This document shows, in pieces, positions 1 through 64,000 of a DNA stretch of 64,000 bases. Origin of the DNA: Daejeonella lutea (GTDB lineage: Bacteria; Bacteroidota; Bacteroidia; Sphingobacteriales; Sphingobacteriaceae); NCBI RefSeq assembly GCF_900168015.1, contig NZ_FUYR01000001.1:529968-593967 (forward strand), written 5' to 3'. The notes under the pieces were generated by a model. The model was not told the origin of the DNA. It made no database searches and saw only the letters and a list, made by a program, of their open reading frames with translations. Position 1 is the stretch's first letter, and each line of letters opens with the position of its first letter. Position numbers and translations under genes: made by a program.

Positions 1-123
1 AAAATACTAGGTGAAAATGGGAGGCGATTTTTTCACCGATTCAATAAGTGATTTTCGCATATGCCTGCGCTGGGTTAGGCTGGTAGAATACTAAATCTAC
101 TCCCAGCCTCAACATAGTGTTGA

Positions 124-167
124 ACGTAGGATAAACGTAGGATAAACGTAAGATAAACGTAGGATGA
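124..167. repeat. 11-bp tandem repeat, four copies
   Basis: Four consecutive copies of an 11-base unit, acgtaggataa, lie at 124-134, 135-145, 146-156 and 157-167. The third copy has one substitution and the last drifts to atga. The array sits just downstream of the minus-strand moaCB stop codon. A short inverted repeat (ggctgg 78-83, ccagcc 103-108) lies to its left, but no T-run follows on the minus strand, so a terminator is not claimed. Nothing else is recognised in 1-203. Confidence 0.8.
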
Positions 168-203
168 AGCTTGCTTAGTGAAGCAATAGTTATAGACTCA
201 CTT

Positions 204-1154
204 TTAGTGGCCTTCACCTTCCATCATCTTCCTGGCATGGAAAACTCCTGGCAAAATGGCTTCCAGCGACTCACGTGCTCCATTGGTGCTTCCCGGAAGG
301 GTAACGATTAGCGTGTTAGCGATAGTGCCCGCGATAGATCTGCTCATCATAGCCAGCGGGGTACGCATTTGGCCAAAGCTGCGCATTGCTTCAGTTATCC
401 CGTCGGCGTCACGTTCGAGGATTTCGCGAACAGCATTGGTTGTGTTGTCTCTTGGCCCCAAACCTGTACCGCCAGTGGTGAAGATAAATTCCACATCGGC
501 GCTTACCCACTCTCTAATCTGTGCCTGAATAGCGTCTTTGTCGTCAGGCAGAACTTTATAGTGCAGTACTTTTGCTTTAACATTTTCGAGCATAGCCGAT
601 ACCAGCTTGCCGCTTTTATCTTCCCGGGTACCTATTGCAGTTGAATCTGAGCACACGAGCACGGCGCAGGTAGGGGTCTTTTCAGTAAAACGATCACGGT
701 CGCTTTTGCCGCCTTTCTTTTCCAGAAGCCTTATCTGGCCAATTTCCAAAGACTTGTCTACAGGCTTGAGCATGTCATAAATCTCCAGGGCGGCGACTGA
801 GACAGCCGTAAGCGTTTCCATCTCAATCCCTGTGCGCCCAATGGATTTCGCTTCTCCGCGGATAACGATACCTGTGCGTTCCATTACAGCTGCATCAAAT
901 AATTCTGAATGGTCCTCTCTACTTAGAAATTCAAAGGTGAAATCCATGGCATCTATAGTTACCGGATGACAATGGGGAAGGAGCTGAGGAGTAAGCTTTG
1001 CTCCTAAGAAGCCGGCGGCACGTGCCACATCAAACAAGTTTCCTTTAGGCAGGGAGCCGGAATTGATCAGCTCTATTGATTTAGCTGAACAAAAAATGAT
1101 TCCTACTGCTCTGGCGGTGCGGAGAGTGATTTGCTTGCTGGTGATATCGCGCAT
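204..1154 (-). CDS. moaCB: Bifunctional molybdenum cofactor biosynthesis protein MoaC/MoaB
   Basis: A 316-aa fusion of two molybdopterin enzymes. Residues about 1-150 match MoaC (cyclic pyranopterin monophosphate synthase), with the LLPHCHP segment near residue 58 and the GIEMETLTAVSVAAL segment near 108. Residues about 160-316 match the MoaB/MogA fold (molybdopterin adenylylation), with the TTGGTGLGPRD signature near 229 and LPGS near 289. Both halves look intact. Fused moaC-moaB genes are known in Bacteroidota, so the fusion is expected. It acts in the cytoplasm in Moco synthesis. No other Moco gene is in the window. ATG start at 1152-1154; the gene ends next to an 11-bp tandem repeat. Confidence 0.93.
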   Translation of the reverse strand: MRDITSKQITLRTARAVGIIFCSAKSIELINSGSLPKGNLFDVARAAGFLGAKLTPQLLPHCHPVTIDAMDFTFEFLSREDHSELFDAAVMERTGIVIRGEAKSIGRTGIEMETLTAVSVAALEIYDMLKPVDKSLEIGQIRLLEKKGGKSDRDRFTEKTPTCAVLVCSDSTAIGTREDKSGKLVSAMLENVKAKVLHYKVLPDDKDAIQAQIREWVSADVEFIFTTGGTGLGPRDNTTNAVREILERDADGITEAMRSFGQMRTPLAMMSRSIAGTIANTLIVTLPGSTNGARESLEAILPGVFHARKMMEGEGH

Positions 1155-1160
1155 AAGGGC

Positions 1161-1294
1161 AATTACGAATTACGAATTAAAAGTTACGAAGGAACAGGAA
1201 CTCATTACCGAGGCAAATTACAAAAACATAAGTAGGTTTGGTACAAGATAAGACTGCCGGGTTGCACGTAATTCGTAATTTTTAATTCGTAATT
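1161..1294. repeat. Inverted repeat module between moaCB and esterase
   Basis: A perfect 15-bp inverted repeat (aattacgaattaaaa at 1168-1182, its complement at 1280-1294) encloses about 97 bases. Extra partial copies of the acgaatt / attcgta words lie beside each arm. On the minus strand it begins about 40 bases beyond the stop codon of the... esterase's neighbour side: the right arm lies just left of the esterase stop at 1336, so it could form in the 3' untranslated RNA of the esterase transcript. Similar modules occur at 40715-40819 and 50429-50572. Function unknown. Confidence 0.6.
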
Positions 1295-1335
1295 ATAACC
1301 CTTCCAATTTAACTATACCTTTTGCACTTTACATG

Positions 1336-2259
1336 TCATTTCTTATACGCGAGCATAAAATCCCACACCCTTTCAAAAGAATTATAATCCATGTTCTTGC
1401 CGGATGACAAAGGCTTTCCAGGTTCTCTAAGCGTTGGGTGCTGGTGGTAGCCATTAATGATCTTGTAAAGGATCACATCATATTTGCCCTTATACTCCTG
1501 CACTTCTACTGTTGATTTGTCACCGGGCTCAACATCCGGAAGGGTCGTGATCTTTGCTTTCTTGCTTGCGCCATTGCGCTTTACCCAATATGCCACATTT
1601 TCGTCGCCAGACAGGATGCTTGGTGTGCGGGTTACCCGGATCGGGCCACCGCTCCATTTAATTACCGTGTCCGCCGTGCCGCTGGTTATAATAATAGGGA
1701 TTGGTTGAGCTTTAGGGAACTGCTCAGCAACTGTATTGCTTATAGATGAAACAAAGGGAGCTATTGCCGCTATTTTTTCCGGAATGTCTACACTCAGGCG
1801 GTAAGTCATCATGCCGCCATTTGAGCTTCCGGAAACATAAACCCGGGATGGGTCGCCTTTAAAGTCTTTTATAAACAGATCTATCAGGGAGCTAATATAG
1901 CCTACATCATCGACGCTATCGGTTAATGGGTAGCTGCCGCCGAGCTTATCATTCCAGTGCTTCGAGGTAGCGTCTGGATAGACAACAATCGCCTTGTCGC
2001 GATCTGCTCGGGCATGATACTGCGGGCCCAGGACATTTACACCAATCTGTGCGCTTGCACCCATTCCATGTAAGAAAAACACGACCGGCAGTTTTGCTTT
2101 CTCATCATAGCGCTGCGGTATATAGTACATGAACCTACGATCAAGGCCACCAAATTTAACCGTTTCGGTATGTACACCGGGGGCTTTAGGCGATTGGGCA
2201 AGGACGGCGCAAGCGATATTAATCAGGATCAGTGTGGCGAGTAAAGATTTTGTCTTCAT
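1336..2259 (-). CDS. Secreted esterase, PHB depolymerase/feruloyl-esterase-like alpha/beta hydrolase
   Basis: A 307-aa protein with a Sec signal peptide (about residues 1-21, ending near VLAQ). The fold is the LpqC/esterase-PHB family (CE1-like). FFLHGMG is the oxyanion-hole region, and GSSNGGMM carries the nucleophile serine in a GxSxG motif. The final catalytic histidine is probably in the NGYHQHP segment near the C-terminus. It probably cleaves ester bonds, such as acetyl or feruloyl groups or short polyesters, outside the cytoplasm; the substrate cannot be read from sequence. I chose the ATG at 2257-2259. An upstream TTG at 2280 would add seven residues ahead of a normal signal peptide. 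It is monocistronic, with an inverted-repeat module downstream. Confidence 0.8.
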   Translation of the reverse strand: MKTKSLLATLILINIACAVLAQSPKAPGVHTETVKFGGLDRRFMYYIPQRYDEKAKLPVVFFLHGMGASAQIGVNVLGPQYHARADRDKAIVVYPDATSKHWNDKLGGSYPLTDSVDDVGYISSLIDLFIKDFKGDPSRVYVSGSSNGGMMTYRLSVDIPEKIAAIAPFVSSISNTVAEQFPKAQPIPIIITSGTADTVIKWSGGPIRVTRTPSILSGDENVAYWVKRNGASKKAKITTLPDVEPGDKSTVEVQEYKGKYDVILYKIINGYHQHPTLREPGKPLSSGKNMDYNSFERVWDFMLAYKK

Positions 2260-2511
2260 TTGAATAATATTGGATCGCAATTATCACTAAATTTTATTGC
2301 ATTCGTTGCTAAAGTCTTAGAGCGTAACAGCACTGTTGCCAATAATAGTTTTGAATATGGTTGGGAGATTCTAATTTAAGGAGATCAATTCATTAAGAGT
2401 TGTGAACTACTCTTGTTTTATATTTTTTTCTAATCAAAAATAAGCTAATTTGTTAAAAGTTTATATGCGGAACTATGCGGGTTTGAATGCCGTTTCTACA
2501 CCAGAAGATTT

Positions 2512-3258
2512 ATGAGAGTTGCACTTTTTATTCCATGTTATGTCAATCAGCTCTATCCATCAGCTGCAATTGCTACATTGGAACTCCTGCAGAAACTTGC
2601 AGTGGACGTAAGTTACCCAGCTAAACAAACCTGTTGCGGGCAGCCAATGGCTAACTCTGGTTTCGAGCATATGGCTCAGTCCTGTAACGACCTGTTTATA
2701 GAGAATTTCTCTGGATACGACTACATCGTTGCTCCGTCTGCCAGTTGTGTTTTACATATAAAAGATCATCTTCATTCCCATGCTGATGAAGATGCAGCAA
2801 CAGAGATACGTGGAAGAATATATGAGTTGGTGGAGTTCCTGACCGATGTACTTAAGATTGAAAAACTTGATGCCCGCTTCCCTCATAAGGTTGGCATGCA
2901 CCAGAGCTGTCATGGCTTGCGCGGACTGCATCTCGCACAGATGAGCGAGCTGGTCGCCGCAGATTTTTCAAAACCCCAGCACTTATTAAATATGGTGGAG
3001 GGAATAGAAATGGTGACCCTGGATCGCAAGGACGAATGTTGCGGCTTCGGCGGACTATTTTGCATCGCAGAAGAGGCAGTGTCTGTTAAAATGGGGAAGG
3101 ATAGGATTACGGATCACACCAAAAATGGCGCGGAGTATATTACTTCACCCGACCTTTCCTGTCTGATGCACATGGAAGGGATACTTCAGAGAAATAAAAG
3201 CAATGTGAAGATCATCCACATTGCTGAGATTTTAAACAGTTCAGTTACTCAAATATGA
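2512..3258 (+). CDS. lutA: L-lactate utilisation protein LutA, (Fe-S)-binding CCG-domain protein
   Basis: A 248-aa cytoplasmic protein with two CCG (cysteine-rich) domains as in LutA/YkgE and the GlpC/HdrB families. The first has CYVN near residue 9 and CCGQPMANSG near 43. The second has HQSCHGLR near 134 and ECCGFGGLF near 178. In Bacillus, LutABC oxidises L-lactate to pyruvate through iron-sulfur and LUD-domain subunits. The stop overlaps the lutB start by four bases (ATGA), indicating translational coupling. The 231 bases upstream (2281-2511) hold no gene and presumably carry the operon promoter; I could not fix a -7/-33 pair. An LldP-type lactate permease at 54.1-55.8 kb could supply substrate. 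Confidence 0.9.
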   Translation: MRVALFIPCYVNQLYPSAAIATLELLQKLAVDVSYPAKQTCCGQPMANSGFEHMAQSCNDLFIENFSGYDYIVAPSASCVLHIKDHLHSHADEDAATEIRGRIYELVEFLTDVLKIEKLDARFPHKVGMHQSCHGLRGLHLAQMSELVAADFSKPQHLLNMVEGIEMVTLDRKDECCGFGGLFCIAEEAVSVKMGKDRITDHTKNGAEYITSPDLSCLMHMEGILQRNKSNVKIIHIAEILNSSVTQI

Positions 3259-4643
3259 AAAGTACCGCAGACCACGCTACGCTGGCGGAGAAATTCAACC
3301 GGGATGAGGAACGGGTTGACTGGCATGATGGTGCACTTTGGTGGATCAGGCAGAAGCGCGACCGATCGGCAAACTTAACGCCGCAATGGGAAGAGTTGAG
3401 AGAAGCTGCTTCTGCGATTAAAAGCAATGTTATCTCTAATCTGCACGATTATCTCGTGCAGTTTGAGGAGAATCTGACAAAGAATGGCGTTAAAGTATAC
3501 TGGGCTTCAGATGCAGAGGAACATAACCAAATCGTTTACTCGATCCTCAAGGCAAAGGAAATTACCCAGATGGTTAAAAGTAAATCCATGCTTACGGAGG
3601 AGTGCGGATTAAATGAATATTTGCACGAACGAGGTATCGATGTTATAAACTCGGATCTGGGAGAATATATTCAGCAGATTGATAATGAACCGCCCAGCCA
3701 CATTGTGCTGCCGTGCATCCATAAAAAGAAGGAAGAAATAGGAGAGTTGTTCCACGAACATCTGGGAACAGAAAAAGGGCTTTCAGATCCGACTTTACTA
3801 ACGAGGGTGGCGCGAAAACATTTACGTAATGTGTTCCTTACTCGCAGGGCTGCTCTCACAGGAGTGAACTTCGCCGTAGCTGAAACAGGAGAATATGTTG
3901 TCTGTACCAATGAAGGGAACGCCGACATGGGAGCACATCTGTCGGAAGTGCAAATCGCATCCATGGGACTTGAGAAGCTCATCCCTGAAAGGAAACACCT
4001 GGGCGTGTTTTTGAGGTTACTTGCACGGAGTGCTATCGGTCAGCCGATAACTATTTACTCAAGTCATTTTAAGAAACCGCGCCCCGGACAAGAGATGCAT
4101 CTGATTCTTGTTGACAAGGGCAGAAGCACTTTACTGGCGCGCCCTGACTTCAGAGATTCGCTGAAATGCATTAAGTGCGGGGGCTGTATGAATACGTGTC
4201 CGGTCTACCGTAAAAGCGGCGGCTTAAGCTATCACAATACCATCTCCGGGCCAATTGGCGCAATCCTCGCCCCGAATCTGGATATGCAGCAGCACGCGGA
4301 TCTTCCATTTGCTTCAACGCTTTGCGGATCATGCTCTAATGTATGCCCTGTGAAGATCCCAATTCATGATCAGCTGTATAAATGGCGCCAGGTAATTGTA
4401 AAAGAAGGCTATGTAGCCAATCGCAAAACGTTTAGCATGAAAGCAATGTCGCTGACTTTTGCTTCGCCTGATATTTATAGAACAGCAGGCCTAACTGGAC
4501 GCTGGATCCTGAATTATGCTCCCTTTGCCGTTAACAATAAGTTCAATCCCTGGTACAAGCAGAGGGATATGCCGGAAAGTCCGAAGCAATCATTTGGGGA
4601 GTGGTATAAAAAGAATGTAAAGGAAAATAATAAAGACGCATGA
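3255..4643 (+). CDS. lutB: L-lactate utilisation protein LutB, LUD and ferredoxin domains
   Basis: A 462-aa protein with an N-terminal LUD domain (about residues 60-290) and a C-terminal ferredoxin-like part. The first cluster motif is C305-x2-C308-x2-C311-x3-CP and the second is C357-GS-C360-x3-C364-P, which would bind two [4Fe-4S] clusters. This is the usual layout of LutB/YkgF. It should pass electrons from lactate oxidation together with LutA and LutC. It overlaps lutA by four bases and lutC by four bases (ATGA at both ends), so the three form one translationally coupled unit. The length is typical of the family. Confidence 0.92.
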   Translation: MKSTADHATLAEKFNRDEERVDWHDGALWWIRQKRDRSANLTPQWEELREAASAIKSNVISNLHDYLVQFEENLTKNGVKVYWASDAEEHNQIVYSILKAKEITQMVKSKSMLTEECGLNEYLHERGIDVINSDLGEYIQQIDNEPPSHIVLPCIHKKKEEIGELFHEHLGTEKGLSDPTLLTRVARKHLRNVFLTRRAALTGVNFAVAETGEYVVCTNEGNADMGAHLSEVQIASMGLEKLIPERKHLGVFLRLLARSAIGQPITIYSSHFKKPRPGQEMHLILVDKGRSTLLARPDFRDSLKCIKCGGCMNTCPVYRKSGGLSYHNTISGPIGAILAPNLDMQQHADLPFASTLCGSCSNVCPVKIPIHDQLYKWRQVIVKEGYVANRKTFSMKAMSLTFASPDIYRTAGLTGRWILNYAPFAVNNKFNPWYKQRDMPESPKQSFGEWYKKNVKENNKDA

Positions 4644-5224
4644 GCAGCAGAGAAAAAATACTGGCAGCGGTAAAGCAAAATCAGCCGCCTTTGTCGCCGC
4701 TACCAGATATATCCATGTTTAATGTGGTCGAAGTTGACATTGCATCGAAATACACAGATACCTTTACTGGTATTGGGGGACAGGTGTTTGCCGTTACCCA
4801 GCTGGATACCATAAAAGAAATAGTACCGGAACATTTTGATACCAGTAAACGCATCGTGACAACCATTGCTGAATTAAATGACATTGCCGAATTGATCTCT
4901 GCCAATGTTGATCCTCATGGCTTTGAAGATGTAGAGCTGGCAATTATTGAAGCGAGACTCGGGGTAGCAGAAAACGGCGCCGTCTGGCTGACTGAAAGTG
5001 TAATGGGACAGCGAATTATTCCTTACATCTGCCAGCACCTTGCTGTTGTGGTTTATGAGGATAGCCTCGTTTCCACGATGCACGATGCATACGCTAAGAT
5101 CGCTACTGAAGACTATGGTTTTGGAGGTTTCATTGGTGGTCCTTCCAAGACTGCAGATATCGAACAGGCCCTGGTCTTAGGTGCACATGGCCCATTGAGC
5201 ATGACTATTTTTTTGGTTAAATAA
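4640..5224 (+). CDS. lutC: L-lactate utilisation protein LutC, LUD domain
   Basis: A 194-aa single LUD-domain protein, the third subunit of the LutABC lactate oxidation system. The conserved family segment GVAENGAVWLTE is near residue 108, and the C-terminal segment with GGPSKTADIEQALVLGAHGP near 165-184 is characteristic of LutC/YkgG. Cytoplasmic, with no signal peptide. It starts inside the lutB stop (ATGA). The malate synthase homologue follows after 36 bases, so it may share the transcript. Confidence 0.9.
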   Translation: MSSREKILAAVKQNQPPLSPLPDISMFNVVEVDIASKYTDTFTGIGGQVFAVTQLDTIKEIVPEHFDTSKRIVTTIAELNDIAELISANVDPHGFEDVELAIIEARLGVAENGAVWLTESVMGQRIIPYICQHLAVVVYEDSLVSTMHDAYAKIATEDYGFGGFIGGPSKTADIEQALVLGAHGPLSMTIFLVK

Positions 5225-5260
5225 AATCCTTCCCGCGTAAGCATCACAAAACAACTATTA

Positions 5261-7147
5261 ATGAGCAACCTGAATATTATTATCCGAGACAATTTACAAA
5301 CAGAGTACAACGATGTGTACACCCCGGAAGCACTGGCTGCTTTATCGCACATGGCGCATTTCAACAATGATGTAAAAGATTTAATGACCAAACGGATTCA
5401 ACGAAGATCCGAACGTCAAAAGAACAAACAGCGAATTACTTTTTACGATCCTGAGAGTTCAATACCACGGACAAATATCAAAGTACAGGATGCACGCGAC
5501 GGCAGATTTGAAGGGTCTGAGATTCCTGCTGATCTTCAGCGTCAATGGATCCAGGGAACAGGCCCTGCGGCGAAACCTAACGCGAGCCTGGAAAGCAGTA
5601 TACGGAATGTTGCTTATGCGCTCTTGTCTGGTGCTGATGGCTGGATGTTCGATGGGGAGGACGCGCTGGGGCAAATAGATAGTATGTCGCTTGATAATCA
5701 GCGTAACCTGAAGCTCGCAATTCGGAAAGATCCCGTTTTTCTTAAAGTAGCTGAACAGGTTGCTGGTGAGATGAACCGCTGGTCGGAAGGGTTTTTAGGT
5801 TACCCAATGGTTAAAGATTGGAAGCAGCAGCTAGACTTTACAACCAAGATTTTCCGCTGTCGTGGATTGCACCTCGACGACCGCCATATACGCGATTTTG
5901 ATGGGCTTGCTTTGGCAGCATCAATTGCCGATCTTACTTTATACGTCGTTAACAACTATCAGGAATTGAATAAGGCAGGTTCTTCAATTGTTCTTTACCT
6001 TCCAAAGATCCAGACTGCGGAGGAAGCAGCTTTGTGGAATGAGATGCTTACAGCACTCGAAGCCCATCTGGGCATGACTGAAGGGACTATTAAGGTTTAT
6101 TTACTAGTTGAGCAACTGGAAGCTACTCACATGCTCATGGAGATCCGTGCCGTGCTGGGTAGGCATTTTGTTGGATATAATACAGGTAGGTGGGATTATA
6201 TAAACAGTGTTTCTGATGCCATGGCATGGGATAAAACATTTATTAACCCCAATATTGAATCAATAACGATGACTTACGGCTACATGCGGAACTACGAAGA
6301 CCGTGTGAGAAGAGCCGTTAATACTCCGGATATTAATGGGAACTTCGCACTATGGCAAGGTGGAATGGAACCAAACATACCGGTTGGTTCTGCGGAAGGG
6401 GTATCCTCTAGCATGCAGAAAGCCGTGGCGGGAGCGGAGCGCGAACAGCGTGAAGGTGCCAGCGGTAAATGGGTTGCTCATTGGAAGATGGTCAATATTG
6501 TGAGGCCTGTTTGGGAAAAAGTAGGAGAGCCGAATCAGCTTGGAAGAAAGTTCCCGGCGCTCACCTATACACAGGAAGACGCTGATGGCTTGATCCTGAT
6601 CGAGCCTGCGCCCATCACTATACGAGGGGCAAGAAACCTGTTAAGCGTTGCTTTGCAGTACGGAAATGCGTTTGGGCAGGGGATGCAGGCTGCAGCACTC
6701 AAGGCGGCAGATTACTTCGGAAATGATGATATACTTTATCTTATGGAAGATATGGCCACTGGGGAGATCAGATTAAGCATTGTGTGGGAGTGGTTAAGTA
6801 AGGGTGCTAAATTCACTGAAGACGATTCAGAAACTGGTGTAAAAGCTGGAGACACGTTCACAAGGGAGCTGCTTGAACGCCTTATGGAAGAAGAATATTC
6901 TAAACTGTTGAAAGCTGGAAATAAAGATGTGTATGAAGCATCAAAAACGACCACACTGCCAATCTCTAAAGAAATTGCTGACATATACGTCGTCAACGAA
7001 TACAAGATACCCTGGTTCATTGACCTTTTAAATATTAATTTGAATAATTCTGATCTTGAAATAGCCCAAAATCGAATAAAGAAATATACCACTGAATTTA
7101 AAGACAAAGGAAAAAGGATTACTGAGAACCTGGACTTTGTTCCCTAG
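5261..7147 (+). CDS. Malate synthase family protein (AceB-like)
   Basis: A 628-aa TIM-barrel protein that aligns by eye with malate synthase A, which condenses glyoxylate and acetyl-CoA to malate. Matching landmarks are IPADLQRQWIQGTGP near residue 86, the glyoxylate-binding RGLHL arginine (R201), metal-ligand E284 in LVEQLEA, D312 in GRWDYI, and the catalytic-base aspartate D497 in LMEDMATGEI. All four catalytic positions are present, so activity is likely. The protein is about 90 residues longer than typical AceB, mostly after the catalytic Asp. No isocitrate lyase is in the window. The position 36 bases after lutC suggests co-transcription with lactate oxidation genes. A diverged HpcH/citrate-lyase-like activity cannot be excluded. 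Confidence 0.8.
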   Translation: MSNLNIIIRDNLQTEYNDVYTPEALAALSHMAHFNNDVKDLMTKRIQRRSERQKNKQRITFYDPESSIPRTNIKVQDARDGRFEGSEIPADLQRQWIQGTGPAAKPNASLESSIRNVAYALLSGADGWMFDGEDALGQIDSMSLDNQRNLKLAIRKDPVFLKVAEQVAGEMNRWSEGFLGYPMVKDWKQQLDFTTKIFRCRGLHLDDRHIRDFDGLALAASIADLTLYVVNNYQELNKAGSSIVLYLPKIQTAEEAALWNEMLTALEAHLGMTEGTIKVYLLVEQLEATHMLMEIRAVLGRHFVGYNTGRWDYINSVSDAMAWDKTFINPNIESITMTYGYMRNYEDRVRRAVNTPDINGNFALWQGGMEPNIPVGSAEGVSSSMQKAVAGAEREQREGASGKWVAHWKMVNIVRPVWEKVGEPNQLGRKFPALTYTQEDADGLILIEPAPITIRGARNLLSVALQYGNAFGQGMQAAALKAADYFGNDDILYLMEDMATGEIRLSIVWEWLSKGAKFTEDDSETGVKAGDTFTRELLERLMEEEYSKLLKAGNKDVYEASKTTTLPISKEIADIYVVNEYKIPWFIDLLNINLNNSDLEIAQNRIKKYTTEFKDKGKRITENLDFVP

Positions 7148-7232
7148 AAATTCCAGCATGGCGCAGAACCTGCCTGTTGAAAGAAGATTTTACTTTACAT
7201 TTAATAAATTACCACTGTTTATAACCACTTTG

Positions 7233-8126
7233 ATGAAAAAGCCTTTTCTCCTTGTTTGTCTTTTATTCTCATTAACCGTCGTTTCAGCTCAAACAGGGCG
7301 GGAAATACTGAAGCAAAAAACTGAGCGTCAACTTCAAGATATTGTGAGTTCCTCACCCTTCCTTACCGGAATGATGGCGATCGATCTCACAACGGGCGAT
7401 AGCTTTAGTAGTAATCAGGATATTGTTTTCGCGCAAGCCAGCGCAATTAAGATCCCCATACTAATGGAGGTTTACAAGCAGGCAAAAGAAAACAAATTTG
7501 CTTTGACAGATACCAGGCCTTTGCTCACCACAAACACTGTTGCAGGTTCGGGCATACTGAATGCAATGGTTGATCCGGTTTCACTAAGCATTCGTAACTA
7601 CTGTATGCTGATGATCGGCTTGAGTGATAATTCAGCGACAAATACCTTGATTGAACTTGTAGGTCTAAATAATATTAATAATACGATGCAGTCATTGGGT
7701 TTAAAGAATACTCGCGTTCAGCGAAAGATGATTGATCAGCCTGCGTCAATAAGGAATGAAGAAAATATCTCTACACCCGCGGAGGCCGCTAAGATTATGA
7801 AACTGCTTTACGATGGGAAATTTGTCGACAAGGCTACTTCAGATGAGATTCTGCTTACACTTCAGAAAAACCCTGTTGAGAACAGTAAGCTTGTCAGGGG
7901 AATTCCTTCCGGCGTTAAAATTGCTTTCAAGCCAGGTGGGATGGGAGGGGTGTCGACCGAGTGGGGCATCATTTATCTCGCCAAAAAACCTTATGCTGTT
8001 GCGGTAATGGAGAATTATAAAGCAGGGCCGTCAAATCAGGACGTTTTTGCTAATATATCCAAAGTGCTCTACGATTATTATTCACGTATGGCTAAAGCAA
8101 CGAACTACGGAGTAATTTTAGAATAA
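7233..8126 (+). CDS. Secreted serine hydrolase, class A beta-lactamase fold
   Basis: A 297-aa protein with a Sec signal peptide (about residues 1-18, ending VVSAQ). It shows the penicilloyl-serine motifs: S70-A-I-K73 (SxxK), S131-D132-N133, and K233-P-G-G in the KTG position. The omega-loop stretch before the NISTPAE segment reads MIDQPASIRNEEN and has no obvious equivalent of Glu166, which class A enzymes need for deacylation. It may therefore be a peptidase or penicillin-binding-type hydrolase, not a resistance enzyme. The reading frame is open back to 7137 and overlaps the malate synthase end, but the signal peptide begins at the ATG at 7233, which I take as the start. Confidence 0.8.
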   Translation: MKKPFLLVCLLFSLTVVSAQTGREILKQKTERQLQDIVSSSPFLTGMMAIDLTTGDSFSSNQDIVFAQASAIKIPILMEVYKQAKENKFALTDTRPLLTTNTVAGSGILNAMVDPVSLSIRNYCMLMIGLSDNSATNTLIELVGLNNINNTMQSLGLKNTRVQRKMIDQPASIRNEENISTPAEAAKIMKLLYDGKFVDKATSDEILLTLQKNPVENSKLVRGIPSGVKIAFKPGGMGGVSTEWGIIYLAKKPYAVAVMENYKAGPSNQDVFANISKVLYDYYSRMAKATNYGVILE

Positions 8127-8162
8127 GTGAAGAATTTCGTTCCACTTTCCAATCGAACTGAA

Positions 8163-10877
8163 TTAGTTATTCCCTCTATAACCACCGCCATTATTGTTGC
8201 CGCCTCCTGGTCTGTTGTTATTGTTTCCAGGCCCGTATTGATTATTAGTTCGTGGTGCAGGTCCATTGCCTCCGAATTTTCTTAAGGTCATGTTTAGAGA
8301 AAGCATGAAATATTGACCCAATCGATTGGTCTGGCGGTCGATAATTATATTGTCGAAAACATCCCTTGAAATACCAGTATTCTGGTCTAGCAAATCAAAA
8401 GCTTCGAAACGGATACGGGCAGCATTGCCCTTAAGAAATTGGTATTCAAGGTGAGCTCCGAGGATAGTTGGGTTTTTCACGATTGAATTATCAAATCCGC
8501 TGTTGACTGTCTTGCTCAGATTATAGCCTAACGTTAGATCTTTAAAGAAAAAATTCCTGCCTCGAAGTGAGTAACGCATAGAATTAGTGCGGCGATCGTC
8601 GAAGTTCTCCTGGGAATATTTCGTGGTGTTAATGCCATAAGAAGTTTCAAACTCCACATCAACAATGTCTTTGATATCTAATTCAAATTCGAGTTCCTGC
8701 CTGATATTGAAATTCTTAGCAATGTTCTTGCTGGCATCTATGAAAGCAACATTGTTATTTAATGAAGCATTTCCGCTATAAGTAATGGTAAATTTACGAT
8801 CAGCGAATGGCTTTCCGTAGGAATAATCACCGCTCAAGGTGTAAAAGCCATCTGTGTTTGTATAACTTGTTACTTGGTTTATCGTACCAGGCACTAATAC
8901 CTTCGTTGTTACAATTTTATCCTGTGTTTGATTGTACGAAAGGTTTGCAGTTAGAAAGTGTCCCATATTCCAATCTGTTTGATTGTACCTGGCATTCACA
9001 GCATGGATAAACTCCGGATTCAGGTTGGGATTACCGGTTACCACATTTTGAAGATTTGAATTATCAGAAATGGGCTGCAGCTGCAGAAATCCTGGCTGAT
9101 TATTTCTTCCCCAATAATTCACCTGCAGTGATTGCTGTTTGGTGAAATTATAAACGAACCTGGCCGAAGGAATGAAGTTAAATGTACTGTTCCTTGTATT
9201 AATATTCTTGCTGAGATTTTGTCCCGTTAGCAAGGCTGGCTGTGCATTTAACCCAAGCGTATAGTTGTATTTCTTTTCTATAAACCTATAATTTAAACCA
9301 AAACGATTTGTGACAAACTGATATTCATACTGATTGCTCAGGTTCGGATTAAATACCTGTACTCCGCTTAAAATGTCGTTGGTATTTCTGTTGGTGCTTG
9401 AAACCGAGCGGTTCCAGTTATAGCTAAACTCCATATAGTTTCTTTTGCCCAAAGGCTCCATGTATGAAAAGTTTGCACTAGTAGAGAAGTTCCTATTCGT
9501 ATTATCGATCAATTGATTTTGTAATCTCAGGGAGTCAAGTCCGTTTTGTGTAATGACGTAATTGTTTAATACATCCCGAAAACTATCACCATTGGAGAAG
9601 TTTACATTCCCCCGCAAACTGATATTTCTGCCTTTTTTACGAAACTTGCGGTTGTAAAACACATTTGTAGAAATATTGGCCGACGAATTATCATTCGATG
9701 TTTGATTGTCCCTTTTGGTTAAGAGATTTTCCTGGGTGATGGTGTAGAATCCCAAATTATCTGATTCAGCTGTATTATAAGAGATCCTGGGTGAAACTCT
9801 GAGGAAATTCAGCGAATCCCTACGATATTCCAGATTCCCTGAAAGACTGTGGCTGTAATTATCACTGTCATTATTTGTTGCTTCATCCTCCAGCCGGGTG
9901 AAGGTCTCAAGGAAGTTCTGGGTAAAAGCTTTCCCAATGGTTATATTTTTCCGGTTATTGAAGCTGTACCCCGCGTCAGCTGAAAGCTTTTTGTTCCATT
10001 GGTTCTGATAGCTTAATCCAGCTGCATTTGTTGATGTAATACCATTTCCCCCGCCGCCCCCGCGGTTAGCGTTTGTGATGGTACCGTCGAAAGAAAAACG
10101 TTCTTCCCCCTTAAATAAATTTCCTCTGATCCCGGTGTTATAACGGTCTTCGTTACCGAGACCTACCCCGGCCCGGACAAAATACCCCTTGTTCTTGTCT
10201 TCTGCGATCGTAACGTTAAGGATTTTCTCCGGTTCTCCGGTTTTAATACCGGTAAGGTTTGCCTGATCTCCATAATCATCAATAAACTGAAGATTTTTGA
10301 TAACATCCGCGGGAAGATTTTTTATCGCTGTTGCCACGTCTCCGCCGAAAAAGTCTTTACCGTTTACCCTGATCTTCGTGATCGTTTGACCCTGATTGGT
10401 TACATTGCCATCTGCATCAACTTTGACACCTGGAAGCTTTCTCAGTAATTCGTCAACGGCATCACCTTCTCTTACTGGAAATGACGACGCATTGAAGGTT
10501 ACGGTATCCTCGCCAACTTTCATAGCTGTTACTGCGGTGATCACTACTTCGCTCAATGAGTTAACACCCTCCTTTAGAATGATCGGCGGTATAACAAGAC
10601 TAGCTCCATTCTCAATTTTATACTGTTTAACAAAACTTTGAAAGCCAATGAACGCGGCACTTAATGTGAATTCCGCCGACTTTACATTTTGGAGACTAAA
10701 TTCACCAGCAATATTTACTGAAGTTGCTGTACTGTCAGATCCCCATTTTAATTTAATAAGTGTGCCAGTTAGAGGTACCCCTGCAGTATCCTTTACACTT
10801 CCTTTAACACTATAAGTCTGGGCATAACTTCCCGCAACGGTTAAAAGGAATATAGAAGTAAGCAGAATTCTTAACAT
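8163..10877 (-). CDS. Outer-membrane beta-barrel protein, TonB-dependent receptor-like
   Basis: A 904-aa protein with a signal peptide (about residues 1-19), a carboxypeptidase-regulatory-like domain (about 20-110: VKGSVKDTAGVPLTGTLIKL), a plug-like domain (about 110-220, with LLRKLPGVKVDADGNV and VRVNGKDFFGGDV-type segments) and a long barrel rich in aromatic and Asn residues. This matches the outer-membrane beta-barrel (OMP_b-brl_3) group, not SusC. It has no SusD partner and no STN domain. The C-terminus carries an unusual tail of about 35 residues rich in Asn, Gly and Pro after the last predicted strand. The start is the ATG at 10875-10877; a TTG nine bases upstream is less likely. It is divergent from the exported-enzyme block. 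Confidence 0.85.
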   Translation of the reverse strand: MLRILLTSIFLLTVAGSYAQTYSVKGSVKDTAGVPLTGTLIKLKWGSDSTATSVNIAGEFSLQNVKSAEFTLSAAFIGFQSFVKQYKIENGASLVIPPIILKEGVNSLSEVVITAVTAMKVGEDTVTFNASSFPVREGDAVDELLRKLPGVKVDADGNVTNQGQTITKIRVNGKDFFGGDVATAIKNLPADVIKNLQFIDDYGDQANLTGIKTGEPEKILNVTIAEDKNKGYFVRAGVGLGNEDRYNTGIRGNLFKGEERFSFDGTITNANRGGGGGNGITSTNAAGLSYQNQWNKKLSADAGYSFNNRKNITIGKAFTQNFLETFTRLEDEATNNDSDNYSHSLSGNLEYRRDSLNFLRVSPRISYNTAESDNLGFYTITQENLLTKRDNQTSNDNSSANISTNVFYNRKFRKKGRNISLRGNVNFSNGDSFRDVLNNYVITQNGLDSLRLQNQLIDNTNRNFSTSANFSYMEPLGKRNYMEFSYNWNRSVSSTNRNTNDILSGVQVFNPNLSNQYEYQFVTNRFGLNYRFIEKKYNYTLGLNAQPALLTGQNLSKNINTRNSTFNFIPSARFVYNFTKQQSLQVNYWGRNNQPGFLQLQPISDNSNLQNVVTGNPNLNPEFIHAVNARYNQTDWNMGHFLTANLSYNQTQDKIVTTKVLVPGTINQVTSYTNTDGFYTLSGDYSYGKPFADRKFTITYSGNASLNNNVAFIDASKNIAKNFNIRQELEFELDIKDIVDVEFETSYGINTTKYSQENFDDRRTNSMRYSLRGRNFFFKDLTLGYNLSKTVNSGFDNSIVKNPTILGAHLEYQFLKGNAARIRFEAFDLLDQNTGISRDVFDNIIIDRQTNRLGQYFMLSLNMTLRKFGGNGPAPRTNNQYGPGNNNNRPGGGNNNGGGYRGNN

Positions 10878-11218
10878 AAATATCAAACGTTATTGGTGAT
10901 CGGAATAAAAATGAATGCCAAAGATATGCCAAGCCCTTAGTTAAAGCGCCTAATGATCAGTAATGTTACAGTTTACTATTGTCACAATATTGGGGGAAAT
11001 AGGCAGTTTTTTGAGCACTCAGGAGATAATTTCGATGCCTGAACAACATACAGACACATCTCTCAAGGTTTCTGCTTATGTTTACGTACACGAAGGTTTT
11101 AATACGCATAAATTACTTTTAAAATTTGGTGTACGATGTCAAATTAATTGTATTTTAGTTGAGCTGATAGGATTGTGAAATGAGGGAGGAAACGACTATT
11201 GTAATTCGTTGAAATAAG
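10878..11218. promoter_or_regulatory. Divergent intergenic region with palindrome, G5 motif and shared 12-mer
   Basis: No gene is seen in these 341 bases between divergent genes. Three features stand out: a 13-base palindrome tattgtcacaata at 10977-10989, immediately followed by tgggggaaat at 10991-11000; the same TTGTSACAA plus GGGGGAAA pair at 50391-50409; and the word gtttacgtacac at 11080-11091, repeated exactly at 28683-28694 upstream of nagA. These are candidate operator or promoter elements for the outer-membrane barrel gene (minus) or the epimerase-led block (plus). No transcription factor is assigned. Confidence 0.45.
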
Positions 11219-12550
11219 ATGAAAAGAAGGCAGTTTATGTCAGGTGCGGTTATAGCCGGCTTGAGTAATTTTAGCATCTCAGGATGTAATATTATAAAAC
11301 CCGAATCAGTAATAACCAGTGACAATCAATATGCATTTGGTGGAAAAGATTTTGGCGCAATGCTTGCCACCGTACGAAACAAATATCACTCTGATCTCTT
11401 TGATAAGTTTTTGCCAAATATGGACAGTCTTGTTATTGACCATGAATATGGCGGATTTAATTGTGCAGTAGATATAGTAACCCGCAGGCAATTAGGTACG
11501 AATAAAAGTGCATGGTTTGAAGGCCGTGGGCTATGGACCTATTCATTTCTATACAACAACCTCGGAAAGAATCCAAAATACCTTGAGGTTGCCAGGAAGT
11601 CAAAAGACCTTATCCTGAAATTAAAGCCGGCTGATAATAGTTTCTGGCCGACTTCATTTACACGTGAAGGTAAAGCACTTTCAGGTCCGGGCGATATTTA
11701 CACTGGCCTGTTCATCGCTGAAGGCCTGGCAGAATATGCAAAAGCTTCCGGTGAAAGCGAATATCGCGATCTCGCAAAGAAAATTGTAATGGCTTGCCTC
11801 GCTCGTTTCGATAGTCCGAGCTACGACTACTACGTTGCCTATTTGAATCCCGAAGCTCCAAAGGTACCGGCACCTCGCGTGGTGGGCCATTGGATGGTTT
11901 TCTTAAGGGCGGCAACTCAAATGCTTGAAACTGGACCTGATCCCGAAATAGAAAAGCTGGCAGACAGATGTTTGGACGCACTTCTTAATCATCATCTCAA
12001 TCCAGAATACCATCTTTTCAATGAAGTACTTAATCATGACTTCAGCCGGCCGCAAAATTCATTTGGTGATTTTGCTTACATGGGGCACGGCATCGAAACT
12101 TGCTGGATGATGATATTTGAAGCCGCCCGCCGTAAGGATCAGGAGCTTTTCAGTCGCACTGCTAAAATTTTTAAACGGCACGTCACCGTTGCCCATGATA
12201 CAGTTTTCGGCGGATACTTTAGGTCGCTTGATAATGTAAGCAATAATATATGGAAGGTGGATAAAGTCCTTTGGCTTCAGGAAGAAATCCTCATTGGGAC
12301 CTTGTTCCTCGCTGAGCATACAGGCGATGCCTGGGCTCAAAACTGTTTTAAAGAAACTCTTGGTTATGTTAATAAGAACTTCGATCGTCCCGGATATGCA
12401 TTTTGGCCTGCCGGCGGCGATCGACTGATGAAAGAGCACCAGAAAAATCGCGCAGAGCATTACCATCATCCTCGTCATCTTATGCTCAATCTGCTTGCAT
12501 TAAACAGGATAATAGCACGCAAGGGGAAAATTTCTGGTTTGTTTATTTAG
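11219..12550 (+). CDS. Exported AGE-family epimerase/isomerase-like protein (copy 1)
   Basis: A 443-aa (alpha/alpha)6-barrel protein of the N-acylglucosamine 2-epimerase (AGE) superfamily. Landmarks are HEYGGF near residue 78, WFEGRGLWTYSFLYNN near 100 (the W-x-QGRxxWMY element of the family), and the C-terminal histidine cluster EHYHHPRHLM near 418. The N-terminus has a twin-arginine-like KRRQFM and a lipobox-like ISGC (Cys near 23), so it should be a periplasmic or membrane-anchored lipoprotein. Classical AGE enzymes are cytoplasmic. A paralogue follows after two bases. In this sulfatase/lyase context it may epimerise or isomerise a sugar released from the glycan, or act as a hydrolase on the same fold. 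Confidence 0.8.
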   Translation: MKRRQFMSGAVIAGLSNFSISGCNIIKPESVITSDNQYAFGGKDFGAMLATVRNKYHSDLFDKFLPNMDSLVIDHEYGGFNCAVDIVTRRQLGTNKSAWFEGRGLWTYSFLYNNLGKNPKYLEVARKSKDLILKLKPADNSFWPTSFTREGKALSGPGDIYTGLFIAEGLAEYAKASGESEYRDLAKKIVMACLARFDSPSYDYYVAYLNPEAPKVPAPRVVGHWMVFLRAATQMLETGPDPEIEKLADRCLDALLNHHLNPEYHLFNEVLNHDFSRPQNSFGDFAYMGHGIETCWMMIFEAARRKDQELFSRTAKIFKRHVTVAHDTVFGGYFRSLDNVSNNIWKVDKVLWLQEEILIGTLFLAEHTGDAWAQNCFKETLGYVNKNFDRPGYAFWPAGGDRLMKEHQKNRAEHYHHPRHLMLNLLALNRIIARKGKISGLFI

Positions 12551-12552
12551 TG

Positions 12553-13887
12553 ATGGAAAACACAAGACGCAAATTTCTGAGAAATACTTCCCTAACAGGG
12601 TTTGCAGCAATGGGTGCTCCCTTACTTTCGGGTTTGATTCCTGTGCAAGCATTTGGTATACCGCCTGAAAAAAAATCAACCGTTGAATGTATAAAGGATT
12701 TAAATATCCGGGACCTTATAACGCAGTACAGAAAAGCCTTGCTTGAGCAATTTATTCCTAATATGGATAAACTAGTTGTAGATCATGAGTATGGCGGTTT
12801 TATGTGCGCAGTGGATATTCTGAACAGGAAGACCATTACTACAAATAAGCGCGCATGGTTCGAGGGAAGAGGAATTTGGATGTATTCATTTCTATATAAT
12901 AACCTGGACAAAAATCCGCGTTACTTGGAAATCGCAACAAAATCGAAAGATTTTATTTTAAAGCTTTTGCCGAAAGATGGAAGTTTTTATGTCACGAATT
13001 TTACCCGTGAAGGAAAACCGATTGGCAATACACCCGGTGATATCTACGGAAACCTATTTGTAGCTGAAGGACTAGCAGAATATTCCAAAGCAATAGGTGA
13101 GAAACAATATTTAGACCAGGCAATTGAAATTATCCTGAAGGCCGTTGAGCGATATGATCGCCCGGATTTTGAATACCCGTATAAAGCTGAAAAACGGATT
13201 CAAGGACCACGGATACTAGGACACTGGATGATCTTGCTCAGTCTGTCTACACAAATTCTTAGGCAAAGACAGGATGAACGAATTGTTGCACTGGCCGACC
13301 GTTGTGTAGATGCGATTTTAAATCACCATATCTCAAAGGAATATGGTGTCTTGACTGAAGCGTTGTCTCACGATCTTAGTCCGCTGTCTGATCTGATTGC
13401 CTCCCAATATGGTGATATAGGCCATGGTTGCGAAACACTTGCGTTTGTTATGAATTATGCGGTACTTCGAAATGATAAATCTCTTTTTAAGAGATCATCT
13501 GACGAGTTTAAACGGCATGTAGAAATGGCCCGGGACAATGTATTCGGCGGACACTATTATGCATTTGAAAACATCCCTGCAAATACATTTTTGCTGACGA
13601 AAGTACGCTGGCTGCAGGAAGAAATTATGATTGGTGCTCTCATCCTTATCGAGCATACCGGTGACCAATGGGCTTTGCAATGTTTTGCCGAAACAGAGCA
13701 CTATGTTAGAGATAAATTTGTCAGACCAGAATATGCTTTCGTCATTGATAGTGGGGACCGAAAAGTAGAGAAGCATTCATCTAGCAGGGCAGAACACTAT
13801 CATTATCCCAGGCAACTAATGGTAAGTCTTTTGGCATTCGAAAGAATTCTTAAGCGTAATGAAAAACCTTCCGGACTATTTTCCTAA
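12553..13887 (+). CDS. Exported AGE-family epimerase/isomerase-like protein (copy 2)
   Basis: A 444-aa paralogue of the preceding gene, clearly similar along its length: EYGGFMCAVDI, WFEGRGIWMYSFLYNN and EHYHYPRQLM correspond to the same places in copy 1. The N-terminus MENTRRKFLRNTS is a Tat signal (RRKFL) followed by a hydrophobic stretch to about residue 34. The open frame extends 150 bases upstream into copy 1, but the Tat signal fixes the start at 12553, two bases after the copy 1 stop. Divergence between the copies suggests different sugars or anomers. Which one is catalytically active cannot be told from sequence. Confidence 0.8.
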   Translation: MENTRRKFLRNTSLTGFAAMGAPLLSGLIPVQAFGIPPEKKSTVECIKDLNIRDLITQYRKALLEQFIPNMDKLVVDHEYGGFMCAVDILNRKTITTNKRAWFEGRGIWMYSFLYNNLDKNPRYLEIATKSKDFILKLLPKDGSFYVTNFTREGKPIGNTPGDIYGNLFVAEGLAEYSKAIGEKQYLDQAIEIILKAVERYDRPDFEYPYKAEKRIQGPRILGHWMILLSLSTQILRQRQDERIVALADRCVDAILNHHISKEYGVLTEALSHDLSPLSDLIASQYGDIGHGCETLAFVMNYAVLRNDKSLFKRSSDEFKRHVEMARDNVFGGHYYAFENIPANTFLLTKVRWLQEEIMIGALILIEHTGDQWALQCFAETEHYVRDKFVRPEYAFVIDSGDRKVEKHSSSRAEHYHYPRQLMVSLLAFERILKRNEKPSGLFS

Positions 13888-13949
13888 TAAAACCAGTTGA
13901 TAAAATATTGCTAATGAACTCAAATTTAATGATTGCGAAGCTGACTTTA

Positions 13950-15491
13950 ATGAAGATCTTTTTACTTGCTACGATGTCGTTACTTCTCAGCTTAAAGGGT
14001 AGTGCCCAAACAAACCGCTCTGTAAAACCAAATGTGCTGTTCATCTCTGTTGATGATTTAAATGACTGGATTAATCCCGCAGCCTTTGGGGGTATGCCTG
14101 GACTTAAGACACCTAATTTTGACCGCCTGGCCAAAATGTCGATGAGTTTTACAAATGCACATGTGCCTTCTCCTGCCTGCGCACCCTCACGGGCAGCTAT
14201 CATGACTGGAGTCCACCCGGCAAAGTCTGGCATAACTGGCTGGAAACATCCGGAATGGCGCAAAGTACCTGCACTTAAGGATGTTCAAACGATCGAACAG
14301 TTTTTTAAGGATAAAGGTTATACAACTCTTGCAGGTGGAAAGATTTATCATACACTTGCACCGCCTCGTGCTACGGTAAATCAGTCTGAAGCTAAAGGAT
14401 GGGATTATTATTATCCAAGCCTTGCAATACCAATCCCGTTTCAGGTCAGAGCGCCTTTAAGTGTAATCGATCCAAAATTATTTGTCGGAAAACAACCTGA
14501 TTATTTTAGCTGGGGTCCCATTGCTATGGGCGACGAATATATGGCAGACTATCAAATTGTCGACTGGGCAAACTACCAACTCGCGCAGAAGTATGATAAG
14601 CCTTTATTTCTCGCAGTTGGCCTAACGAAGCCACATGATCCATGGGAAGTGCCTCAAAAATATTTCGATATGTATCCGCTTGAATCTGTGCCGGATGTGA
14701 AGATTAAACAAAATGATCTGGAGGATGCGTTTGTTCATGGAAGACGTCCTCTCCATAAATTTATTCTTGATAATAACCAGCAGAAGAAAGTTGTCCAGGC
14801 GTATATGGCGACCATTTCTTTTACAGATGCCATGCTTGGAAGATTACTTGACGCTTTTGAAAAGTCAGCTTATAAAAATAATACCATCATTGTTCTATGG
14901 TCGGACCATGGAATGCATATGGGAGAAAAGGAGAACTGGGAGAAATTCACTTTATGGGAGCGCTCAACCCGGGCACCATTATTTGTGTTCGCACCAGGAG
15001 TAACTAAGGGAGGAACTTCTACTCACAAGCCTGTTGGCATTATAGATCTTTATCCGACCCTCGCAGAATTAATTGGGGAAAAGGCGCCAGCTTATGTAGA
15101 TGGGGAAAGTCTCGTTCCTATGCTCAAAGGTCAAAATTTCAACCATCGTGGCGTGGTAACGGGTTATGAGTTGAAGGAGGGTCCGGAAGCCACTGGTGGG
15201 GATGCATATACCATACGCACCGACAAATACAGGTACATCTATTATCCATTTATTAATCTCGAAGAACTGTATGATCATCAGACAGATGATAACGAATGGG
15301 AAAACATCGCTTACAAAGGATCAAGCAAAAAAGTTATTGCTGATCACAGGAGATTATTGCTGGAGCAGGTAAATCATTTGAAGTGGCCAGGTGGTAATCC
15401 GAAAGGATATAGTATAACAGCGGAAGGATTAGTACGTAAAACCGAATACTTGCCTTTGGAAAGTATGAGCGGAAACACAAAGTTTTTTTGA
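13950..15491 (+). CDS. Sulfatase, iduronate-2-sulfatase-like (S1 family)
   Basis: A 513-aa secreted type I sulfatase. After a signal peptide (about 1-20, ending GSAQ) come the metal-site FISVDDLNDW, then C77-A-P-S-R, the CxPSR motif whose cysteine is converted to formylglycine. The GLTKPHDPWEVPQKYFDMYP segment and the DHGMHMGEKENWEKFTLWE segment resemble iduronate-2-sulfatase-type S1 enzymes. It should remove a sulfate ester from a uronate or hexosamine in the periplasm or at the surface. A formylglycine-generating enzyme lies 3.6 kb downstream on the same strand. The frame opens at 13908, but the ATG at 13950 gives a standard signal peptide. Its stop overlaps a possible ATG of the next gene. 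Confidence 0.88.
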   Translation: MKIFLLATMSLLLSLKGSAQTNRSVKPNVLFISVDDLNDWINPAAFGGMPGLKTPNFDRLAKMSMSFTNAHVPSPACAPSRAAIMTGVHPAKSGITGWKHPEWRKVPALKDVQTIEQFFKDKGYTTLAGGKIYHTLAPPRATVNQSEAKGWDYYYPSLAIPIPFQVRAPLSVIDPKLFVGKQPDYFSWGPIAMGDEYMADYQIVDWANYQLAQKYDKPLFLAVGLTKPHDPWEVPQKYFDMYPLESVPDVKIKQNDLEDAFVHGRRPLHKFILDNNQQKKVVQAYMATISFTDAMLGRLLDAFEKSAYKNNTIIVLWSDHGMHMGEKENWEKFTLWERSTRAPLFVFAPGVTKGGTSTHKPVGIIDLYPTLAELIGEKAPAYVDGESLVPMLKGQNFNHRGVVTGYELKEGPEATGGDAYTIRTDKYRYIYYPFINLEELYDHQTDDNEWENIAYKGSSKKVIADHRRLLLEQVNHLKWPGGNPKGYSITAEGLVRKTEYLPLESMSGNTKFF

Positions 15492-15514
15492 TGTACAAAT
15501 TTAATCAACAGAGA

Positions 15515-16483
15515 ATGAGAAACTATTCGAGACGGAATTTTATCAAACAGAATTCATTGGCTGGCTTAGGTGTTGTCGCTGGTCTAACCATGCCATCCAT
15601 CTTTTTGAGCGAAAGCTTATCTGCGCAGGAGAAAGAGCCGATAATTGATATTCACCAACATACTAATTATGTGAACAGGACGGATGAGCAGCTTCTAGCA
15701 CATCAGCGTGCAATGGGCGTAACCTTAACTGTGTTGCAACCTGCAGGACGCCCTCTAGATTATGGTTCGACCTATTATGGTGTCGGAAATGGGCTTCAGG
15801 CTGAAGCTACAGGGAATGAAGCCTGCTACAATTTCTCAAAAAAATATCCCAAGGAGTTTCTGTTTGGGGCGAATGAGGTGCCTGACTTCCCCGGAGCAAT
15901 TGAAGAGATTGAAAAGTACCTGAAGTTAGGGGCTCTATTTATTGGTGAATCGAAATTTAATGTGGAATGCGATTCTCCGGAAATGCAAAAAATCTATATG
16001 CTGGCTGACAAGTATGATGTGCCCATTCTGATGCATTGGCAGCATAAAATGTATAATCGGGGGCTTGAGCGGTTCCATACCATGCTTGAGAAATATCCTA
16101 ATGTGAAGTTCTTAGCCCATTCTCAATCATGGTGGGCAAATATGGGGAAGGAGCAGCTTGACCAAAACAATATATACCCTAAAGGTAAAGTTACTCCTGG
16201 CGGATTAATCGACATTCTATTAACGAAATACAAAAACCTGTATGCCGACCTTTCGGCTCCCTCCGGTCTTAACGCCATTTTACGCGACGAAGAACATATG
16301 AAAGCATTTATGCAGCGCCATCAGGACCAAATAGTATTTGGAAGCGATTGTCCGGATGCATTTGGGCACGGGGATAAATGTACCGGTGCAAAGATCATTG
16401 CTGGCATAAAGCGTGTCGCACCAAGTAAACAAGTGGAACGGAAAATTCTCTATGAAAATTCAAAACGCCTACTCAAACTATAA
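15515..16483 (+). CDS. Tat-exported amidohydrolase-2 family protein
   Basis: A 322-aa TIM-barrel metal hydrolase of the amidohydrolase-2 type. The Tat signal is NYSRRNFIKQ at residues 3-12 followed by a hydrophobic stretch. Metal-binding landmarks are DIHQHT (HxH), MHWQH, AHSQ and FGSDCPD (terminal Asp). Family members hydrolyse or decarboxylate cyclic or lactone substrates, and some act on sugar lactones. Here an extracytoplasmic lactonase-like role beside sugar oxidoreductases is possible, but that is inference. I chose the ATG at 15515 for the Tat signal. An ATG at 15491 overlaps the sulfatase stop and would add eight residues. It is followed 17 bases later by the DUF4861 gene. Confidence 0.78.
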   Translation: MRNYSRRNFIKQNSLAGLGVVAGLTMPSIFLSESLSAQEKEPIIDIHQHTNYVNRTDEQLLAHQRAMGVTLTVLQPAGRPLDYGSTYYGVGNGLQAEATGNEACYNFSKKYPKEFLFGANEVPDFPGAIEEIEKYLKLGALFIGESKFNVECDSPEMQKIYMLADKYDVPILMHWQHKMYNRGLERFHTMLEKYPNVKFLAHSQSWWANMGKEQLDQNNIYPKGKVTPGGLIDILLTKYKNLYADLSAPSGLNAILRDEEHMKAFMQRHQDQIVFGSDCPDAFGHGDKCTGAKIIAGIKRVAPSKQVERKILYENSKRLLKL

Positions 16484-16500
16484 TTTATAACCAAACTACA

Positions 16501-17865
16501 ATGATTGCTAAACTCTTTGCCATGAACATGAGACCGGCGTTTTTATTCCTCTTTTTGGCGGCCTCCTCGAACGCCCAGGTCAAGACCGGCTGGTATACCG
16601 AAGGAAAAGACTATAATCCTAGCCGACGTATACGTATAACGGTTTCAAATCCCTTGGATATTCCTGTCAAAGGCAGCCCAGTGGTTGTCCCAAGAAATAC
16701 CTTACCCTATCAGAATATTCCGGAACGCTGGATAGGAATTGTTGACCCGGCTTTACCCTCAGATCCTGAACCTACCGTTGCTCAGCTAAAAGCAATGAGC
16801 GGCTATGTTAGACGGAAAGAAACCAACGGGCATTATGTTGAACTTCAGGTAGATGATAAGGACAACGACGGTATTTGGGATGAAATATTCTTTATGACAG
16901 ACCTTGCACCAAAAGAAAGCCGTGATTTCTATATTTACATCGATGCTTATGAGCGTGGGCTTTATGAACATCAGGTTCATGGCTCTTTGTCGAATTACGG
17001 CAGGCATACTGTTCCTCTATGGGAATCAAAGGATATGGGATGGAAATTATGGTATCCTCATGATGTCGACCTGCACGGAAAACGTGCACCAATGCTTACC
17101 GCATACTATGAATATTCAACCAATAAATCCGGGTATTACATGCCATGGGAAATGGGTACAGACATTATGACTGTAGCCAATACTTTTGGAGCCGGTGGAA
17201 TGTGTGTGTTTGAAAATCCAGCAGATATGGAAAATCCTTCGCGAGCTTACCATTCTCCATTTAAAAACAAAGGACCCTTTGAAGATACACGTTATGCATT
17301 TTCACAAGTATATAATGGGCCCTTGCGAAGCATGATTAAGGTCACAACTACTAACTGGAACTCAGGTAAAGGATTTTATGAGCTTGAACAATATTATACA
17401 GCTATTGCAAATAAGAGCTGGAGCATCGTCGAAACCAAATTCACTAAATTTTTGCCGCCGTCAGCAAATGCTAATTTCGGGGCTGGCATTCGTAAAATAA
17501 TGAACGAATATGCTTCCGTTAATAAAAAAGGAATCGCAATCTCGATGGGGAAGGATGTTGATGCACGTATTCCGGATGAAGATATTGGCGATGAGGTTTT
17601 GCGAGTGCCATGGCAGGGGATCGGACTGGTAATAAAGGATAAATATAAACCTGAATATAAAGCCATTAAAAACTTCGGTGAAAATCATGTATTCAAGATG
17701 CCTGTCACGTCAGATTTGTCTTATGAATATATGATCGTCGGTGCCTGGAGCTTCGGGCAGGTAAATAACAACGAGAAAGACTTTGTGAAATATGTTGAAG
17801 ACGAGGCCCTGAAATACAACAATCAGCCTGTTATTAGCGTGCATGGCTACGAAGTAAAGAAATAA
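16501..17865 (+). CDS. DUF4861 family secreted protein
   Basis: A 454-aa protein with a signal peptide (MRPAFLFLFLAASSNAQ, beginning at an internal Met at residue 10). The body resembles DUF4861 proteins: ITVSNPLDIPVKGSPVVV near the start, then a repeated acidic segment VDDKDNDGIWDEIFF near residue 120 and an all-beta continuation. Such proteins are common beside glycan lyases and sulfatases in Bacteroidota polysaccharide loci, but their activity is not established to my knowledge. The GIWDEIFF segment looks like a calcium-binding DxDxDG loop. Start taken at the first ATG; 16528 is an alternative. Confidence 0.75.
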   Translation: MIAKLFAMNMRPAFLFLFLAASSNAQVKTGWYTEGKDYNPSRRIRITVSNPLDIPVKGSPVVVPRNTLPYQNIPERWIGIVDPALPSDPEPTVAQLKAMSGYVRRKETNGHYVELQVDDKDNDGIWDEIFFMTDLAPKESRDFYIYIDAYERGLYEHQVHGSLSNYGRHTVPLWESKDMGWKLWYPHDVDLHGKRAPMLTAYYEYSTNKSGYYMPWEMGTDIMTVANTFGAGGMCVFENPADMENPSRAYHSPFKNKGPFEDTRYAFSQVYNGPLRSMIKVTTTNWNSGKGFYELEQYYTAIANKSWSIVETKFTKFLPPSANANFGAGIRKIMNEYASVNKKGIAISMGKDVDARIPDEDIGDEVLRVPWQGIGLVIKDKYKPEYKAIKNFGENHVFKMPVTSDLSYEYMIVGAWSFGQVNNNEKDFVKYVEDEALKYNNQPVISVHGYEVKK

Positions 17866-18004
17866 CAGTTACTCTTAATGATCTTAACGCTTAAATTATT
17901 GACTTATTAAGATCATCAAAATCACTACAATAGGCTCTATGAAAGGAAAGAACGTTAGTACCCGTTTTTATAACATCCCGTTTGAAATACAGAGCTTCAA
18001 TGAC

Positions 18005-18985
18005 ATGCCTTACCGGCATCTGGGTAATTCGGGTCTAAAAGTATCAGATGTCGGACTCGGTACCTGGAAAATGGGATATCCACATACAGGTGACGGATCG
18101 AGAATTGATGAAAAGAGTTCGATGCAAATTTTTGACCGTGCGTTGGAACTTGGAGTAACTTTTTGGGATACCGCAAATCGTTACAATAATGCATCAGGAA
18201 ATTCGGAACGATTGATCGGCTCCTGGTTTAAAGACAATCCCGATCAACGTAGAAATATAGTTCTTGCAACAAAGCTGTCAGGCGGGATGGATGGACTTAC
18301 TCCAAATCACTGCGGGCTGTCCAGAACAAATATTATGGAATCCGTTTATTCCAGCCTCGAACGTTTGCAGACTGATCATATCGACCTCCTTTACTTTCAT
18401 TCATTTGATCCCCTAACGCCGCCGGATGAAAGCCTGCTTGCCATTGAGGATCTGGTAAAGCAGGACCTCGTCAGGTATTTTGCAGTTTCAAATTTTACCG
18501 CAGACCAGCTTAAATTGTACCAGTCTGTGGAGTCGAAATTGTCCTCTCGTGTGAGAATTGTGGCACTTCAGAACCAATTTGACATATTGAACGGTGAGGG
18601 CAAGGGGTTTGAGGGCGCCTTGGAGTATGCTGAGCGTTCCGATATTTCATTTATCGCCTGGAGTCCGATGGCGCGCGGTCTTCTTACCAACAGGTACCTT
18701 GACCCTAGCACCGCTGGTCCGGGTGACAGATTATTTGATGAGGGCCTTTTACAGGAAAGGACGGGCAAAGAAACAATAAAAAAATTACAGTCACTTTCAA
18801 AGATCGCCGCCGAGCTAACCATCGAACTTAATCAGTTGGTGATTGCTTATATGTTATCTATCCCTGGAATGGGCCCAGTTATCCCGACGTCTTCCAACAT
18901 AAAACAATTGGAATCTAATGCTGCAGCCGGTAATATTTCACTTTCCGACGAACATAAAAAGCTGGTTGCCGAACTTATTTCATAA
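18005..18985 (+). CDS. Aldo/keto reductase
   Basis: A 326-aa TIM-barrel NAD(P)H oxidoreductase of the AKR superfamily (Kv-beta/YghZ-like group). The catalytic tetrad can be read as Asp and Tyr in FWDTANRYN, Lys in LATKL and His in LYFHSFD. GLGTWKMG near the N-terminus and FIAWSPMARGLL are family landmarks. No signal peptide, so cytoplasmic. It probably reduces a sugar aldehyde or ketone derived from the glycan. An upstream ATG at 17939 in frame would add a 22-residue extension; the family usually starts near MPYRHLGNSGL, so 18005 is preferred. Confidence 0.85.
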   Translation: MPYRHLGNSGLKVSDVGLGTWKMGYPHTGDGSRIDEKSSMQIFDRALELGVTFWDTANRYNNASGNSERLIGSWFKDNPDQRRNIVLATKLSGGMDGLTPNHCGLSRTNIMESVYSSLERLQTDHIDLLYFHSFDPLTPPDESLLAIEDLVKQDLVRYFAVSNFTADQLKLYQSVESKLSSRVRIVALQNQFDILNGEGKGFEGALEYAERSDISFIAWSPMARGLLTNRYLDPSTAGPGDRLFDEGLLQERTGKETIKKLQSLSKIAAELTIELNQLVIAYMLSIPGMGPVIPTSSNIKQLESNAAAGNISLSDEHKKLVAELIS

Positions 18986-19076
18986 TAGTTTGATGTAACA
19001 AAAACCGGTACATATACAAACTGTTGCTGCATGAGTCCTATTTTTAGATTCTCTTTTTAATTGTATATTCCGGACC

Positions 19077-20123
19077 ATGAAAAGCCTTCCTCTTATTTTT
19101 CTCGCTTTTTATTTCTGCTCAGTATTATTAAGCTGCACTCAGGAAAAAAAGAACCCTTCGGACAAGATTACATTCACTGAAACGAAAATTGATACTGTAC
19201 CTGAGAAAATGCTTTGGATACCTCCCGGTACATTCACTATGGGGTCGAGTGATCCCGCTTTCGCGGATGCACAGCCAATTCATCAAGTTACACTGAAGGG
19301 CTTTTGGATGGATGAACATGAGGTGACCAATGCTGAATTTGAAAAGTTTGTAAATGCCACCAATTATAAAACTGTGGCAGAACAACCAATAAACCCTGCT
19401 GATTTCCCGGGAGTGCCTGTCGAAAATCTTGTGCCTGGCTCGGGTGTCTTTACGCCTACAGCTCAGCCTGTTTCCTACGATAACCCACTGCAATGGTGGG
19501 CATACGTTCATGGCGCAAACTGGCGTAACCCGAAAGGGCCGCAAAGCTCCGTTACCGGGCGACCAAACGATCCTGCGGTACATATTAGCTATACTGATGC
19601 CGAAGCCTATGCTAAGTGGGCTGGAAAGCGACTTCCTACTGAAGCAGAGTGGGAGTATGCAGCTCAGGGTGGAAAAGGCAGGCAACCGTATTATTGGGGG
19701 AATGAGCTCAAACCTGGAGGAAAATGGATGGCGAATATTTATCAGGGAAATTTCCCTGATGCAAATACATCCGAGGATGGGTTTGAAGATCTTGCTCCGG
19801 TTAAATCTTTTCCCGCTAATGGTTATGGCCTGTATGATATGGATGGAAATGTTTGGGAATGGTGCAGTGACTTTTACCGTGCGGACTACTATGCAAAAAG
19901 TCCACAAGCCAATCCAAAGGGGCCAACAGATAGTTTTGACCCGGATGAGCCTGGCTTAATAAAACGAGTACAAAGGGGTGGGTCGTTTTTATGCAGTGAC
20001 CAATACTGTATTCGTTATAAACCGGGAAGCCGGGGAAAAGGAGAGGTGAACAGTGCGAGTAATAACCTTGGATTCCGATGTGTCAGAGATGCTGCATCTC
20101 CTAAAAGCATTAAGAATTTTTAG
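19077..20123 (+). CDS. Formylglycine-generating enzyme (SUMF1 family lipoprotein)
   Basis: A 348-aa protein with a lipoprotein signal (LLSC lipobox near residue 21) and an FGE-sulfatase domain from about 40 to the end. It starts with LWIPPGTFTMGSSDP and contains WMDEHEVTNAEFEKFV. Unlike many SUMF1 paralogues it keeps both copper-binding catalytic cysteines, C306 and C311, in RGGSFLCSDQYC, and the C-terminal NLGFRCVRD. It is therefore a good candidate for a true oxygen-dependent sulfatase-maturing enzyme. Export to the envelope is unusual for bacterial FGE, which normally acts on unfolded sulfatase in the cytoplasm. The sulfatase at 13950-15491 is the obvious partner. Confidence 0.85.
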   Translation: MKSLPLIFLAFYFCSVLLSCTQEKKNPSDKITFTETKIDTVPEKMLWIPPGTFTMGSSDPAFADAQPIHQVTLKGFWMDEHEVTNAEFEKFVNATNYKTVAEQPINPADFPGVPVENLVPGSGVFTPTAQPVSYDNPLQWWAYVHGANWRNPKGPQSSVTGRPNDPAVHISYTDAEAYAKWAGKRLPTEAEWEYAAQGGKGRQPYYWGNELKPGGKWMANIYQGNFPDANTSEDGFEDLAPVKSFPANGYGLYDMDGNVWEWCSDFYRADYYAKSPQANPKGPTDSFDPDEPGLIKRVQRGGSFLCSDQYCIRYKPGSRGKGEVNSASNNLGFRCVRDAASPKSIKNF

Positions 20124-20139
20124 ATAAAGAAATATACGA

Positions 20140-21486
20140 ATGAAAAATTCACGACGAGATTTCGTTAAAAAAGCAATGATTGGAACCGCCGCGGTTTCAT
20201 TTGGGGGCATCCTCCCGGGCTTTAGCGCAAAGAGCTACAGCCGTATTCTCGGATCAAACGACCGTTTGATGATCTCATGTATGGGCTTAAATGCTCGGGG
20301 TTTTGCTGTAGGAACCAACTTTGCTAACCAGCCGGACTGCGAAGTTGTGTATGCATCTGATGTTGATAAACGAGCAGCTGATAAATTCATTGACGCCGTG
20401 AGTAAGATACAAACTAAGGCTCCTAAAGCTGCTCCGGATTTCAGGAGAACTCTGGAGGATAAGGATGTTGATATACTGATGGTTGCTGCCCCAGACCACT
20501 GGCATGCTACAGCAGCTATAATGGCGGTTCAGGCAGGTAAGCATGTTTACCTTGAAAAACCTGCAAGTCATAGTCCTGCCGAGGGCGAAATGATTGTGGA
20601 AGCTTCTAGGAAATATAATAGAAAAATACAGATGGGAAACCAGCGTCGGTCCTGGCCAAATTCTGTTGGAGCCATAGCCGAGATCAAAGCCGGAGCAATA
20701 GGCAGACCTTACCTGGCTAAAACCTGGTATACAAATAATAGAGCATCCATAGGAATTGGTAAAAAAGTAGAAGTTCCTTCCTGGCTTGATTACGAATTAT
20801 GGCAGGGGCCTGCTCCGCGCCGCCCATATCAGGATAACCTCATCCATTATAACTGGCATTGGTTCTGGAATTGGGGAACTGGGGAAGGTCCAAACAATGG
20901 TACACATACTGTGGATCTGGCCCGTTGGGGTCTTGGAGTCGATTTTCCGGTAAAGGTTAATTCATCTGGAGGAAGGTTCAGATATCAGGACGACTGGGAA
21001 ACTCCCGATACTCAAATAATGAACATGCAGTTTGCCGACAATAAGATGATCAGTTGGGAGGGGCGAAGCTGTAACAATCAGCCAATTGAAGGTGGTGGTG
21101 CCGGTGTGATGTGGTATGGCGAGAAAGGATCTATCTTAATCGGCGACAGTACATCTTATAAGGTTTTCGACATTACCGGGAAACTTCTTCGCCATGTAAA
21201 AGGAGATCCTGTCGTAACTGATGCAAGGAGTCTGTCAACACCCTCTCAGCAACTGGATGCAATTCATCTTCGCAATTTCTTTGACGGGATAAGAACAGGG
21301 GCGAAGTTAAATTCTGAAATTGCTGAAGGACATAAAAGCACATTGCTTTTACAGCTTGGCAATATTGCTCAACGTACTGGTCGTACACTTGATATTAATC
21401 CCGAAAACGGGCATATACTGCGAGATAAACAAGCATCAAAGCTGTGGACGCGCGAGTATCACAAAGGTTGGGAACTTAAAGTGTAA
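20140..21486 (+). CDS. Tat-exported Gfo/Idh/MocA-family oxidoreductase
   Basis: A 448-aa NAD(P)-dependent oxidoreductase. The N-terminus KNSRRDFVKKA is a Tat signal, with hydrophobic residues to about 27. The Rossmann domain (about 40-165) ends with the EKPASH signature (catalytic Lys in EKP). The C-terminal alpha/beta domain (about 165-420) contains WQGPAPRRPY and HWFWNWGTGEGPNNGTHTVDLARW, typical of the glucose-fructose-oxidoreductase-like exported group that keeps its cofactor bound during Tat export. It probably oxidises or reduces a sugar in the periplasm. It follows the FGE gene by 16 bases and precedes the cytochrome-like gene. Confidence 0.88.
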   Translation: MKNSRRDFVKKAMIGTAAVSFGGILPGFSAKSYSRILGSNDRLMISCMGLNARGFAVGTNFANQPDCEVVYASDVDKRAADKFIDAVSKIQTKAPKAAPDFRRTLEDKDVDILMVAAPDHWHATAAIMAVQAGKHVYLEKPASHSPAEGEMIVEASRKYNRKIQMGNQRRSWPNSVGAIAEIKAGAIGRPYLAKTWYTNNRASIGIGKKVEVPSWLDYELWQGPAPRRPYQDNLIHYNWHWFWNWGTGEGPNNGTHTVDLARWGLGVDFPVKVNSSGGRFRYQDDWETPDTQIMNMQFADNKMISWEGRSCNNQPIEGGGAGVMWYGEKGSILIGDSTSYKVFDITGKLLRHVKGDPVVTDARSLSTPSQQLDAIHLRNFFDGIRTGAKLNSEIAEGHKSTLLLQLGNIAQRTGRTLDINPENGHILRDKQASKLWTREYHKGWELKV

Positions 21487-21523
21487 TCGATGTTTTAAAT
21501 TTTGTTGTCTGATCTAATACCAT

Positions 21524-23818
21524 ATGTCTAAAATATATTCTGCTCTAGTTTTCGCCGTAATTTTTATAGTTAGTTGCTATCCGAAAAAGCCTGCTACCCA
21601 ACAGCAGACTAGTGCGTCGATAGGTGCAAATAACTACGATTCGGCACCATTTGTATCTCCCGAAGAATCTGTTAAAAAAATGATCCTTGAGGATGGATTT
21701 GAAATACAGCTTGTTACGGCTGAGCCAGATATCAGCTCGCCTGTTGCAATGAACTTTGATGACAAGAATAGGATGTGGGTGGTTGAAATGCAGGGCTACA
21801 TGACGGATGCAGATGGTTCGGAAGAGGACAAGAAAAATGGCAGAATTGTTATTCTCGAAGACAAAGACAAAGATGGTAGGGTGGATGAGCGCAAAGTTTT
21901 TCTTGATTCACTGGTGATGCCGAGAGCTCTGTGCCTCGTAGACAATGGAATTCTTGTAGCCGAGCCACCGCGACTTTGGTTTGTCGAAATAAATAATGAC
22001 AAGGCTGGAAAGAGGACTCTGGTTGACGAATCGTACACTGAAGGAGGCAATGTCGAAGCCCAGGCTAACAGCTTGTTCAGGGCCATGGACAACTGGATCT
22101 ACAGCGGAGGATCTGAAAAACGTTATCGCAAGGTGGGCGATAAATGGCTGACCGAGCGCACGCATTTGCGGGGGCAATGGGGAATTACGCAGGACGATTT
22201 TGGTCGCTTATATTACAATAACAACTCTCAAAATATTTTGGGCGATTATTTCCTGCCGGGCCTCGGTTCGGGCAATGAAAATTTACAAAGGGTAAGGGGA
22301 TTCAATGAAAGGATTATTTCAGACAACCGGGTATACCCAGCACGACCAACTCCTGGGGTGAACAGAGGATATAAAGACAATGTCCTTGACAGTGCAAAGC
22401 GCCTTGTTAGTTTTACTGCAGCATGTGGACCTGCATTATATCGAGGAGATCTATTTTCCAAACAATATTACAACAACGTTTTTGTAGCCGAACCCGCCGC
22501 AAATCTTATCAAAAGAAATATATTGTCAGGCAAAGGCTTTACCACCGAAGCAAAGCAAGCATATCAGGGAAAGGAATTTCTTGTAAGTTTTGATGAGCGT
22601 TTTCGCCCTGTAAGTTTGTATAATGGTCCAGATGGCGCGCTTTATGTAGTCGACATGTACCGGGGAATTATTCAGCACAAATCCTTTCTTACTGACTACC
22701 TTAAAAATGAGATTAAAAAGCGCTCGCTCGAGAAGCCTGTAAACTGCGGACGAATTTACAGGATAGTTCCTAAAAATAGTTCAATTAAAGCTGTGGAAAT
22801 GCCTGCAAGTCCCTCAAAGTTGGTCGAAATGCTAAAACATCCAAACGGTTGGGTTAGGGATAAGGCACAACAGATGATTATCGATGGAAACTATGTAAAG
22901 GCAGAGGGCAAACTAAGGGAATTAATGACAAAGAATGCCGGAGACCTCGCGGGAATACACGCATTGTGGGCGTTGGAAGGCCTTGGCTTATTACAATCTT
23001 CAGACATCCTTCCATTGCTTAAGCATAAAGATTGGAATATACGGGCACAGGCGCTTAGTGCTTTACCGTCAACAATGACCAATGACAATGTAGTCAAATA
23101 TAAACCCGTTCTGCAGGAAATGATTGAGCAGACCGATACGCTTATAGCACCCTATCTGGCATTTCAGATTGGAAAGTTGAAGCCATTCGATGCAAAAGTC
23201 ATCACCGATCTTTATCAGCAGATTTCCGGAAAGTACCCAAATAACATCTATGTCACCGACGCAGTCGTCAGTAATCTTAAAGGCCAGGAAGCAACTTTTT
23301 ACAGACGAATGGTACAATCGCGCCCTGACACAACTCAGGCAATTTTTGTTCAGTTAAGAAAGACAATTTCCGACATAAAAAGCAATGAAAGCAATAAGGA
23401 TGCGAACCTACTCAGGAAGCAGTATCCACGAGGAGCGAGCCTCTTCAGATCGACCTGCCAGCCATGCCATGGCGCAGATGGAAATGGGGTTCGTGCATTA
23501 GCACCACCTCTAAACAGATCTGAGTGGGTGACTGGAAGCAAAGAGACGTTGATAGCGATACTGCTACATGGCCTAAGTGGTCCGGTTAAAGTTAACAATA
23601 AGGTTTACCAGGCACCGGAAATAAATGGAGACATGCCTGGAATCGGAAGCAATAAAGATATTGTCGACGAGGATATCGCTCAGTTATCAAGTTTCATAAG
23701 AAATTCATGGAGCAATGAAGCTGAGAAAATTAGTCGGGAAGAGGTGATCAAAATCCGTAAGAAATTTGAAAGCAGGCAGGGTTCATTCACCGCTGCAGAA
23801 CTGGAAGGAACCAAGTAG
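21524..23818 (+). CDS. PVC-type heme-binding dehydrogenase-like lipoprotein with C-terminal cytochrome c
   Basis: A 764-aa lipoprotein (IVSC lipobox near residue 18). Residues about 50-410 form a beta-propeller-like membrane-bound dehydrogenase domain beginning LEDGFEIQLVTAEP. Residues about 420-610 are HEAT-like helical repeats. Residues about 635-745 are a cytochrome c domain with the heme motif C-Q-P-C-H and a possible Met ligand in GDMPGIG. It should transfer electrons from sugar oxidation to the envelope respiratory chain. Its position right after the exported Gfo/Idh/MocA oxidoreductase suggests a redox pair, though that enzyme's NAD(P) cofactor makes direct transfer uncertain. Confidence 0.83.
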   Translation: MSKIYSALVFAVIFIVSCYPKKPATQQQTSASIGANNYDSAPFVSPEESVKKMILEDGFEIQLVTAEPDISSPVAMNFDDKNRMWVVEMQGYMTDADGSEEDKKNGRIVILEDKDKDGRVDERKVFLDSLVMPRALCLVDNGILVAEPPRLWFVEINNDKAGKRTLVDESYTEGGNVEAQANSLFRAMDNWIYSGGSEKRYRKVGDKWLTERTHLRGQWGITQDDFGRLYYNNNSQNILGDYFLPGLGSGNENLQRVRGFNERIISDNRVYPARPTPGVNRGYKDNVLDSAKRLVSFTAACGPALYRGDLFSKQYYNNVFVAEPAANLIKRNILSGKGFTTEAKQAYQGKEFLVSFDERFRPVSLYNGPDGALYVVDMYRGIIQHKSFLTDYLKNEIKKRSLEKPVNCGRIYRIVPKNSSIKAVEMPASPSKLVEMLKHPNGWVRDKAQQMIIDGNYVKAEGKLRELMTKNAGDLAGIHALWALEGLGLLQSSDILPLLKHKDWNIRAQALSALPSTMTNDNVVKYKPVLQEMIEQTDTLIAPYLAFQIGKLKPFDAKVITDLYQQISGKYPNNIYVTDAVVSNLKGQEATFYRRMVQSRPDTTQAIFVQLRKTISDIKSNESNKDANLLRKQYPRGASLFRSTCQPCHGADGNGVRALAPPLNRSEWVTGSKETLIAILLHGLSGPVKVNNKVYQAPEINGDMPGIGSNKDIVDEDIAQLSSFIRNSWSNEAEKISREEVIKIRKKFESRQGSFTAAELEGTK

Positions 23819-23854
23819 ATCGATATAAGATTTTAAAACACAGCCACCATCAAA

Positions 23855-26269
23855 ATGGATAATCACTCCTCTGAGGCCTACGTCAGTAAAAATTCGCTAA
23901 ACAGGCGTAACGCAATCAAAGCATTTAGCCTGGCAAGTATTGCAAGTCTTTCAGGAGGAATTGCTTCTGCTTCAATTCCAGATGAGAATTCGAATTTTCC
24001 ATTAAAGAAGTTAGTCTGTAATGATTATGCCACTGTGCAGCAATTAAAGATGGACCAAACATTAAAGGCTGGAAATATAGCTCGAACATACGGATATTAT
24101 ACCGTAGGGGATGGGGGTGGGGCCGAGTACATTATCTCAGAAGGGAAAATACAAGACTTGACAGGCACCATCATTATCACCAACGATCTTTATGCCTCGA
24201 TCATTAATTCGACCAGTGTAAACTATAGGATGTTTGGCGCCATAGGTGATGGGCAAAATGATGATGGGATACAGATCAAAGAAGCTCATGATTTTGCAAA
24301 CAGGATGGACATCCCTGTTGTGAATACTCATGGAGAATTCTGGATCAAACAAGCAAAACTTATTCAAATTCTTACCAACGTTAATTGGGGTCATACAATT
24401 TTTCATATCGACGAAAAATTCAATTCCCTGAATGAAAATATTTTTATCGTCTCCGGACGGGAAAAACCTATGACTCTTGAGTTTGATGCGGAAACAAAAG
24501 CCAGGCTACTGGCTCAAATGAGGCCAGGTGCTACTATTATTCCGGAACTTGCTCCGTACAAAAACTATCTAATTGTTGTAACTGATAGTAATGACCGAGT
24601 TGGTGTAAGAAGCGGAGATGTTTATGCTGGCCGATCCACGAAGGCGAGAGAGGAGTTTTTCTTTATCGAAGAACACGGCAGAGTTATCGGCGATCTTGCC
24701 TGGGGATTTAAAGACTATACAAAGATCGTTGCCTACCCTGGTAGTAACAGCTATTTAATCATTGATGGAGGTACCTTTTATTTTTCGGGTGAAAGTTCTA
24801 ATATCGGCGGCGGTTCTTATTTTAGTATGGGAATCACTGTAAATCGCAGCCGAACGGTAATAAGAAACCAATGGATTGGGCTCGAAAAAGGGAATGCAGA
24901 CGTGGCAATGGCTCCCCGCAAGGGTTTTTATACTTTTTCATATGTCTATGACGTCCTGCTTGAGAATGCAACGCTTATTCCCTGGGAGAAAGATCGGCCT
25001 GGTACCGAAAAAGATGTTCCTAACGGTACTTATGGCATCGGGGGCAGTTATGCTTTAAATGCAACATTCCGGAACGTTACCGCTGAAGGTAGTCCGATTC
25101 ACTGGGGAGTTTTCGGTACCAATTTATTCAAGAATTTCCGGGTTGAGCAATGTATGCTAAACCGGATCGATGTTCATTTCTACTGCTGGAACTTATATAT
25201 TAAAGATTCAAAAGTTGGCACAAATGGAATAACAATCACCGGAGGAGGAGATTTGTTTATTGAAAATACAACCTGTAGAAGCAATAGCTTTGTCAGTTTT
25301 CGTCGGGATTATGGCGGGAAATGGGATGGTGACATAAGGATAAATAATTGTAAACATGTTCCCACCGGAATGGGAGAGACCGCAATTCTGACCATGGCCG
25401 CTGATGATATTGACTATAAATATCCAATAGGTTATGGGCGTACTATTAAGGTCGAAAATATGGTTGTCGATTTTAGTACAGTTCCCAATTCAAAAGGTAT
25501 TTCCTGGTTGATGCGTCTGTCTCCATTTTCTCGAGCTGGCTATGGAGGGAGGGTGTTTTTTCCATCCCACATGGAATTTAAGAATGTGGTAGTAGAGGGA
25601 AGGGAGCAAGGAATGCGACTTCTCAATATCCCTGATCCGCAAAATTTCCAGCTTTCCAAACGTGGCTCATACGATGGCGTTCAAGTCCGGACGAATTGCA
25701 AAATGATATTTGAAGATATTCACCTTGAGAAGTTAGGCGCTTCGGATCCGCAGGCAATCGATCAGGTTCACTTATCCTTAAAAAATACTTCAAATTCAAC
25801 CTATACTGATGAATATGCGTTGTATCCAAGTATCCAAGTGAACGGTTGTAATGAATTCGCCGCTCATCTTGGAGGCAGTATTGTTGAGATGAGTGTCGGT
25901 AATTGTAAGATTATCCGCTTTACCGGGGCATTGAACGGTTCACTTAGAGGATCGTTGACTTTCACAAACTGTAAGTTTGAAGCTTCAGTTATAAAGACTG
26001 AAAAACCATATTACAGCATTGCGGCAACTCTAGGGACGAGCTTCACAAATTGTATAATTTATGCACCCCGGGTAGACGAACTTGCACACCCGGAATTAGT
26101 GGATAGAATCGGCTTTATTCAAATAAACAAAGGGGTTCTCTATAATCATTTGAATACGCGACTGGGTAACGACATTGTAGCTTATCACAAAAGTCAAGGG
26201 CTGACATTTAGTGAACGATTCATATCGATGCTCAAAGCCCATCATGAGCTTGAGTCATGGGGTGTATAA
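23855..26269 (+). CDS. Exported right-handed beta-helix protein (pectate-lyase-superfamily-like)
   Basis: An 804-aa protein with a Tat-like signal (NSLNRRNAIKAFSLAS, residues about 14-29). Residues about 55-145 carry the capping region common to GH28/pectate-lyase-3-like proteins: YGYYTVGDGGGAEYII and MFGAIGDGQNDDG. The remainder is rich in repeated Asn- and Val-containing strands (IDGGTFYF, NATFRNVTAEG, FTNCKFEAS) as expected of a parallel beta-helix. No lyase or hydrolase catalytic signature is recognisable. It may bind or cleave the acidic glycan. It ends the plus-strand block and converges on the SMP-30-like gene 17 bases away. Confidence 0.7.
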   Translation: MDNHSSEAYVSKNSLNRRNAIKAFSLASIASLSGGIASASIPDENSNFPLKKLVCNDYATVQQLKMDQTLKAGNIARTYGYYTVGDGGGAEYIISEGKIQDLTGTIIITNDLYASIINSTSVNYRMFGAIGDGQNDDGIQIKEAHDFANRMDIPVVNTHGEFWIKQAKLIQILTNVNWGHTIFHIDEKFNSLNENIFIVSGREKPMTLEFDAETKARLLAQMRPGATIIPELAPYKNYLIVVTDSNDRVGVRSGDVYAGRSTKAREEFFFIEEHGRVIGDLAWGFKDYTKIVAYPGSNSYLIIDGGTFYFSGESSNIGGGSYFSMGITVNRSRTVIRNQWIGLEKGNADVAMAPRKGFYTFSYVYDVLLENATLIPWEKDRPGTEKDVPNGTYGIGGSYALNATFRNVTAEGSPIHWGVFGTNLFKNFRVEQCMLNRIDVHFYCWNLYIKDSKVGTNGITITGGGDLFIENTTCRSNSFVSFRRDYGGKWDGDIRINNCKHVPTGMGETAILTMAADDIDYKYPIGYGRTIKVENMVVDFSTVPNSKGISWLMRLSPFSRAGYGGRVFFPSHMEFKNVVVEGREQGMRLLNIPDPQNFQLSKRGSYDGVQVRTNCKMIFEDIHLEKLGASDPQAIDQVHLSLKNTSNSTYTDEYALYPSIQVNGCNEFAAHLGGSIVEMSVGNCKIIRFTGALNGSLRGSLTFTNCKFEASVIKTEKPYYSIAATLGTSFTNCIIYAPRVDELAHPELVDRIGFIQINKGVLYNHLNTRLGNDIVAYHKSQGLTFSERFISMLKAHHELESWGV

Positions 26270-26286
26270 ATCCGAGGGAGCCTGAA

Positions 26287-27186
26287 TTAACGTGTACTCA
26301 TTCTCCATTCTCTGCCGGGTAGGTCCGCGCGAAAACTTTCAATATTGCCCTGATCCTGCATAGTCACGTACACTGTTCTGCCATCTTTGCCTCCAAACGC
26401 GATATTGGATGGTTTTTTTCCGATTAAAGTAATTTCACGAATGACTGTTCCTTGCGGTGACAGTTTTACCACAGTACCTTTGCCAGGGCGTGTTACATAA
26501 AGGTTGCCCTCCACATCACATCGCATTCCATCCATTCCAAAATCCGCAAATTCGTACAGGATCCGTTTATTACTGATTTTACCTTTCGAGAGATTGTATG
26601 CGAGAACCTGACGTGCATGTGTAACATAGAGGGTTCGATTGTCCGGACTAACCTCAATTCCATTTGTGGTTGACATGCCAGTTTCAAGCAGGTTGACATT
26701 ACCATTTTTATCGATAGTCCATATTTTTCCGGTTCTGGCTTTCCAATCCGGGTCGCTGGCATACAGCCGGCCATTGTCATCAATAGCTATATCGTTAGGC
26801 TGAGCCATTCCTGGCTCATGAGCATAAACTGATATTGCCTTCGTTTTCATATTCACTTTCAGGATATTGTGCTTTGTGTAGTCGGCAATAAACATATCTC
26901 CCTTCTTGTTAAAACGGATACCATTGCCAATACTTCCTGCCGGAAGTTCGATAAACAAGCTTGCCGAACCATCGGGCGTAACCATTCCAATCGTTCCTTC
27001 CTTCGAGAAGTTTACGGCATATAATACTCCATTTTTGTCTACACCCGGTCCTTCGATACCTGATGTAAAACTTTTGACAGGTGTTAAAACAGATGATGTA
27101 AAAAGTGATTCGGGCTTTTCCTGGGAAAACGAAGTGTTAACAAGGAGAGAGAAAATCAGAGTTAAATTTGCTACTATTTTATTCAT
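26287..27186 (-). CDS. Secreted SMP-30/gluconolactonase-like beta-propeller protein
   Basis: A 299-aa protein with a signal peptide (about 1-21, VNTSFSQ). The body is a six-bladed SMP-30/gluconolaconase/LRE-type propeller: GIEGPGVDKNGVLYAVNF, QPNDIAIDDNGRLYASDPDW and the STTNGIEVSPDNRTLYVTH metal-site segment containing the Asn and Asp ligands. A lactonase activity on an aldonolactone would fit the sugar dehydrogenases next door. It is transcribed opposite to them and shares a 200-base divergent region (27187-27386) with the Nramp-like gene. That region contains ggtacgtaacc (27340-27350), resembling the motif at 11080 and 28683. Confidence 0.82.
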   Translation of the reverse strand: MNKIVANLTLIFSLLVNTSFSQEKPESLFTSSVLTPVKSFTSGIEGPGVDKNGVLYAVNFSKEGTIGMVTPDGSASLFIELPAGSIGNGIRFNKKGDMFIADYTKHNILKVNMKTKAISVYAHEPGMAQPNDIAIDDNGRLYASDPDWKARTGKIWTIDKNGNVNLLETGMSTTNGIEVSPDNRTLYVTHARQVLAYNLSKGKISNKRILYEFADFGMDGMRCDVEGNLYVTRPGKGTVVKLSPQGTVIREITLIGKKPSNIAFGGKDGRTVYVTMQDQGNIESFRADLPGREWRMSTR

Positions 27187-27386
27187 AATGATAAGATAAT
27201 TGAATTTCTGCTCCGCTTAAACGGATGAAATAGGTAAAATGTAAAATATTCGATCGCCCTTGTCCAATTTCCTCAAAATAATCTTACTTTTCCACAAGGG
27301 GTTTTTAATTTGTTTTCCTTAATAAAGTTAGTACATTCGGGTACGTAACCGCAAGTAATTTATATTAGAAGTAAAGCCGTATTTTA

Positions 27387-28643
27387 ATGAAGAGATCAGA
27401 AAATGAATCATCTGCAGCAGCGACTGCTGAAAAGAGTACCTGGAGTAAAATAAAAACAATTTTTCTTTCCCTGGGGCCGGGAATAATTATCGCCTCGCTT
27501 GTTTTCGGGCCGAGCAAAATGACTATTACGTCCAAACTGGGTTCGCAATATGCATACGATTTGCTTTGGATAATTGTGGTAGCCATGTTCTTTATGGCAA
27601 TTTTTACAATTATGGGAGCCAGAATTGGGGTGGCAACTAAGCAATCACTACTTAGCACGATCAGGCAAAAATGGGGAAAATTGGCAGCCATTGCTGTAGG
27701 GATTGGAATATTTTTAGTGACAGTTTCCTTTCAAGCCGGGAATTCTGTTGGCGTAGGTATAGCCTTGGGAGAGGCGACCGGTACTCCGCTTCTTGTTTGG
27801 ATTATCTTTTTTAATTTGCTAGGAATCAGCCTTTTATTTTTCAGAAAATTTTACAAAGTTCTTGAGAAATTGATGATTTTCTTGATCTTGCTTAAACTAT
27901 TTGCTTTTGTGACTACTTTTTTCCTGGTAAAACCAGATTACGCTGCAGTGGCGGCAGGTTTCATTCCCGGTATTACCCCAGGATCTCTCGGATTGGTAAT
28001 TGCATTCTTCGCGTCATGCTTTTCGATAGTAGCAGCTTTCTACCAGTCATACCTTGTACAGGAACGTATAAAGTTTAACCCTGAAATCGAGGAACATAAC
28101 AGTAATAGTATAACAGGCATTTGTATACTAGGAGTGATGACTGCTATCATTATGATCTGCGCGGCAGCAGTTCTTAATAAGCAGGGAATTACTGTCGCTA
28201 CTGCTTCTGACATGGCGAAGGCTTTGGAACCACTTTTTGGCAGTTACGCATCGACATTGTTCCTGATAGGTTTATTCGGAGCTTCATTCTCCGCGCTTGT
28301 TGGAAATGCAACATTAGGGGGAACTTTATTAGGTGACTCCCTGGGATTTGGAAGTCAGCTGAGCTCTACAACTACAAAACTGTTTATTGCCTCTGTAATG
28401 ATTTTTGGGGCAATTATCGCAATCATCTTTGGTAAGCTGCCTCTTGAGCTGATCGTATTTGCCCAAAGTGTAACTATCTTTTTAGTGCCGTTTATAGGAA
28501 TTGCTATGTACGCAGTTTCAAACGATCGTGCAATTATGGGTGACCGGGTAAATTCAACATTTTTTAAGATTTTTGGCGCACTCGGATTGCTTATCTTATT
28601 GGTGCTTGCTATCAGCAATGTGAATCAGATATTCTTCAAATAA
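27387..28643 (+). CDS. Nramp-like transporter lacking canonical metal-site motifs
   Basis: A 418-aa membrane protein with about eleven hydrophobic segments, recognisable as Nramp/SLC11 family by LGPGIIIASLVF at the first helix and GARIGVATKQSLL after the second. The canonical DPGN of helix 1 is replaced by G41-P42-S43-K44, and the helix 6 MPH is replaced by A217-F218-Y219. The metal-coordinating Asp, Asn and Met are thus all absent. It may carry another cation or an organic solute. It lies upstream of nagA on the same strand with a 98-base gap. It could belong to the amino-sugar operon or be a separate unit. Confidence 0.8.
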   Translation: MKRSENESSAAATAEKSTWSKIKTIFLSLGPGIIIASLVFGPSKMTITSKLGSQYAYDLLWIIVVAMFFMAIFTIMGARIGVATKQSLLSTIRQKWGKLAAIAVGIGIFLVTVSFQAGNSVGVGIALGEATGTPLLVWIIFFNLLGISLLFFRKFYKVLEKLMIFLILLKLFAFVTTFFLVKPDYAAVAAGFIPGITPGSLGLVIAFFASCFSIVAAFYQSYLVQERIKFNPEIEEHNSNSITGICILGVMTAIIMICAAAVLNKQGITVATASDMAKALEPLFGSYASTLFLIGLFGASFSALVGNATLGGTLLGDSLGFGSQLSSTTTKLFIASVMIFGAIIAIIFGKLPLELIVFAQSVTIFLVPFIGIAMYAVSNDRAIMGDRVNSTFFKIFGALGLLILLVLAISNVNQIFFK

Positions 28644-28682
28644 TTGTAACGATGAAATGTTCAGCTTCCTTAGGACAAATGC

Positions 28683-28694
28683 GTTTACGTACAC
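28683..28694. promoter_or_regulatory. Candidate operator word upstream of nagA
   Basis: The 12-mer gtttacgtacac lies about 48 bases before the nagA start. The same 12 bases occur at 11080-11091 in the divergent promoter region at the left end of the locus, and a related ggtacgtaacc lies at 27340-27350. The near-palindromic centre (tacgta) is what a dimeric regulator such as a GntR or LacI family member would bind. No such regulator is in the window, so this is only a candidate. Confidence 0.35.
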
Positions 28695-28741
28695 TGTTTA
28701 ATTTTACATATTGCTAACGATAAAGATTATCACTTTCCAGA

Positions 28742-29932
28742 ATGAGTAACGAAAAACTAAAGATATATAACGCCCGAGTTCTAACGCCATACAGGATCCT
28801 CGAAAACGCCTCGATACTTGCTAGTGATGGCAAAATAAGTCATGTTACCCAGGAAAAGGTCGATTTTTCCGATGCTCTTGAGATCGATGCAGGCGGTAAG
28901 TACGTTTCCCCTGGCTTTATCGATATCCATGTGCATGGAGGTGGCGGGCACGACTTTATGGATGGTTCGGAGGAGGCATTTTTGAAGATCGCTGAAACCC
29001 ATGCCAAGTATGGAACTACCGGCCTTATGCCTACCACTTTGACCAGCGAGCTGGATGAACTGTATCATACTCTTGATCTTTACAAACAAGCGGATAAGAA
29101 TAATACCAAAGGTGCTCAGTTCCTTGGAATGCACTTGGAAGGACCTTATTTCTCCATGGCTCAGCGCGGAGCGCAGGATCCGCGTTATATCCGCAATCCG
29201 GATCCCAAAGAATACATGGATATTCTTTCCCGATCTTCCGATATTAAACGCTGGAGCGCAGCCCCGGAGCTTCCGGGAGCTATTGAATTTGCCAACCACC
29301 TTCGTTCCAAAGATATTTTGGTTGCTATGGCGCATACAGATGCCATTTATGAAGAAGCACTCGTGGCTTTTGAAGCTGGGTACACACTGGCTACGCATTT
29401 CTATTCCTGTATGTCAGGTGTCTCGAGGCGCGAATGCTTCCGCTATGCTGGAGTGATAGAAACTGCTTACCTATTGGATGAGATGGATGTTGAGATTATT
29501 GCTGATGGGATTCATCTTCCTGCGCCGCTTTTAAAGCTGATCTACAAAATCAAAGGCCCGGACCGGATTGCGCTCATCACGGATTCAATGCGGGCCGCAG
29601 GTATGCCTCCTGGTGAAAGCATATTGGGAAGTAAGCATAACGGTTTGAAAGTGATTGTGGAAGATGGGGTAGCCAAACTGCCAGATCGTGCGTCGTTTGC
29701 AGGCAGTGTAGCTACGTGCGACCGACTGGTGAGGAATATGATCAATATGGCGGAGGTTCCTTTGCTTGAAGCCATTAAAATGGCTTCGCAAACTCCAGCT
29801 AATATTCTGGGTCTTGGTCAAAGTAAGGGTTCCCTTATCAAAGGCAAGGATGCCGATATAGTGATCTTTGATGAAGACATCCGCGTAAGCACCACAATTG
29901 TAGGGGGAAGGGTAATTTATAATAACAACTAG
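28742..29932 (+). CDS. nagA: N-acetylglucosamine-6-phosphate deacetylase
   Basis: A 396-aa cytoplasmic amidohydrolase that removes the acetyl group of GlcNAc-6-phosphate. Motifs are DIHVHGGGGHDF (family signature, near 59), metal ligand Glu in MHLEGPYFS near 131, His in AMAHTDA near 199, His in ATHFYSCMSG near 219, and the catalytic Asp in ITDSMRAAG near 280. The usual THLFNAM element is THFYSCM here. Length is normal. It is followed after 47 bases by nagB and then by the NagP-type importer, giving a continuous amino-sugar pathway except for a kinase. Confidence 0.94.
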   Translation: MSNEKLKIYNARVLTPYRILENASILASDGKISHVTQEKVDFSDALEIDAGGKYVSPGFIDIHVHGGGGHDFMDGSEEAFLKIAETHAKYGTTGLMPTTLTSELDELYHTLDLYKQADKNNTKGAQFLGMHLEGPYFSMAQRGAQDPRYIRNPDPKEYMDILSRSSDIKRWSAAPELPGAIEFANHLRSKDILVAMAHTDAIYEEALVAFEAGYTLATHFYSCMSGVSRRECFRYAGVIETAYLLDEMDVEIIADGIHLPAPLLKLIYKIKGPDRIALITDSMRAAGMPPGESILGSKHNGLKVIVEDGVAKLPDRASFAGSVATCDRLVRNMINMAEVPLLEAIKMASQTPANILGLGQSKGSLIKGKDADIVIFDEDIRVSTTIVGGRVIYNNN

Positions 29933-29979
29933 GTTTGAAATCGATTTATAAAAGATTGAGTAGTTAAGACGATAAGGAA

Positions 29980-30735
29980 ATGAGAGAATTTAAGAAAGAG
30001 AAGCTGAACGTTAAAGTATTTGAAGACAGGCCTCAGCTCGGTACTGCCGCCGCCGACACTTTTACTAAAAAGGTTGTTGAATTATTGGAAACTAAGGAGT
30101 ATGTCAATGTAATTTTTGCATCCGCTCCATCACAAAATGAGTTTCTTGCGGAATTAAATAATAGAGATGTGGAATGGGATCGGATCAATGCTTTCCATAT
30201 GGATGAATATGTTGGACTAGATAAAGACCATCCGGCAGGTTTTGGGAATTTTCTGAAAGACCGCCTTTTCCAGAATGTAAGCTGCCGCGAAGTTCACTAT
30301 ATGAACGGAAATGCTTCGGATATCCAGCAAGAATGTAAACGCTACGCTGGTCTTTTAACCGAATATCCGACCGATATTGTTATCCTTGGAATAGGGGAGA
30401 ACACTCACCTCGCATTCAATGACCCGCATGTTGCTGATTTCAATGATCCGCTGATCGTAAAGGTCGTAGATCTGGACCACGACTGCCGTATTCAGCAAGT
30501 AAATGACGGGTGTTTCCCGAGTATCGATCAGGTACCCACCCATGCTCTGACGATTACGATGCCCGCATTGTTTAAGTCAACATTTGCTTATGCAATCGTT
30601 CCGGGTACTTTCAAAGCAAACGCAATTGCACACACGATAAACAGCGATATCAGTGAACTTTATCCGTCAACAATACTTAGAAGGCATGATAATGCCACTC
30701 TTTTTATCGATGAGAACAGTGCATCAAAGCTTTAG
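29980..30735 (+). CDS. nagB: Glucosamine-6-phosphate deaminase
   Basis: A 251-aa cytoplasmic isomerase/deaminase that converts glucosamine-6-phosphate to fructose-6-phosphate and ammonia. FHMDEYVGL carries the catalytic Asp, and LGIGENTHLAFNDP corresponds to the GIGxDGHIAFNEP signature with Glu for the usual Asp and Asp for the usual Glu, conservative swaps around the catalytic His. These swaps leave a small chance that it is a diverged sugar-phosphate isomerase or 6-phosphogluconolactonase, but adjacency to nagA supports NagB. Confidence 0.88.
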   Translation: MREFKKEKLNVKVFEDRPQLGTAAADTFTKKVVELLETKEYVNVIFASAPSQNEFLAELNNRDVEWDRINAFHMDEYVGLDKDHPAGFGNFLKDRLFQNVSCREVHYMNGNASDIQQECKRYAGLLTEYPTDIVILGIGENTHLAFNDPHVADFNDPLIVKVVDLDHDCRIQQVNDGCFPSIDQVPTHALTITMPALFKSTFAYAIVPGTFKANAIAHTINSDISELYPSTILRRHDNATLFIDENSASKL

Positions 30736-30779
30736 GCGAAAAAATTAAGAAATATAAACTGAATAGAAATAAATGTAAT

Positions 30780-32099
30780 ATGAAGAAAAATACCACCGTT
30801 GCAGCCGGGTCTTTAAGTCAAAGGGATACTGTCACAGGAATGATCATTATTGGCTTTATGTTCTTTATGTTCGGGTTCACATCCTGGATCAATGCCATAT
30901 TAATTCCTTATTTCAAAGTGGCCTTCCAGCTTAGCCACGTTGCCTCGTACCTGGTGACATTTGCATTTTATATTTCTTACCTCATATTTTCAGTTCCAGC
31001 ATCGTACCTCCTAAAAAATGTCGGCTTCAAGAAAGGGATGATGATCGGCTTTTGGGTTATGTCTGCGGGGGCGCTATTATTCGTGCCTGCAGCGATCACA
31101 ATGACCTATGGGCTGTTTCTGCTTGGTTTATTTTCTATTGGTGCGGGACTCGCATTACTACAAACCGCGGCAAACCCGTACATTACAATTTTGGGTCCGA
31201 AGGAACGAGCAGCACAGCGATTTAGCATAATGGGGATCTGCAACAAAGGCGCAGGAATTTTGGCCCCGCTCTTGTTCGCGGCAGTTATATTTAGGGTGTC
31301 TGACAGTGATATGTTTGACAAGCTGGCGATGATGAGCGAAGCCGAGAAAAATGCGGCATTACATGAATTGATCCAACGCATTATCATACCTTATGCTTGT
31401 GTTGGAGCTTTCTTATTTTTATTAGGCTTATTTATCCGTTTTTCACCCTTGCCTGAAATCGATACCGAACATGAAGATAAAGACCTTGCATTAGCTAACT
31501 CATCAAAAACAAGTATTACCCAGTTTCCACACCTGGTTTTAGGTGCTATCGCTATATTCTTGCATGTAGGTACACAGGTTATCTCTATTGACACCGTGAT
31601 AAGTTATGCAGGAACAATGAATCTGAACCTGATCGAAGCAAAGGTATTTCCATCTTATACCCTCACTGCGCAAATCTGTGCCTATTTTGTCGGGATTATA
31701 TTTATCCCGAAATTTTTCAGCCAGCTAACAGCGCTAAAAGTAAGTACAGTATTCGGCCTGGTCCTAACCCTGCTCATTATATTCGCGAAAGGAGAGGTAA
31801 CCTTTCTCGGTCATACTACCGATGTTTCAATATGGTTTGTAGTAATGCTGGGTCTGGCCAATTCACTAGTTTGGGCAGGAGTTTGGCCGCTTGCGCTGGA
31901 TGGATTAGGCAGGTTTACTAAGATCGGCGCATCGCTGATGGTTATGGGTTTGGCAGGAAACGCCATTCTCCCTCTTGTTTATGGGTACTTGGTTGATATC
32001 TCGAACGCACGTGAAGCATATTGGGTACTATTCCCATGCTATATGTATTTAATATTCTATGCTTTCAAAGGTTATGCATTGAGAAGCTGGTCAAGGTAA
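30780..32099 (+). CDS. nagP: MFS sugar transporter, NagP/FucP-like
   Basis: A 439-aa inner-membrane protein with about twelve transmembrane helices, of the fucose/glucose/GlcNAc:H+ symporter group (FucP family). The N-terminal segment FMFFMFGFTSWINAILIPYFK and GAGLALLQTAANPYITILGP are characteristic, including the Asn-Pro-Tyr in TM4. Placement directly after nagA and nagB indicates N-acetylglucosamine import. The kinase that would phosphorylate incoming GlcNAc is not in the window. A gap of 123 bases (32100-32222) precedes the first heparinase gene. Confidence 0.87.
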   Translation: MKKNTTVAAGSLSQRDTVTGMIIIGFMFFMFGFTSWINAILIPYFKVAFQLSHVASYLVTFAFYISYLIFSVPASYLLKNVGFKKGMMIGFWVMSAGALLFVPAAITMTYGLFLLGLFSIGAGLALLQTAANPYITILGPKERAAQRFSIMGICNKGAGILAPLLFAAVIFRVSDSDMFDKLAMMSEAEKNAALHELIQRIIIPYACVGAFLFLLGLFIRFSPLPEIDTEHEDKDLALANSSKTSITQFPHLVLGAIAIFLHVGTQVISIDTVISYAGTMNLNLIEAKVFPSYTLTAQICAYFVGIIFIPKFFSQLTALKVSTVFGLVLTLLIIFAKGEVTFLGHTTDVSIWFVVMLGLANSLVWAGVWPLALDGLGRFTKIGASLMVMGLAGNAILPLVYGYLVDISNAREAYWVLFPCYMYLIFYAFKGYALRSWSR

Positions 32100-32222
32100 C
32101 AAAACGATTACCTGATTCTGGTTTATGGGGGATGACTGGTGTACAAAGCACCTGGTATCAAGAATTGTTTTGCCTGACTTTTCGATCAAAAGACTTCGAT
32201 TATATAATTAAACAAGACTGAT

Positions 32223-35200
32223 ATGAATAAACTAGTACTTTTTTTGCTGGTAGGTTTAACCCTGACTATTAATCGTGCAGAAGCACAGAATCGGGTGCCC
32301 TATAAGCTGTTTAATGACTTTGAGACTGGAGAACTTTACGGCTGGGAAACCTATCCTTATGCTCAGGATATTGCCTTCGATGCGCTTTATTACGCTAGAA
32401 AAACCCCGACGTATAAAAACAGCAAGTATGCACTTGCAAGACCGTTTAAAGCACACGATACAAACGAGCTTTACCAAGGTTTCACGAAGAGATTAAATTT
32501 ATACACATCGGCCGACACAAGAATTAAGGCTGCAATTTATTTCCAAAGTGACCGAAATCCTGAATCTCTAGAATTGTCCTTAGGAACGTTTGATGGGAAG
32601 AGGTATATGCACACAATTACAAAACCACTGGCAAACACCTGGCTCGAACTGGATCTTCCCATTTCTGTTTTCAACCTGAATGGGCAGGCTCTTACACCCA
32701 ATGAACACATTCAGGTAATCACCATCAAAGGATCTTACCCAATTGTAAATTACCTCTTCACCTACACAATTTTAATGGACGACTTCCAGATCAATGGTGA
32801 GCGGGATCGTTCTTTCACAGCGTCTGAGCCAGTTTCAACTAATTTCGAAATGTTTGAGACCACAATTCTCAATAAGCATTTCTTTTATGGTGACAACATT
32901 AATTTGCGGGTAGCTCCGGAAGGAAATATTGCGCTGAAGCAGGTAAAAGGAACATTAGTTGATAGCAAAGGAATTATTGTAAAGGACAATGTATCGTTGA
33001 AACAGAATGGAAGTGAATGGGAAACTGGTCCTGTTTATAAACTCAATTCGAAAGATGTTCGCGGTCAATGGGAGTTTCGTGTGAAAGCTCAGGATGAGAA
33101 TGGTGGTGATTTAAGCCAAAGTTTCCGTTTTCTTGTCCCTGGAAATAAGATCAGTGAGCATCCTAGATTATTTTTCTCAGCAGACGAGCTTAAAACACGA
33201 CTTGCCAATGAGAAATCACCAGTTGCCAAACGTATTCTTGATCATGCGCTTGAAGAAAAGAACTTCATGAAGGTCAACGTCGATGCAATAAAGGAAGGTG
33301 TGGACCGTACGGCGGAAAACCTTGTTGGGGGGCCCTATGCGAGAAATTCTGTGGGTTATAATGCCTATGCGGAATGGAATAATCCAAACGGCGCATTAGG
33401 GAAGGTGATTGAGGAAGGCAGTTTTCATTATGCATTTACCGGCGACAAAGCTGCAGGTGAGCAGGCAAAAAAAGCTTTACTCAAACTGGCCTCTTTTACC
33501 AAATGGAACAGTGACTGGATGCTTGAACGTAAATTCTGGACTTATTATCCTGTAGGTTACACCATCAAACCAGTAGCATATGGCTATGATATGCTTTATG
33601 ACTTGCTTACTGAGCAAGAGCGTGCTCTTGTTCGAAACGCTATAATGGAAAAAGGTATCAAGTTATTTCAACGCGATATGGTTGAAATGAATCGCATGCC
33701 GTCGAATCAAACCAATCATATTGCCGTACTCGTTGCCGGTTTCGGTATGGCTGCAACAGCTATTTATGGTGACGATCCCTCCAATCCATATCTGGAGCCT
33801 TACCTTTCTGGAATCATTACAAAAGCAAAAACCTTTATCGATCGCACTTACTACGAAGATGGAAGTTACGGAGAGCCAAAAAGTGGTTATATGAATATGG
33901 CGACCAAAGATATTGTTGAAATGCTCGCGGCTATTGAAAGAAATTTTGGTGTGGATTATACTACTACCACTAATTTGCCTAATTACTATAAATATCCGCT
34001 TCAGGCAAGTGCATCAAATGGTTTATTACAAGACTTTGGTGACGGAGGTGGACCGCAGGGTATCGGTGTCGCGTTTGGTCCGCAGGTGCATGCACAATGG
34101 CTGGTGAATCGAACAAAAAATCCTTTTTTATATCACTATGTAAAGCCATACTGGGAATCCGGGAAGGGTGGATTTCTTGGATATCTTTGGTACCGCGACG
34201 ACATAACACCGTCAAAGCGAGAGATTCTTCCAACATCCAAAGTGTTTTCGGCTCAGGGAATGGTGATGCGCTCGGGTTGGGATGAGCCGGCTACTATCAT
34301 CACTTCGAGAGTGGGACCAAATTCCAATCACTATCATTACGACCAGGGGAGCTTCCAGATCATAACAAACGGGGAAGCGCTGTTGACAGATCCGGGAGTG
34401 GGATATTTAGGCTATTACGCGAATCTGGACTATCTGGGATATAACGTAAATTCCATCGCTCATAATGTACTTTTGGTGGACCACGACCCAGAAAGCCAGG
34501 CGCCGGCACACTACGATAATGGTATTAAAGCCCTGACAGACTGGCCGCGCATGACTCACACTTTCATTGGGAAGAATGCAGATGCCCTTGAAAGCGACCT
34601 CGCAACTGTTTACAAGGATAAACTTGAAAAGTATACCCGCACACTCCTTTATACAAAGACGGGTCCTATATTCTTGTTCGATCAAATTAAAAGTAAATCT
34701 TCGAAGGGACATGTATACGACTGGTTGTTCCACGCCCCGGCGAATGACGGAAACCTAAGTTCAATTACTTATAAGGATCGCAGGATGCAAATACAGCGAC
34801 CAAATGCACGTCTTACAATGGATGTAATTTCACCAGATATTGCAAACTCAAGGATTCGCGACCGCTTTTCCAATAAGACCTATTCCGAAAGCTTCCTAAG
34901 TTTGGAGACCAGGCAAGACCTAGTCTCAACAAATTTCTTCGCAGTACTTTTACCTGAAGCAAAGCCCTCTACAGGAGTATATGTTTCGCCGGCAACCACC
35001 CGCATAGATGCTCCAGGGTGGATTGGGGCAAAAATCGTCCACGGCAATGGTTCTGATCTGGGCTTCTTCAAAACTGACCACACAGGGACGACCACGGCAG
35101 GCGATTTTACAACGGATGCAAGCCGTTTTACTGCCTCTTTTGATAAAGCAGGAAAATTTGTAAAAGCATATTTTGAAGGAAGTTCTTTTGCCGGACAAAG

Positions 35201-35441
35201 CATTTCAGTAAAAGCTCTCAAACCTTTGACAGGCACAATTGCTATCGATGAAAATAATACCGAAATTGAGGTGGAAACAGACGATAGTAATTCCCTTACC
35301 GTTTTTGCTTCGCAGAAGCCTGGCAGGGTACAGTTAAATGGAAAAGCAACGTCTGCCTGGAGTTATAATCAGGAAAGCAAGTCCATAACAGTTAAAGTTC
35401 CTGCAGGGAAAACACAGTTATGGATTGGTACAGCCAAATAG
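32223..35441 (+). CDS. Secreted heparinase II/III-family polysaccharide lyase-like protein (1)
   Basis: A 1072-aa secreted protein with a signal peptide (about 1-21, RAEAQ). Residues about 25-310 are beta-rich modules with a possible carbohydrate-binding role. Residues about 315-660 begin SEHPRLFFSADELKTRL and form the alpha/alpha toroid. Residues about 675-900 form the heparinase II/III beta-sandwich with SNHYHYDQGSFQI (candidate catalytic His and Tyr) and GEALLTDPGVGYLGY. The family cleaves uronate-containing polysaccharides by beta-elimination, and heparan, chondroitin or alginate-like substrates are possible. A paralogue follows 22 bases later. The C-terminal about 150 residues are another beta module. 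Confidence 0.85.
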   Translation: MNKLVLFLLVGLTLTINRAEAQNRVPYKLFNDFETGELYGWETYPYAQDIAFDALYYARKTPTYKNSKYALARPFKAHDTNELYQGFTKRLNLYTSADTRIKAAIYFQSDRNPESLELSLGTFDGKRYMHTITKPLANTWLELDLPISVFNLNGQALTPNEHIQVITIKGSYPIVNYLFTYTILMDDFQINGERDRSFTASEPVSTNFEMFETTILNKHFFYGDNINLRVAPEGNIALKQVKGTLVDSKGIIVKDNVSLKQNGSEWETGPVYKLNSKDVRGQWEFRVKAQDENGGDLSQSFRFLVPGNKISEHPRLFFSADELKTRLANEKSPVAKRILDHALEEKNFMKVNVDAIKEGVDRTAENLVGGPYARNSVGYNAYAEWNNPNGALGKVIEEGSFHYAFTGDKAAGEQAKKALLKLASFTKWNSDWMLERKFWTYYPVGYTIKPVAYGYDMLYDLLTEQERALVRNAIMEKGIKLFQRDMVEMNRMPSNQTNHIAVLVAGFGMAATAIYGDDPSNPYLEPYLSGIITKAKTFIDRTYYEDGSYGEPKSGYMNMATKDIVEMLAAIERNFGVDYTTTTNLPNYYKYPLQASASNGLLQDFGDGGGPQGIGVAFGPQVHAQWLVNRTKNPFLYHYVKPYWESGKGGFLGYLWYRDDITPSKREILPTSKVFSAQGMVMRSGWDEPATIITSRVGPNSNHYHYDQGSFQIITNGEALLTDPGVGYLGYYANLDYLGYNVNSIAHNVLLVDHDPESQAPAHYDNGIKALTDWPRMTHTFIGKNADALESDLATVYKDKLEKYTRTLLYTKTGPIFLFDQIKSKSSKGHVYDWLFHAPANDGNLSSITYKDRRMQIQRPNARLTMDVISPDIANSRIRDRFSNKTYSESFLSLETRQDLVSTNFFAVLLPEAKPSTGVYVSPATTRIDAPGWIGAKIVHGNGSDLGFFKTDHTGTTTAGDFTTDASRFTASFDKAGKFVKAYFEGSSFAGQSISVKALKPLTGTIAIDENNTEIEVETDDSNSLTVFASQKPGRVQLNGKATSAWSYNQESKSITVKVPAGKTQLWIGTAK

Positions 35442-35463
35442 TAATTCTTTAATTAGCCAGAGA

Positions 35464-38400
35464 ATGAGAAAATTATCATTCATAATTGCTGTGTTAGCAG
35501 CAGTAAATTTACAGGCTCAGCAAGCCAAGGTTATACCGTCAAATCCCGATGTGGTGTTAGAGCCATGGACCTATACCGAGAATTTTGAAGACCGCGAGCT
35601 CGGTGCCTGGGCTTCATACCCACACTGGCAGGATATTGCCTACAATCAGGATTTTCGGCCGAACGAAATGGTGCCCGGTGATGCTAATATTTCAGTTGTT
35701 CAAAAAGTCACAGCATTTACAAATGTTGATGCCTATGCTGGCGCGCAAAAGCTCCTCGATATGTATCTGACCCCGGATTCAAAACTTACTTTCAGGTATT
35801 ATCTGAAATCAAATACTGTTGCTGAGAATTATAAGATAAGATTCGCTGCGGGAGAGTATGGTAAGTTAGATTATACAATCAGTAATCCTGAACGGAACAA
35901 ATGGGTAATCGCATCACTAAGTTTTAATGATATTGCCAGGGAAAACCCATCGGTTGCTGGAAAAAGTAAGGTCAGGATTTATGCCTTGGCGTTTCTTGCT
36001 AAATTCCCTTCGGCAGATCCTAACATGCCCATTTACTTTGGGATAGACGATATTTCACTAACAGCATCACGTGAAGCAAATTTCCGTTTTTCAATGCCGG
36101 AGATGTTTAAACTTCCGGAGTATGCATCCTATATTCCCAAAAAACACTATTACCAGAACGATAAACTTCAAGTATCCGGAGACTGGCCTGTACCTGCAAA
36201 AAAAGTTAGCCTTGAAATAGTATCATTTGCCGATCCAACAAAATCATTCCATAAATCAGACCTCAACAAAGGAGCGACGGGCTGGACGCTGAAACCTTTG
36301 ACTCTTTCCTTTCCTAATGGCCTTTACATTGGAAAGCTCACTGCACGGGACGGAACCAAGATACTGGCCGCAACAGAATTTACCATTCACATTGCGCCGG
36401 AAAATATCGCGGGAAAACATCCCCGCCTGATGTTTGACGCCGACAAGAAAAATGCGCTTAAAACCAAACTTCAGCAGCCTGAATTCAAAAAAGTTTTTGA
36501 TGATATTCTGGTTTCTGCAAAGAAGCAGCGTGAGAGCATACCGGTTAGTACGTTAATTTATGACCTTGATCAATTTCCGAAAGAAGACTGGCTGCCAACA
36601 TGGAATGCATGGGGGAATAAGATTTATCACACAGGTGAAGCGTTGCGATTAAACGCCAGGGCCTATGCTTTTCACGGAGATAAAGAAGCAGGGTCATATG
36701 TTAAAGATGTGCTCTTAAAGCTTTCGGAATGGCCGGACTGGACACATCCCTGGCAGACAAACCGTGGGCGCTACAGCGAACATCGCACTGGAAGCTGGGC
36801 CCACAGAGTGGCTGAAGCGTATGATCTTGCATATGATGTGATGAGTCCTGAAGAACGCACTAAAGTTCGCAAGGCGATTATGACAAATATCGTAGATGGC
36901 GCGCACAGGACTTACGTTTATAACGACGATATCACGGCAGCGACATCCAATTGGCTGGCTATGATCCTTGGAGGCTCACTTATGAATATGGCGGCAGTTT
37001 TTGATGATGGACCGGAGACTCAAAATCTCGAGCCGTATTTTACCGGTGCAATGCTGAAATATTACAAGTTTATCAATAGAGTGGTGGATTCAAAGGATGG
37101 CGCCTGGGGAGAAGGCTATGGTTATAACAGCTACTCTTTTTCAAATATGTCATATAGTCTACCCTCATTAGAAAATGTGTTTAATGTCGACCTGACAGCA
37201 CCACTTGAGGGCACCTATAAGGAGTTCGTCTATGCTGGAAATATAAAGAACAAACTCTGGTTTGAATATGGCGACTCAAAAGGTGAAATGACCCCTGCTA
37301 ACTTCTGGGCATTTCTGCTTGAAAAACGCAGAGAACCTCGGCTTAGCTGGTTCTATAATTTCATGAAAACAGGTGAGACATTTGAAGACGTATTATTCGA
37401 CGTTGAGGGAATCCCGCAGGATAGCCCTTTTGATGAAAACCCTGTTAAGGCATTTCGTGAAATCGGAACAACTGTATTTAAAAGCGGATGGGAAAAAGAC
37501 GATTTTGCTTTTGTGATGCGCACGGGCGCATTCTATAATCACCAGCACATCGATCAGGGGAGTTTTTGGCTTGCCGACAAAGGGCAGATCTTCATTGAGG
37601 AACGACATTTAAAGAATTCAACGTACTATGATGATCCATTGTATCAGCCTAAGCTGATCCAGCCAGTTGCGCATTCAACCATTCTGATTGATGATAATGA
37701 ACAAAGTCAGCGTACGGGTGATCATCTGAACTTTGCACCGGGATTCAACGACCACGCGTTTATCGCGAACTTCCTGGATGGTAAAGATGCTGCGTTTTCA
37801 TCTGGCAATATCGGCAGGTTGTATTTTGATAAAGTAAAATCGCTATCAAGAAATGTTGTTTTTATCAAACCTAGAACCATCCTGATGCTCGACACAGCCA
37901 TACCATCTGAAAAGGATGCGAAACTTACCCTATTGTATCAGACGGCTGAGTTGGATGACATAATAGCAGACAATAGCAATTCAACAATTACCAAGAATGG
38001 TGTTACCTTAAATTTAATGCATATAGCACCATCAGCAGTTGAAAGTAAGGCAGTTGAAACTCCCCATTATCTGTACACTTTACAAAGGGAACGGCATTTA
38101 AAAAAAGAGGGCATGCTAACAGTATCGGCTTCCACCAAAAACGGTCAGCCTCTGGTGATGGCTAATTTACTGACGACAACGCAGGGCCTTACTGCGGATA
38201 TAAAGGCTATACAGGGCGACGGCTTCGTTAGCGGCACTGCATCAGGCAAAACCTTCGCGTTTAGTACCAGTCCAGGCAAGACGTATAATGCTCCCGATGC
38301 TCAGTCTGACGCCGCTGCAATTGTCTGGAGCCCGGACCGGGTGTTCGTCGCGCTTGCTAAAGTATTTAATGACGGTTCGGGCGGCAGATCGCTAAGCTCG

Positions 38401-38607
38401 GATGTGCCCCTCAGTTTTGAATTTTCTCCTGAAGGCTTGAAATATTCAGTTGACAAGGGTGCGAAACTGAAAATTGGTAGCGCAGCAAAACCAACTAAAG
38501 TAGAATTAGACGGTGTAGCAGTTCACAATTACACCTATGATAGTAACAGTAAGACAATCTCTCTGGATATTCCGTCAGGAGAAGGATTTTTGAGTATTAC
38601 GCTATAA
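35464..38607 (+). CDS. Secreted heparinase II/III-family polysaccharide lyase-like protein (2)
   Basis: A 1047-aa paralogue of the preceding protein with the same order: signal peptide (about 1-19, NLQAQ), N-terminal beta modules, alpha/alpha toroid beginning GKHPRLMFDADKKNALK, then the heparinase II/III sandwich with FYNHQHIDQGSFWLADKGQIF, and a C-terminal beta module. The pair differs strongly in the toroid (RGRYSEHRTGSWAHRVAEAYDLAYD here), so different linkage specificity is likely. The open frame runs back to 35425, but the ATG at 35464 begins the signal peptide. The gap to the SDR gene is 99 bases. Confidence 0.85.
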   Translation: MRKLSFIIAVLAAVNLQAQQAKVIPSNPDVVLEPWTYTENFEDRELGAWASYPHWQDIAYNQDFRPNEMVPGDANISVVQKVTAFTNVDAYAGAQKLLDMYLTPDSKLTFRYYLKSNTVAENYKIRFAAGEYGKLDYTISNPERNKWVIASLSFNDIARENPSVAGKSKVRIYALAFLAKFPSADPNMPIYFGIDDISLTASREANFRFSMPEMFKLPEYASYIPKKHYYQNDKLQVSGDWPVPAKKVSLEIVSFADPTKSFHKSDLNKGATGWTLKPLTLSFPNGLYIGKLTARDGTKILAATEFTIHIAPENIAGKHPRLMFDADKKNALKTKLQQPEFKKVFDDILVSAKKQRESIPVSTLIYDLDQFPKEDWLPTWNAWGNKIYHTGEALRLNARAYAFHGDKEAGSYVKDVLLKLSEWPDWTHPWQTNRGRYSEHRTGSWAHRVAEAYDLAYDVMSPEERTKVRKAIMTNIVDGAHRTYVYNDDITAATSNWLAMILGGSLMNMAAVFDDGPETQNLEPYFTGAMLKYYKFINRVVDSKDGAWGEGYGYNSYSFSNMSYSLPSLENVFNVDLTAPLEGTYKEFVYAGNIKNKLWFEYGDSKGEMTPANFWAFLLEKRREPRLSWFYNFMKTGETFEDVLFDVEGIPQDSPFDENPVKAFREIGTTVFKSGWEKDDFAFVMRTGAFYNHQHIDQGSFWLADKGQIFIEERHLKNSTYYDDPLYQPKLIQPVAHSTILIDDNEQSQRTGDHLNFAPGFNDHAFIANFLDGKDAAFSSGNIGRLYFDKVKSLSRNVVFIKPRTILMLDTAIPSEKDAKLTLLYQTAELDDIIADNSNSTITKNGVTLNLMHIAPSAVESKAVETPHYLYTLQRERHLKKEGMLTVSASTKNGQPLVMANLLTTTQGLTADIKAIQGDGFVSGTASGKTFAFSTSPGKTYNAPDAQSDAAAIVWSPDRVFVALAKVFNDGSGGRSLSSDVPLSFEFSPEGLKYSVDKGAKLKIGSAAKPTKVELDGVAVHNYTYDSNSKTISLDIPSGEGFLSITL

Positions 38608-38706
38608 GTTATACGTAATAGGTTTTGACTCCTTTTTATCTTTATTATCTTGCGCATGAATGATGATACATAATGTATCATGTAGAACTTTAAACGTACA
38701 ACGTAA

Positions 38707-39522
38707 ATGAGCGAATTCTCACTCGAAAACAAAGTAATTATCGTCACCGGAGGAACCGGTATTCTTGGTAAATCATTCATCGAAGGAATTGTAAAGGCCG
38801 GTGGTACAGTTGGTATCCTCGGCCGGAATAAGGATGTAGCGAACGAGCGAGCCGATCTGATCAATAAAAATGGTGGTAAAGCAATTGCGCTGATTGCAGA
38901 TGCAATGGACGAATCACAACTCGTTGATGCGAAGAATAAGGTCCTGGATGCTTATGGAAAGATCGATGGGCTTGTTAACGGAGCTGGAGGGAACCAGCCT
39001 GAAGGAGTCCTTCTCCCGGGAGCCGATATTTTTAAAATGAATATCGAGGGAATGAAAAAAGTGATGGATCTTAATACCTGGGGAACCCTTATTCCCAGCC
39101 AGATATTCGGTGAGGCGATTGCTCAAACCTCTGAAAAAGGGAGCATCGTGAATATATCATCCATGAACTCGAAACGGGCGATCACCCGCGTGCTTGGATA
39201 CAATATGGGGAAAGCAGCTGTTGATTGCTACAACCAATGGTTTGCCGTAGAGCTTGCTAACCGTTATGGAGATAAAATCCGCATGAATGCCCTGGCACCC
39301 GGATTTTTTCTTACGGAACAGAACAGGAACCTGCTCACCAATCCAGATGGAACATTCACTGAGCGTGGTCAAAAAGTAATTAGCCAGACACCGTTCAAAA
39401 GATTCGGGCATCCGGATGAACTGCAGGGCGCTCTGGTTTGGCTTTTAAGCGACGCATCGAAGTTTGTTACTGGTTCTATGGTTTGTGTCGATGGTGGTTT
39501 CTCAATTTTTGGAGGTGTATAA
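38707..39522 (+). CDS. SDR-family D-mannonate oxidoreductase (fructuronate reductase)
   Basis: A 271-aa short-chain dehydrogenase. It has the NAD(P) motif TGGTGILG near residue 17, NGAGG near 93, and the catalytic Ser in NISSMNS with YNMGK (YxxxK) near 166. The insertion with [23 protein letters not shown] resembles SDR-type D-fructuronate/D-mannonate oxidoreductases. It overlaps the next gene, uxuA, by one base (TAATG), a strong sign of a shared pathway: D-fructuronate to D-mannonate, then to 2-keto-3-deoxygluconate. Cytoplasmic. Confidence 0.85.
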
Positions 39523-40727
39523 TGAGTGCTAATACGGAAAAGGACCGGAACTTTCTTATGCAGCAAACGATGCGCTGGTATGGACCGAAGGATCCAGTGA
39601 GCCTGTGTGATATCAGACAAGCCGGTTGTACGGGTGTCGTTACAGCCTTGCATCACATTCCTAATGGTCAGGTATGGACTGTAGAAGAAATAGAGAAACG
39701 CCGCATTGAAGTGGAGCAGGCGGGTATGATATGGAGTGTCGTGGAAAGTGTACCTGTACATGAAAATATAAAAACACAAACAGGTCCTTACCTGGAATAT
39801 ATTGAAAACTATAAACAAAGCATCCGGAACTTGGCAAGCTGCGGAGTACTATGCGTCACTTATAATTTCATGCCTGTCCTCGACTGGACCAGAACGGACC
39901 TTTCTTACACTGTGGAGGATGGTTCGAAGGCCCTTCGTTTTGAAAAAGCTGCGTTTATAGCCTTTGACCTGTATATTTTGAAACGCCCCAATGCAGAAAA
40001 GGATTATACTGCTCAGGATATTGAGCGTGCTGAGAAGCGTTTCTCCGCAATGTCGGATGAGGAAAAACATAAGTTAACCCGCAATATTATCGCAGGATTA
40101 CCAGGAAGTGAAGAAAGCTTTACAATCGAACAGTTTCAGCAAGCCCTAAATACCTACAAGGGCATTGATCGGGACAGGCTGCGTAGCAACCTTATTTACT
40201 TTTTGAGCGAAATCATCCCTGTTGCCCAGGACTCTGGTGTAAATATGGTCATTCACCCGGATGATCCGCCATACGCCATTCTAGGCCTGCCACGGGTTGT
40301 AAGTACCTCGGAAGATATCGATGCTTTAATCTCCGCAGTTCCCTCATTAAATAATGGCCTGTGCTTTTGTACAGGATCATTTGGGGTCAGGGAGGATAAT
40401 AATCTGCCTGAAATGGTTAGCCGCTATGCCGATCGGATTAACTTCATACATCTCCGCAGTACCAAAAGAAATGAATTCGGTGATTTCTTTGAAGATAATC
40501 ACCTGGAAGGGGATGTCGACATGTACGCTGTGGTTAAACAAATCGTAGAGATCTCGCGCAGAAGAAAAATCTCGATCCCTATGCGCCCGGATCATGGCCA
40601 TCAAATGCTGGATGATCTCAAAAAGCATACTAATCCAGGTTATTCTGCTATTGGCCGTTTGCGGGGATTGGCAGAGTTGAGGGGATTGGAATGGGGAATT
40701 GCTTGTTCGTTTAGGAGCAAAGAATAA
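39522..40727 (+). CDS. uxuA: Mannonate dehydratase
   Basis: A 402-aa cytoplasmic TIM-barrel enzyme that dehydrates D-mannonate to 2-keto-3-deoxy-D-gluconate. Recognisable segments are [29 protein letters not shown] at the N-terminus, [20 protein letters not shown] near residue 245 (metal site), [14 protein letters not shown] and [14 protein letters not shown]. The start is the ATG at 39522, inside the stop of the SDR gene; the frame extends upstream but that would overlap the SDR. The stop codon lies inside the left arm of an inverted-repeat module (40715-40819). Confidence 0.94.
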
Positions 40728-40819
40728 GGAACAAAGAGCAAAGAATAAAAGCCGTAACGTAACCATTTTGATGGGAGGACCATTTTAAATGTAATACCCA
40801 AAGTCCTTATTCTTTGTTC
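40715..40819. repeat. Inverted repeat module overlapping the uxuA stop
   Basis: The left arm gagcaaagaataagg (40715-40729) includes the uxuA stop codon. The right arm ccttattctttgttc (40805-40819) is its complement with one mismatch. A second copy of the arm word lies at 40736-40750. The spacing and location resemble the modules at 1161-1294 and 50429-50572. It could form a long hairpin in the 3' end of the nag/uxu transcript. The rest of 40728-41005 holds no gene. Confidence 0.6.
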
Positions 40820-41005
40820 TTTATTCCTTTTTCGGTCTTTCTATATTATTCCTTGGTCGTTTTTGGACATCTTTCCCTGAAATCTTTTCCCTGAATTTGT
40901 CTCGATTCCTAATACAATTCTCGCTACTCAATTCCTGCTACATCTCTTCCCTAATTTCGCTATATTGGTAGGTCGAATCTATCCATACGCGACAGTAACG
41001 GGACT

Positions 41006-41572
41006 ATGACTGAAGTCGACTTCATCACTAAGATTAATAATGGGGATTTAAAGGCATTCGAAGATGTTTTTAAATCCAATTATGCCAATCTTGTCCTTTT
41101 TGCGAATAAGTTTCTGAATGATGTTAATGTTTCAGAGGAAATTGTTTCAGAATCCCTTACTTTCCTTTGGGAAAAGCGCGAAACCTTGGCTTTTACCTCC
41201 TCAGTTACGGGTTATCTGTATAAAATGGTCCAGAACCGGTCCTTAAATTACCTGAAGCATCAAAAAATCGAGAATGACTATGTCGGTTATCTGATTAGAA
41301 ATAAACTGATTGACGAAGTTCCGGAGCATCCTACTGACCCATATCTGGAAAAAGAAATGGCGCAGCAGATAAAAATTGCAATTGATACCCTTCCCGAAAA
41401 ATGCAGGCAGGTTTTTGTGATGAGCAGGTTTGAATATTTGAAAAACCGGGAAATTGCCGAAAGACTGAATATATCTCAGAAAACGGTAGAACGCCAGATC
41501 ACTATCGCCCTCGATAAGCTTAAAAAGAGCCTTGAATATATCCTGGGCGCAGTTCTGGTTTGTTTTCTCTAG
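41006..41572 (+). CDS. ECF-type RNA polymerase sigma factor (SusC/SusD-locus type)
   Basis: A 188-aa sigma-70 family protein with region 2 (FKSNYANLVLFANKFLND to SLTFLWEKRE, residues about 17-65) and region 4 helix-turn-helix (RFEYLKNREIAERLNISQKTVERQ, about 140-165). It is the standard Bacteroidota ECF sigma found with FecR and SusC. The next three genes are FecR, SusC and SusD, so it should activate the susCD genes when the substrate-loaded SusC signals through FecR. Confidence 0.92.
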   Translation: MTEVDFITKINNGDLKAFEDVFKSNYANLVLFANKFLNDVNVSEEIVSESLTFLWEKRETLAFTSSVTGYLYKMVQNRSLNYLKHQKIENDYVGYLIRNKLIDEVPEHPTDPYLEKEMAQQIKIAIDTLPEKCRQVFVMSRFEYLKNREIAERLNISQKTVERQITIALDKLKKSLEYILGAVLVCFL

Positions 41573-41587
41573 TGAATTAACAAAAAA

Positions 41588-41650
41588 TTAATATTTTTTT
41601 AATACCACTTGGGGGTAAGGGGGGTGGCTGATTGTCTTTATTCTACAAGC
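41588..41650 (+). promoter_or_regulatory. fecR leader with AT-rich and G5-TAA motif
   Basis: Directly upstream of fecR the sequence attaatatttttttaat is followed by cacttgggggtaagg (41605-41619) and a gattgtctttatt stretch, then the fecR ATG 17-18 bases later. A very similar arrangement occurs on the minus strand at 59847-59905. The pattern suggests a sigma-dependent promoter or conserved RNA leader for autoregulated expression of fecR-susCD. The exact -35/-10 positions are not known. Confidence 0.4.
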
Positions 41651-42736
41651 ATGAACGAAAACGACAAAATTTTAATTGTTAAATATATAACCGGCCAGTC
41701 GTCGGAAGAAGAAACGGCCATGGTTAAATATTTGATTGGCAGCAGTAAGGTGCATGAGGATTTTTATGTACAGTATTATGAGGCATGGCAAAAATCACTA
41801 CTCTATGATCTCGATGCAATCAATACCGAAAGAGCTTACTCAAACTTTTTGACTGGTGTTGGCGAAAATGCGGTCATAGTAAGAAAACCAATCATAAGCC
41901 TTGCACGAATTGCAATTGCAGCCTCGGTCATTTTGATCTGTGCGATCGGCATTTATTTTTATCAAAGCAGTAAGGCGACGTCTTTTGCCGGAGCAGCTTT
42001 GGCACAAAATGAAATTAATGTTCCGAAGGGATCTACCCGAAAAACAGTCTTACCTGATGGTACCATTGTTTGGATTAATGCAGGTACCGTACTAAAATTT
42101 GACAAGGATTTTGGGCACGGTTCAAGGACGGTATATCTCGATGGAGAAGCTTACTTTGATATAGCCGAACATAAAAGCCCATTTATAGTGAAAACTAACC
42201 GCCACACCATCAGGGATATAGGAACTATTTTCAATGTTAAAGCTTATGCTGATGATCTGGAGTTCGAAACTGCGGTAATTGAGGGAGAAGTATCTATTGA
42301 AGGAAAGCTGTCTCTTAATTCTGATAAAGCGGAGACTGTGTCCGTCAAACAACAACAGGTCCTCAAGCTGAACTATGCTCCGCTGGCTGTTGCTGGAGAG
42401 AAAAAGTCTGCACCTGCCGACCTCATCGAAGCAAAGGTTCAAAAGGTCAATTCCTCACAGCTTGAAGTGTATACAGGATGGACTGAAGATTTGCTGGTTT
42501 TCGAAGGTAAGACCTTTCAGGAAATCTCCAAGATCATGGAAAGAAAGTATGATGTTGAAATTGTGATGAACGATATAAAGCTTAAAAATTATGCCTTTAC
42601 CGGGAGCTTTAAGAAGGTTGATAAGGTGGAGAAGGCACTACAGATATTGAAGGAAACAACAGATATAAATTATGAACAAAAAGGTCGGATCATCACGATC
42701 TGGGGAAGTGAAAATTTAAATAGCGAAAGCCTATGA
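41651..42736 (+). CDS. FecR-family anti-sigma factor
   Basis: A 361-aa inner-membrane protein. The short cytoplasmic N-terminal part (about 1-78) binds the sigma factor. A single transmembrane helix lies near 80-103 (ARIAIAASVILICAIGIYFY). The periplasmic FecR domain starts NVPKGSTRKTVLPDGTIVWINAGTVL, and a C-terminal DUF4974-like domain (about 280-350) has VFEGKTFQEISKIMERKYDVEI. The STN domain of the following SusC should contact this part. The frame opens at 41609; the ATG at 41651 is the usual start. Confidence 0.92.
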   Translation: MNENDKILIVKYITGQSSEEETAMVKYLIGSSKVHEDFYVQYYEAWQKSLLYDLDAINTERAYSNFLTGVGENAVIVRKPIISLARIAIAASVILICAIGIYFYQSSKATSFAGAALAQNEINVPKGSTRKTVLPDGTIVWINAGTVLKFDKDFGHGSRTVYLDGEAYFDIAEHKSPFIVKTNRHTIRDIGTIFNVKAYADDLEFETAVIEGEVSIEGKLSLNSDKAETVSVKQQQVLKLNYAPLAVAGEKKSAPADLIEAKVQKVNSSQLEVYTGWTEDLLVFEGKTFQEISKIMERKYDVEIVMNDIKLKNYAFTGSFKKVDKVEKALQILKETTDINYEQKGRIITIWGSENLNSESL

Positions 42737-42760
42737 TATAAAGCCAGACCCTGAAAAAAA

Positions 42761-42786
42761 ACCGAGGATGCGCTAACATCCCCGGT
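42761..42786 (+). other. Stem-loop upstream of susC
   Basis: The arms accgaggatg (42761-42770) and catccccggt (42777-42786) pair over ten bases with one mismatch, with a 6-base loop. It lies between fecR and susC, 65 bases before the susC start, and no T-run follows. It may act as a partial terminator, an RNA-processing site or a leader structure that sets the fecR:susC ratio. Confidence 0.4.
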
Positions 42787-42851
42787 CCTGCAATCAATAG
42801 CTAATACCCAATGCTTTGGGAAGCCAGTATTAACTAAAAACAGTCAAAATT

Positions 42852-45800
42852 ATGATTATTCTTTATCAAAAAACACTATGCGCTGAATTTCGGCGAAAAA
42901 CTATCCGGGCTATGAAATTAATAGCGTTATTCACGTTTGCGGTGATTGTACAGCTTCATGCCGAAGTTCATTCGCAATCGTTCAACTTCAATGAGACGAA
43001 CACCACTGTCAAACAGATGTTCAAACAAATTGAGAAAAACAGTAAGTACTCAATATTTTATCGCCTGGATCAGGTTAACCTGGATCAAAAAATTAGTGTC
43101 CTCGCAAAACAGGGTACTATTCAAAATGTCATGAGCCAGGTTCTTCAAAACCAGCCACTAACATTTGAGGTGGTTGATGAAGTAGTGGTGGTTAAGCTTT
43201 CCGAGACATCTGCAGCAGATGTCAGAGACATTGTCAGAGGACAGGTTACTGATGGAACGGGGCAAGGTTTGCCAGGGGTTAGTATAAAGGTTAAAGGCAG
43301 TAATATTGGAACTTCTACCGATGCTTCAGGAAATTACTCATTCAATTTTCCAGTTAATTCAACCCTCGTTTTCAGTTATATAGGCTTCATTACCCAGGAA
43401 ATTCCAATGAATGGCCGTTCGACAATCAACGTTCAGCTTGCTGACGATTCTCAGGCACTGAGTGAAGTTGTTGTAACAGCATTGGGTATATCCAGAGATA
43501 AAAAAGCATTATCGTACGCACTTACCGAGGTAAAAGGCGATTCTTTTACACAGGCAAGGGAAAATAACTTAGGAAATGCTCTTTCCGGAAAAGTAGCTGG
43601 GGTGAATGCGAGTAGCACAGCTACCGGTCCAGGGGGTTCAAGCCGTGTGGTTATTCGAGGTAATGGCTCGTTTTCTTCAGATAACCAGCCATTGTATGTG
43701 GTGAACGGGGTTCCGATTAACAATTCAAACAATGGTACTCCAGGAACCTTTGGAGGCCGTGATGGGGGTGATGGTTTGATTAGTATCAACCCTGATGATA
43801 TCGAAACACTTTCGGTTTTAAAAGGGGGACAAGCAGCCGCACTTTACGGATCACGGGCAGCTGCGGGTGTTATCCTTATTACCACAAAGTCAGGACGTGG
43901 ATCGCAAGGTTTGGGTGTGGATTATAATTCCACATTCACTACCGATAACGTGATCACAATTCCGGACTGGCAATATGTTTACGGTCAGGGAAGTCTTGGA
44001 TTAAAGCCGACAGACGCAGCACAGGCCATGTCCCAGGGTAGGCTTTCATGGGGACCGAAATTAGATGGATCGAGCGTGGTTCAGTTTGATGGCCAAAGTC
44101 GCCCGTATGTTGCACAAAAAGATAACAACAAAAACTTTTATAATACCGGTACTACTTTCTCGAACAACCTTGCATTAACAGGCGGAAACCAAAATGCGAA
44201 CTTCAGGTTCTCGGTTTCTGATATGGAAAATAAGGGAATTGTTCCAAATTCTTCCTTGAACCGGAATACCTTTAACCTTGCGGCAAATGCTAATATCAAT
44301 AATAAGATCACGTTTGAAGGCAGTGCACAATACAATATTGAAATAAATAAAAACAGGACTAATATTGGCGATTTCACTCAGAATCCAAATGCGTCAGTTG
44401 GGGTAATGGCTACAAGTCTTGATGTTAGAAGCCTGGAGCCGGGGTACAATCCTACCACCTTGAGGGAAGTTCAATGGGCTGATGATCCATTTGTTGCAAA
44501 TCCATACTTCGCTGTAAATAAACACCAGAACGAAGACCAGAGGCGCCGTATAATTGGTTCATTCAGGACCCGATGGAATATCACTGATTTTCTTTACGCT
44601 CGTGGTGGTGCTGGTATCGATTACTTCACGCGTGAGAACTGGCAAATTGGAGCAACAGGTGCGTTGACAAATCTTGCAGGAACCTACCAGAAAGGTAGAA
44701 CCACTGGTTATGAAACTAACATCGAGGGATTGTTAGGATTTGATAATGTCTTTGGCAAATTTTCCGTGAACGCTTTTGTAGGCGGAAACATGATGTACAA
44801 TCAGAGTGCAACCAACAGCTTGAATAGTGGTGATTTGAATGTTCCTTATAACTATTTTATTTCGAACGGTAAAAGTCAGTCATTCAGCGAGAGCTTCGGA
44901 GAATCAGCTATTAATTCTCTCTTCGGTTCTGCTGATATTGGATTTAACGACTACCTGTATTTGACTCTTACCGCTCGTCAGGATTGGTTCTCAACACTTT
45001 CACCGACAAGTAACCATGTACTTTATCCGTCTGCTGGACTTAGCTTTGTAGCATCCGAAGTATGGAAATCTAAACCAGAATGGCTTGACTTTGCGAAAAT
45101 CCGTGGATCATGGGCACAGGTAGGTGGTGGTACCCCGGGTCCTTATGGATTGGATTTGACTTACACTGCTGGCGCAATAACGCACCTTGGTCAGCCTTTG
45201 ATGACGGTAAACGGAAGCACTGTTCCAAATCCCTTGAAGCCGTTCACGTCGACAACCTCTGAGGCGGGATTAGAAACCAGAATGCTTGGCGGGAGATTAG
45301 GCCTTGACCTGACACTTTACCAAAAAATTACTACGGATGATATCGTCAATGCCACCATCCCAAATACAAGTGGGTTCACATCTGTAAGATTGAACGTGGG
45401 CGAAATGAGAAATCGTGGGATAGAAATGCTGTTGAGCGGTACCCCAATCAAATCAAGTACTGGATTTAATTGGGATGCTAGTTTGAACGTAGCATATAAT
45501 GACAACGAGGTTGTTAGTATTGCACCGGGCTTGAGTACACTCGCAGGCGGATCTCCAAGAACACAGAATGCTTTTGTAAACCATTATGTCGGCAAACCGT
45601 TCGGAATGGTATCCGGTTATACGTTCAGGACGGATGCAAGCGGTAAAATTATGTATAATAGCGGAAGCAGCTTGCCAATGCAAAGTGCCTCAATCGTCGA
45701 TCTTGGCCGCGGGGTGCCACCGCTAACTATGGGATTGTCAAATAACTTCAGATACAAAAATTTATCTCTTGGAGTTCTTCTTGATGGTAAATTTGGCGGT

Positions 45801-46241
45801 GTTTTGTACACATCTACAAATGCTTACGGTACAAGTTACGGGCTTGATAAGCGGACCATCGAAAATGGTGTTCGTGAAAACGGGGTTTCATTGAATGGTG
45901 TTGATCAAACAGGTGCTCCTTTCGTGAAAACCATTCCAGCCCAGCAGTATTACCAGGGAATTGCATTTGCCATTACCGACCAGTTTGTCTACGATGCTGA
46001 TTTTGTAAAGCTTCGTCAATTAACCCTTGGGTATACATTGCCAAGAACGTTGATTGCCAAGACACCTTTACAGTCAGCCAGCTTGTCGCTAGTAGCAAGA
46101 AACCTTTTCATGCTGCATAACAACGTGCCAAATGTCGACCCGGAATCAAGTTACAGCGTTAGCGGTACTTCATTCGGACTTGAAAACTTTGGAGTACCCA
46201 CAACTCGCAGCTTCGGTTTGAATCTGATGGTTAAATTCTAG
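42852..46241 (+). CDS. SusC-like TonB-dependent outer-membrane transporter with STN domain
   Basis: A 1129-aa protein: signal peptide with long n-region (about 1-42, ending VHSQS), STN domain (about 45-115, signal transduction to FecR), carboxypeptidase-regulatory-like domain (about 128-205: VRGQVTDGTGQGLPGVSIKV), plug (about 205-330: VVVTALGISRDKKALSYA, GNGSFSSDNQPLYVVNGVP) and a long barrel. The STN domain and upstream sigma/FecR genes match the transducer type of SusC. It should import oligosaccharides captured by the following SusD. I kept the first ATG because SusC proteins of this class normally have a long charged n-region before the hydrophobic core. Confidence 0.93.
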   Translation: MIILYQKTLCAEFRRKTIRAMKLIALFTFAVIVQLHAEVHSQSFNFNETNTTVKQMFKQIEKNSKYSIFYRLDQVNLDQKISVLAKQGTIQNVMSQVLQNQPLTFEVVDEVVVVKLSETSAADVRDIVRGQVTDGTGQGLPGVSIKVKGSNIGTSTDASGNYSFNFPVNSTLVFSYIGFITQEIPMNGRSTINVQLADDSQALSEVVVTALGISRDKKALSYALTEVKGDSFTQARENNLGNALSGKVAGVNASSTATGPGGSSRVVIRGNGSFSSDNQPLYVVNGVPINNSNNGTPGTFGGRDGGDGLISINPDDIETLSVLKGGQAAALYGSRAAAGVILITTKSGRGSQGLGVDYNSTFTTDNVITIPDWQYVYGQGSLGLKPTDAAQAMSQGRLSWGPKLDGSSVVQFDGQSRPYVAQKDNNKNFYNTGTTFSNNLALTGGNQNANFRFSVSDMENKGIVPNSSLNRNTFNLAANANINNKITFEGSAQYNIEINKNRTNIGDFTQNPNASVGVMATSLDVRSLEPGYNPTTLREVQWADDPFVANPYFAVNKHQNEDQRRRIIGSFRTRWNITDFLYARGGAGIDYFTRENWQIGATGALTNLAGTYQKGRTTGYETNIEGLLGFDNVFGKFSVNAFVGGNMMYNQSATNSLNSGDLNVPYNYFISNGKSQSFSESFGESAINSLFGSADIGFNDYLYLTLTARQDWFSTLSPTSNHVLYPSAGLSFVASEVWKSKPEWLDFAKIRGSWAQVGGGTPGPYGLDLTYTAGAITHLGQPLMTVNGSTVPNPLKPFTSTTSEAGLETRMLGGRLGLDLTLYQKITTDDIVNATIPNTSGFTSVRLNVGEMRNRGIEMLLSGTPIKSSTGFNWDASLNVAYNDNEVVSIAPGLSTLAGGSPRTQNAFVNHYVGKPFGMVSGYTFRTDASGKIMYNSGSSLPMQSASIVDLGRGVPPLTMGLSNNFRYKNLSLGVLLDGKFGGVLYTSTNAYGTSYGLDKRTIENGVRENGVSLNGVDQTGAPFVKTIPAQQYYQGIAFAITDQFVYDADFVKLRQLTLGYTLPRTLIAKTPLQSASLSLVARNLFMLHNNVPNVDPESSYSVSGTSFGLENFGVPTTRSFGLNLMVKF

Positions 46242-46277
46242 TATTAAAGAAAGCATTCATTGTTAAAATTCATAGTT

Positions 46278-47882
46278 ATGAAATTAAAACGAACATTAAC
46301 AGGACTGACCCTTAAGGCTGGGGTTCTGGCGGCTTTGCTGCTGTCATCCTGTGATAAAGGATTTGAGGAGATGAACAAAAATCCAAACGCATATGTAGAG
46401 CCTGTAATTCCTGCGGTTTTCTCAGCAGCGATCATGAGGCATGCTGGCGTTGGGGATGGCAACACACTTTACCCAAATTCAAAACAGGCCGGGTCTCTGA
46501 TACAATATTTTTCATCATTGAACGCCTTTCAGTGGACAGGTGTAAAGTATCTTTATCAGGGTAAGGCTGATTACAATAATGGTTTATGGAATACAGCTTT
46601 TAGTACTGAACTGAAGGAGGTTCAGCAGATCCTCGATTTGACGAAGGGAAAGACTGATATGGTAAACCAATATAACATCGCCCGCATTCTTCGTGTAGAT
46701 ATTTTACATAGGGTTACAGACCTTTATGGAGATATGCCTTACACCGAAGCTGGACGCGCACTTGACGGGATCTTTAAACCAAAATACGATAAGCAGGCCG
46801 ATATCTATGCTGACATGTTAAAAGAACTTGAGGAAGCATCGAAGGCTCTGGATCCGGCAAAACCGTCTTATGGTGCCGCTGATTTTGTTTACAATGGCGC
46901 ACCTGCCAAATGGAAGTTATTTGCTAACTCATTAATGCTGCGTTTGGGAATGCGCATGACTAAAGCGAATCCAACCCTTGCTGAAACTTGGGTTAAGAAG
47001 GCAATTGCCGGTGGTGTTATGACAAGCAACGCTGATAATGCGAAAGTACCTCACACATCAGCTTCCGGTACTAACTGGAATTGGAATTCACGTCAGATGC
47101 AAACTGTTGAGGGTAATCCTGCTTCTGCAGCGGGATTAGGTTTTTCGAAACTTAATGAAGCCCTGATTAATCGCTTGAAAGCTAAAAATGATCCAAGACT
47201 GCCATTCTACTCTACATTGTGGCAAGGTAATATCAACATTGCAAATCTTCCGGCCGAATCGACCCATGCAAAAGCAAAGGGATTACCGGGTGGATTTGAT
47301 TATACGTCTATTGCTACCGCAATACCGGGTTGGAATGCTAACATGCAACGAGACTACTCTGAAATGAACCAGCATACGATCGCTCATTTGGAAGCTCCAA
47401 CGCATTACCAAAGCTATGCAGAAGTTGAATTTCTGCTTGCAGAGGCTGCACTCCGCGGCTGGGGACCAGGTACGGCAAAGGAACACTTTGATAAAGCTGT
47501 GACAGCAAGTATAACTTCAGCAACCTTATATCCAAACTATGCTCTGGTAATTCCGAATCCAACAGCAGCAGCGGCTAGTTACCTTGCGGCCAATCCCTAT
47601 ACCGGAGGAACTACTGCACAGCAAATGGAACAAATCCACAGTGAAATGTGGGTAGCGTTATTTGGATACATGAATAATATCGAATCTTTCTCAAACTGGA
47701 GACGAACTGGTTATCCCGTGCTAGTCCCTGTTAACTATCCAGGGAACGAAACAGGTGGAATTATTCAGCGCCGCTTGCGCTATCCAGCGGCAGAGCAAAG
47801 CATTAATACCGAAAATTACAATCAGGCTGTAGCGAACCAAGGCCCTGATAATTTCCTAACCAGGATCTGGTGGGATAAATAG
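46278..47882 (+). CDS. SusD/RagB-like starch-binding lipoprotein (SusD-like_2)
   Basis: A 534-aa surface lipoprotein. The lipobox is LSSC (Cys near residue 25), followed by DKGFEEMNKNPNAY, the conserved SusD/RagB start. TPR-like helices with ILRVDILHRVTDLYGDMPYTEAG follow near residue 140, and the C-terminal half has FLLAEAALRGW. It acts with SusC in glycan capture. The frame opens at 46260; the ATG at 46278 starts the lipoprotein signal. A clear terminator lies 17 bases after the stop. Confidence 0.92.
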   Translation: MKLKRTLTGLTLKAGVLAALLLSSCDKGFEEMNKNPNAYVEPVIPAVFSAAIMRHAGVGDGNTLYPNSKQAGSLIQYFSSLNAFQWTGVKYLYQGKADYNNGLWNTAFSTELKEVQQILDLTKGKTDMVNQYNIARILRVDILHRVTDLYGDMPYTEAGRALDGIFKPKYDKQADIYADMLKELEEASKALDPAKPSYGAADFVYNGAPAKWKLFANSLMLRLGMRMTKANPTLAETWVKKAIAGGVMTSNADNAKVPHTSASGTNWNWNSRQMQTVEGNPASAAGLGFSKLNEALINRLKAKNDPRLPFYSTLWQGNINIANLPAESTHAKAKGLPGGFDYTSIATAIPGWNANMQRDYSEMNQHTIAHLEAPTHYQSYAEVEFLLAEAALRGWGPGTAKEHFDKAVTASITSATLYPNYALVIPNPTAAAASYLAANPYTGGTTAQQMEQIHSEMWVALFGYMNNIESFSNWRRTGYPVLVPVNYPGNETGGIIQRRLRYPAAEQSINTENYNQAVANQGPDNFLTRIWWDK

Positions 47883-47898
47883 GAGGTAACGATAATTA

Positions 47899-47938
47899 AA
47901 AAGCCCCTTGTTTCTTTGGAAGCAAGGGGCTTTTTATG
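47899..47938 (+). terminator. Rho-independent terminator after susD
   Basis: The arms aaaagccccttg (47899-47910) and caaggggctttt (47923-47934) are a perfect 12-bp inverted repeat with a 12-base loop, followed by T residues. It ends the sigma-FecR-SusC-SusD operon and lies between convergent susD and the GH20 gene, so it may act on both strands. Confidence 0.88.
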
Positions 47939-47980
47939 TTTAGGCTTGGAGAAATCGGTGGCTGCGCCGAGTGACTTCTC

Positions 47981-50323
47981 TTAATAAAACAAACTCTCCC
48001 TATCAATTTCTTTCCTTGCTTTTCCCGCTTCAGAAACATACACTCTCAATGGAGCCGGACGCTGAATGCGGAAGTTAGCTGGAGATCCTGCCGGCGGAGC
48101 TGCCGGGGCATTGTAGATATAATTAATTTTAATTTTATGGTTTCCTTTCATAAGAGGGACCGACTCTTCACCCGGAATAATTCGTTGGTCGTCTATCCAT
48201 AATGCCGCATCTGTGAATGAGGATAATGACATATTATAGATGCCATCTGCTGGAATATTCAAATATCCATCATAGATGATGCCTACGTTCGGGTGTGTTC
48301 TTTTGATCGCTTCATTAAGCACGTCTAATGCCTTGCCCGAACTGTCAGCAACGGCCTTGTCAAGTTGTTCAGGCATGCTGAAGGAACCGTTGAAAGTCTT
48401 GAAATTCAAGCCAGCATTAGTACCTGGTATGTTTGTGGCCTGCAATGGTGCTTTATTAAGCATTAGCGTGCGGGTGGATAAACTTCTCCGGCCATCCGGA
48501 GTAATGACCGTTGTTCTGAACTCCCTCTTTTCATTCAAGGGAATTTCAAAGGTAAGTGGCAATTGATATTCCCAATCTGCATCAGAAGGGTTTCGCCCGT
48601 TTAATGTATAATAAATCTTAGCGCCGGGTATCACCGATTTCGGGGCATAGGTGAACTTTGGTCCGACGACCATAGTGTCAATAACTTCCAATGCTGGCGG
48701 AACACGGAAGTTGAAATCCATAGCCTCCAACCTTGCAAAATGCTTCGCAAGCCTTACTTCAGCAAATTGCTTATAGTCTTTATTTGCAACCTCGCTCCAT
48801 GCAATTTCTGACAGTGCAAACATCCTAGGAAACACTTGCAGTTGAAGTTTAGCAAAGGTCGGCACGTATTCTGTCCATAAATTTCCCTGTGCGCCGATAA
48901 CATACTTCTGTTCCTCAGGTGTTAAAACTTTCGAAACAGGATCATAGTTATAAGTGTCGGCAAGTGATGCATATCGAGGAAATGAAACCGGTTCCTGGGA
49001 ATTGCGGCTGTAATAATGATCGAAATATAAGCCGTTTGTTTGAGGACTCATGATGACATTATGTTTTTGCTGAGCTGCTGCAATTCCACCTTGTTCTCCC
49101 TGCCAGCTCATTACTGTGGCGTTTGGAGCCAGACCTCCTTCAAGGATCTCGTCCCACCCAATTATGCTTCTTCCTTTTGAATTGATGAACTTCTCTATAC
49201 GCTGTATAAAATAGCTTTGCATTTCATGTTCGTCTTTCAGATTCAGTCTTTTCTTAAGCTCCTGTGCATATTGTGATTCGATCCAGGGCTGTTTATTAGC
49301 TTCATCTCCACCGATGTGAATGAATTTACTCGGGAATAAGGCCATAACCTCCGTCAAGACCCCTTCAAGAAACGTAAATGTTTCTTCGGTAGGGCAGTAG
49401 ATGCTATTGCCGCGGTTAGGATTTGTAGAACCGGGAGCCGGGATACATTTTAATTCCGGGTAGGCGCGTAAAGCTGCGTCTGAGTGCGCGGGCATCTCGA
49501 TCTCAGGAATGATATTAATGAAGCGTTCTGAGGCATATTGCACTACATCTCTAATTTCATCCTGAGTATAAAATCCGGTGTATGGAACATTATCAGGCCA
49601 GTCCCTGTTACCGCCGAATGAGGTCAATAATCTGGTTCCACCGACCTCTGTTAGCTTAGGATATTTCTTGATCTCAATTCTCCAGCCCTGACCATCGGTA
49701 AGGTGCCAGTGAAAATTATTTAGTTTGTAAGAAGCCATTATATTGATGATTTGCTTTACCTGCGAAACGGTAAAGAAGTGTCTTGATACGTCAAGCATCA
49801 TCCCGCGATATGAGAATCTTGGCTTGTCTTCTATTATAGCACATGGGAGTGTCACGCTGCCTTGGGGAACCACGGGGAAGAGCTGAATCAGCGACTGTAT
49901 GCCATAGAATAATCCGGCATCTTTCCCTATGAGAGTTATTTTGTTTGGTTCAATCGTTAATTTATAAGCTTCAGCGACTAGATTTTCAGAACCAGCACTT
50001 GTTATGATCAGTGTCGTAACGCCACGAACCGGACGGGCTTTGGGATCGTATTTCGATAATTTATTATTGTAATGCTGGTTGGTTAAAAGGAAATCCTTCA
50101 ATAGCAGAACTGATCTTTCAGCAGGATTATCCGCTTTAATCTGCGTGAGCTGACTGAATGTAAATGTGCCGGCTGCTTTTTGAACCGAAAATGGTGCGGG
50201 TATAATTCCCAAATTCGGATCGTCAGATTGTGCTGATGCGAATCCTGATCCCAGGAGCATGAATGCAATAGTATAAAGGCAGGATAAATGCCCCGATTGT
50301 TTATTCGTAAATATTCTAATCAT
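47981..50323 (-). CDS. Beta-N-acetylhexosaminidase, GH20
   Basis: A 780-aa secreted enzyme: signal peptide (about 1-32, ASAQ), GH20b N-terminal domain (about 38-165), GH20 catalytic barrel (about 170-515) with FSYRGMMLDVSRHFF, NFHWHLTDGQGWRIE and the acid/base pair in FIHIGGDEANK (Asp-Glu). This is followed by a chitobiase/hexosaminidase C-terminal-type domain (about 555-640) and a PA14-like domain (about 675-760: YDGYLNIPADGIYNMSLSS). It releases terminal GlcNAc or GalNAc, feeding NagP/NagA/NagB. It is divergent from the DUF485 gene and convergent with the SusCD operon. Confidence 0.93.
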   Translation of the reverse strand: MIRIFTNKQSGHLSCLYTIAFMLLGSGFASAQSDDPNLGIIPAPFSVQKAAGTFTFSQLTQIKADNPAERSVLLLKDFLLTNQHYNNKLSKYDPKARPVRGVTTLIITSAGSENLVAEAYKLTIEPNKITLIGKDAGLFYGIQSLIQLFPVVPQGSVTLPCAIIEDKPRFSYRGMMLDVSRHFFTVSQVKQIINIMASYKLNNFHWHLTDGQGWRIEIKKYPKLTEVGGTRLLTSFGGNRDWPDNVPYTGFYTQDEIRDVVQYASERFINIIPEIEMPAHSDAALRAYPELKCIPAPGSTNPNRGNSIYCPTEETFTFLEGVLTEVMALFPSKFIHIGGDEANKQPWIESQYAQELKKRLNLKDEHEMQSYFIQRIEKFINSKGRSIIGWDEILEGGLAPNATVMSWQGEQGGIAAAQQKHNVIMSPQTNGLYFDHYYSRNSQEPVSFPRYASLADTYNYDPVSKVLTPEEQKYVIGAQGNLWTEYVPTFAKLQLQVFPRMFALSEIAWSEVANKDYKQFAEVRLAKHFARLEAMDFNFRVPPALEVIDTMVVGPKFTYAPKSVIPGAKIYYTLNGRNPSDADWEYQLPLTFEIPLNEKREFRTTVITPDGRRSLSTRTLMLNKAPLQATNIPGTNAGLNFKTFNGSFSMPEQLDKAVADSSGKALDVLNEAIKRTHPNVGIIYDGYLNIPADGIYNMSLSSFTDAALWIDDQRIIPGEESVPLMKGNHKIKINYIYNAPAAPPAGSPANFRIQRPAPLRVYVSEAGKARKEIDRESLFY

Positions 50324-50765
50324 ATGTGATTAAGTTGTTATCTGGGTCAATATTAGTAAATTAAGTACTTGATTTGTTGATATAGTGTATTTGTGACAAT
50401 GGGGGAAAAGGGGGTTAGGTTATAGGTTTTAGGCATCAGGTCTTAGAACACGAGTAAATTCAAAATATTTCAGTTTTTGATAGCAGATGAGACGTTTATC
50501 ATTCTTCATTTTTTCGAGGCATTACGTATTGGGTATTTAGGCCGTAGGTCGTACCTGATCCCTAATGCCTAATCCCTCACACCCCACCGTAACGTTTTTG
50601 ATTACCTGCAAACTTTGCCAGCCAATTCCCTTCTTATTTCATTTTTTTTTCATAGACTTATAAACTGATTTAATTGTCACCATAATCATACACTTTATGA
50701 GCATGCAAGCCAATGCAGCCAGTCAAATTTTTAAATCCAACCACTAAACTATTTCACTAAATTTT
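50324..50765. other. Intergenic region with TTGTGACAA/G5 element and inverted repeat
   Basis: There is no gene in these 442 bases. At 50391-50409 the word ttgtgacaa is followed by tgggggaaaa, as at 10979-11000. A dyad is formed by ttaggcatcaggt (50429-50441) and acctgat plus gcctaa (50553-50572, split by a 7-base insertion). It resembles the other intergenic modules. It presumably holds promoters for the GH20 gene (minus) and the DUF485-ActP genes (plus); I could not place them. Confidence 0.5.
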
Positions 50766-51065
50766 ATGAGTAAGACTAAAACACATGAAGTACTTCAAAG
50801 TCCCGCTTTCCAGAAGCTGGTAAAAAACAGATGGAGCATTTCTCTGACATTTACTTTCCTGATGCTTTTTGTATATATCGGGTTTTTAATGGTTGTTGCT
50901 TATCAGAAGGAAACCCTAAAAATGCCGATAGGAGATTCCCTCAACCTTGCAATCATTGTGGGGCTAGGTATTATTATATTTTCCTGGCTAATTACCGGTG
51001 TGTACGTGTATTGGGCAAATAATTACTATGATGCCGCGGTAAAAGAAATTAAGAAAGATCTCTAA
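50766..51065 (+). CDS. DUF485 family small membrane protein
   Basis: A 99-aa protein with two transmembrane segments (about 25-47 and 58-82), the YjcH/DUF485 family. FQKLVKNRWSISLTFTFLMLFVYIGF is the conserved start. It is the usual partner of the acetate symporter gene actP, which begins 24 bases later. Its own activity is not established. Confidence 0.9.
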   Translation: MSKTKTHEVLQSPAFQKLVKNRWSISLTFTFLMLFVYIGFLMVVAYQKETLKMPIGDSLNLAIIVGLGIIIFSWLITGVYVYWANNYYDAAVKEIKKDL

Positions 51066-51089
51066 TCAAACAAATATTCAAAAATTTAT

Positions 51090-52670
51090 ATGTCTCTAAA
51101 CTTACTTCTACAAGCCGCCCCCTCAGGAATTGAATCCACATTGGGAACTGCTAACCCTGTATCTATTGCAATCTTCTTCCTTTTTGTTGTAGTCACATTG
51201 TATATCACATATTGGGCAGCCAAGAAAACAAAAACTGGTTCAGAATTTTACGCAGCCGGCCGTAATATTTCAGGATTTCAAAATGGTCTGGCTCTTGCAG
51301 GCGATTACATGAGTGCGGCGTCTTTTCTTGGTATAGCCGGAATGGTTGCAACCAAAGGCTATGATGGATTAATTTACTCTATCGGATTTCTTGTTGGCTG
51401 GCCATTGATTATGTTCCTTATCGCTGAGCCCTTGCGTAATCTTGGAAAATATACTTTCGCCGATGTAGTTGCCTACCGATTAAGACAAAGACCGATCCGA
51501 ATTGCTTCTTCTGTAGGATCACTCTTAACCATTTCTTTTTACCTGATTGCTCAAATGGTTGGAGCAGGAACATTAATTAAAACATTGTTCGGTCTTGATT
51601 ACGAGATAGCCGTAGTTGTGGTAGGAATTGTAATGACCTGCTATGTTCTTTTTGGCGGTATGATCGCGACAACCTGGGTACAAATTATCAAAGCAGTATT
51701 ACTTTTATCGGGAGCTACCATACTTGTTTTGCTCGCTATGGCGAAATTCAATTTTAGTCCTGGCGATCTGTTTGATTCAGTGAGAACTCAGTATGGGGCC
51801 GATATGCTGGCTCCCGGAGGCTATATCACTAATCCGTTAGACGCGATATCTTTAGGATTAGCATTGATGCTTGGAACGGCCGGCTTGCCACATATCCTGA
51901 TGCGTTTTTATACTGTTCCTGATGACAAAGCCGCAAGAAAGTCGGTATTTGTTGCAACCGGTTTTATTGGTTATTTCTATATCCTGACATTCTTTATCGG
52001 TTTCTCAGCTATGGCTTTGGTAGGTAAACTACCAATTGAAGGCCTGGATAAAGGTGGTAACATGGCAGCACTGTTACTTGCTGAACATGTAGGAGGAAGT
52101 GCATTCCTTGGATTCATTGCTTCCGTTGCATTTGCCACGATCCTTGCTGTTGTTGCAGGGTTAACTTTGTCAGGTGCATCCAGCATTTCTCATGACCTTT
52201 ATGTGCATGTGGTAAAGAAGGGTGTTTCAGATGAGAAAGGCGAGATAAAAGTTGCCAAACGGGCAACAATTTTCCTCGGATTATTAGCAATTGGCTTGGG
52301 GTTGATATTTAAAGGACAAAACGTTGCATTTATGGTGGGTCTGGCTTTCTCGATAGCTGCCAGTGCCAATTTCCCTGCATTGCTAATGTCTATAATTTGG
52401 AAAGGATTCACAACTGCCGGAGCCGTTTGGAGCATAGTCTTCGGCGCTGCACTTTCTTTGATCTTGATAGTACTAAGCCCAACAGTTTGGGTGGATGTAT
52501 TCGGTAACGCTGAAGCAATCTTCCCATTGAAGAATCCGGCATTAGTGTCTATGACATCTGCATTCATTGTGGGAATCATTGTTTCCCTGATGAAGCCTGA
52601 TCAGGAAGCTGCGGATAAATTTGAGAGTGAAAAATTAAGAACTTACCTAGGTGTTGGTTCAGAGAAATAA
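51090..52670 (+). CDS. actP: Cation/acetate symporter, sodium-solute symporter family
   Basis: A 526-aa inner-membrane protein with about thirteen hydrophobic helices. [27 protein letters not shown] near residue 55 and the [15 protein letters not shown] segment near 360 are SSS-family landmarks of ActP. It should import acetate or another short monocarboxylate with Na+ or H+. It is paired with the DUF485 gene, as in other genomes, but no acetyl-CoA synthetase gene is nearby. The next gene's upstream open frame overlaps its end by about 20 bases, but that gene's real start is beyond the ActP stop. Confidence 0.88.
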
Positions 52671-52689
52671 TTACAATAAAAAAAATAAG

Positions 52690-53898
52690 ATGAAAAGAAG
52701 AGACCTCATAAAAGGACTTACATTACTGCCTTTGGCTGGAGGTGCAATTGCTGAAACCGCCCAGGCAGCTATCTCTCCTGCACCAGCGGCAAAAAGAGAT
52801 TTATATAAGGAGCTTGGTGTACGAACCTTTATTAATACAAGAGGGACCATCACATTTATGACAGGTTCATTAATGCACGACGAAGTGGTTGACACGATCA
52901 AGAATTCTTCTAAATCATTCTGTATGATCGATGAGCTTCAGGATAAGGTAGGTGCAAAAATTGCGGAGCTAACACATGCGGAAGCAGCTACAGTAACGTC
53001 CGGGGCATTTTCTGCTTTGATGCTGGGAATGGCAGGTGTTTTAACCGGGTTGGACGCGAAGAAAGCGGCTATGCTTCCCCATTTAGAGGGTACCGGCATG
53101 AAGACCGAGGTGATTATGCAGAAAGGTCATGATATTGGATATAATCAGGCACTAACTAATTGTGGCGTGAAGATCATCCAGGTCGATGGGGTAGAGGAGC
53201 TTGAACGTACTATTTCCGATAAAACAGCGCTGTTGCACTTCCTGAATGCTAATGCAAATAATGGAAAGATTGGTCATGAAGAATGGTTGAGGATTGCAAA
53301 GAAGCATAACATTCCCACCATGATTGATATGGCGGCAGATGTGCCACCTGTAGAGAATCTTTGGAAGTTTAACGACTTAGGATACGACCTGGTATGTTGT
53401 TCCGGAGGAAAGGCAATTCGCGGACCTCAAAGTTCTGGAATACTGATGGGTAAAAAAGACCTGATCGCTGCGGCACGCCTGAGCGCCTCCCCTCGTTCCA
53501 ATACGATCGGGCGGGGTCATAAGGTTAATAAAGAAGAGATACTAGGCTTATATGTAGCTCTTGAACGATTTATCAACACTGCCGACTCAGAATGGAAATT
53601 ATGGGAAGACCAGATCGCAACGATTGATAATACGGTTAAAGTATTAAAAGGTGTAACAACTCGGAAGTTCGTTCCCCCATTTGCTAATCATGTTCCTACA
53701 TTAGAAGTGAAATGGGATCCGGCAGTGGTAAAGATTAGCACTCAGCAAATGACGGAAAACCTCCGAAACGGCAATCCTTCTATTGAAATTAACCCTGGTA
53801 GAAATAGTATGTCAATTGCAACTTTTGTAATGATCCCGGGCGAGGAGAAGATCGTTGCCCGCAGGTTGAAAGAGGAATTTACTAAGGCTGCGGTTTAG
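52690..53898 (+). CDS. Tat-signal PLP-dependent SelA-like enzyme (DgaE/aminotransferase class V-fold)
   Basis: A 402-aa fold-type I PLP enzyme related to the selenocysteine-synthase-like group that includes D-glucosaminate-6-phosphate ammonia-lyase. The PLP lysine is K241 in SGGKAIRGPQSSG. HLEGTGMKTEVIMQKGHDIGYNQAL near 132 and MIDMAADVPP near 213 are family segments. The N-terminus MKRRDLIKGLTLLPLAGG is a twin-arginine signal, so it is probably exported folded with PLP. It may deaminate or eliminate from an amino acid or amino sugar acid in the periplasm; the substrate is unknown. It starts 19 bases after actP. The frame opens at 52651, but the Tat signal fixes the start. Confidence 0.82.
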   Translation: MKRRDLIKGLTLLPLAGGAIAETAQAAISPAPAAKRDLYKELGVRTFINTRGTITFMTGSLMHDEVVDTIKNSSKSFCMIDELQDKVGAKIAELTHAEAATVTSGAFSALMLGMAGVLTGLDAKKAAMLPHLEGTGMKTEVIMQKGHDIGYNQALTNCGVKIIQVDGVEELERTISDKTALLHFLNANANNGKIGHEEWLRIAKKHNIPTMIDMAADVPPVENLWKFNDLGYDLVCCSGGKAIRGPQSSGILMGKKDLIAAARLSASPRSNTIGRGHKVNKEEILGLYVALERFINTADSEWKLWEDQIATIDNTVKVLKGVTTRKFVPPFANHVPTLEVKWDPAVVKISTQQMTENLRNGNPSIEINPGRNSMSIATFVMIPGEEKIVARRLKEEFTKAAV

Positions 53899-53915
53899 AA
53901 GCCTTGTTGATATTG

Positions 53916-53952
53916 AAAAGCCCGATAACTTTGATGGTTATTGGGCTTTTTT
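53916..53952 (+). terminator. Terminator after SelA-like gene
   Basis: The arms aaaagcccgataac (53916-53929) and gttattgggctttt (53937-53950) pair over 14 bases with one G-T position and a 7-base loop, followed by T residues. It ends the DUF485-actP-PLP gene group. Confidence 0.82.
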
Positions 53953-54022
53953 AAGTATCAAGTATCAAGTATCAAGTATCAAGTAGCAAGAATCAAGTAG
54001 CAAGAATCAAGTATCAAGTTTC
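53953..54022. repeat. Heptamer tandem repeat, ten copies
   Basis: Ten consecutive copies of the 7-base unit aagtatc run without gaps from 53953 to 54022, directly after the terminator T-run. Four copies are perfect at the start; later copies alternate aagtagc and aagaatc, then aagtatc and aagtttc. It is non-coding. The copy number could vary by slippage. The following 54023-54075 bases contain no gene. Confidence 0.85.
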
Positions 54023-54079
54023 ACGAATGGGATGCCTAGGTTGCTTCACCGTGCCTCCTCGCAATGCATGGCAACCATT

Positions 54080-54120
54080 AAAAACTCAGTGAGCTGGATG
54101 GGTATCGCTGTCCAACTCAC
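54080..54120 (-). terminator. Terminator overlapping the lldP stop
   Basis: On the minus strand gtgagttgga (54120-54111) pairs with tccagctcac (54098-54089) over ten bases with one G-T pair and a 12-base loop, followed by TGAG and a T5 run (54084-54080). The first arm includes the lldP stop codon at 54117-54119. Confidence 0.75.
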
Positions 54121-55784
54121 TTCACAACCATATCCGAAAACGGCACAACATAAGCCTGCAGAAATACCAATAGTCCAACTAATGCGGCAAGCGCGATACT
54201 ATGAAAAAATACATAGCGCAGTATCTGACCTTCGTGACCATACCAGTTGGTAGCTGTACTCGCTACAACTATACTCTGTGCATCGACCATCTTTCCCATT
54301 ACACCGCCCGAACTGTTTGCAGCTGCCATCAAGATCGGATTTACGCCGGTTTGCTTAGCCGTAATTGTCTGAAGACTTCCGAACAGCACGTTCGAGGCTG
54401 TGTCTGAACCCGTCAGGGCCACACCCAGCCAGCCTAGCATTGTGCCGAAGAAGGGATAAAGCACACCTGTTTTTGCCAGCGCGAGCCCCATAGTAGCATC
54501 AGCCCCCGAGTACTTGGTAACATACCCCAGTGCCAGCATCGCAGCAATGGTGATCAGTGAAAACCGTACACGCCAGAAGGTTTGTCCATATACTCTAAGC
54601 ATTTCTTTGAGCGAATATCCAATCGCAAACCCTGCAATAATTGCGGCTACGAGAATCCCGGTTCCGGTTGCAGATATCCAGTTGAGTTTGAAAACGGCTT
54701 CTTCAGTTTTGGCCGGCTTATCTGCCGTCGGTTCCGGCGCAATTGGGGGAGTTCGTTTAACCAGATTATGTAGATAGGCCACTTTGTATTCGGGTGCGGA
54801 TATTTTGTTTAATGCAGTCTTAACGGTTGGCACTCCCCAGGCAAATATGAATATTACGAGTATTGCCCATGGTGTCCAGGCTCTAATCATATCTTTACGT
54901 TTCACTACAGCAGGTTCTTTACCTATTGCCACAGTATCTTCGGAAACAGGTAGTTCCCAAATGGTTTTCGGCTGCCAGAACTTAAGTAGCACGATTAAAG
55001 AAACGATAGATGCTATCGAAGCAAAAATATCAACCAACCATGGGCCGTGATAGTTAGATACTAAAAATTGGGTTACTGCAAAGGACAAGCCCGCGGTTAA
55101 TGCAGCCGGCCAGACAGCGACCATGCCTCTAAAACCCGCCATTGCCCAGATCACCCAGAATGGAACGATGAGCGAAAAAAACGGAAGCTGACGGCCAACC
55201 ATTGCAGAAAGCTGGTGAATGTCAATTCCGGTAACCGCAGCAAGGGCGATTATCGGCGTTCCTAAAGCACCGAAAGCAACCGGAGCGGTATTGGCTATTA
55301 AAGAAAGTCCGCAAGCTGCCAGCGGCCTGAAACCAAGTTGAATAAGGATAGCAGCCGTTATCGCAACGGGTGTGCCGAAGCCAGCGGCTCCCTCAAAAAA
55401 TGCCCCGAACGCAAAAGCAATCAATATCACCTGGATCCGTGGATCGGGCGCAATAGTCGATAAATGCATTCGTATCAACGTAAAGAGGCCTTTGTCAACG
55501 GTAAGCTGATATAGGAAAATCAAATTGAGTACGATCCACCCGATAGGGAAAAGCCCATATGCACTTCCATAAAGTGTAGTGGCACTTACTGCGGTTCCTG
55601 GCATTTTAAATATAAATAGGGCAACAGCAATGGCAACGACTAATCCTAGTATCGCTGCAAGGTGGATCCGCATATGAAAAATCGCAATGGATCCGAGGAG
55701 GACAATGATCGGCAGAGCAGCCAGTATCGTTGACATCCAGGGGTTATTCAAAGGGTCGTAATTTTGGGCCCAGATTGTTTCCAT
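54117..55784 (-). CDS. lldP: L-lactate permease (LldP family)
   Basis: A 555-aa inner-membrane protein with about fourteen hydrophobic segments of the LctP/LldP family. Family landmarks are AFFEGAAGFGTPVAITAAILIQLGF near residue 132, LSLIANTAPVAFGALGTPI near 160, and GVALTGSDTASNVLFG near 455. It imports L-lactate, and family members also take D-lactate or glycolate. It is convergent with the SelA-like gene and may serve lutABC at 2.5-5.2 kb. Upstream of it lies a repeat array (55833-56132). Confidence 0.92.
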   Translation of the reverse strand: METIWAQNYDPLNNPWMSTILAALPIIVLLGSIAIFHMRIHLAAILGLVVAIAVALFIFKMPGTAVSATTLYGSAYGLFPIGWIVLNLIFLYQLTVDKGLFTLIRMHLSTIAPDPRIQVILIAFAFGAFFEGAAGFGTPVAITAAILIQLGFRPLAACGLSLIANTAPVAFGALGTPIIALAAVTGIDIHQLSAMVGRQLPFFSLIVPFWVIWAMAGFRGMVAVWPAALTAGLSFAVTQFLVSNYHGPWLVDIFASIASIVSLIVLLKFWQPKTIWELPVSEDTVAIGKEPAVVKRKDMIRAWTPWAILVIFIFAWGVPTVKTALNKISAPEYKVAYLHNLVKRTPPIAPEPTADKPAKTEEAVFKLNWISATGTGILVAAIIAGFAIGYSLKEMLRVYGQTFWRVRFSLITIAAMLALGYVTKYSGADATMGLALAKTGVLYPFFGTMLGWLGVALTGSDTASNVLFGSLQTITAKQTGVNPILMAAANSSGGVMGKMVDAQSIVVASTATNWYGHEGQILRYVFFHSIALAALVGLLVFLQAYVVPFSDMVVK

Positions 55785-55832
55785 GTTTAGTTCGAGAAAG
55801 GTTATAATGTATGGTTGATATTAGTGCATTTA

Positions 55833-56132
55833 TATGTGGCAGCGCCCTTTTTAAAAGTGGCTTCGCCCGGTAATCAGTATTCAGTTCCTTCGGCCAGTGA
55901 CTAAACGCTTTAAGTAGTGGCTTCGCCCTTTTTAAAAGTGGCTTCGCCCGGTAATGAGTAATCAGTGCCTTCGGCCGGTAACTAAACGCGTTTTTTAAGT
56001 GGCTTCGCCAAGTAATCGGTAATTAGTGCCTTCGGCCGGTAACTAATCGCCGTAAGCAGTATGGTACGTTAGCACTGATTACTGATCACTGATTACTAAT
56101 CTCCCGATTACCCAATTACCTATTACTCTTCA
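55833..56132. repeat. Intergenic repeat array E (GGCTTCGCC / CCTTCGG units plus dyad arm)
   Basis: Three roughly 60-base direct repeats begin near 55856, 55937 and 55998. Each carries gtggcttcgcc, then ggtaatcagtaatcagt-like sequence, then ccttcggcc. Shorter partial units (gtggcagcgccctttttaaa near 55836 and gtggcttcgccctttttaaa near 55917) are interleaved. The right part at 56072-56083 (gcactgattact) is the exact complement of 55957-55968, so a long hairpin can form. The array fills the gap between lldP and the ridA stop codon. A related array lies at 56689-56914. No gene is seen. Confidence 0.8.
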
Positions 56133-56135
56133 CCC

Positions 56136-56630
56136 TCACTTCAACGGATTACTCGGACTATTAGCCAGTTCAAATAAACACTCGATTTCTACAGGTATAT
56201 TGTCAGGAAGCGAACCGAAACCTACAGCACTCCGCACACCAATACCGTTCTCAGTTCCCCATACCTTTGCAAAAAGTTCACTGCAGCCATTTATAACTTT
56301 AGGATGTGCCTCAAAATCAGACGTGCAGTTAACCATCCCAAGGACTTTAATAACTCGTTTAACCTTATTGAGGCTGCCAAGATTAGTTTTTATAGTAGAC
56401 AGGATGGTCAGGCCAACTTGCTGCGCAGCAAACTTTCCTTCTTCAAGTGTCATATCCTTTCCAATTCTTCCCCTGATAAGTTGCTTGTCGTTTTGTACCG
56501 GTCCATGTCCTGAAACGTAGAGGTACTTTCCGTCAATTAAGCAGGGCTTATAAACACCAATCGGCGCTGGGGCAGGAGGAAGGGTTAATCCAAGCTTTTC
56601 AAAATTTTGATCTGGAGTTGGGTTTTGCAT
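56136..56630 (-). CDS. RidA-family reactive intermediate/imine deaminase
   Basis: A 164-aa cytoplasmic protein of the RidA/YjgF/YER057c group (a longer subgroup). Conserved segments are VGVYKPCLIDGKYLYVSGHGP-like near the N-terminus, TILSTIKTNLGSLNKVKRVIKVLGMVN near residue 87, and GIGVRSAVGFGSLPDNIPVEIECLFE at the end, where the Arg binds the substrate carboxylate. RidA hydrolyses enamine/imine products of PLP-dependent lyases, so its place near the SelA-like PLP enzyme is meaningful. Repeat arrays lie immediately on both sides. Confidence 0.9.
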   Translation of the reverse strand: MQNPTPDQNFEKLGLTLPPAPAPIGVYKPCLIDGKYLYVSGHGPVQNDKQLIRGRIGKDMTLEEGKFAAQQVGLTILSTIKTNLGSLNKVKRVIKVLGMVNCTSDFEAHPKVINGCSELFAKVWGTENGIGVRSAVGFGSLPDNIPVEIECLFELANSPSNPLK

Positions 56631-56688
56631 TTCGTAATGTCTATGGTTTATGTTTAAAAGTAAGATAATTTTTTAAATGGAGGGCAGC

Positions 56689-56914
56689 TTTAAGTGGCTG
56701 CGCCCGGTAATAGGTAATCGGAGCCTCCGGTCAGTACTAACCGCTGTTTTTTAAGTCGCTTCGCCCTTTTTTAAGTGGCAGCGACCGGTAATCATTAATC
56801 GGAGCCTTCGGCCAGTACTAAACGCTCTTTATGCATATTGGTACGTTTGCACTGACCACTGACCACTGATTACTGATTACTGATCACTTATTACCCGATC
56901 ACCCGATCACCTCT
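56689..56914. repeat. Intergenic repeat array F, related to array E
   Basis: Two long units begin near 56692 (taagtggctgcgcccggtaat) and 56778 (taagtggcagcgaccggtaat), each ending in a ccttcgg- or cctccgg-type stem and agtactaa. A short partial unit with cgcttcgccctttttt lies between. The right arm from about 56839 (ttggtacgtttgcactgacc) matches 56061-56082 of array E. It reaches the stop codon of the sugar-dehydrogenase-like gene at 56915; the ctcttcacctcttc repeat runs into that coding end. The gap holds no gene. Confidence 0.75.
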
Positions 56915-58375
56915 TCACCTCTTCGGCAATGTCACCTTCCAAATCCTCCCTCCAGCCGAACCCTCAGCTCCATGCTCGATCACATAAATTTTATTATCGA
57001 GCAGAACTGCGTCCACCGGGGCATTAAAGTTATTTGCGATACTGGTAGTTTTCATGTAAAAATTGTCGGCTGCGGCATTGTACTGCATGTCCATGTGGAG
57101 GAGATCTTTCCCACCTTTTCGTAGCAGGTTAGTGCCCGGACGGTCGGAGCCGCCGCCATATCTGAAAACAAAACCATCGCCTTTAAATTCAGGTGAAAGA
57201 GCGTTCTTCGTGTCGAAAACTAATCCGAGTGGCACGCTGTGCGCGTTGAATGTACTTACGGAGCGGCCGGTTATGTCGCCATCTACAATTTTCCCGGTAG
57301 CAATATCACGGTACTCATTAGCTGCCGGTCCGATGTTCTGGACACCTGCCGAGAATTTAACACCCGCAGGGATTTTTGGAAAATCAGGATCATTTCTGAA
57401 ATATTTAACTACCCATGCGTGCGCTCCCGGGCTAATGAACGGATCGGTAGCCGGATCTGGCACCCATGGAGAGAACTGCTGCGGATTTTCAACGCCTGCC
57501 ATTTGCCATGGGAATCCAAAATGATGGCCTTGTCTGATCCAGAACATTTCTTCTGACTGGTCGTAGTCGCCTGAATTCACCACGCCAAAAAGGTTATTGT
57601 TTCCATCGAATGCCATATCATAGGCATTCCGTATCCCCTCGGCATAAATGTATCCCAGTTCTTTCATTTTTTCAGTTTCAGCAGGCAAAACCAGGTTTTC
57701 TGCACCAACCGGGAACCGGTAAACTTTAGAAGTCAATCCATTGTCGCGGGCGTTCGGGTAAGCACCTCGGTTATCCTGAACTTCTCCGTGGTCTGTCCGG
57801 GCTCCCGAATTTACATAGATGTATTTTTTGTCGGGACTGATCTCCAGGGCATTCCAGCCATGATCAAAAGTTGTGGCATTGGTACCATATTCAACGGTGT
57901 TAAAAACTTCGACTAATGCCGGCTTTGCTTTTGACACATCATATTTTACCATCCTCCCCTTAGTTCCTTTGCCGCCGTTTGCACTGATGTTCCCACATAA
58001 ATACAGGGTATTGTTTAAAAAAGTCGCACCCTGAAGCCTCGTGATACCGTGATCGGCCGCCGAGAATACTTTATGTTCTGCGGCTTTAGGGGTATCAAAA
58101 TCGGATATGCGAAAAACATTTCCATCAAATGTAGAGTACCAAAATTCCCCCGTCTTTGGGTTGCGTATAAGCCTCACCCCGAGTGGTCCGATGTCCATTA
58201 CTTTTTCAATGGTGACATCCGGACGCAGCGATACCGGAGTTTTTATGGGTGCCACCTGTCTGGTGGGTGCAGGCGAAGGTGCTGTAGTTGTTTGTTGGGA
58301 AGCAGCAGATAGTGCACATGACAAAAACAGGGCTAAAAGCCCTGTTTGTCTGATGCTGCAATTAAATGATTGCAT
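56915..58375 (-). CDS. Secreted glucose/sorbosone dehydrogenase-like beta-propeller protein
   Basis: A 486-aa protein with a signal peptide (about 1-26, SAASQ). The propeller resembles PQQ-dependent glucose/sorbosone dehydrogenase-type proteins: HGITRLQGATFLNNTLYLCGN, YIYAEGIRNAYDMAFDGNNNLFGV and HHFGFPWQMAG. The PQQ-ligand residues cannot be confirmed by eye, so a binding or lactonase role is also possible. It is co-directional with the amidohydrolase gene 24 bases upstream, so they probably share an operon. A Pro/Thr/Ala-rich linker follows the signal peptide. Confidence 0.75.
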   Translation of the reverse strand: MQSFNCSIRQTGLLALFLSCALSAASQQTTTAPSPAPTRQVAPIKTPVSLRPDVTIEKVMDIGPLGVRLIRNPKTGEFWYSTFDGNVFRISDFDTPKAAEHKVFSAADHGITRLQGATFLNNTLYLCGNISANGGKGTKGRMVKYDVSKAKPALVEVFNTVEYGTNATTFDHGWNALEISPDKKYIYVNSGARTDHGEVQDNRGAYPNARDNGLTSKVYRFPVGAENLVLPAETEKMKELGYIYAEGIRNAYDMAFDGNNNLFGVVNSGDYDQSEEMFWIRQGHHFGFPWQMAGVENPQQFSPWVPDPATDPFISPGAHAWVVKYFRNDPDFPKIPAGVKFSAGVQNIGPAANEYRDIATGKIVDGDITGRSVSTFNAHSVPLGLVFDTKNALSPEFKGDGFVFRYGGGSDRPGTNLLRKGGKDLLHMDMQYNAAADNFYMKTTSIANNFNAPVDAVLLDNKIYVIEHGAEGSAGGRIWKVTLPKR

Positions 58376-58399
58376 TTGTATTTTTCTAATTAATGGATC

Positions 58400-59734
58400 T
58401 TATTGTCTTGGGCCACCATTTGCTGGCCTTACTCTTGGCGCGTTTGGTATTACATTTGGCTCAGCAATAGCATTCAGGTTGTAAACAATTCTTCCTGCCC
58501 GGATCGTCATTTCTGTTTCAAGACGTTCTTTTCCGGCAATCTTACCGTCACGTGCATAATAACCGAAATCACCTTTTCTGAGAGTGAAGATAGCGATATC
58601 AGCATCGGAGCCCACTGATAGATTCCCCAATTCTGGGCGTTTTATCTGCTGTGCCGGATTCCATGTTGAAGCTTTGATGACATCTTTAAATGGCATTCCC
58701 ATTGCCATAAATAGTGACATAATATTAGGCATGTTCTTCATGGCATTGTTCATACTTCCTGTGTGCAGGTCAGTGCTGATCGAATTAGGATAGAAGCCAC
58801 TTTTGATAGCCGGGATACCCTGAGAGAAAAGGAAGCTGGAACCGCCAAAACCTACGTCGAATATTACGCCCCTTTTTTGTGCTTTGATCGCATAATCCTT
58901 AACCTTTTTCGTGTCAACATTTACGATCGATTCGCGTCCGCTTTGAGTGGTCAGGCCGACTTGCGGATCTCCTCCAAACGCATGTGTATACATGTCGCCA
59001 GGGCGGAATTTTACGTTAAAAAGTGAATCAAGCGGCAGGAATGGCGTAGCCGAGCCGAAATCCACCATGATAGGGATATTTGCGAGTCTTCCCGCCTCCA
59101 GGGCCCTGTCCGTAGGAATCCAGGAGTGCGCTAAAGGCCCGCGGCCGCTGAAATGCGCCAGCTTAACGCCAACGATATGCTCCGGGTATTTCTTCGCCAT
59201 ATCGGCTGTGGCTTTCGGATCCATGTGCTCTATGTCACTTTCGTTCCGGCTGTCCATACCTTCACTAACAATGTTAAGCATTGCCAGTACTCGTGTTTGC
59301 GACTGATCAATAGTTTGTTTCTTATATAACTCAAAACTTTTGTAACCCGGACTGCCGGCATCTACAACAGTGGTAACGCCTGCTGGAAAAGTAAAGCCGT
59401 CTGCAGGGAGACCAGCACGGGCATTCATATAACCTGTACCATCCTGTCCCCAAAAGAAGTGCACATGCAGGTCGATCAGTCCCGGAGTAATATACATTCC
59501 TTTTGCATTAACTAACTGAGTGCCCTGGCTACCATCAATGTTTTTAGCAATCAGTGCAATTTTGCCGTCCTTAACGGCAATATCCATTACCGCATCCACA
59601 TTGTTTTTAGGATCGATGATATGACCGCCCTTGATGACAATACTATAAGGCTTAACTGGCTCGTTTTGCTGAGCCATAAGCCCTGTGCAGAAGAAGATCA
59701 GCATAGAAAAAAGTAAGAGTTGTTTTTGTTTCAT
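58400..59734 (-). CDS. Secreted amidohydrolase/deacetylase-family metallohydrolase
   Basis: A 444-aa TIM-barrel amidohydrolase with a signal peptide (about 1-21, GLMAQ). Metal-site landmarks are LIDLHVHFFW (HxH), the lysine in VGVKLAHFSGRGP (candidate carboxylated Lys), MYTHAFGG and the terminal Asp in STDLHTG. It resembles the EF_0837-type amidohydrolase/deacetylase group, whose genes are often beside SelA-like PLP enzymes, as here. It likely releases an acyl group from an N-acyl compound outside the cytoplasm. The upstream region carries a fecR-like leader motif (59847-59905). Confidence 0.83.
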   Translation of the reverse strand: MKQKQLLLFSMLIFFCTGLMAQQNEPVKPYSIVIKGGHIIDPKNNVDAVMDIAVKDGKIALIAKNIDGSQGTQLVNAKGMYITPGLIDLHVHFFWGQDGTGYMNARAGLPADGFTFPAGVTTVVDAGSPGYKSFELYKKQTIDQSQTRVLAMLNIVSEGMDSRNESDIEHMDPKATADMAKKYPEHIVGVKLAHFSGRGPLAHSWIPTDRALEAGRLANIPIMVDFGSATPFLPLDSLFNVKFRPGDMYTHAFGGDPQVGLTTQSGRESIVNVDTKKVKDYAIKAQKRGVIFDVGFGGSSFLFSQGIPAIKSGFYPNSISTDLHTGSMNNAMKNMPNIMSLFMAMGMPFKDVIKASTWNPAQQIKRPELGNLSVGSDADIAIFTLRKGDFGYYARDGKIAGKERLETEMTIRAGRIVYNLNAIAEPNVIPNAPRVRPANGGPRQ

Positions 59735-60041
59735 TGTAAATAAATTAGGATTTAGTGTTATGATTGATTGCAGCGTGAAAATACATTTGATTTGCAGAAT
59801 TCTCCCGTCAGATGCGGTTTAATTCTATCTTATTTTAGTTACATTATAATAAAAGAGTCTAAAAAATACTTTTCCCCCTAGTGTGTATAAAAATATTAAT
59901 AAGATAATATGGAGATTATGCACTTTTACAGGAGCAGGTGTTTGAAAACTGATTTAATTCAAAAGGATCGTTTGTTAAGGGCAAATTGTCGAAATGTTAT
60001 ATTTTGAATTTTAATTATTTTTAAATAAGTTTAAACTTCTT
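59735..60041. promoter_or_regulatory. Divergent region with fecR-type leader motif on the minus strand
   Basis: No gene is in these 307 bases between the amidohydrolase (minus) and an ECF sigma factor (plus). Reading the minus strand from 59905 down to 59847 gives attaatatttttata, cactagggggaaaag, then ttagactcttttatt. This is close to the 41588-41650 leader of fecR: same order and similar spacing. The ATG at the equivalent position on the minus strand is followed at once by TAA, so no fecR is encoded. It could be a sigma-dependent promoter for the amidohydrolase operon. Confidence 0.45.
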
Positions 60042-60587
60042 ATGACTGAGATGATATTTATAGATGACACAGAACTGATGGATCGTTTGCGTGCAGGAGA
60101 TGATCTGGCCTTGAAAGTCATTTATAAAAAATATTGGAGCTTGCTCTACAACTCAGCATTCAATATGCTTCAGGATCAACAGGCCTGCGAGGACATTATC
60201 CAGGAACTTTTTATCAACCTTTGGAATAAAAGGGAGCAGATAGAAATAAAAGCTTCATTGAAATCTTACCTTTTTGCATCTGTTCGTTACGAAGTATTCC
60301 GCCAGGTACGTCACGGCTCGGTGAGAGAGGATATTTTTGAGAATATTCAGGATCGACTGCAAACACCATCGGAGTACGGAAATATTGAACATCGTGAGTT
60401 GCTTTCATATGTCAATTCAATCGTGAATAATCTCTCTGAAAAATGCAAGGTAGTTTATAAGCTGAGCCGAGAAGAACAGCTTTCTCATAAAGAGATAGCT
60501 ACCAAGCTGGACATTTCTACCAAAACTGTTGAAAATCACCTGAATAAGGCCTTACGTCAACTGCGGATTTCCCTCGGGCTGTGGTAA
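60042..60587 (+). CDS. Orphan ECF-type RNA polymerase sigma factor
   Basis: A 181-aa sigma-70 family protein: region 2 with YKKYWSLLYNSAFNMLQDQQACEDIIQELFINLWNKRE (about 26-65) and region 4 helix-turn-helix with SREEQLSHKEIATKLDISTKTVENHLNKALRQLR (about 140-175). It is similar in plan to the sigma factor at 41006, but no FecR or SusC follows, so its regulator must act from elsewhere or it is constitutive. The minus-strand leader motif upstream may be its target. Confidence 0.9.
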   Translation: MTEMIFIDDTELMDRLRAGDDLALKVIYKKYWSLLYNSAFNMLQDQQACEDIIQELFINLWNKREQIEIKASLKSYLFASVRYEVFRQVRHGSVREDIFENIQDRLQTPSEYGNIEHRELLSYVNSIVNNLSEKCKVVYKLSREEQLSHKEIATKLDISTKTVENHLNKALRQLRISLGLW

Positions 60588-60659
60588 TTTAAAATCCAGC
60601 ATATTCATCGTACTGTTAAGATCTTTTATATTGATCAGGGTGTGTAGATAGACTGTAAA

Positions 60660-61020
60660 TCAAAAATGCTTAGCGGCAATATTGATAAAATATTCCACGT
60701 CTCTCATCTTACCTCTGTCTTTCAGGCCAACTTTGGCTTGAACATGGAATGTCCTATTTAGTCCATGCCCGATTAGCCTGACTGGGTTTATCCTTGGCGT
60801 TATACCCGTATTTTTTAACGGTTTCAGGCTGCAGTCACTCGGAATATATACCTTCTCCCATCACCCCCATTCCATTGTTGAGTTTGTAAGAAATTGTTTC
60901 AATGGAACCTTTTGTGCCCGATTTAATACCTGTTATTATCCCATAAAGCAATGCTGCGAAAAAATTAATCGACTGAAATTCTGACTCATATCTAATTGTT
61001 TCAGAATAAGCGTAACCTAT
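60660..61020 (-). pseudogene. Possible decayed coding stretch in the gap after the orphan sigma factor
   Basis: The 506-base gap 60588-61093 has no intact gene. On the minus strand, one frame is open from 61020 to a TGA at 60835-60837 (readable as coding-like, with segments such as SINFFAALLYGIITGIKSG), and continues beyond it to a TAG at 60754-60756. A second frame is open from 60860 to the stop at 60660-60662 and ends AKVGLKDRGKMRDVEYFINI. Neither has a proper start. This looks like the 3' remains of a gene broken by a frameshift or a stop; I do not recognise the family, and chance is possible. Confidence 0.3.
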
Positions 61021-61093
61021 TTAGCTCTACTCAGTAGAAGGCGATTGTAGTGTCCCCAAGGGGAATATTTTATTGGTTTGAGTTTCGTGAATA

Positions 61094-63697
61094 ATGTTTG
61101 CCAAATCGAAGAATATGAGTGCAGTAAATGTTGCGTTGCAGTTTTTTCGCCGATATCCGCGGAGAATTAATTTTTTTCTGATAATAGCATTGACTTTCTG
61201 CCCATGCTTGGTTTTAGGAAGTGATGTTATGATCACTTCGCATTACGAAATACCTCCATTTTCGAACTCATATAGATCAGTTCCTTCAAATACCCGGTTT
61301 AATAATGATTCTATAAAATCAAATGCGGGAAAATCAGCTGTAAACCTGGGGGCTCCAATAATTGCTAGCGATTTCCCTGCGTCAATAAGTTATGGAAAAG
61401 AATACAAAGGCATTATTAAAGTAGCATCGGCTAATCCTTTTGAAACAAGGATCAGTGCTGATGTTAAACCTGATTTTCTGACTTTCCGTTCTGGCGTGTT
61501 TTTTAGACTGTTCGCCGGGAGTACAGTTTTAGGAACAGCAAATGGTCCGCGCTTGTCAGCCCGGTTTTATGCACCCTGTGCATTGACTACAGATTCTGAA
61601 GGAAACCTTTATATCGCCGATCAGGCTGACAATAGAATCCGGAAAATAAATCAGGCAGGAATTGTCTCAACGGTAGCTGGCAGTATAAGCGCGGGCTTCA
61701 AAGATGGTGCTGCGGCTGAAGCCCGTTTTGATTCCCCATTTGGTATTGCGGTGGGCGAAACCGGTGCACTTTTTATCTCTGATCAGGAAAATAATGCTAT
61801 CCGCATGATCAGTGCGGACGGTATGGTATCAACGTTTGCAGGTGGTAAAACAAGCGGGTACGTAGACGGTGCTGCTCAAGATGCAAAGTTCCGATATCCA
61901 TCAGGAATTTGCAGGGATATAAAGGGAAACCTCTATGTGGCAGACCGCGGTAATCATTGTATAAGAAAGATCTCACCCGACGGAATCGTAACAACTCTAG
62001 CTGGCAGCGGTCAGCCTGGATTTGCAGACGGGAAAGGATCCGCTGCAAAGTTTAGTTCGCCAACAGGTGTTGCTGTTGACAGTTTAGGGTATGTCTTTGT
62101 GGCCGATCAGATCAATAACCGGATCAGGAAAATTAGCCCTGATGGCCTAGTATCAACTCTTGCTGGAAGCGGCGAATTTTCGAAACTTGACGGTAATGGT
62201 AAGAATGCAGCCTTCAGGTATCCTACAAGTATAATTATTGATCCAAAAGGTGGGTTTTATGTTTCAGATCAGTTGAACCACACGATCAGGAGATTAAGTA
62301 ATTCAGGTGTAGTAAGTACGATCACTCCATTTGCTGTAGGGGAGGTGAAGGACGATACTCAGTCGTTTAAGAATCCCATGGGCTTATGTATAAATAAGGA
62401 AGGTAAGCTCATGGTGGCCGACTTTAACAACCATTCAATTAAAGAGATATCCGCTGAGGCAAGCCTAGCAGGTATTGCTGAAAAATCACAGTTGGGCAAG
62501 TATAAGGTTGTACTTAAAGCCAGTAATGAACACGGAAGTGATGTGAAATCTATCGCTGTGCTTGTTAGAGATACTATCGCTCCCCTAATAACAAAGATTT
62601 TTCCGGAGAACGGGACGACAGGATTAGGGAGAAATTTCGATCTGATGATAAATTTTGAAGAAGAGATACGTTTAAACAAATCCGGATCTCTATCCTTTTA
62701 TACCGGAGACCAGCTTGTGCGTAAGTATAACTTGTCTGACGCATTTGCCGCCAATGAGCTTATTATTTCAGACGATGATAAAACTATTACCCTTAAAGTG
62801 AAAAGTATGCCTGCAGGTGCATCCATTTCGGTGAATGCAGAGTTTGGAATGGTTAGCGATACTTCTGGTAACTTATTTAAAAACACCTCCGCCCAATCTC
62901 AATCCTGGACCTTGACAACCAAGCCACTGCAGCAGCAGGCTATCGAACTAGGTGATATTCCTGGTAAAATTTACGGTGACCCGGCTTTTAATGCCGGACC
63001 GATGCAATCCTCAGCTGGGCTACCTGTTAGATATTATACTTTGAATCCGGAAATACTGCAAGTCGCAGGGGATTCTGTAAAAATCTTAAAAACTGGCAGT
63101 ACAAAGATAATTGCAGTGCAGGAAGGCAACAGCGAATTCGCAGCAGCACGTCTCGAGCGTGCTGTAACAGTGGTGCCGCGAAATATTATCATTCGGCCTG
63201 TTCCCGGCCAATCGGGTTTTGGCGGCGAAGCTGTCCCGCCGATTAAATTTGAACTTGTTGCCGGAATGGTGTTAAAAACGGATGAGTTTACAGGGAGCTT
63301 ACAAATAGCGCCCGGCAGTTCAATCGGGACTTATCCTATAACAATAGGTAACCTAAGTCTGGGTGAAAATTATGCCCTGACACTTGAACCGGGAACATTT
63401 GAAGTAATTGCTGCACCTGCTGCCATCAAGCCAGCAGTTAGCTGTACAAACCTGATTTCCGCGAATGCTGACGGGATTAACGATATGTTTATTGTGAGGA
63501 ACATTGAACAGTATCCGGGCAATGAATTAAGGATTGTAGATCGCAGTGGCATGATAGTATTCAGGCAAAAAAACTACGAGAATAACTGGGATGGCAGATA
63601 TAAGGGTACTAGGCTGCCAGTTGGCACTTACTATTACCACCTTGATCTGGGCAATAATACCGGACAGCTCAAAGGCCACATATCTCTTGTAGACTAG
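61094..63697 (+). CDS. Large secreted NHL-repeat protein with gliding-motility/T9SS C-terminal domain
   Basis: An 867-aa protein. After an N-terminal hydrophobic segment (about 23-45; start may instead be the ATG at 61115) and a beta domain, five to six NHL-type repeats follow at about 145-440 (NLYIADQADNRIRKIN, NLYVADRGNHCIRKIS, YVFVADQINNRIRKIS), forming a propeller. Then come an Ig-like SwmB/Big_5-type domain (about 485-600: IFPENGTTGLGRNFDLMINFE), two MBG-type domains (about 610-780) and a C-terminal type B sorting domain (about 785-867: LISANADGINDMFIVRN to TYYYHLDL). It should be exported by the type IX system. The substrate is unknown. Confidence 0.85.
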   Translation: MFAKSKNMSAVNVALQFFRRYPRRINFFLIIALTFCPCLVLGSDVMITSHYEIPPFSNSYRSVPSNTRFNNDSIKSNAGKSAVNLGAPIIASDFPASISYGKEYKGIIKVASANPFETRISADVKPDFLTFRSGVFFRLFAGSTVLGTANGPRLSARFYAPCALTTDSEGNLYIADQADNRIRKINQAGIVSTVAGSISAGFKDGAAAEARFDSPFGIAVGETGALFISDQENNAIRMISADGMVSTFAGGKTSGYVDGAAQDAKFRYPSGICRDIKGNLYVADRGNHCIRKISPDGIVTTLAGSGQPGFADGKGSAAKFSSPTGVAVDSLGYVFVADQINNRIRKISPDGLVSTLAGSGEFSKLDGNGKNAAFRYPTSIIIDPKGGFYVSDQLNHTIRRLSNSGVVSTITPFAVGEVKDDTQSFKNPMGLCINKEGKLMVADFNNHSIKEISAEASLAGIAEKSQLGKYKVVLKASNEHGSDVKSIAVLVRDTIAPLITKIFPENGTTGLGRNFDLMINFEEEIRLNKSGSLSFYTGDQLVRKYNLSDAFAANELIISDDDKTITLKVKSMPAGASISVNAEFGMVSDTSGNLFKNTSAQSQSWTLTTKPLQQQAIELGDIPGKIYGDPAFNAGPMQSSAGLPVRYYTLNPEILQVAGDSVKILKTGSTKIIAVQEGNSEFAAARLERAVTVVPRNIIIRPVPGQSGFGGEAVPPIKFELVAGMVLKTDEFTGSLQIAPGSSIGTYPITIGNLSLGENYALTLEPGTFEVIAAPAAIKPAVSCTNLISANADGINDMFIVRNIEQYPGNELRIVDRSGMIVFRQKNYENNWDGRYKGTRLPVGTYYYHLDLGNNTGQLKGHISLVD

Positions 63698-63886
63698 TAA
63701 GGAATAGGGTTCTCTGGGTTGCGACCAGCACTGTTGAAAAAAAGATTAATTTTTCACAAAACTTTCTTTCAATCCCAAATAAAACTATGCATATTTAGCA
63801 GTTGTCAATACTTTAACGGGCGGAAGGATATTAGTTTTTTCTGCGTAAAGGATTCATGGCGTGTTTCCTGTTACGAATGATGAATT

Positions 63887-64000
63887 ATGATTAGTGTTGA
63901 CGATTTATTGCAGGTTCTTAAAATTTCCCCTGCGCCCCTGGCCTTAATAGGTCTTTCTCAAAATTCAAACCAGCTTCTGTTTGCAAACAACTGCTACCAA
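63887..64000 (+). CDS. Partial gene, PAS-like N-terminus, cut by window edge
   Basis: An ATG at 63887 opens a frame that runs 38 codons to the last base. The translation starts MISVDDLLQVLKISPAPLAL and continues IGLSQNSNQLLFANNCYQ, which resembles the start of a PAS domain of a sensor kinase. The gene is truncated by the window end, so the rest cannot be described. The 63698-63886 gap holds nothing recognisable. Confidence 0.5.
   Translation, partial: MISVDDLLQVLKISPAPLALIGLSQNSNQLLFANNCYQ

Follow-up and report, generated by a model that had tools for sequence, protein, structure and literature searches.

A putative periplasmic module for amino-sugar catabolism in Daejeonella lutea and other Bacteroidota

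Introduction

Which compound is processed, and in which compartment, by a locus of Daejeonella lutea that encodes a SelA-like PLP enzyme with a Tat signal together with a secreted amidohydrolase (AH), a RidA protein, a secreted sugar-dehydrogenase-like protein (GSDH) and the transporters ActP and LldP? PLP lyases and RidA proteins are usually regarded as cytoplasmic, and the enamine products are reactive. A preliminary description had proposed an extracytoplasmic pathway for amides or amino compounds, coupled to uptake of acetate and lactate. Here, we analysed the locus in a window of 64,000 nucleotides, which is the whole stretch of DNA considered (contig NZ_FUYR01000001.1, positions 529,968 to 593,967), and compared it with loci of relatives and with known systems; families, export-type N-termini, conserved catalytic residues, genome co-occurrence and gene linkage were computed directly. 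On balance, we favour the reading that the locus is one copy of a periplasmic catabolic module with a 2-acetamido-2-deoxy-hexose of the GlcNAc/GalNAc type as likely substrate, for which the substrate itself, the sequence of reactions, the dependence on RidA and all transport are inferred.

Results

All genes of the cluster that had been named are open frames at the coordinates collected in Table 1. They form two converging runs, DUF485-ActP-SelA on the plus strand and AH-GSDH-RidA-LldP on the minus strand, and thus do not represent a single operon. Intergenic gaps amount to 24 bp (DUF485-ActP) and 19 bp (ActP-SelA) in the former run and to 24 bp (GSDH-AH), 284 bp (RidA-GSDH) and 351 bp (LldP-RidA) in the latter, and 218 bp separate the converging SelA and LldP genes. 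Promoter and terminator counts were at the level of shuffled sequence (24 versus a mean of 19.8, sd 4.0, and 7 versus 9.4, sd 4.0, respectively). The ECF sigma factor gene adjoins AH in six of eight further loci of the genus. The window also encodes NagA and a NagB-like protein, i.e. the ordinary GlcNAc route, which weighs against the periplasmic reading, and, elsewhere, a LutB-like lactate oxidation protein.

Table 1. Genes of the locus and its neighbours (positions within the window)
Feature	Position	Strand	Match and predicted role
DUF485 small membrane protein	50766-51065	+	PF04341 98 bits, cut-off 28
ActP-like sodium:acetate/monocarboxylate symporter (SSS)	51090-52670	+	PF00474 360.2 bits; NF006903 742.8 bits, just below cut-off 750
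SelA/DgaE-like PLP enzyme, Tat signal	52690-53898	+	TIGR01437 172.2 bits; predicted hexosaminate (D-amino acid) ammonia-lyase
LldP/GlcA lactate permease family	54117-55784	-	TIGR00795 537.3 bits, above cut-off 341
RidA family (PF14588 type), without export signal	56136-56630	-	PF14588 58.7 bits; predicted cytoplasmic enamine/imine deaminase
Secreted PQQ-sugar-dehydrogenase-like propeller (GSDH)	56915-58375	-	PF07995 24.9 bits; predicted (N-acetyl)hexosamine to lactone oxidation
Secreted COG3964-type amidohydrolase (AH)	58400-59734	-	NF006689 402 bits; predicted N-acetylhexosaminate deacetylase
Neighbour: GH20 beta-hexosaminidase	47981-50323	-	PF00728 378.6 bits; possible GlcNAc/GalNAc source
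Neighbour: SusC/SusD outer-membrane uptake pair	42852-47882	+	orthologous pair adjoins the block in locus L072, 90-91% identity
Neighbour: ECF sigma factor, divergent from AH	60042-60587	+	TIGR02985 141.7 bits, above cut-off 126.4

The SelA-like frame opens with an ATG start codon (MKRRDLIKGLTLLPLAGG), its N-terminus carries twin arginines and an apolar core, and TatC is encoded in the genome. As had been proposed, the protein has the sequence features of a Tat substrate and is predicted to be exported. It scores below the cut-offs of the curated DgaE families (385.3 bits for TIGR01437; 140.9 versus 600 bits for NF047797). Sequence comparison with the PDB returned DgaE (7lc0, E 5.5e-29) and Cap15 (E 4.3e-24), and the structure model (pLDDT 80.9) matched DgaE, SelA and threonine-aldolase chains, with VIA Z scores of 34.6 for Cap15 (8t7j), 33.5 for DgaE and 23.8 for the next match. 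In the alignment of 59 SelA rows, which covers proteins longer than 380 aa, the PLP lysine is kept throughout, whereas equivalents of DgaE His-163 and of Arg-301, which belongs to the phosphate arginine cluster (301/332/346), occur in one and two rows, respectively; the loop around the former position is gappy, with any HH there in one of the 59 rows. Close to the site of the missing His-163, only a few positions away, 43 of 52 SelA but none of seven long SelA proteins have another histidine, which could, judging from the alignment, stand in for it. In DgaE, the H163A variant stays active yet releases the enamine, His-163 being the proton donor (PMC9529869). Because this proton donor is missing, release of the enamine is also expected for the SelA-like enzyme. 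Elimination or deamination by the PLP enzyme with RidA as partner, as previously suggested, is in line with the sequence features.

A crude scan of N-termini for twin arginines plus an apolar run was positive for 133 of 134 rows of the SelA family, 15 of 16 long SelA and 70 of 74 Tat-type RidA proteins, and a similarly crude scan for a hydrophobic N-terminus for AH (138/138), a second exported RidA type (26/26), GSDH proteins of the types GSDHc2 (60/60) and GSDHw (29/32), and RraA-like proteins (31/31); as a gauge of false alarms, the two scans flagged 2/11 and 0/11 presumed cytoplasmic DgoK and 0/11 and 3/11 presumed cytoplasmic KDPG aldolase proteins, respectively. Eight loci repeating contigs were omitted from the N-terminus scan and the run listing and kept in the conserved-residue rows (recounted as 136 for AH), and a few own-genome stretches overlap in the run, N-terminus and residue counts. 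In the 4-Mb genome of D. lutea, seven SelA, ten AH and eight RidA frames carry putative export-type N-termini.

AH exceeds the cut-off of its curated deacetylase family (371 bits) and has a signal peptide, which agrees with the secreted deacylase of the preliminary description, its activity being predicted. Its PDB matches are the COG3964-type amidohydrolases 2ogj (E 3.9e-43), 8je0 (6.1e-39) and 2ics (2.4e-37), to which it is homologous; for the EF_0837 family TIGR03583 it remains below the cut-off (208.6 versus 432). The neighbourhood of the latter, EF_0837/0838/0839, presumably comprises a DgaE-like and an aldolase-like protein. H90, H92, K191, H251 and D322, which we take to be metal ligands (HxH, Lys, His, Asp) after 2ogj and 2ics, are kept in at least 135 of 136 rows. 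A further histidine of 2ogj/2ics is replaced by Asp in 131 and by Glu in five of these rows, so that the metal site is not identical. AH also differs from these proteins by its secretion signal and by its expansion to ten copies in the genome, nine of which score above the cut-off.

GSDH falls just below the cut-off of PF07995 (25 bits), whereas a paralogue in the same genome exceeds it (29.7 bits). Against the PDB, neither phmmer nor a profile gave a match by sequence. The protein models as a PQQ-type sugar dehydrogenase with the sGDH/Asd-type propeller fold (pLDDT 70.2, pTM 0.76): the first 13 Foldseek rows and the first 12 VIA rows are sugar dehydrogenases, the latter with Z 25.5-29.4 and an identity of only 12-19%, and row 13, a Diels-Alderase, scores level with the weakest of these dehydrogenases (25.3). 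H172, R249 and N250 are invariant in 16 rows and presumably correspond to the catalytic His and the PQQ Arg/Asn pattern. The soluble PQQ aldose/glucose dehydrogenases 2g8s, 1cq1 and 3das share the fold and presumably the residue pattern; in hhalign, however, the match to canonical members is weak (probability 23.5%) and only the Arg is aligned. PqqE was not found above the cut-off in the genome, so that PQQ would need an outside source. Its likely place is the start of the pathway, where it would make the aldonate.

The RidA protein of the window exceeds its family cut-offs (35 bits for PF14588; 34.2 versus 27.3 bits for PF01042). R133 and E148 are at least 97% conserved in 34 rows, a total inflated by repeated contigs, and the Arg presumably acts in the active site. 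The lack of an export signal is genuine, as an in-frame stop lies shortly 5' of the ATG with no start codon in between. The mismatch of compartments that had been pointed out therefore stands for this copy, which is cytoplasmic by sequence, but is largely resolved at the level of the genome: by eye, eight of 11 RidA frames begin with an N-terminus of the Tat, Tat-like, Sec or lipoprotein kind, and Tat-type RidA occurs in the same genomes as Tat-type SelA. In the eight further own-genus loci, RidA is found at the equivalent place in three and is absent there in five. In one relative, a lactonase and RidA are fused in a single frame (L149:4972-6534, minus strand).

The block of DUF485, ActP, SelA, LldP, GSDH and AH recurs in these eight loci (L072-L079), and a paralogue locus in the D. 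lutea genome also counts as support for the module. Conservation in relatives extends further: with E-value cut-offs of our own choice that were unequal among the searches (family: up to 1e-20 for SelA, 1e-30 for Tat-RidA, 1e-60 for AH; phylum: 1e-20 for SelA and Tat-RidA), the searches for SelA, Tat-RidA and AH all hit one and the same set of 25 among 151 family genomes, covering 6 of 25 genera, and those for SelA and Tat-RidA an identical set of eight among 395 phylum genomes, both samples sharing some genomes. AH occurs without SelA in four of 12 phylum genomes, all from one genus. SelA, AH and RidA make up a recurring Bacteroidota module.

Gene linkage to SelA was compared between 34 other-lineage loci and 20 controls. 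The former, one per genus or MAG lineage, were taken from 77 named loci by excluding the own genus and 11 loci under 15 kb; the 77 represent the best 80 of 518 relatives and are biased to close relatives, and the 34 include MAG lineages that are possibly related to one another. Controls were hand-chosen round coordinates in 14 genomes, and neighbours were labelled by their best BLAST match against our own 57-row reference. In this set from the best 80 of 518 relatives, AH (31/34 loci versus 1/20 controls), RidA (26/34 versus 2/20), GSDH (26/34 versus 0/20), RraA (10/34 versus 0/20) and an ACS-type MFS transporter (8/34 versus 0/20, three of the eight matches being only 22-23% identical) accompany SelA. 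Differences within the same set were not significant for DgoK (5/34 versus 0/20, p 0.088, the pairs L144/L149 and L158/L168 being nearly identical in the tree), the SGL lactonase (5/34 versus 0/20, p 0.088), SBF (7/34 versus 1/20, p 0.12), SusC (12/34 versus 4/20, p 0.19), KDPG aldolase (5/34 versus 1/20, p 0.27) and cytochrome c (2/34 versus 0/20, p 0.39).

Among the 115 gene runs compared, which are not independent of each other, module genes are accompanied either by GSDH, cytochrome c and SusCD, as in Dyadobacter (L120: SusC>SusD>SelA>AH>GSDHc2>cytc>GSDH>Tat-RidA), or by 2-keto-3-deoxy-galactonokinase and KDPG aldolase together with a transporter of the aldonate type (L143, L144, L157, L158: SusC>SusD>SelA>AH>DgoK>KDPG aldolase>MFS). 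Additional neighbour clusters, each named from one scanned member, are CBM9 (21 loci), lactonase (7), M81 peptidase (5), gamma-glutamyltransferase (5), PIG-L (3) and an enolase type (2); the tentative neighbour labels neutCDase, for which Pfam gave no match, XdhC and HATPase do not count as findings. One SelA variant adjoins genes for the M81 peptidase and the gamma-glutamyltransferase, which suggests peptide-like substrates there. The RraA-like proteins were not accepted as active aldolases: the aldolase-type D-x20-R-D motif is present in only 12 of 27 (a total inflated by repeated contigs) and missing in the own-genome locus L063, and we therefore speak of a putative aldolase.

Concerning transport, DUF485 is presumably a partner of ActP-type symporters, and ActP is predicted to take up released acetate. 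The earlier idea that acetate is passed to ActP is retained in so far as the likely by-product, judged by sequence, arises next to ActP; among the loci examined, linkage of ActP or LldP to SelA is confined to Daejeonella, both being found in none of the 34 other-lineage loci (from the best 80 of 518 relatives). A role of LldP in taking up the product was not borne out by the same comparison (0/34, best 80 of 518 relatives), and LldP was dropped as a general carboxylate importer, as support for this role ends with the own genus. Within the latter, uptake of a 2-hydroxy or 2-oxo acid is a possible function, making LldP a putative pathway component.

Discussion

In our best reading, the locus carries out in the periplasm a chemistry analogous to that of the cytoplasmic Ong and Dga pathways. 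The secreted PQQ-type dehydrogenase, which lies beside cytochrome c in some relatives, would oxidize C1 of the amino sugar, and a lactonase would open the lactone. AH would then take acetate off the N-acetylhexosaminate, which is an N-acetyl-D-alpha-amino acid, and the Tat-exported SelA/DgaE-like enzyme would eliminate water and ammonia from the hexosaminate. The reactive enamine thus released would be hydrolysed to the 2-keto-3-deoxy acid by an exported RidA whose gene lies at another place in the genome. Finally, ActP would take the acetate back up, and a lineage-specific transporter, here perhaps LldP, would import the keto acid or the products of its cleavage; in other lineages, this role may fall to the ACS-type MFS, with 2-keto-3-deoxy-galactonokinase and KDPG aldolase acting after it, or alternatively to a secreted RraA-like putative aldolase and an SBF transporter. 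Deacylation is kept from the preliminary description, but N-acetylhexosaminate is a more likely substrate than amides in general.

A closely similar chemistry is described for the Ong pathway of Pseudoalteromonas prydzensis, which serves the use of GlcNAc1A in oxidative chitin utilization (PMC9537276; OngB, PMC12017989). There, a 2-acetamido-aldonate is likewise deacetylated and then deaminated by a PLP enzyme to yield KDG, and the cluster includes genes for RidA, an SSS transporter, GH20, TonB-type uptake and KDG kinase. Its RidA gene is genetically essential, as deletion abolished growth (PMC9537276), and genes for RidA, a deacetylase and a PLP deaminase likewise lie together in loci of the Bacteroidota relatives. 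However, the Ong enzymes are predicted to be cytoplasmic, whereas the Bacteroidota proteins have putative export-type N-termini; OngB belongs to the D-aminoacylase-type amidohydrolases and OngC to the PLP enzymes of fold type III, whereas AH and SelA score in other families; and the aldonate is made by an LPMO rather than by a PQQ-type dehydrogenase. According to the same source, Ong occurs in Gammaproteobacteria and one Betaproteobacterium. DgaE is homologous to the SelA-like protein and shares the PLP lysine and the predicted elimination, but acts on a phosphorylated acid after PTS uptake and possesses His-163 and the Arg phosphate cluster, whereas the SelA-like protein carries a Tat signal and has neither His-163 nor Arg-301. 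An exported PLP lyase is indeed unusual, as had been remarked, yet there are precedents: PvdN and PtaA of pseudomonads fold with their cofactor and are exported by Tat, but act on pyoverdine rather than in catabolism, and the sections considered mention no exported RidA partner (PMC6206403).

Alternatively, the exported enzymes might serve an N-acyl-D-amino-acid pathway, in which AH would deacylate N-acyl-D-amino acids of peptidoglycan, peptide or secondary-metabolite origin, SelA would deaminate D-serine- or D-threonine-like beta-hydroxy acids and RidA would clear 2-aminoacrylate, the sugar dehydrogenases being part of adjacent sugar loci. The deacetylase family of AH and the M81 peptidase and gamma-glutamyltransferase clusters agree with this scenario, and so does OngC, which deaminates D-serine and D-threonine besides GlcN1A (PMC9537276). 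It is nevertheless rather unlikely, since it leaves aside the linkage of GSDH to SelA seen in loci from the best 80 of 518 relatives, the occurrence of DgoK, KDPG aldolase and MFS in the same runs, the lactonase-RidA fusion, and the CBM9 cluster along with SusCD, the latter not significant in that set. The top fold match could instead argue for a PLP enzyme that, like Cap15 or PvdN, depends on oxygen and would modify a periplasmic small molecule without feeding carbon metabolism. Cap15 is such an oxygen-dependent enzyme and ranks 1.1 Z units above DgaE, and PvdN and PtaA indeed modify pyoverdine (PMC6206403). By sequence, however, DgaE is nearer than Cap15, and its linked genes encode a deacetylase, sugar dehydrogenases and enzymes acting on keto-deoxy acids, which renders this explanation very improbable.

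It is also quite improbable that the neighbourhood is coincidental, with ActP and LldP serving merely for ordinary transport of acetate and lactate beside an unrelated deacetylase/PLP locus. This would fit their absence from all 34 other-lineage loci (best 80 of 518 relatives), the two converging runs and the LutB-like protein elsewhere in the window, but the DUF485-ActP-SelA/AH-GSDH-LldP block is kept in eight further own-genus loci and ActP ends only 19 bp 5' of SelA.

Extending the preferred reading, a periplasmic catabolic module for 2-acetamido-2-deoxy-hexoses, we tentatively suggest that many Bacteroidota may carry out complete amino-sugar catabolism outside the inner membrane. Oxidation by a quinoprotein that feeds cytochrome c, opening of the lactone, deacetylation, PLP elimination from an unphosphorylated substrate and clearance of the enamine by exported RidA might be followed in some lineages by periplasmic RraA-like cleavage of the 2-keto-3-deoxy acid, with small acids crossing the inner membrane, so that the front of the pathway would be constant and its back swappable. 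Among the open-licence papers listed, none described a periplasmic hexosaminate pathway. If true, the periplasm would be able to host PLP elimination chemistry with exported RidA as a safeguard, and Bacteroidota would possess a route for oxidized amino sugars that parallels the Ong pathway. This would also provide a function for many genes that are filed merely as SelA-like, amidohydrolase or Rid family.

Gene content of the block and its paralogues

All genes of the block named in the preliminary description are present with intact frames, and they reach their family scores except for the PQQ-sugar-dehydrogenase-like gene (GSDH), which lies slightly below its cut-off. They form two converging runs, DUF485-ActP-SelA with gaps of 24 and 19 bp, and AH-GSDH-RidA-LldP with gaps of 24, 284 and 351 bp, AH being the amidohydrolase. 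A GH20 gene lies beside the block and SusCD adjoins it too. The Tat signal ascribed to the SelA-like PLP enzyme is confirmed by the twin-arginine in its N-terminus (Table), and the genome holds one TatC. Sec-type N-termini were found on the window AH and GSDH-like proteins. The window RidA is indeed devoid of a signal, as a stop lies shortly upstream of its start and no start codon follows that stop.

The same genome encodes seven SelA-like proteins, all starting MKRR from the likely ATG, ten NF006689-type amidohydrolases (nine above cut-off), all with signal-type N-termini, and 13 GSDH-family matches, 12 of them above cut-off. The 12 RidA domain matches fall in 11 frames; eight of these carry an export-type N-terminus (Tat, Tat-like, Sec or lipoprotein), whereas the window RidA and two others do not (all N-termini judged by eye). 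A paralogous locus (L062, L063) is situated ~32 kb past the window end; a second SusCD-like pair lies between its SelA and further genes ~15-23 kb on. The SelA family is also strongly expanded in other genomes of the genus (G077, G092, G098, G104 and G109 among them), with up to at least 12 scored matches per genome and up to 28 first-look candidates.

Table. Positions and composition of the features discussed (L-numbers, compared loci)
Feature	Location	Strand	Remarks
LutB/LldF-family lactate oxidation protein	window 2512-7147		TIGR00273, 425 vs 445; flanking LutA/LutC-like frames (by eye); malate synthase relative
SMP-30-type lactonase, NagA, NagB-like, D-mannonate oxidoreductase, UxuA	window 26287-30735 and 38707-40727		NagA above cut-off
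GH20	window 47981-50323
SelA-like start	window 52690 (ATG)	+	N-terminus MKRRDLIKGLTLLPLAGG
Paralogous locus	L062/L063		SusC, SusD, Tat-SelA, AH, BNR protein, DgoK (PF05035), KDPG aldolase (TIGR01182, 177 vs 156), MFS (galactonate transporter model closest, 245.8 vs 395, below), secreted RraA-like
Beyond second SusCD-like pair			cytochrome c, secreted SMP-30 lactonase, Tat-RidA, cytochrome c, GSDH paralogue, RraA-like, SBF transporter
Unknown bases	L062:2499-2954
Long SelA, own genome	L061:6422-8116, L057:5494-7059, L064:10477-12156, L065:10228-11868		extra C-terminal ~130-150 aa
Dyadobacter run	L120		SusC>SusD>SelA>AH>GSDHc2>cytc>GSDH>Tat-RidA
Run with DgoK	L143, L144, L157, L158		SusC>SusD>SelA>AH>DgoK>KDPG aldolase>MFS; some close kin
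Runs with SBF	L082-L084, L086-L088		SelA with AH, Tat-RidA, RraA-like, SBF
~430-aa protein near SelA	L066:12631-13923, L104:6949-8247, L109-L111, L156		twin-arginine N-terminus; M81 peptidase and gamma-glutamyltransferase genes in most of these loci
Enolase-superfamily protein	L103:8752-9993, also L108	+	galactonate-dehydratase-like (below cut-off); twin-arginine N-terminus; SelA-AH-DgoK locus
PIG-L (GlcNAc de-N-acetylase family)	L140:8819-9853, also L107, L179	+	Tat-like N-terminus; near SelA
Lactonase-RidA fusion	L149:4972-6534	-	PF10282 (7-bladed) and PF14588 in one 520-aa ORF; MAG

A conserved gene set with predicted export

The best 80 of 518 relatives in named genomes yielded 77 loci, all from Bacteroidota to judge by record title, several of them MAGs named to family or phylum level only. 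Each genus or MAG lineage contributed a single locus to the linkage count, which left out Daejeonella itself (n = 34) and was set against 20 control stretches. AH (31/34 vs 1/20, p 1.5e-10), any RidA (26/34 vs 2/20, p 1.9e-6) and any GSDH (26/34 vs 0/20, p 9.7e-9) recur near SelA, as do RraA-like genes (10/34 vs 0/20, p 0.0055) and ACS-MFS genes (8/34 vs 0/20, p 0.017; three of the eight just 22-23% identical). The conserved neighbourhood does not, however, extend to ActP and LldP: the proposed coupling to acetate and lactate uptake is reflected by linkage in Daejeonella only, with 0/34 loci of other lineages and 0/20 controls. Linkage to SelA was not significant for DgoK and SGL (each 5/34 vs 0/20, p 0.088), SBF (7/34 vs 1/20, p 0.12), SusC (12/34 vs 4/20, p 0.19), KDPG aldolase (5/34 vs 1/20, p 0.27) or cytochrome c (2/34 vs 0/20, p 0.39). 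CBM9-type and PF10282-type clusters occur in the runs of 21 and seven loci, respectively (one member scanned each); two scanned members of the ~430-aa twin-arginine protein had no Pfam hit.

Co-occurrence was scored at E up to 1e-20 (SelA), 1e-30 (Tat-RidA) and 1e-60 (AH) in 151 genomes of the family, where all three mark an identical set of 25 genomes from 6 of 25 genera; five Daejeonella genomes listed lack all three. Among 395 genomes of the phylum, some common to both samples (E 1e-20 for SelA and Tat-RidA, 1e-60 for AH), SelA and Tat-RidA occur in the same eight, and AH in those eight and four more, all of one genus.

A simple scan of N-termini, which provides sequence evidence only, detected twin arginines followed by an apolar run in 133/134 SelA proteins (the sole exception being truncated at a locus edge), 15/16 long SelA and 70/74 Tat-type RidA. 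Hydrophobic N-termini were found in AH (138/138), the second exported RidA type (26/26), GSDHc2 (60/60), GSDHw type (29/32), RraA-like (31/31) and SGL (25/26), whereas no window-type RidA (0/6) had an export-type N-terminus. Presumed cytoplasmic proteins served as a gauge of false alarms: DgoK gave 2/11 with the RR scan and 0/11 with the hydrophobic scan, KDPG aldolase 0/11 and 3/11. The mismatch of compartments conceded earlier holds for the window RidA, but a Tat-type RidA accompanies Tat-SelA in every SelA genome sampled, including Daejeonella genomes whose block lacks RidA, which bears on this problem. Exported PLP enzymes as such are already known, namely PvdN and PtaA, according to PMC6206403.

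Folds and active sites

The window SelA-like model (pLDDT 80.9) matches 8t7j, titled Cap15, best (Z 34.6, 2.3 Å over 324), then DgaE (Z 33.5, 3.8 Å over 332), the next chain being far lower (Z 23.8). All 59 sequences compared (52 SelA and seven long SelA) retain the PLP lysine, whereas equivalents of the DgaE proton donor His-163 and phosphate Arg-301 are found in 1/59 and 2/59, respectively. The extra C-terminal stretch of the one long SelA scanned (L061) had no Pfam match.

AH scores 402 bits against NF006689 (cut-off 371) and can be aligned to 2ogj, 8je0 and 2ics. At least 135 of 136 rows retain H90, H92, K191, H251 and D322, but at one position occupied by His in 2ogj and 2ics the family has Asp in 131 rows and Glu in five. 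Sequence comparison with the PDB gave no match for the GSDH-like protein. In its model (pLDDT 70.2, pTM 0.76), the first 13 Foldseek matches are sugar dehydrogenases, as are VIA rows 1-12 (Z 25.5-29.4), row 13 being a Diels-Alderase (25.3).

A putative pathway and its alternatives

Each family could take the previous product as its substrate. GSDH would form a lactone and a lactonase the aldonate, AH would N-deacetylate the latter and free acetate, SelA would catalyse beta-elimination with loss of ammonia, and RidA would hydrolyse the resulting enamine or imine; DgoK and KDPG aldolase inside the cell, or RraA-like protein and SBF, could provide the back end. The predicted amino-sugar source is compatible with GH20 and SusCD beside the block. 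D-amino acids are a rival substrate, and one variant, accompanied by genes for M81 peptidase and gamma-glutamyltransferase, suggests that paralogues act on different substrates. Several observations count against the pathway: PqqE was not found above cut-off in this genome, the altered metal-site residue of AH, an aldolase-type motif in just 12 of 27 RraA-like proteins, the restriction of ActP/LldP linkage to Daejeonella, and the top fold match Cap15, which is an oxygen-dependent PLP enzyme. NagA and a NagB-like protein, also encoded in the window, count against it as well; together with the SMP-30-type lactonase, D-mannonate oxidoreductase and UxuA they represent the ordinary catabolism of amino sugars and uronates. 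A complete extracytoplasmic pathway is the bolder reading, which we regard as possible but less likely than not.

PMC9537276 describes a precedent for the central steps, the cytoplasmic Ong route: deacetylation and then deamination convert GlcNAc1A to KDG with no phosphorylation step, and deleting ongD, the RidA gene, abolished growth, although the role of this gene was left open there. As the Ong enzymes belong to families other than AH and SelA and are predicted to be cytoplasmic, the module is not an Ong member but would work like it. A search of open-licence papers found none that describes either a RidA partner with export or a hexosaminate pathway in the periplasm. For DgaE, PMC9529869 reports that the H163A variant retains activity while enamine escapes into solution. 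Enamine release by SelA is a prediction, because an alternative His a few residues past this position (43/52 SelA) could replace His-163. Loss of His-163 offers a testable reason for a RidA requirement.
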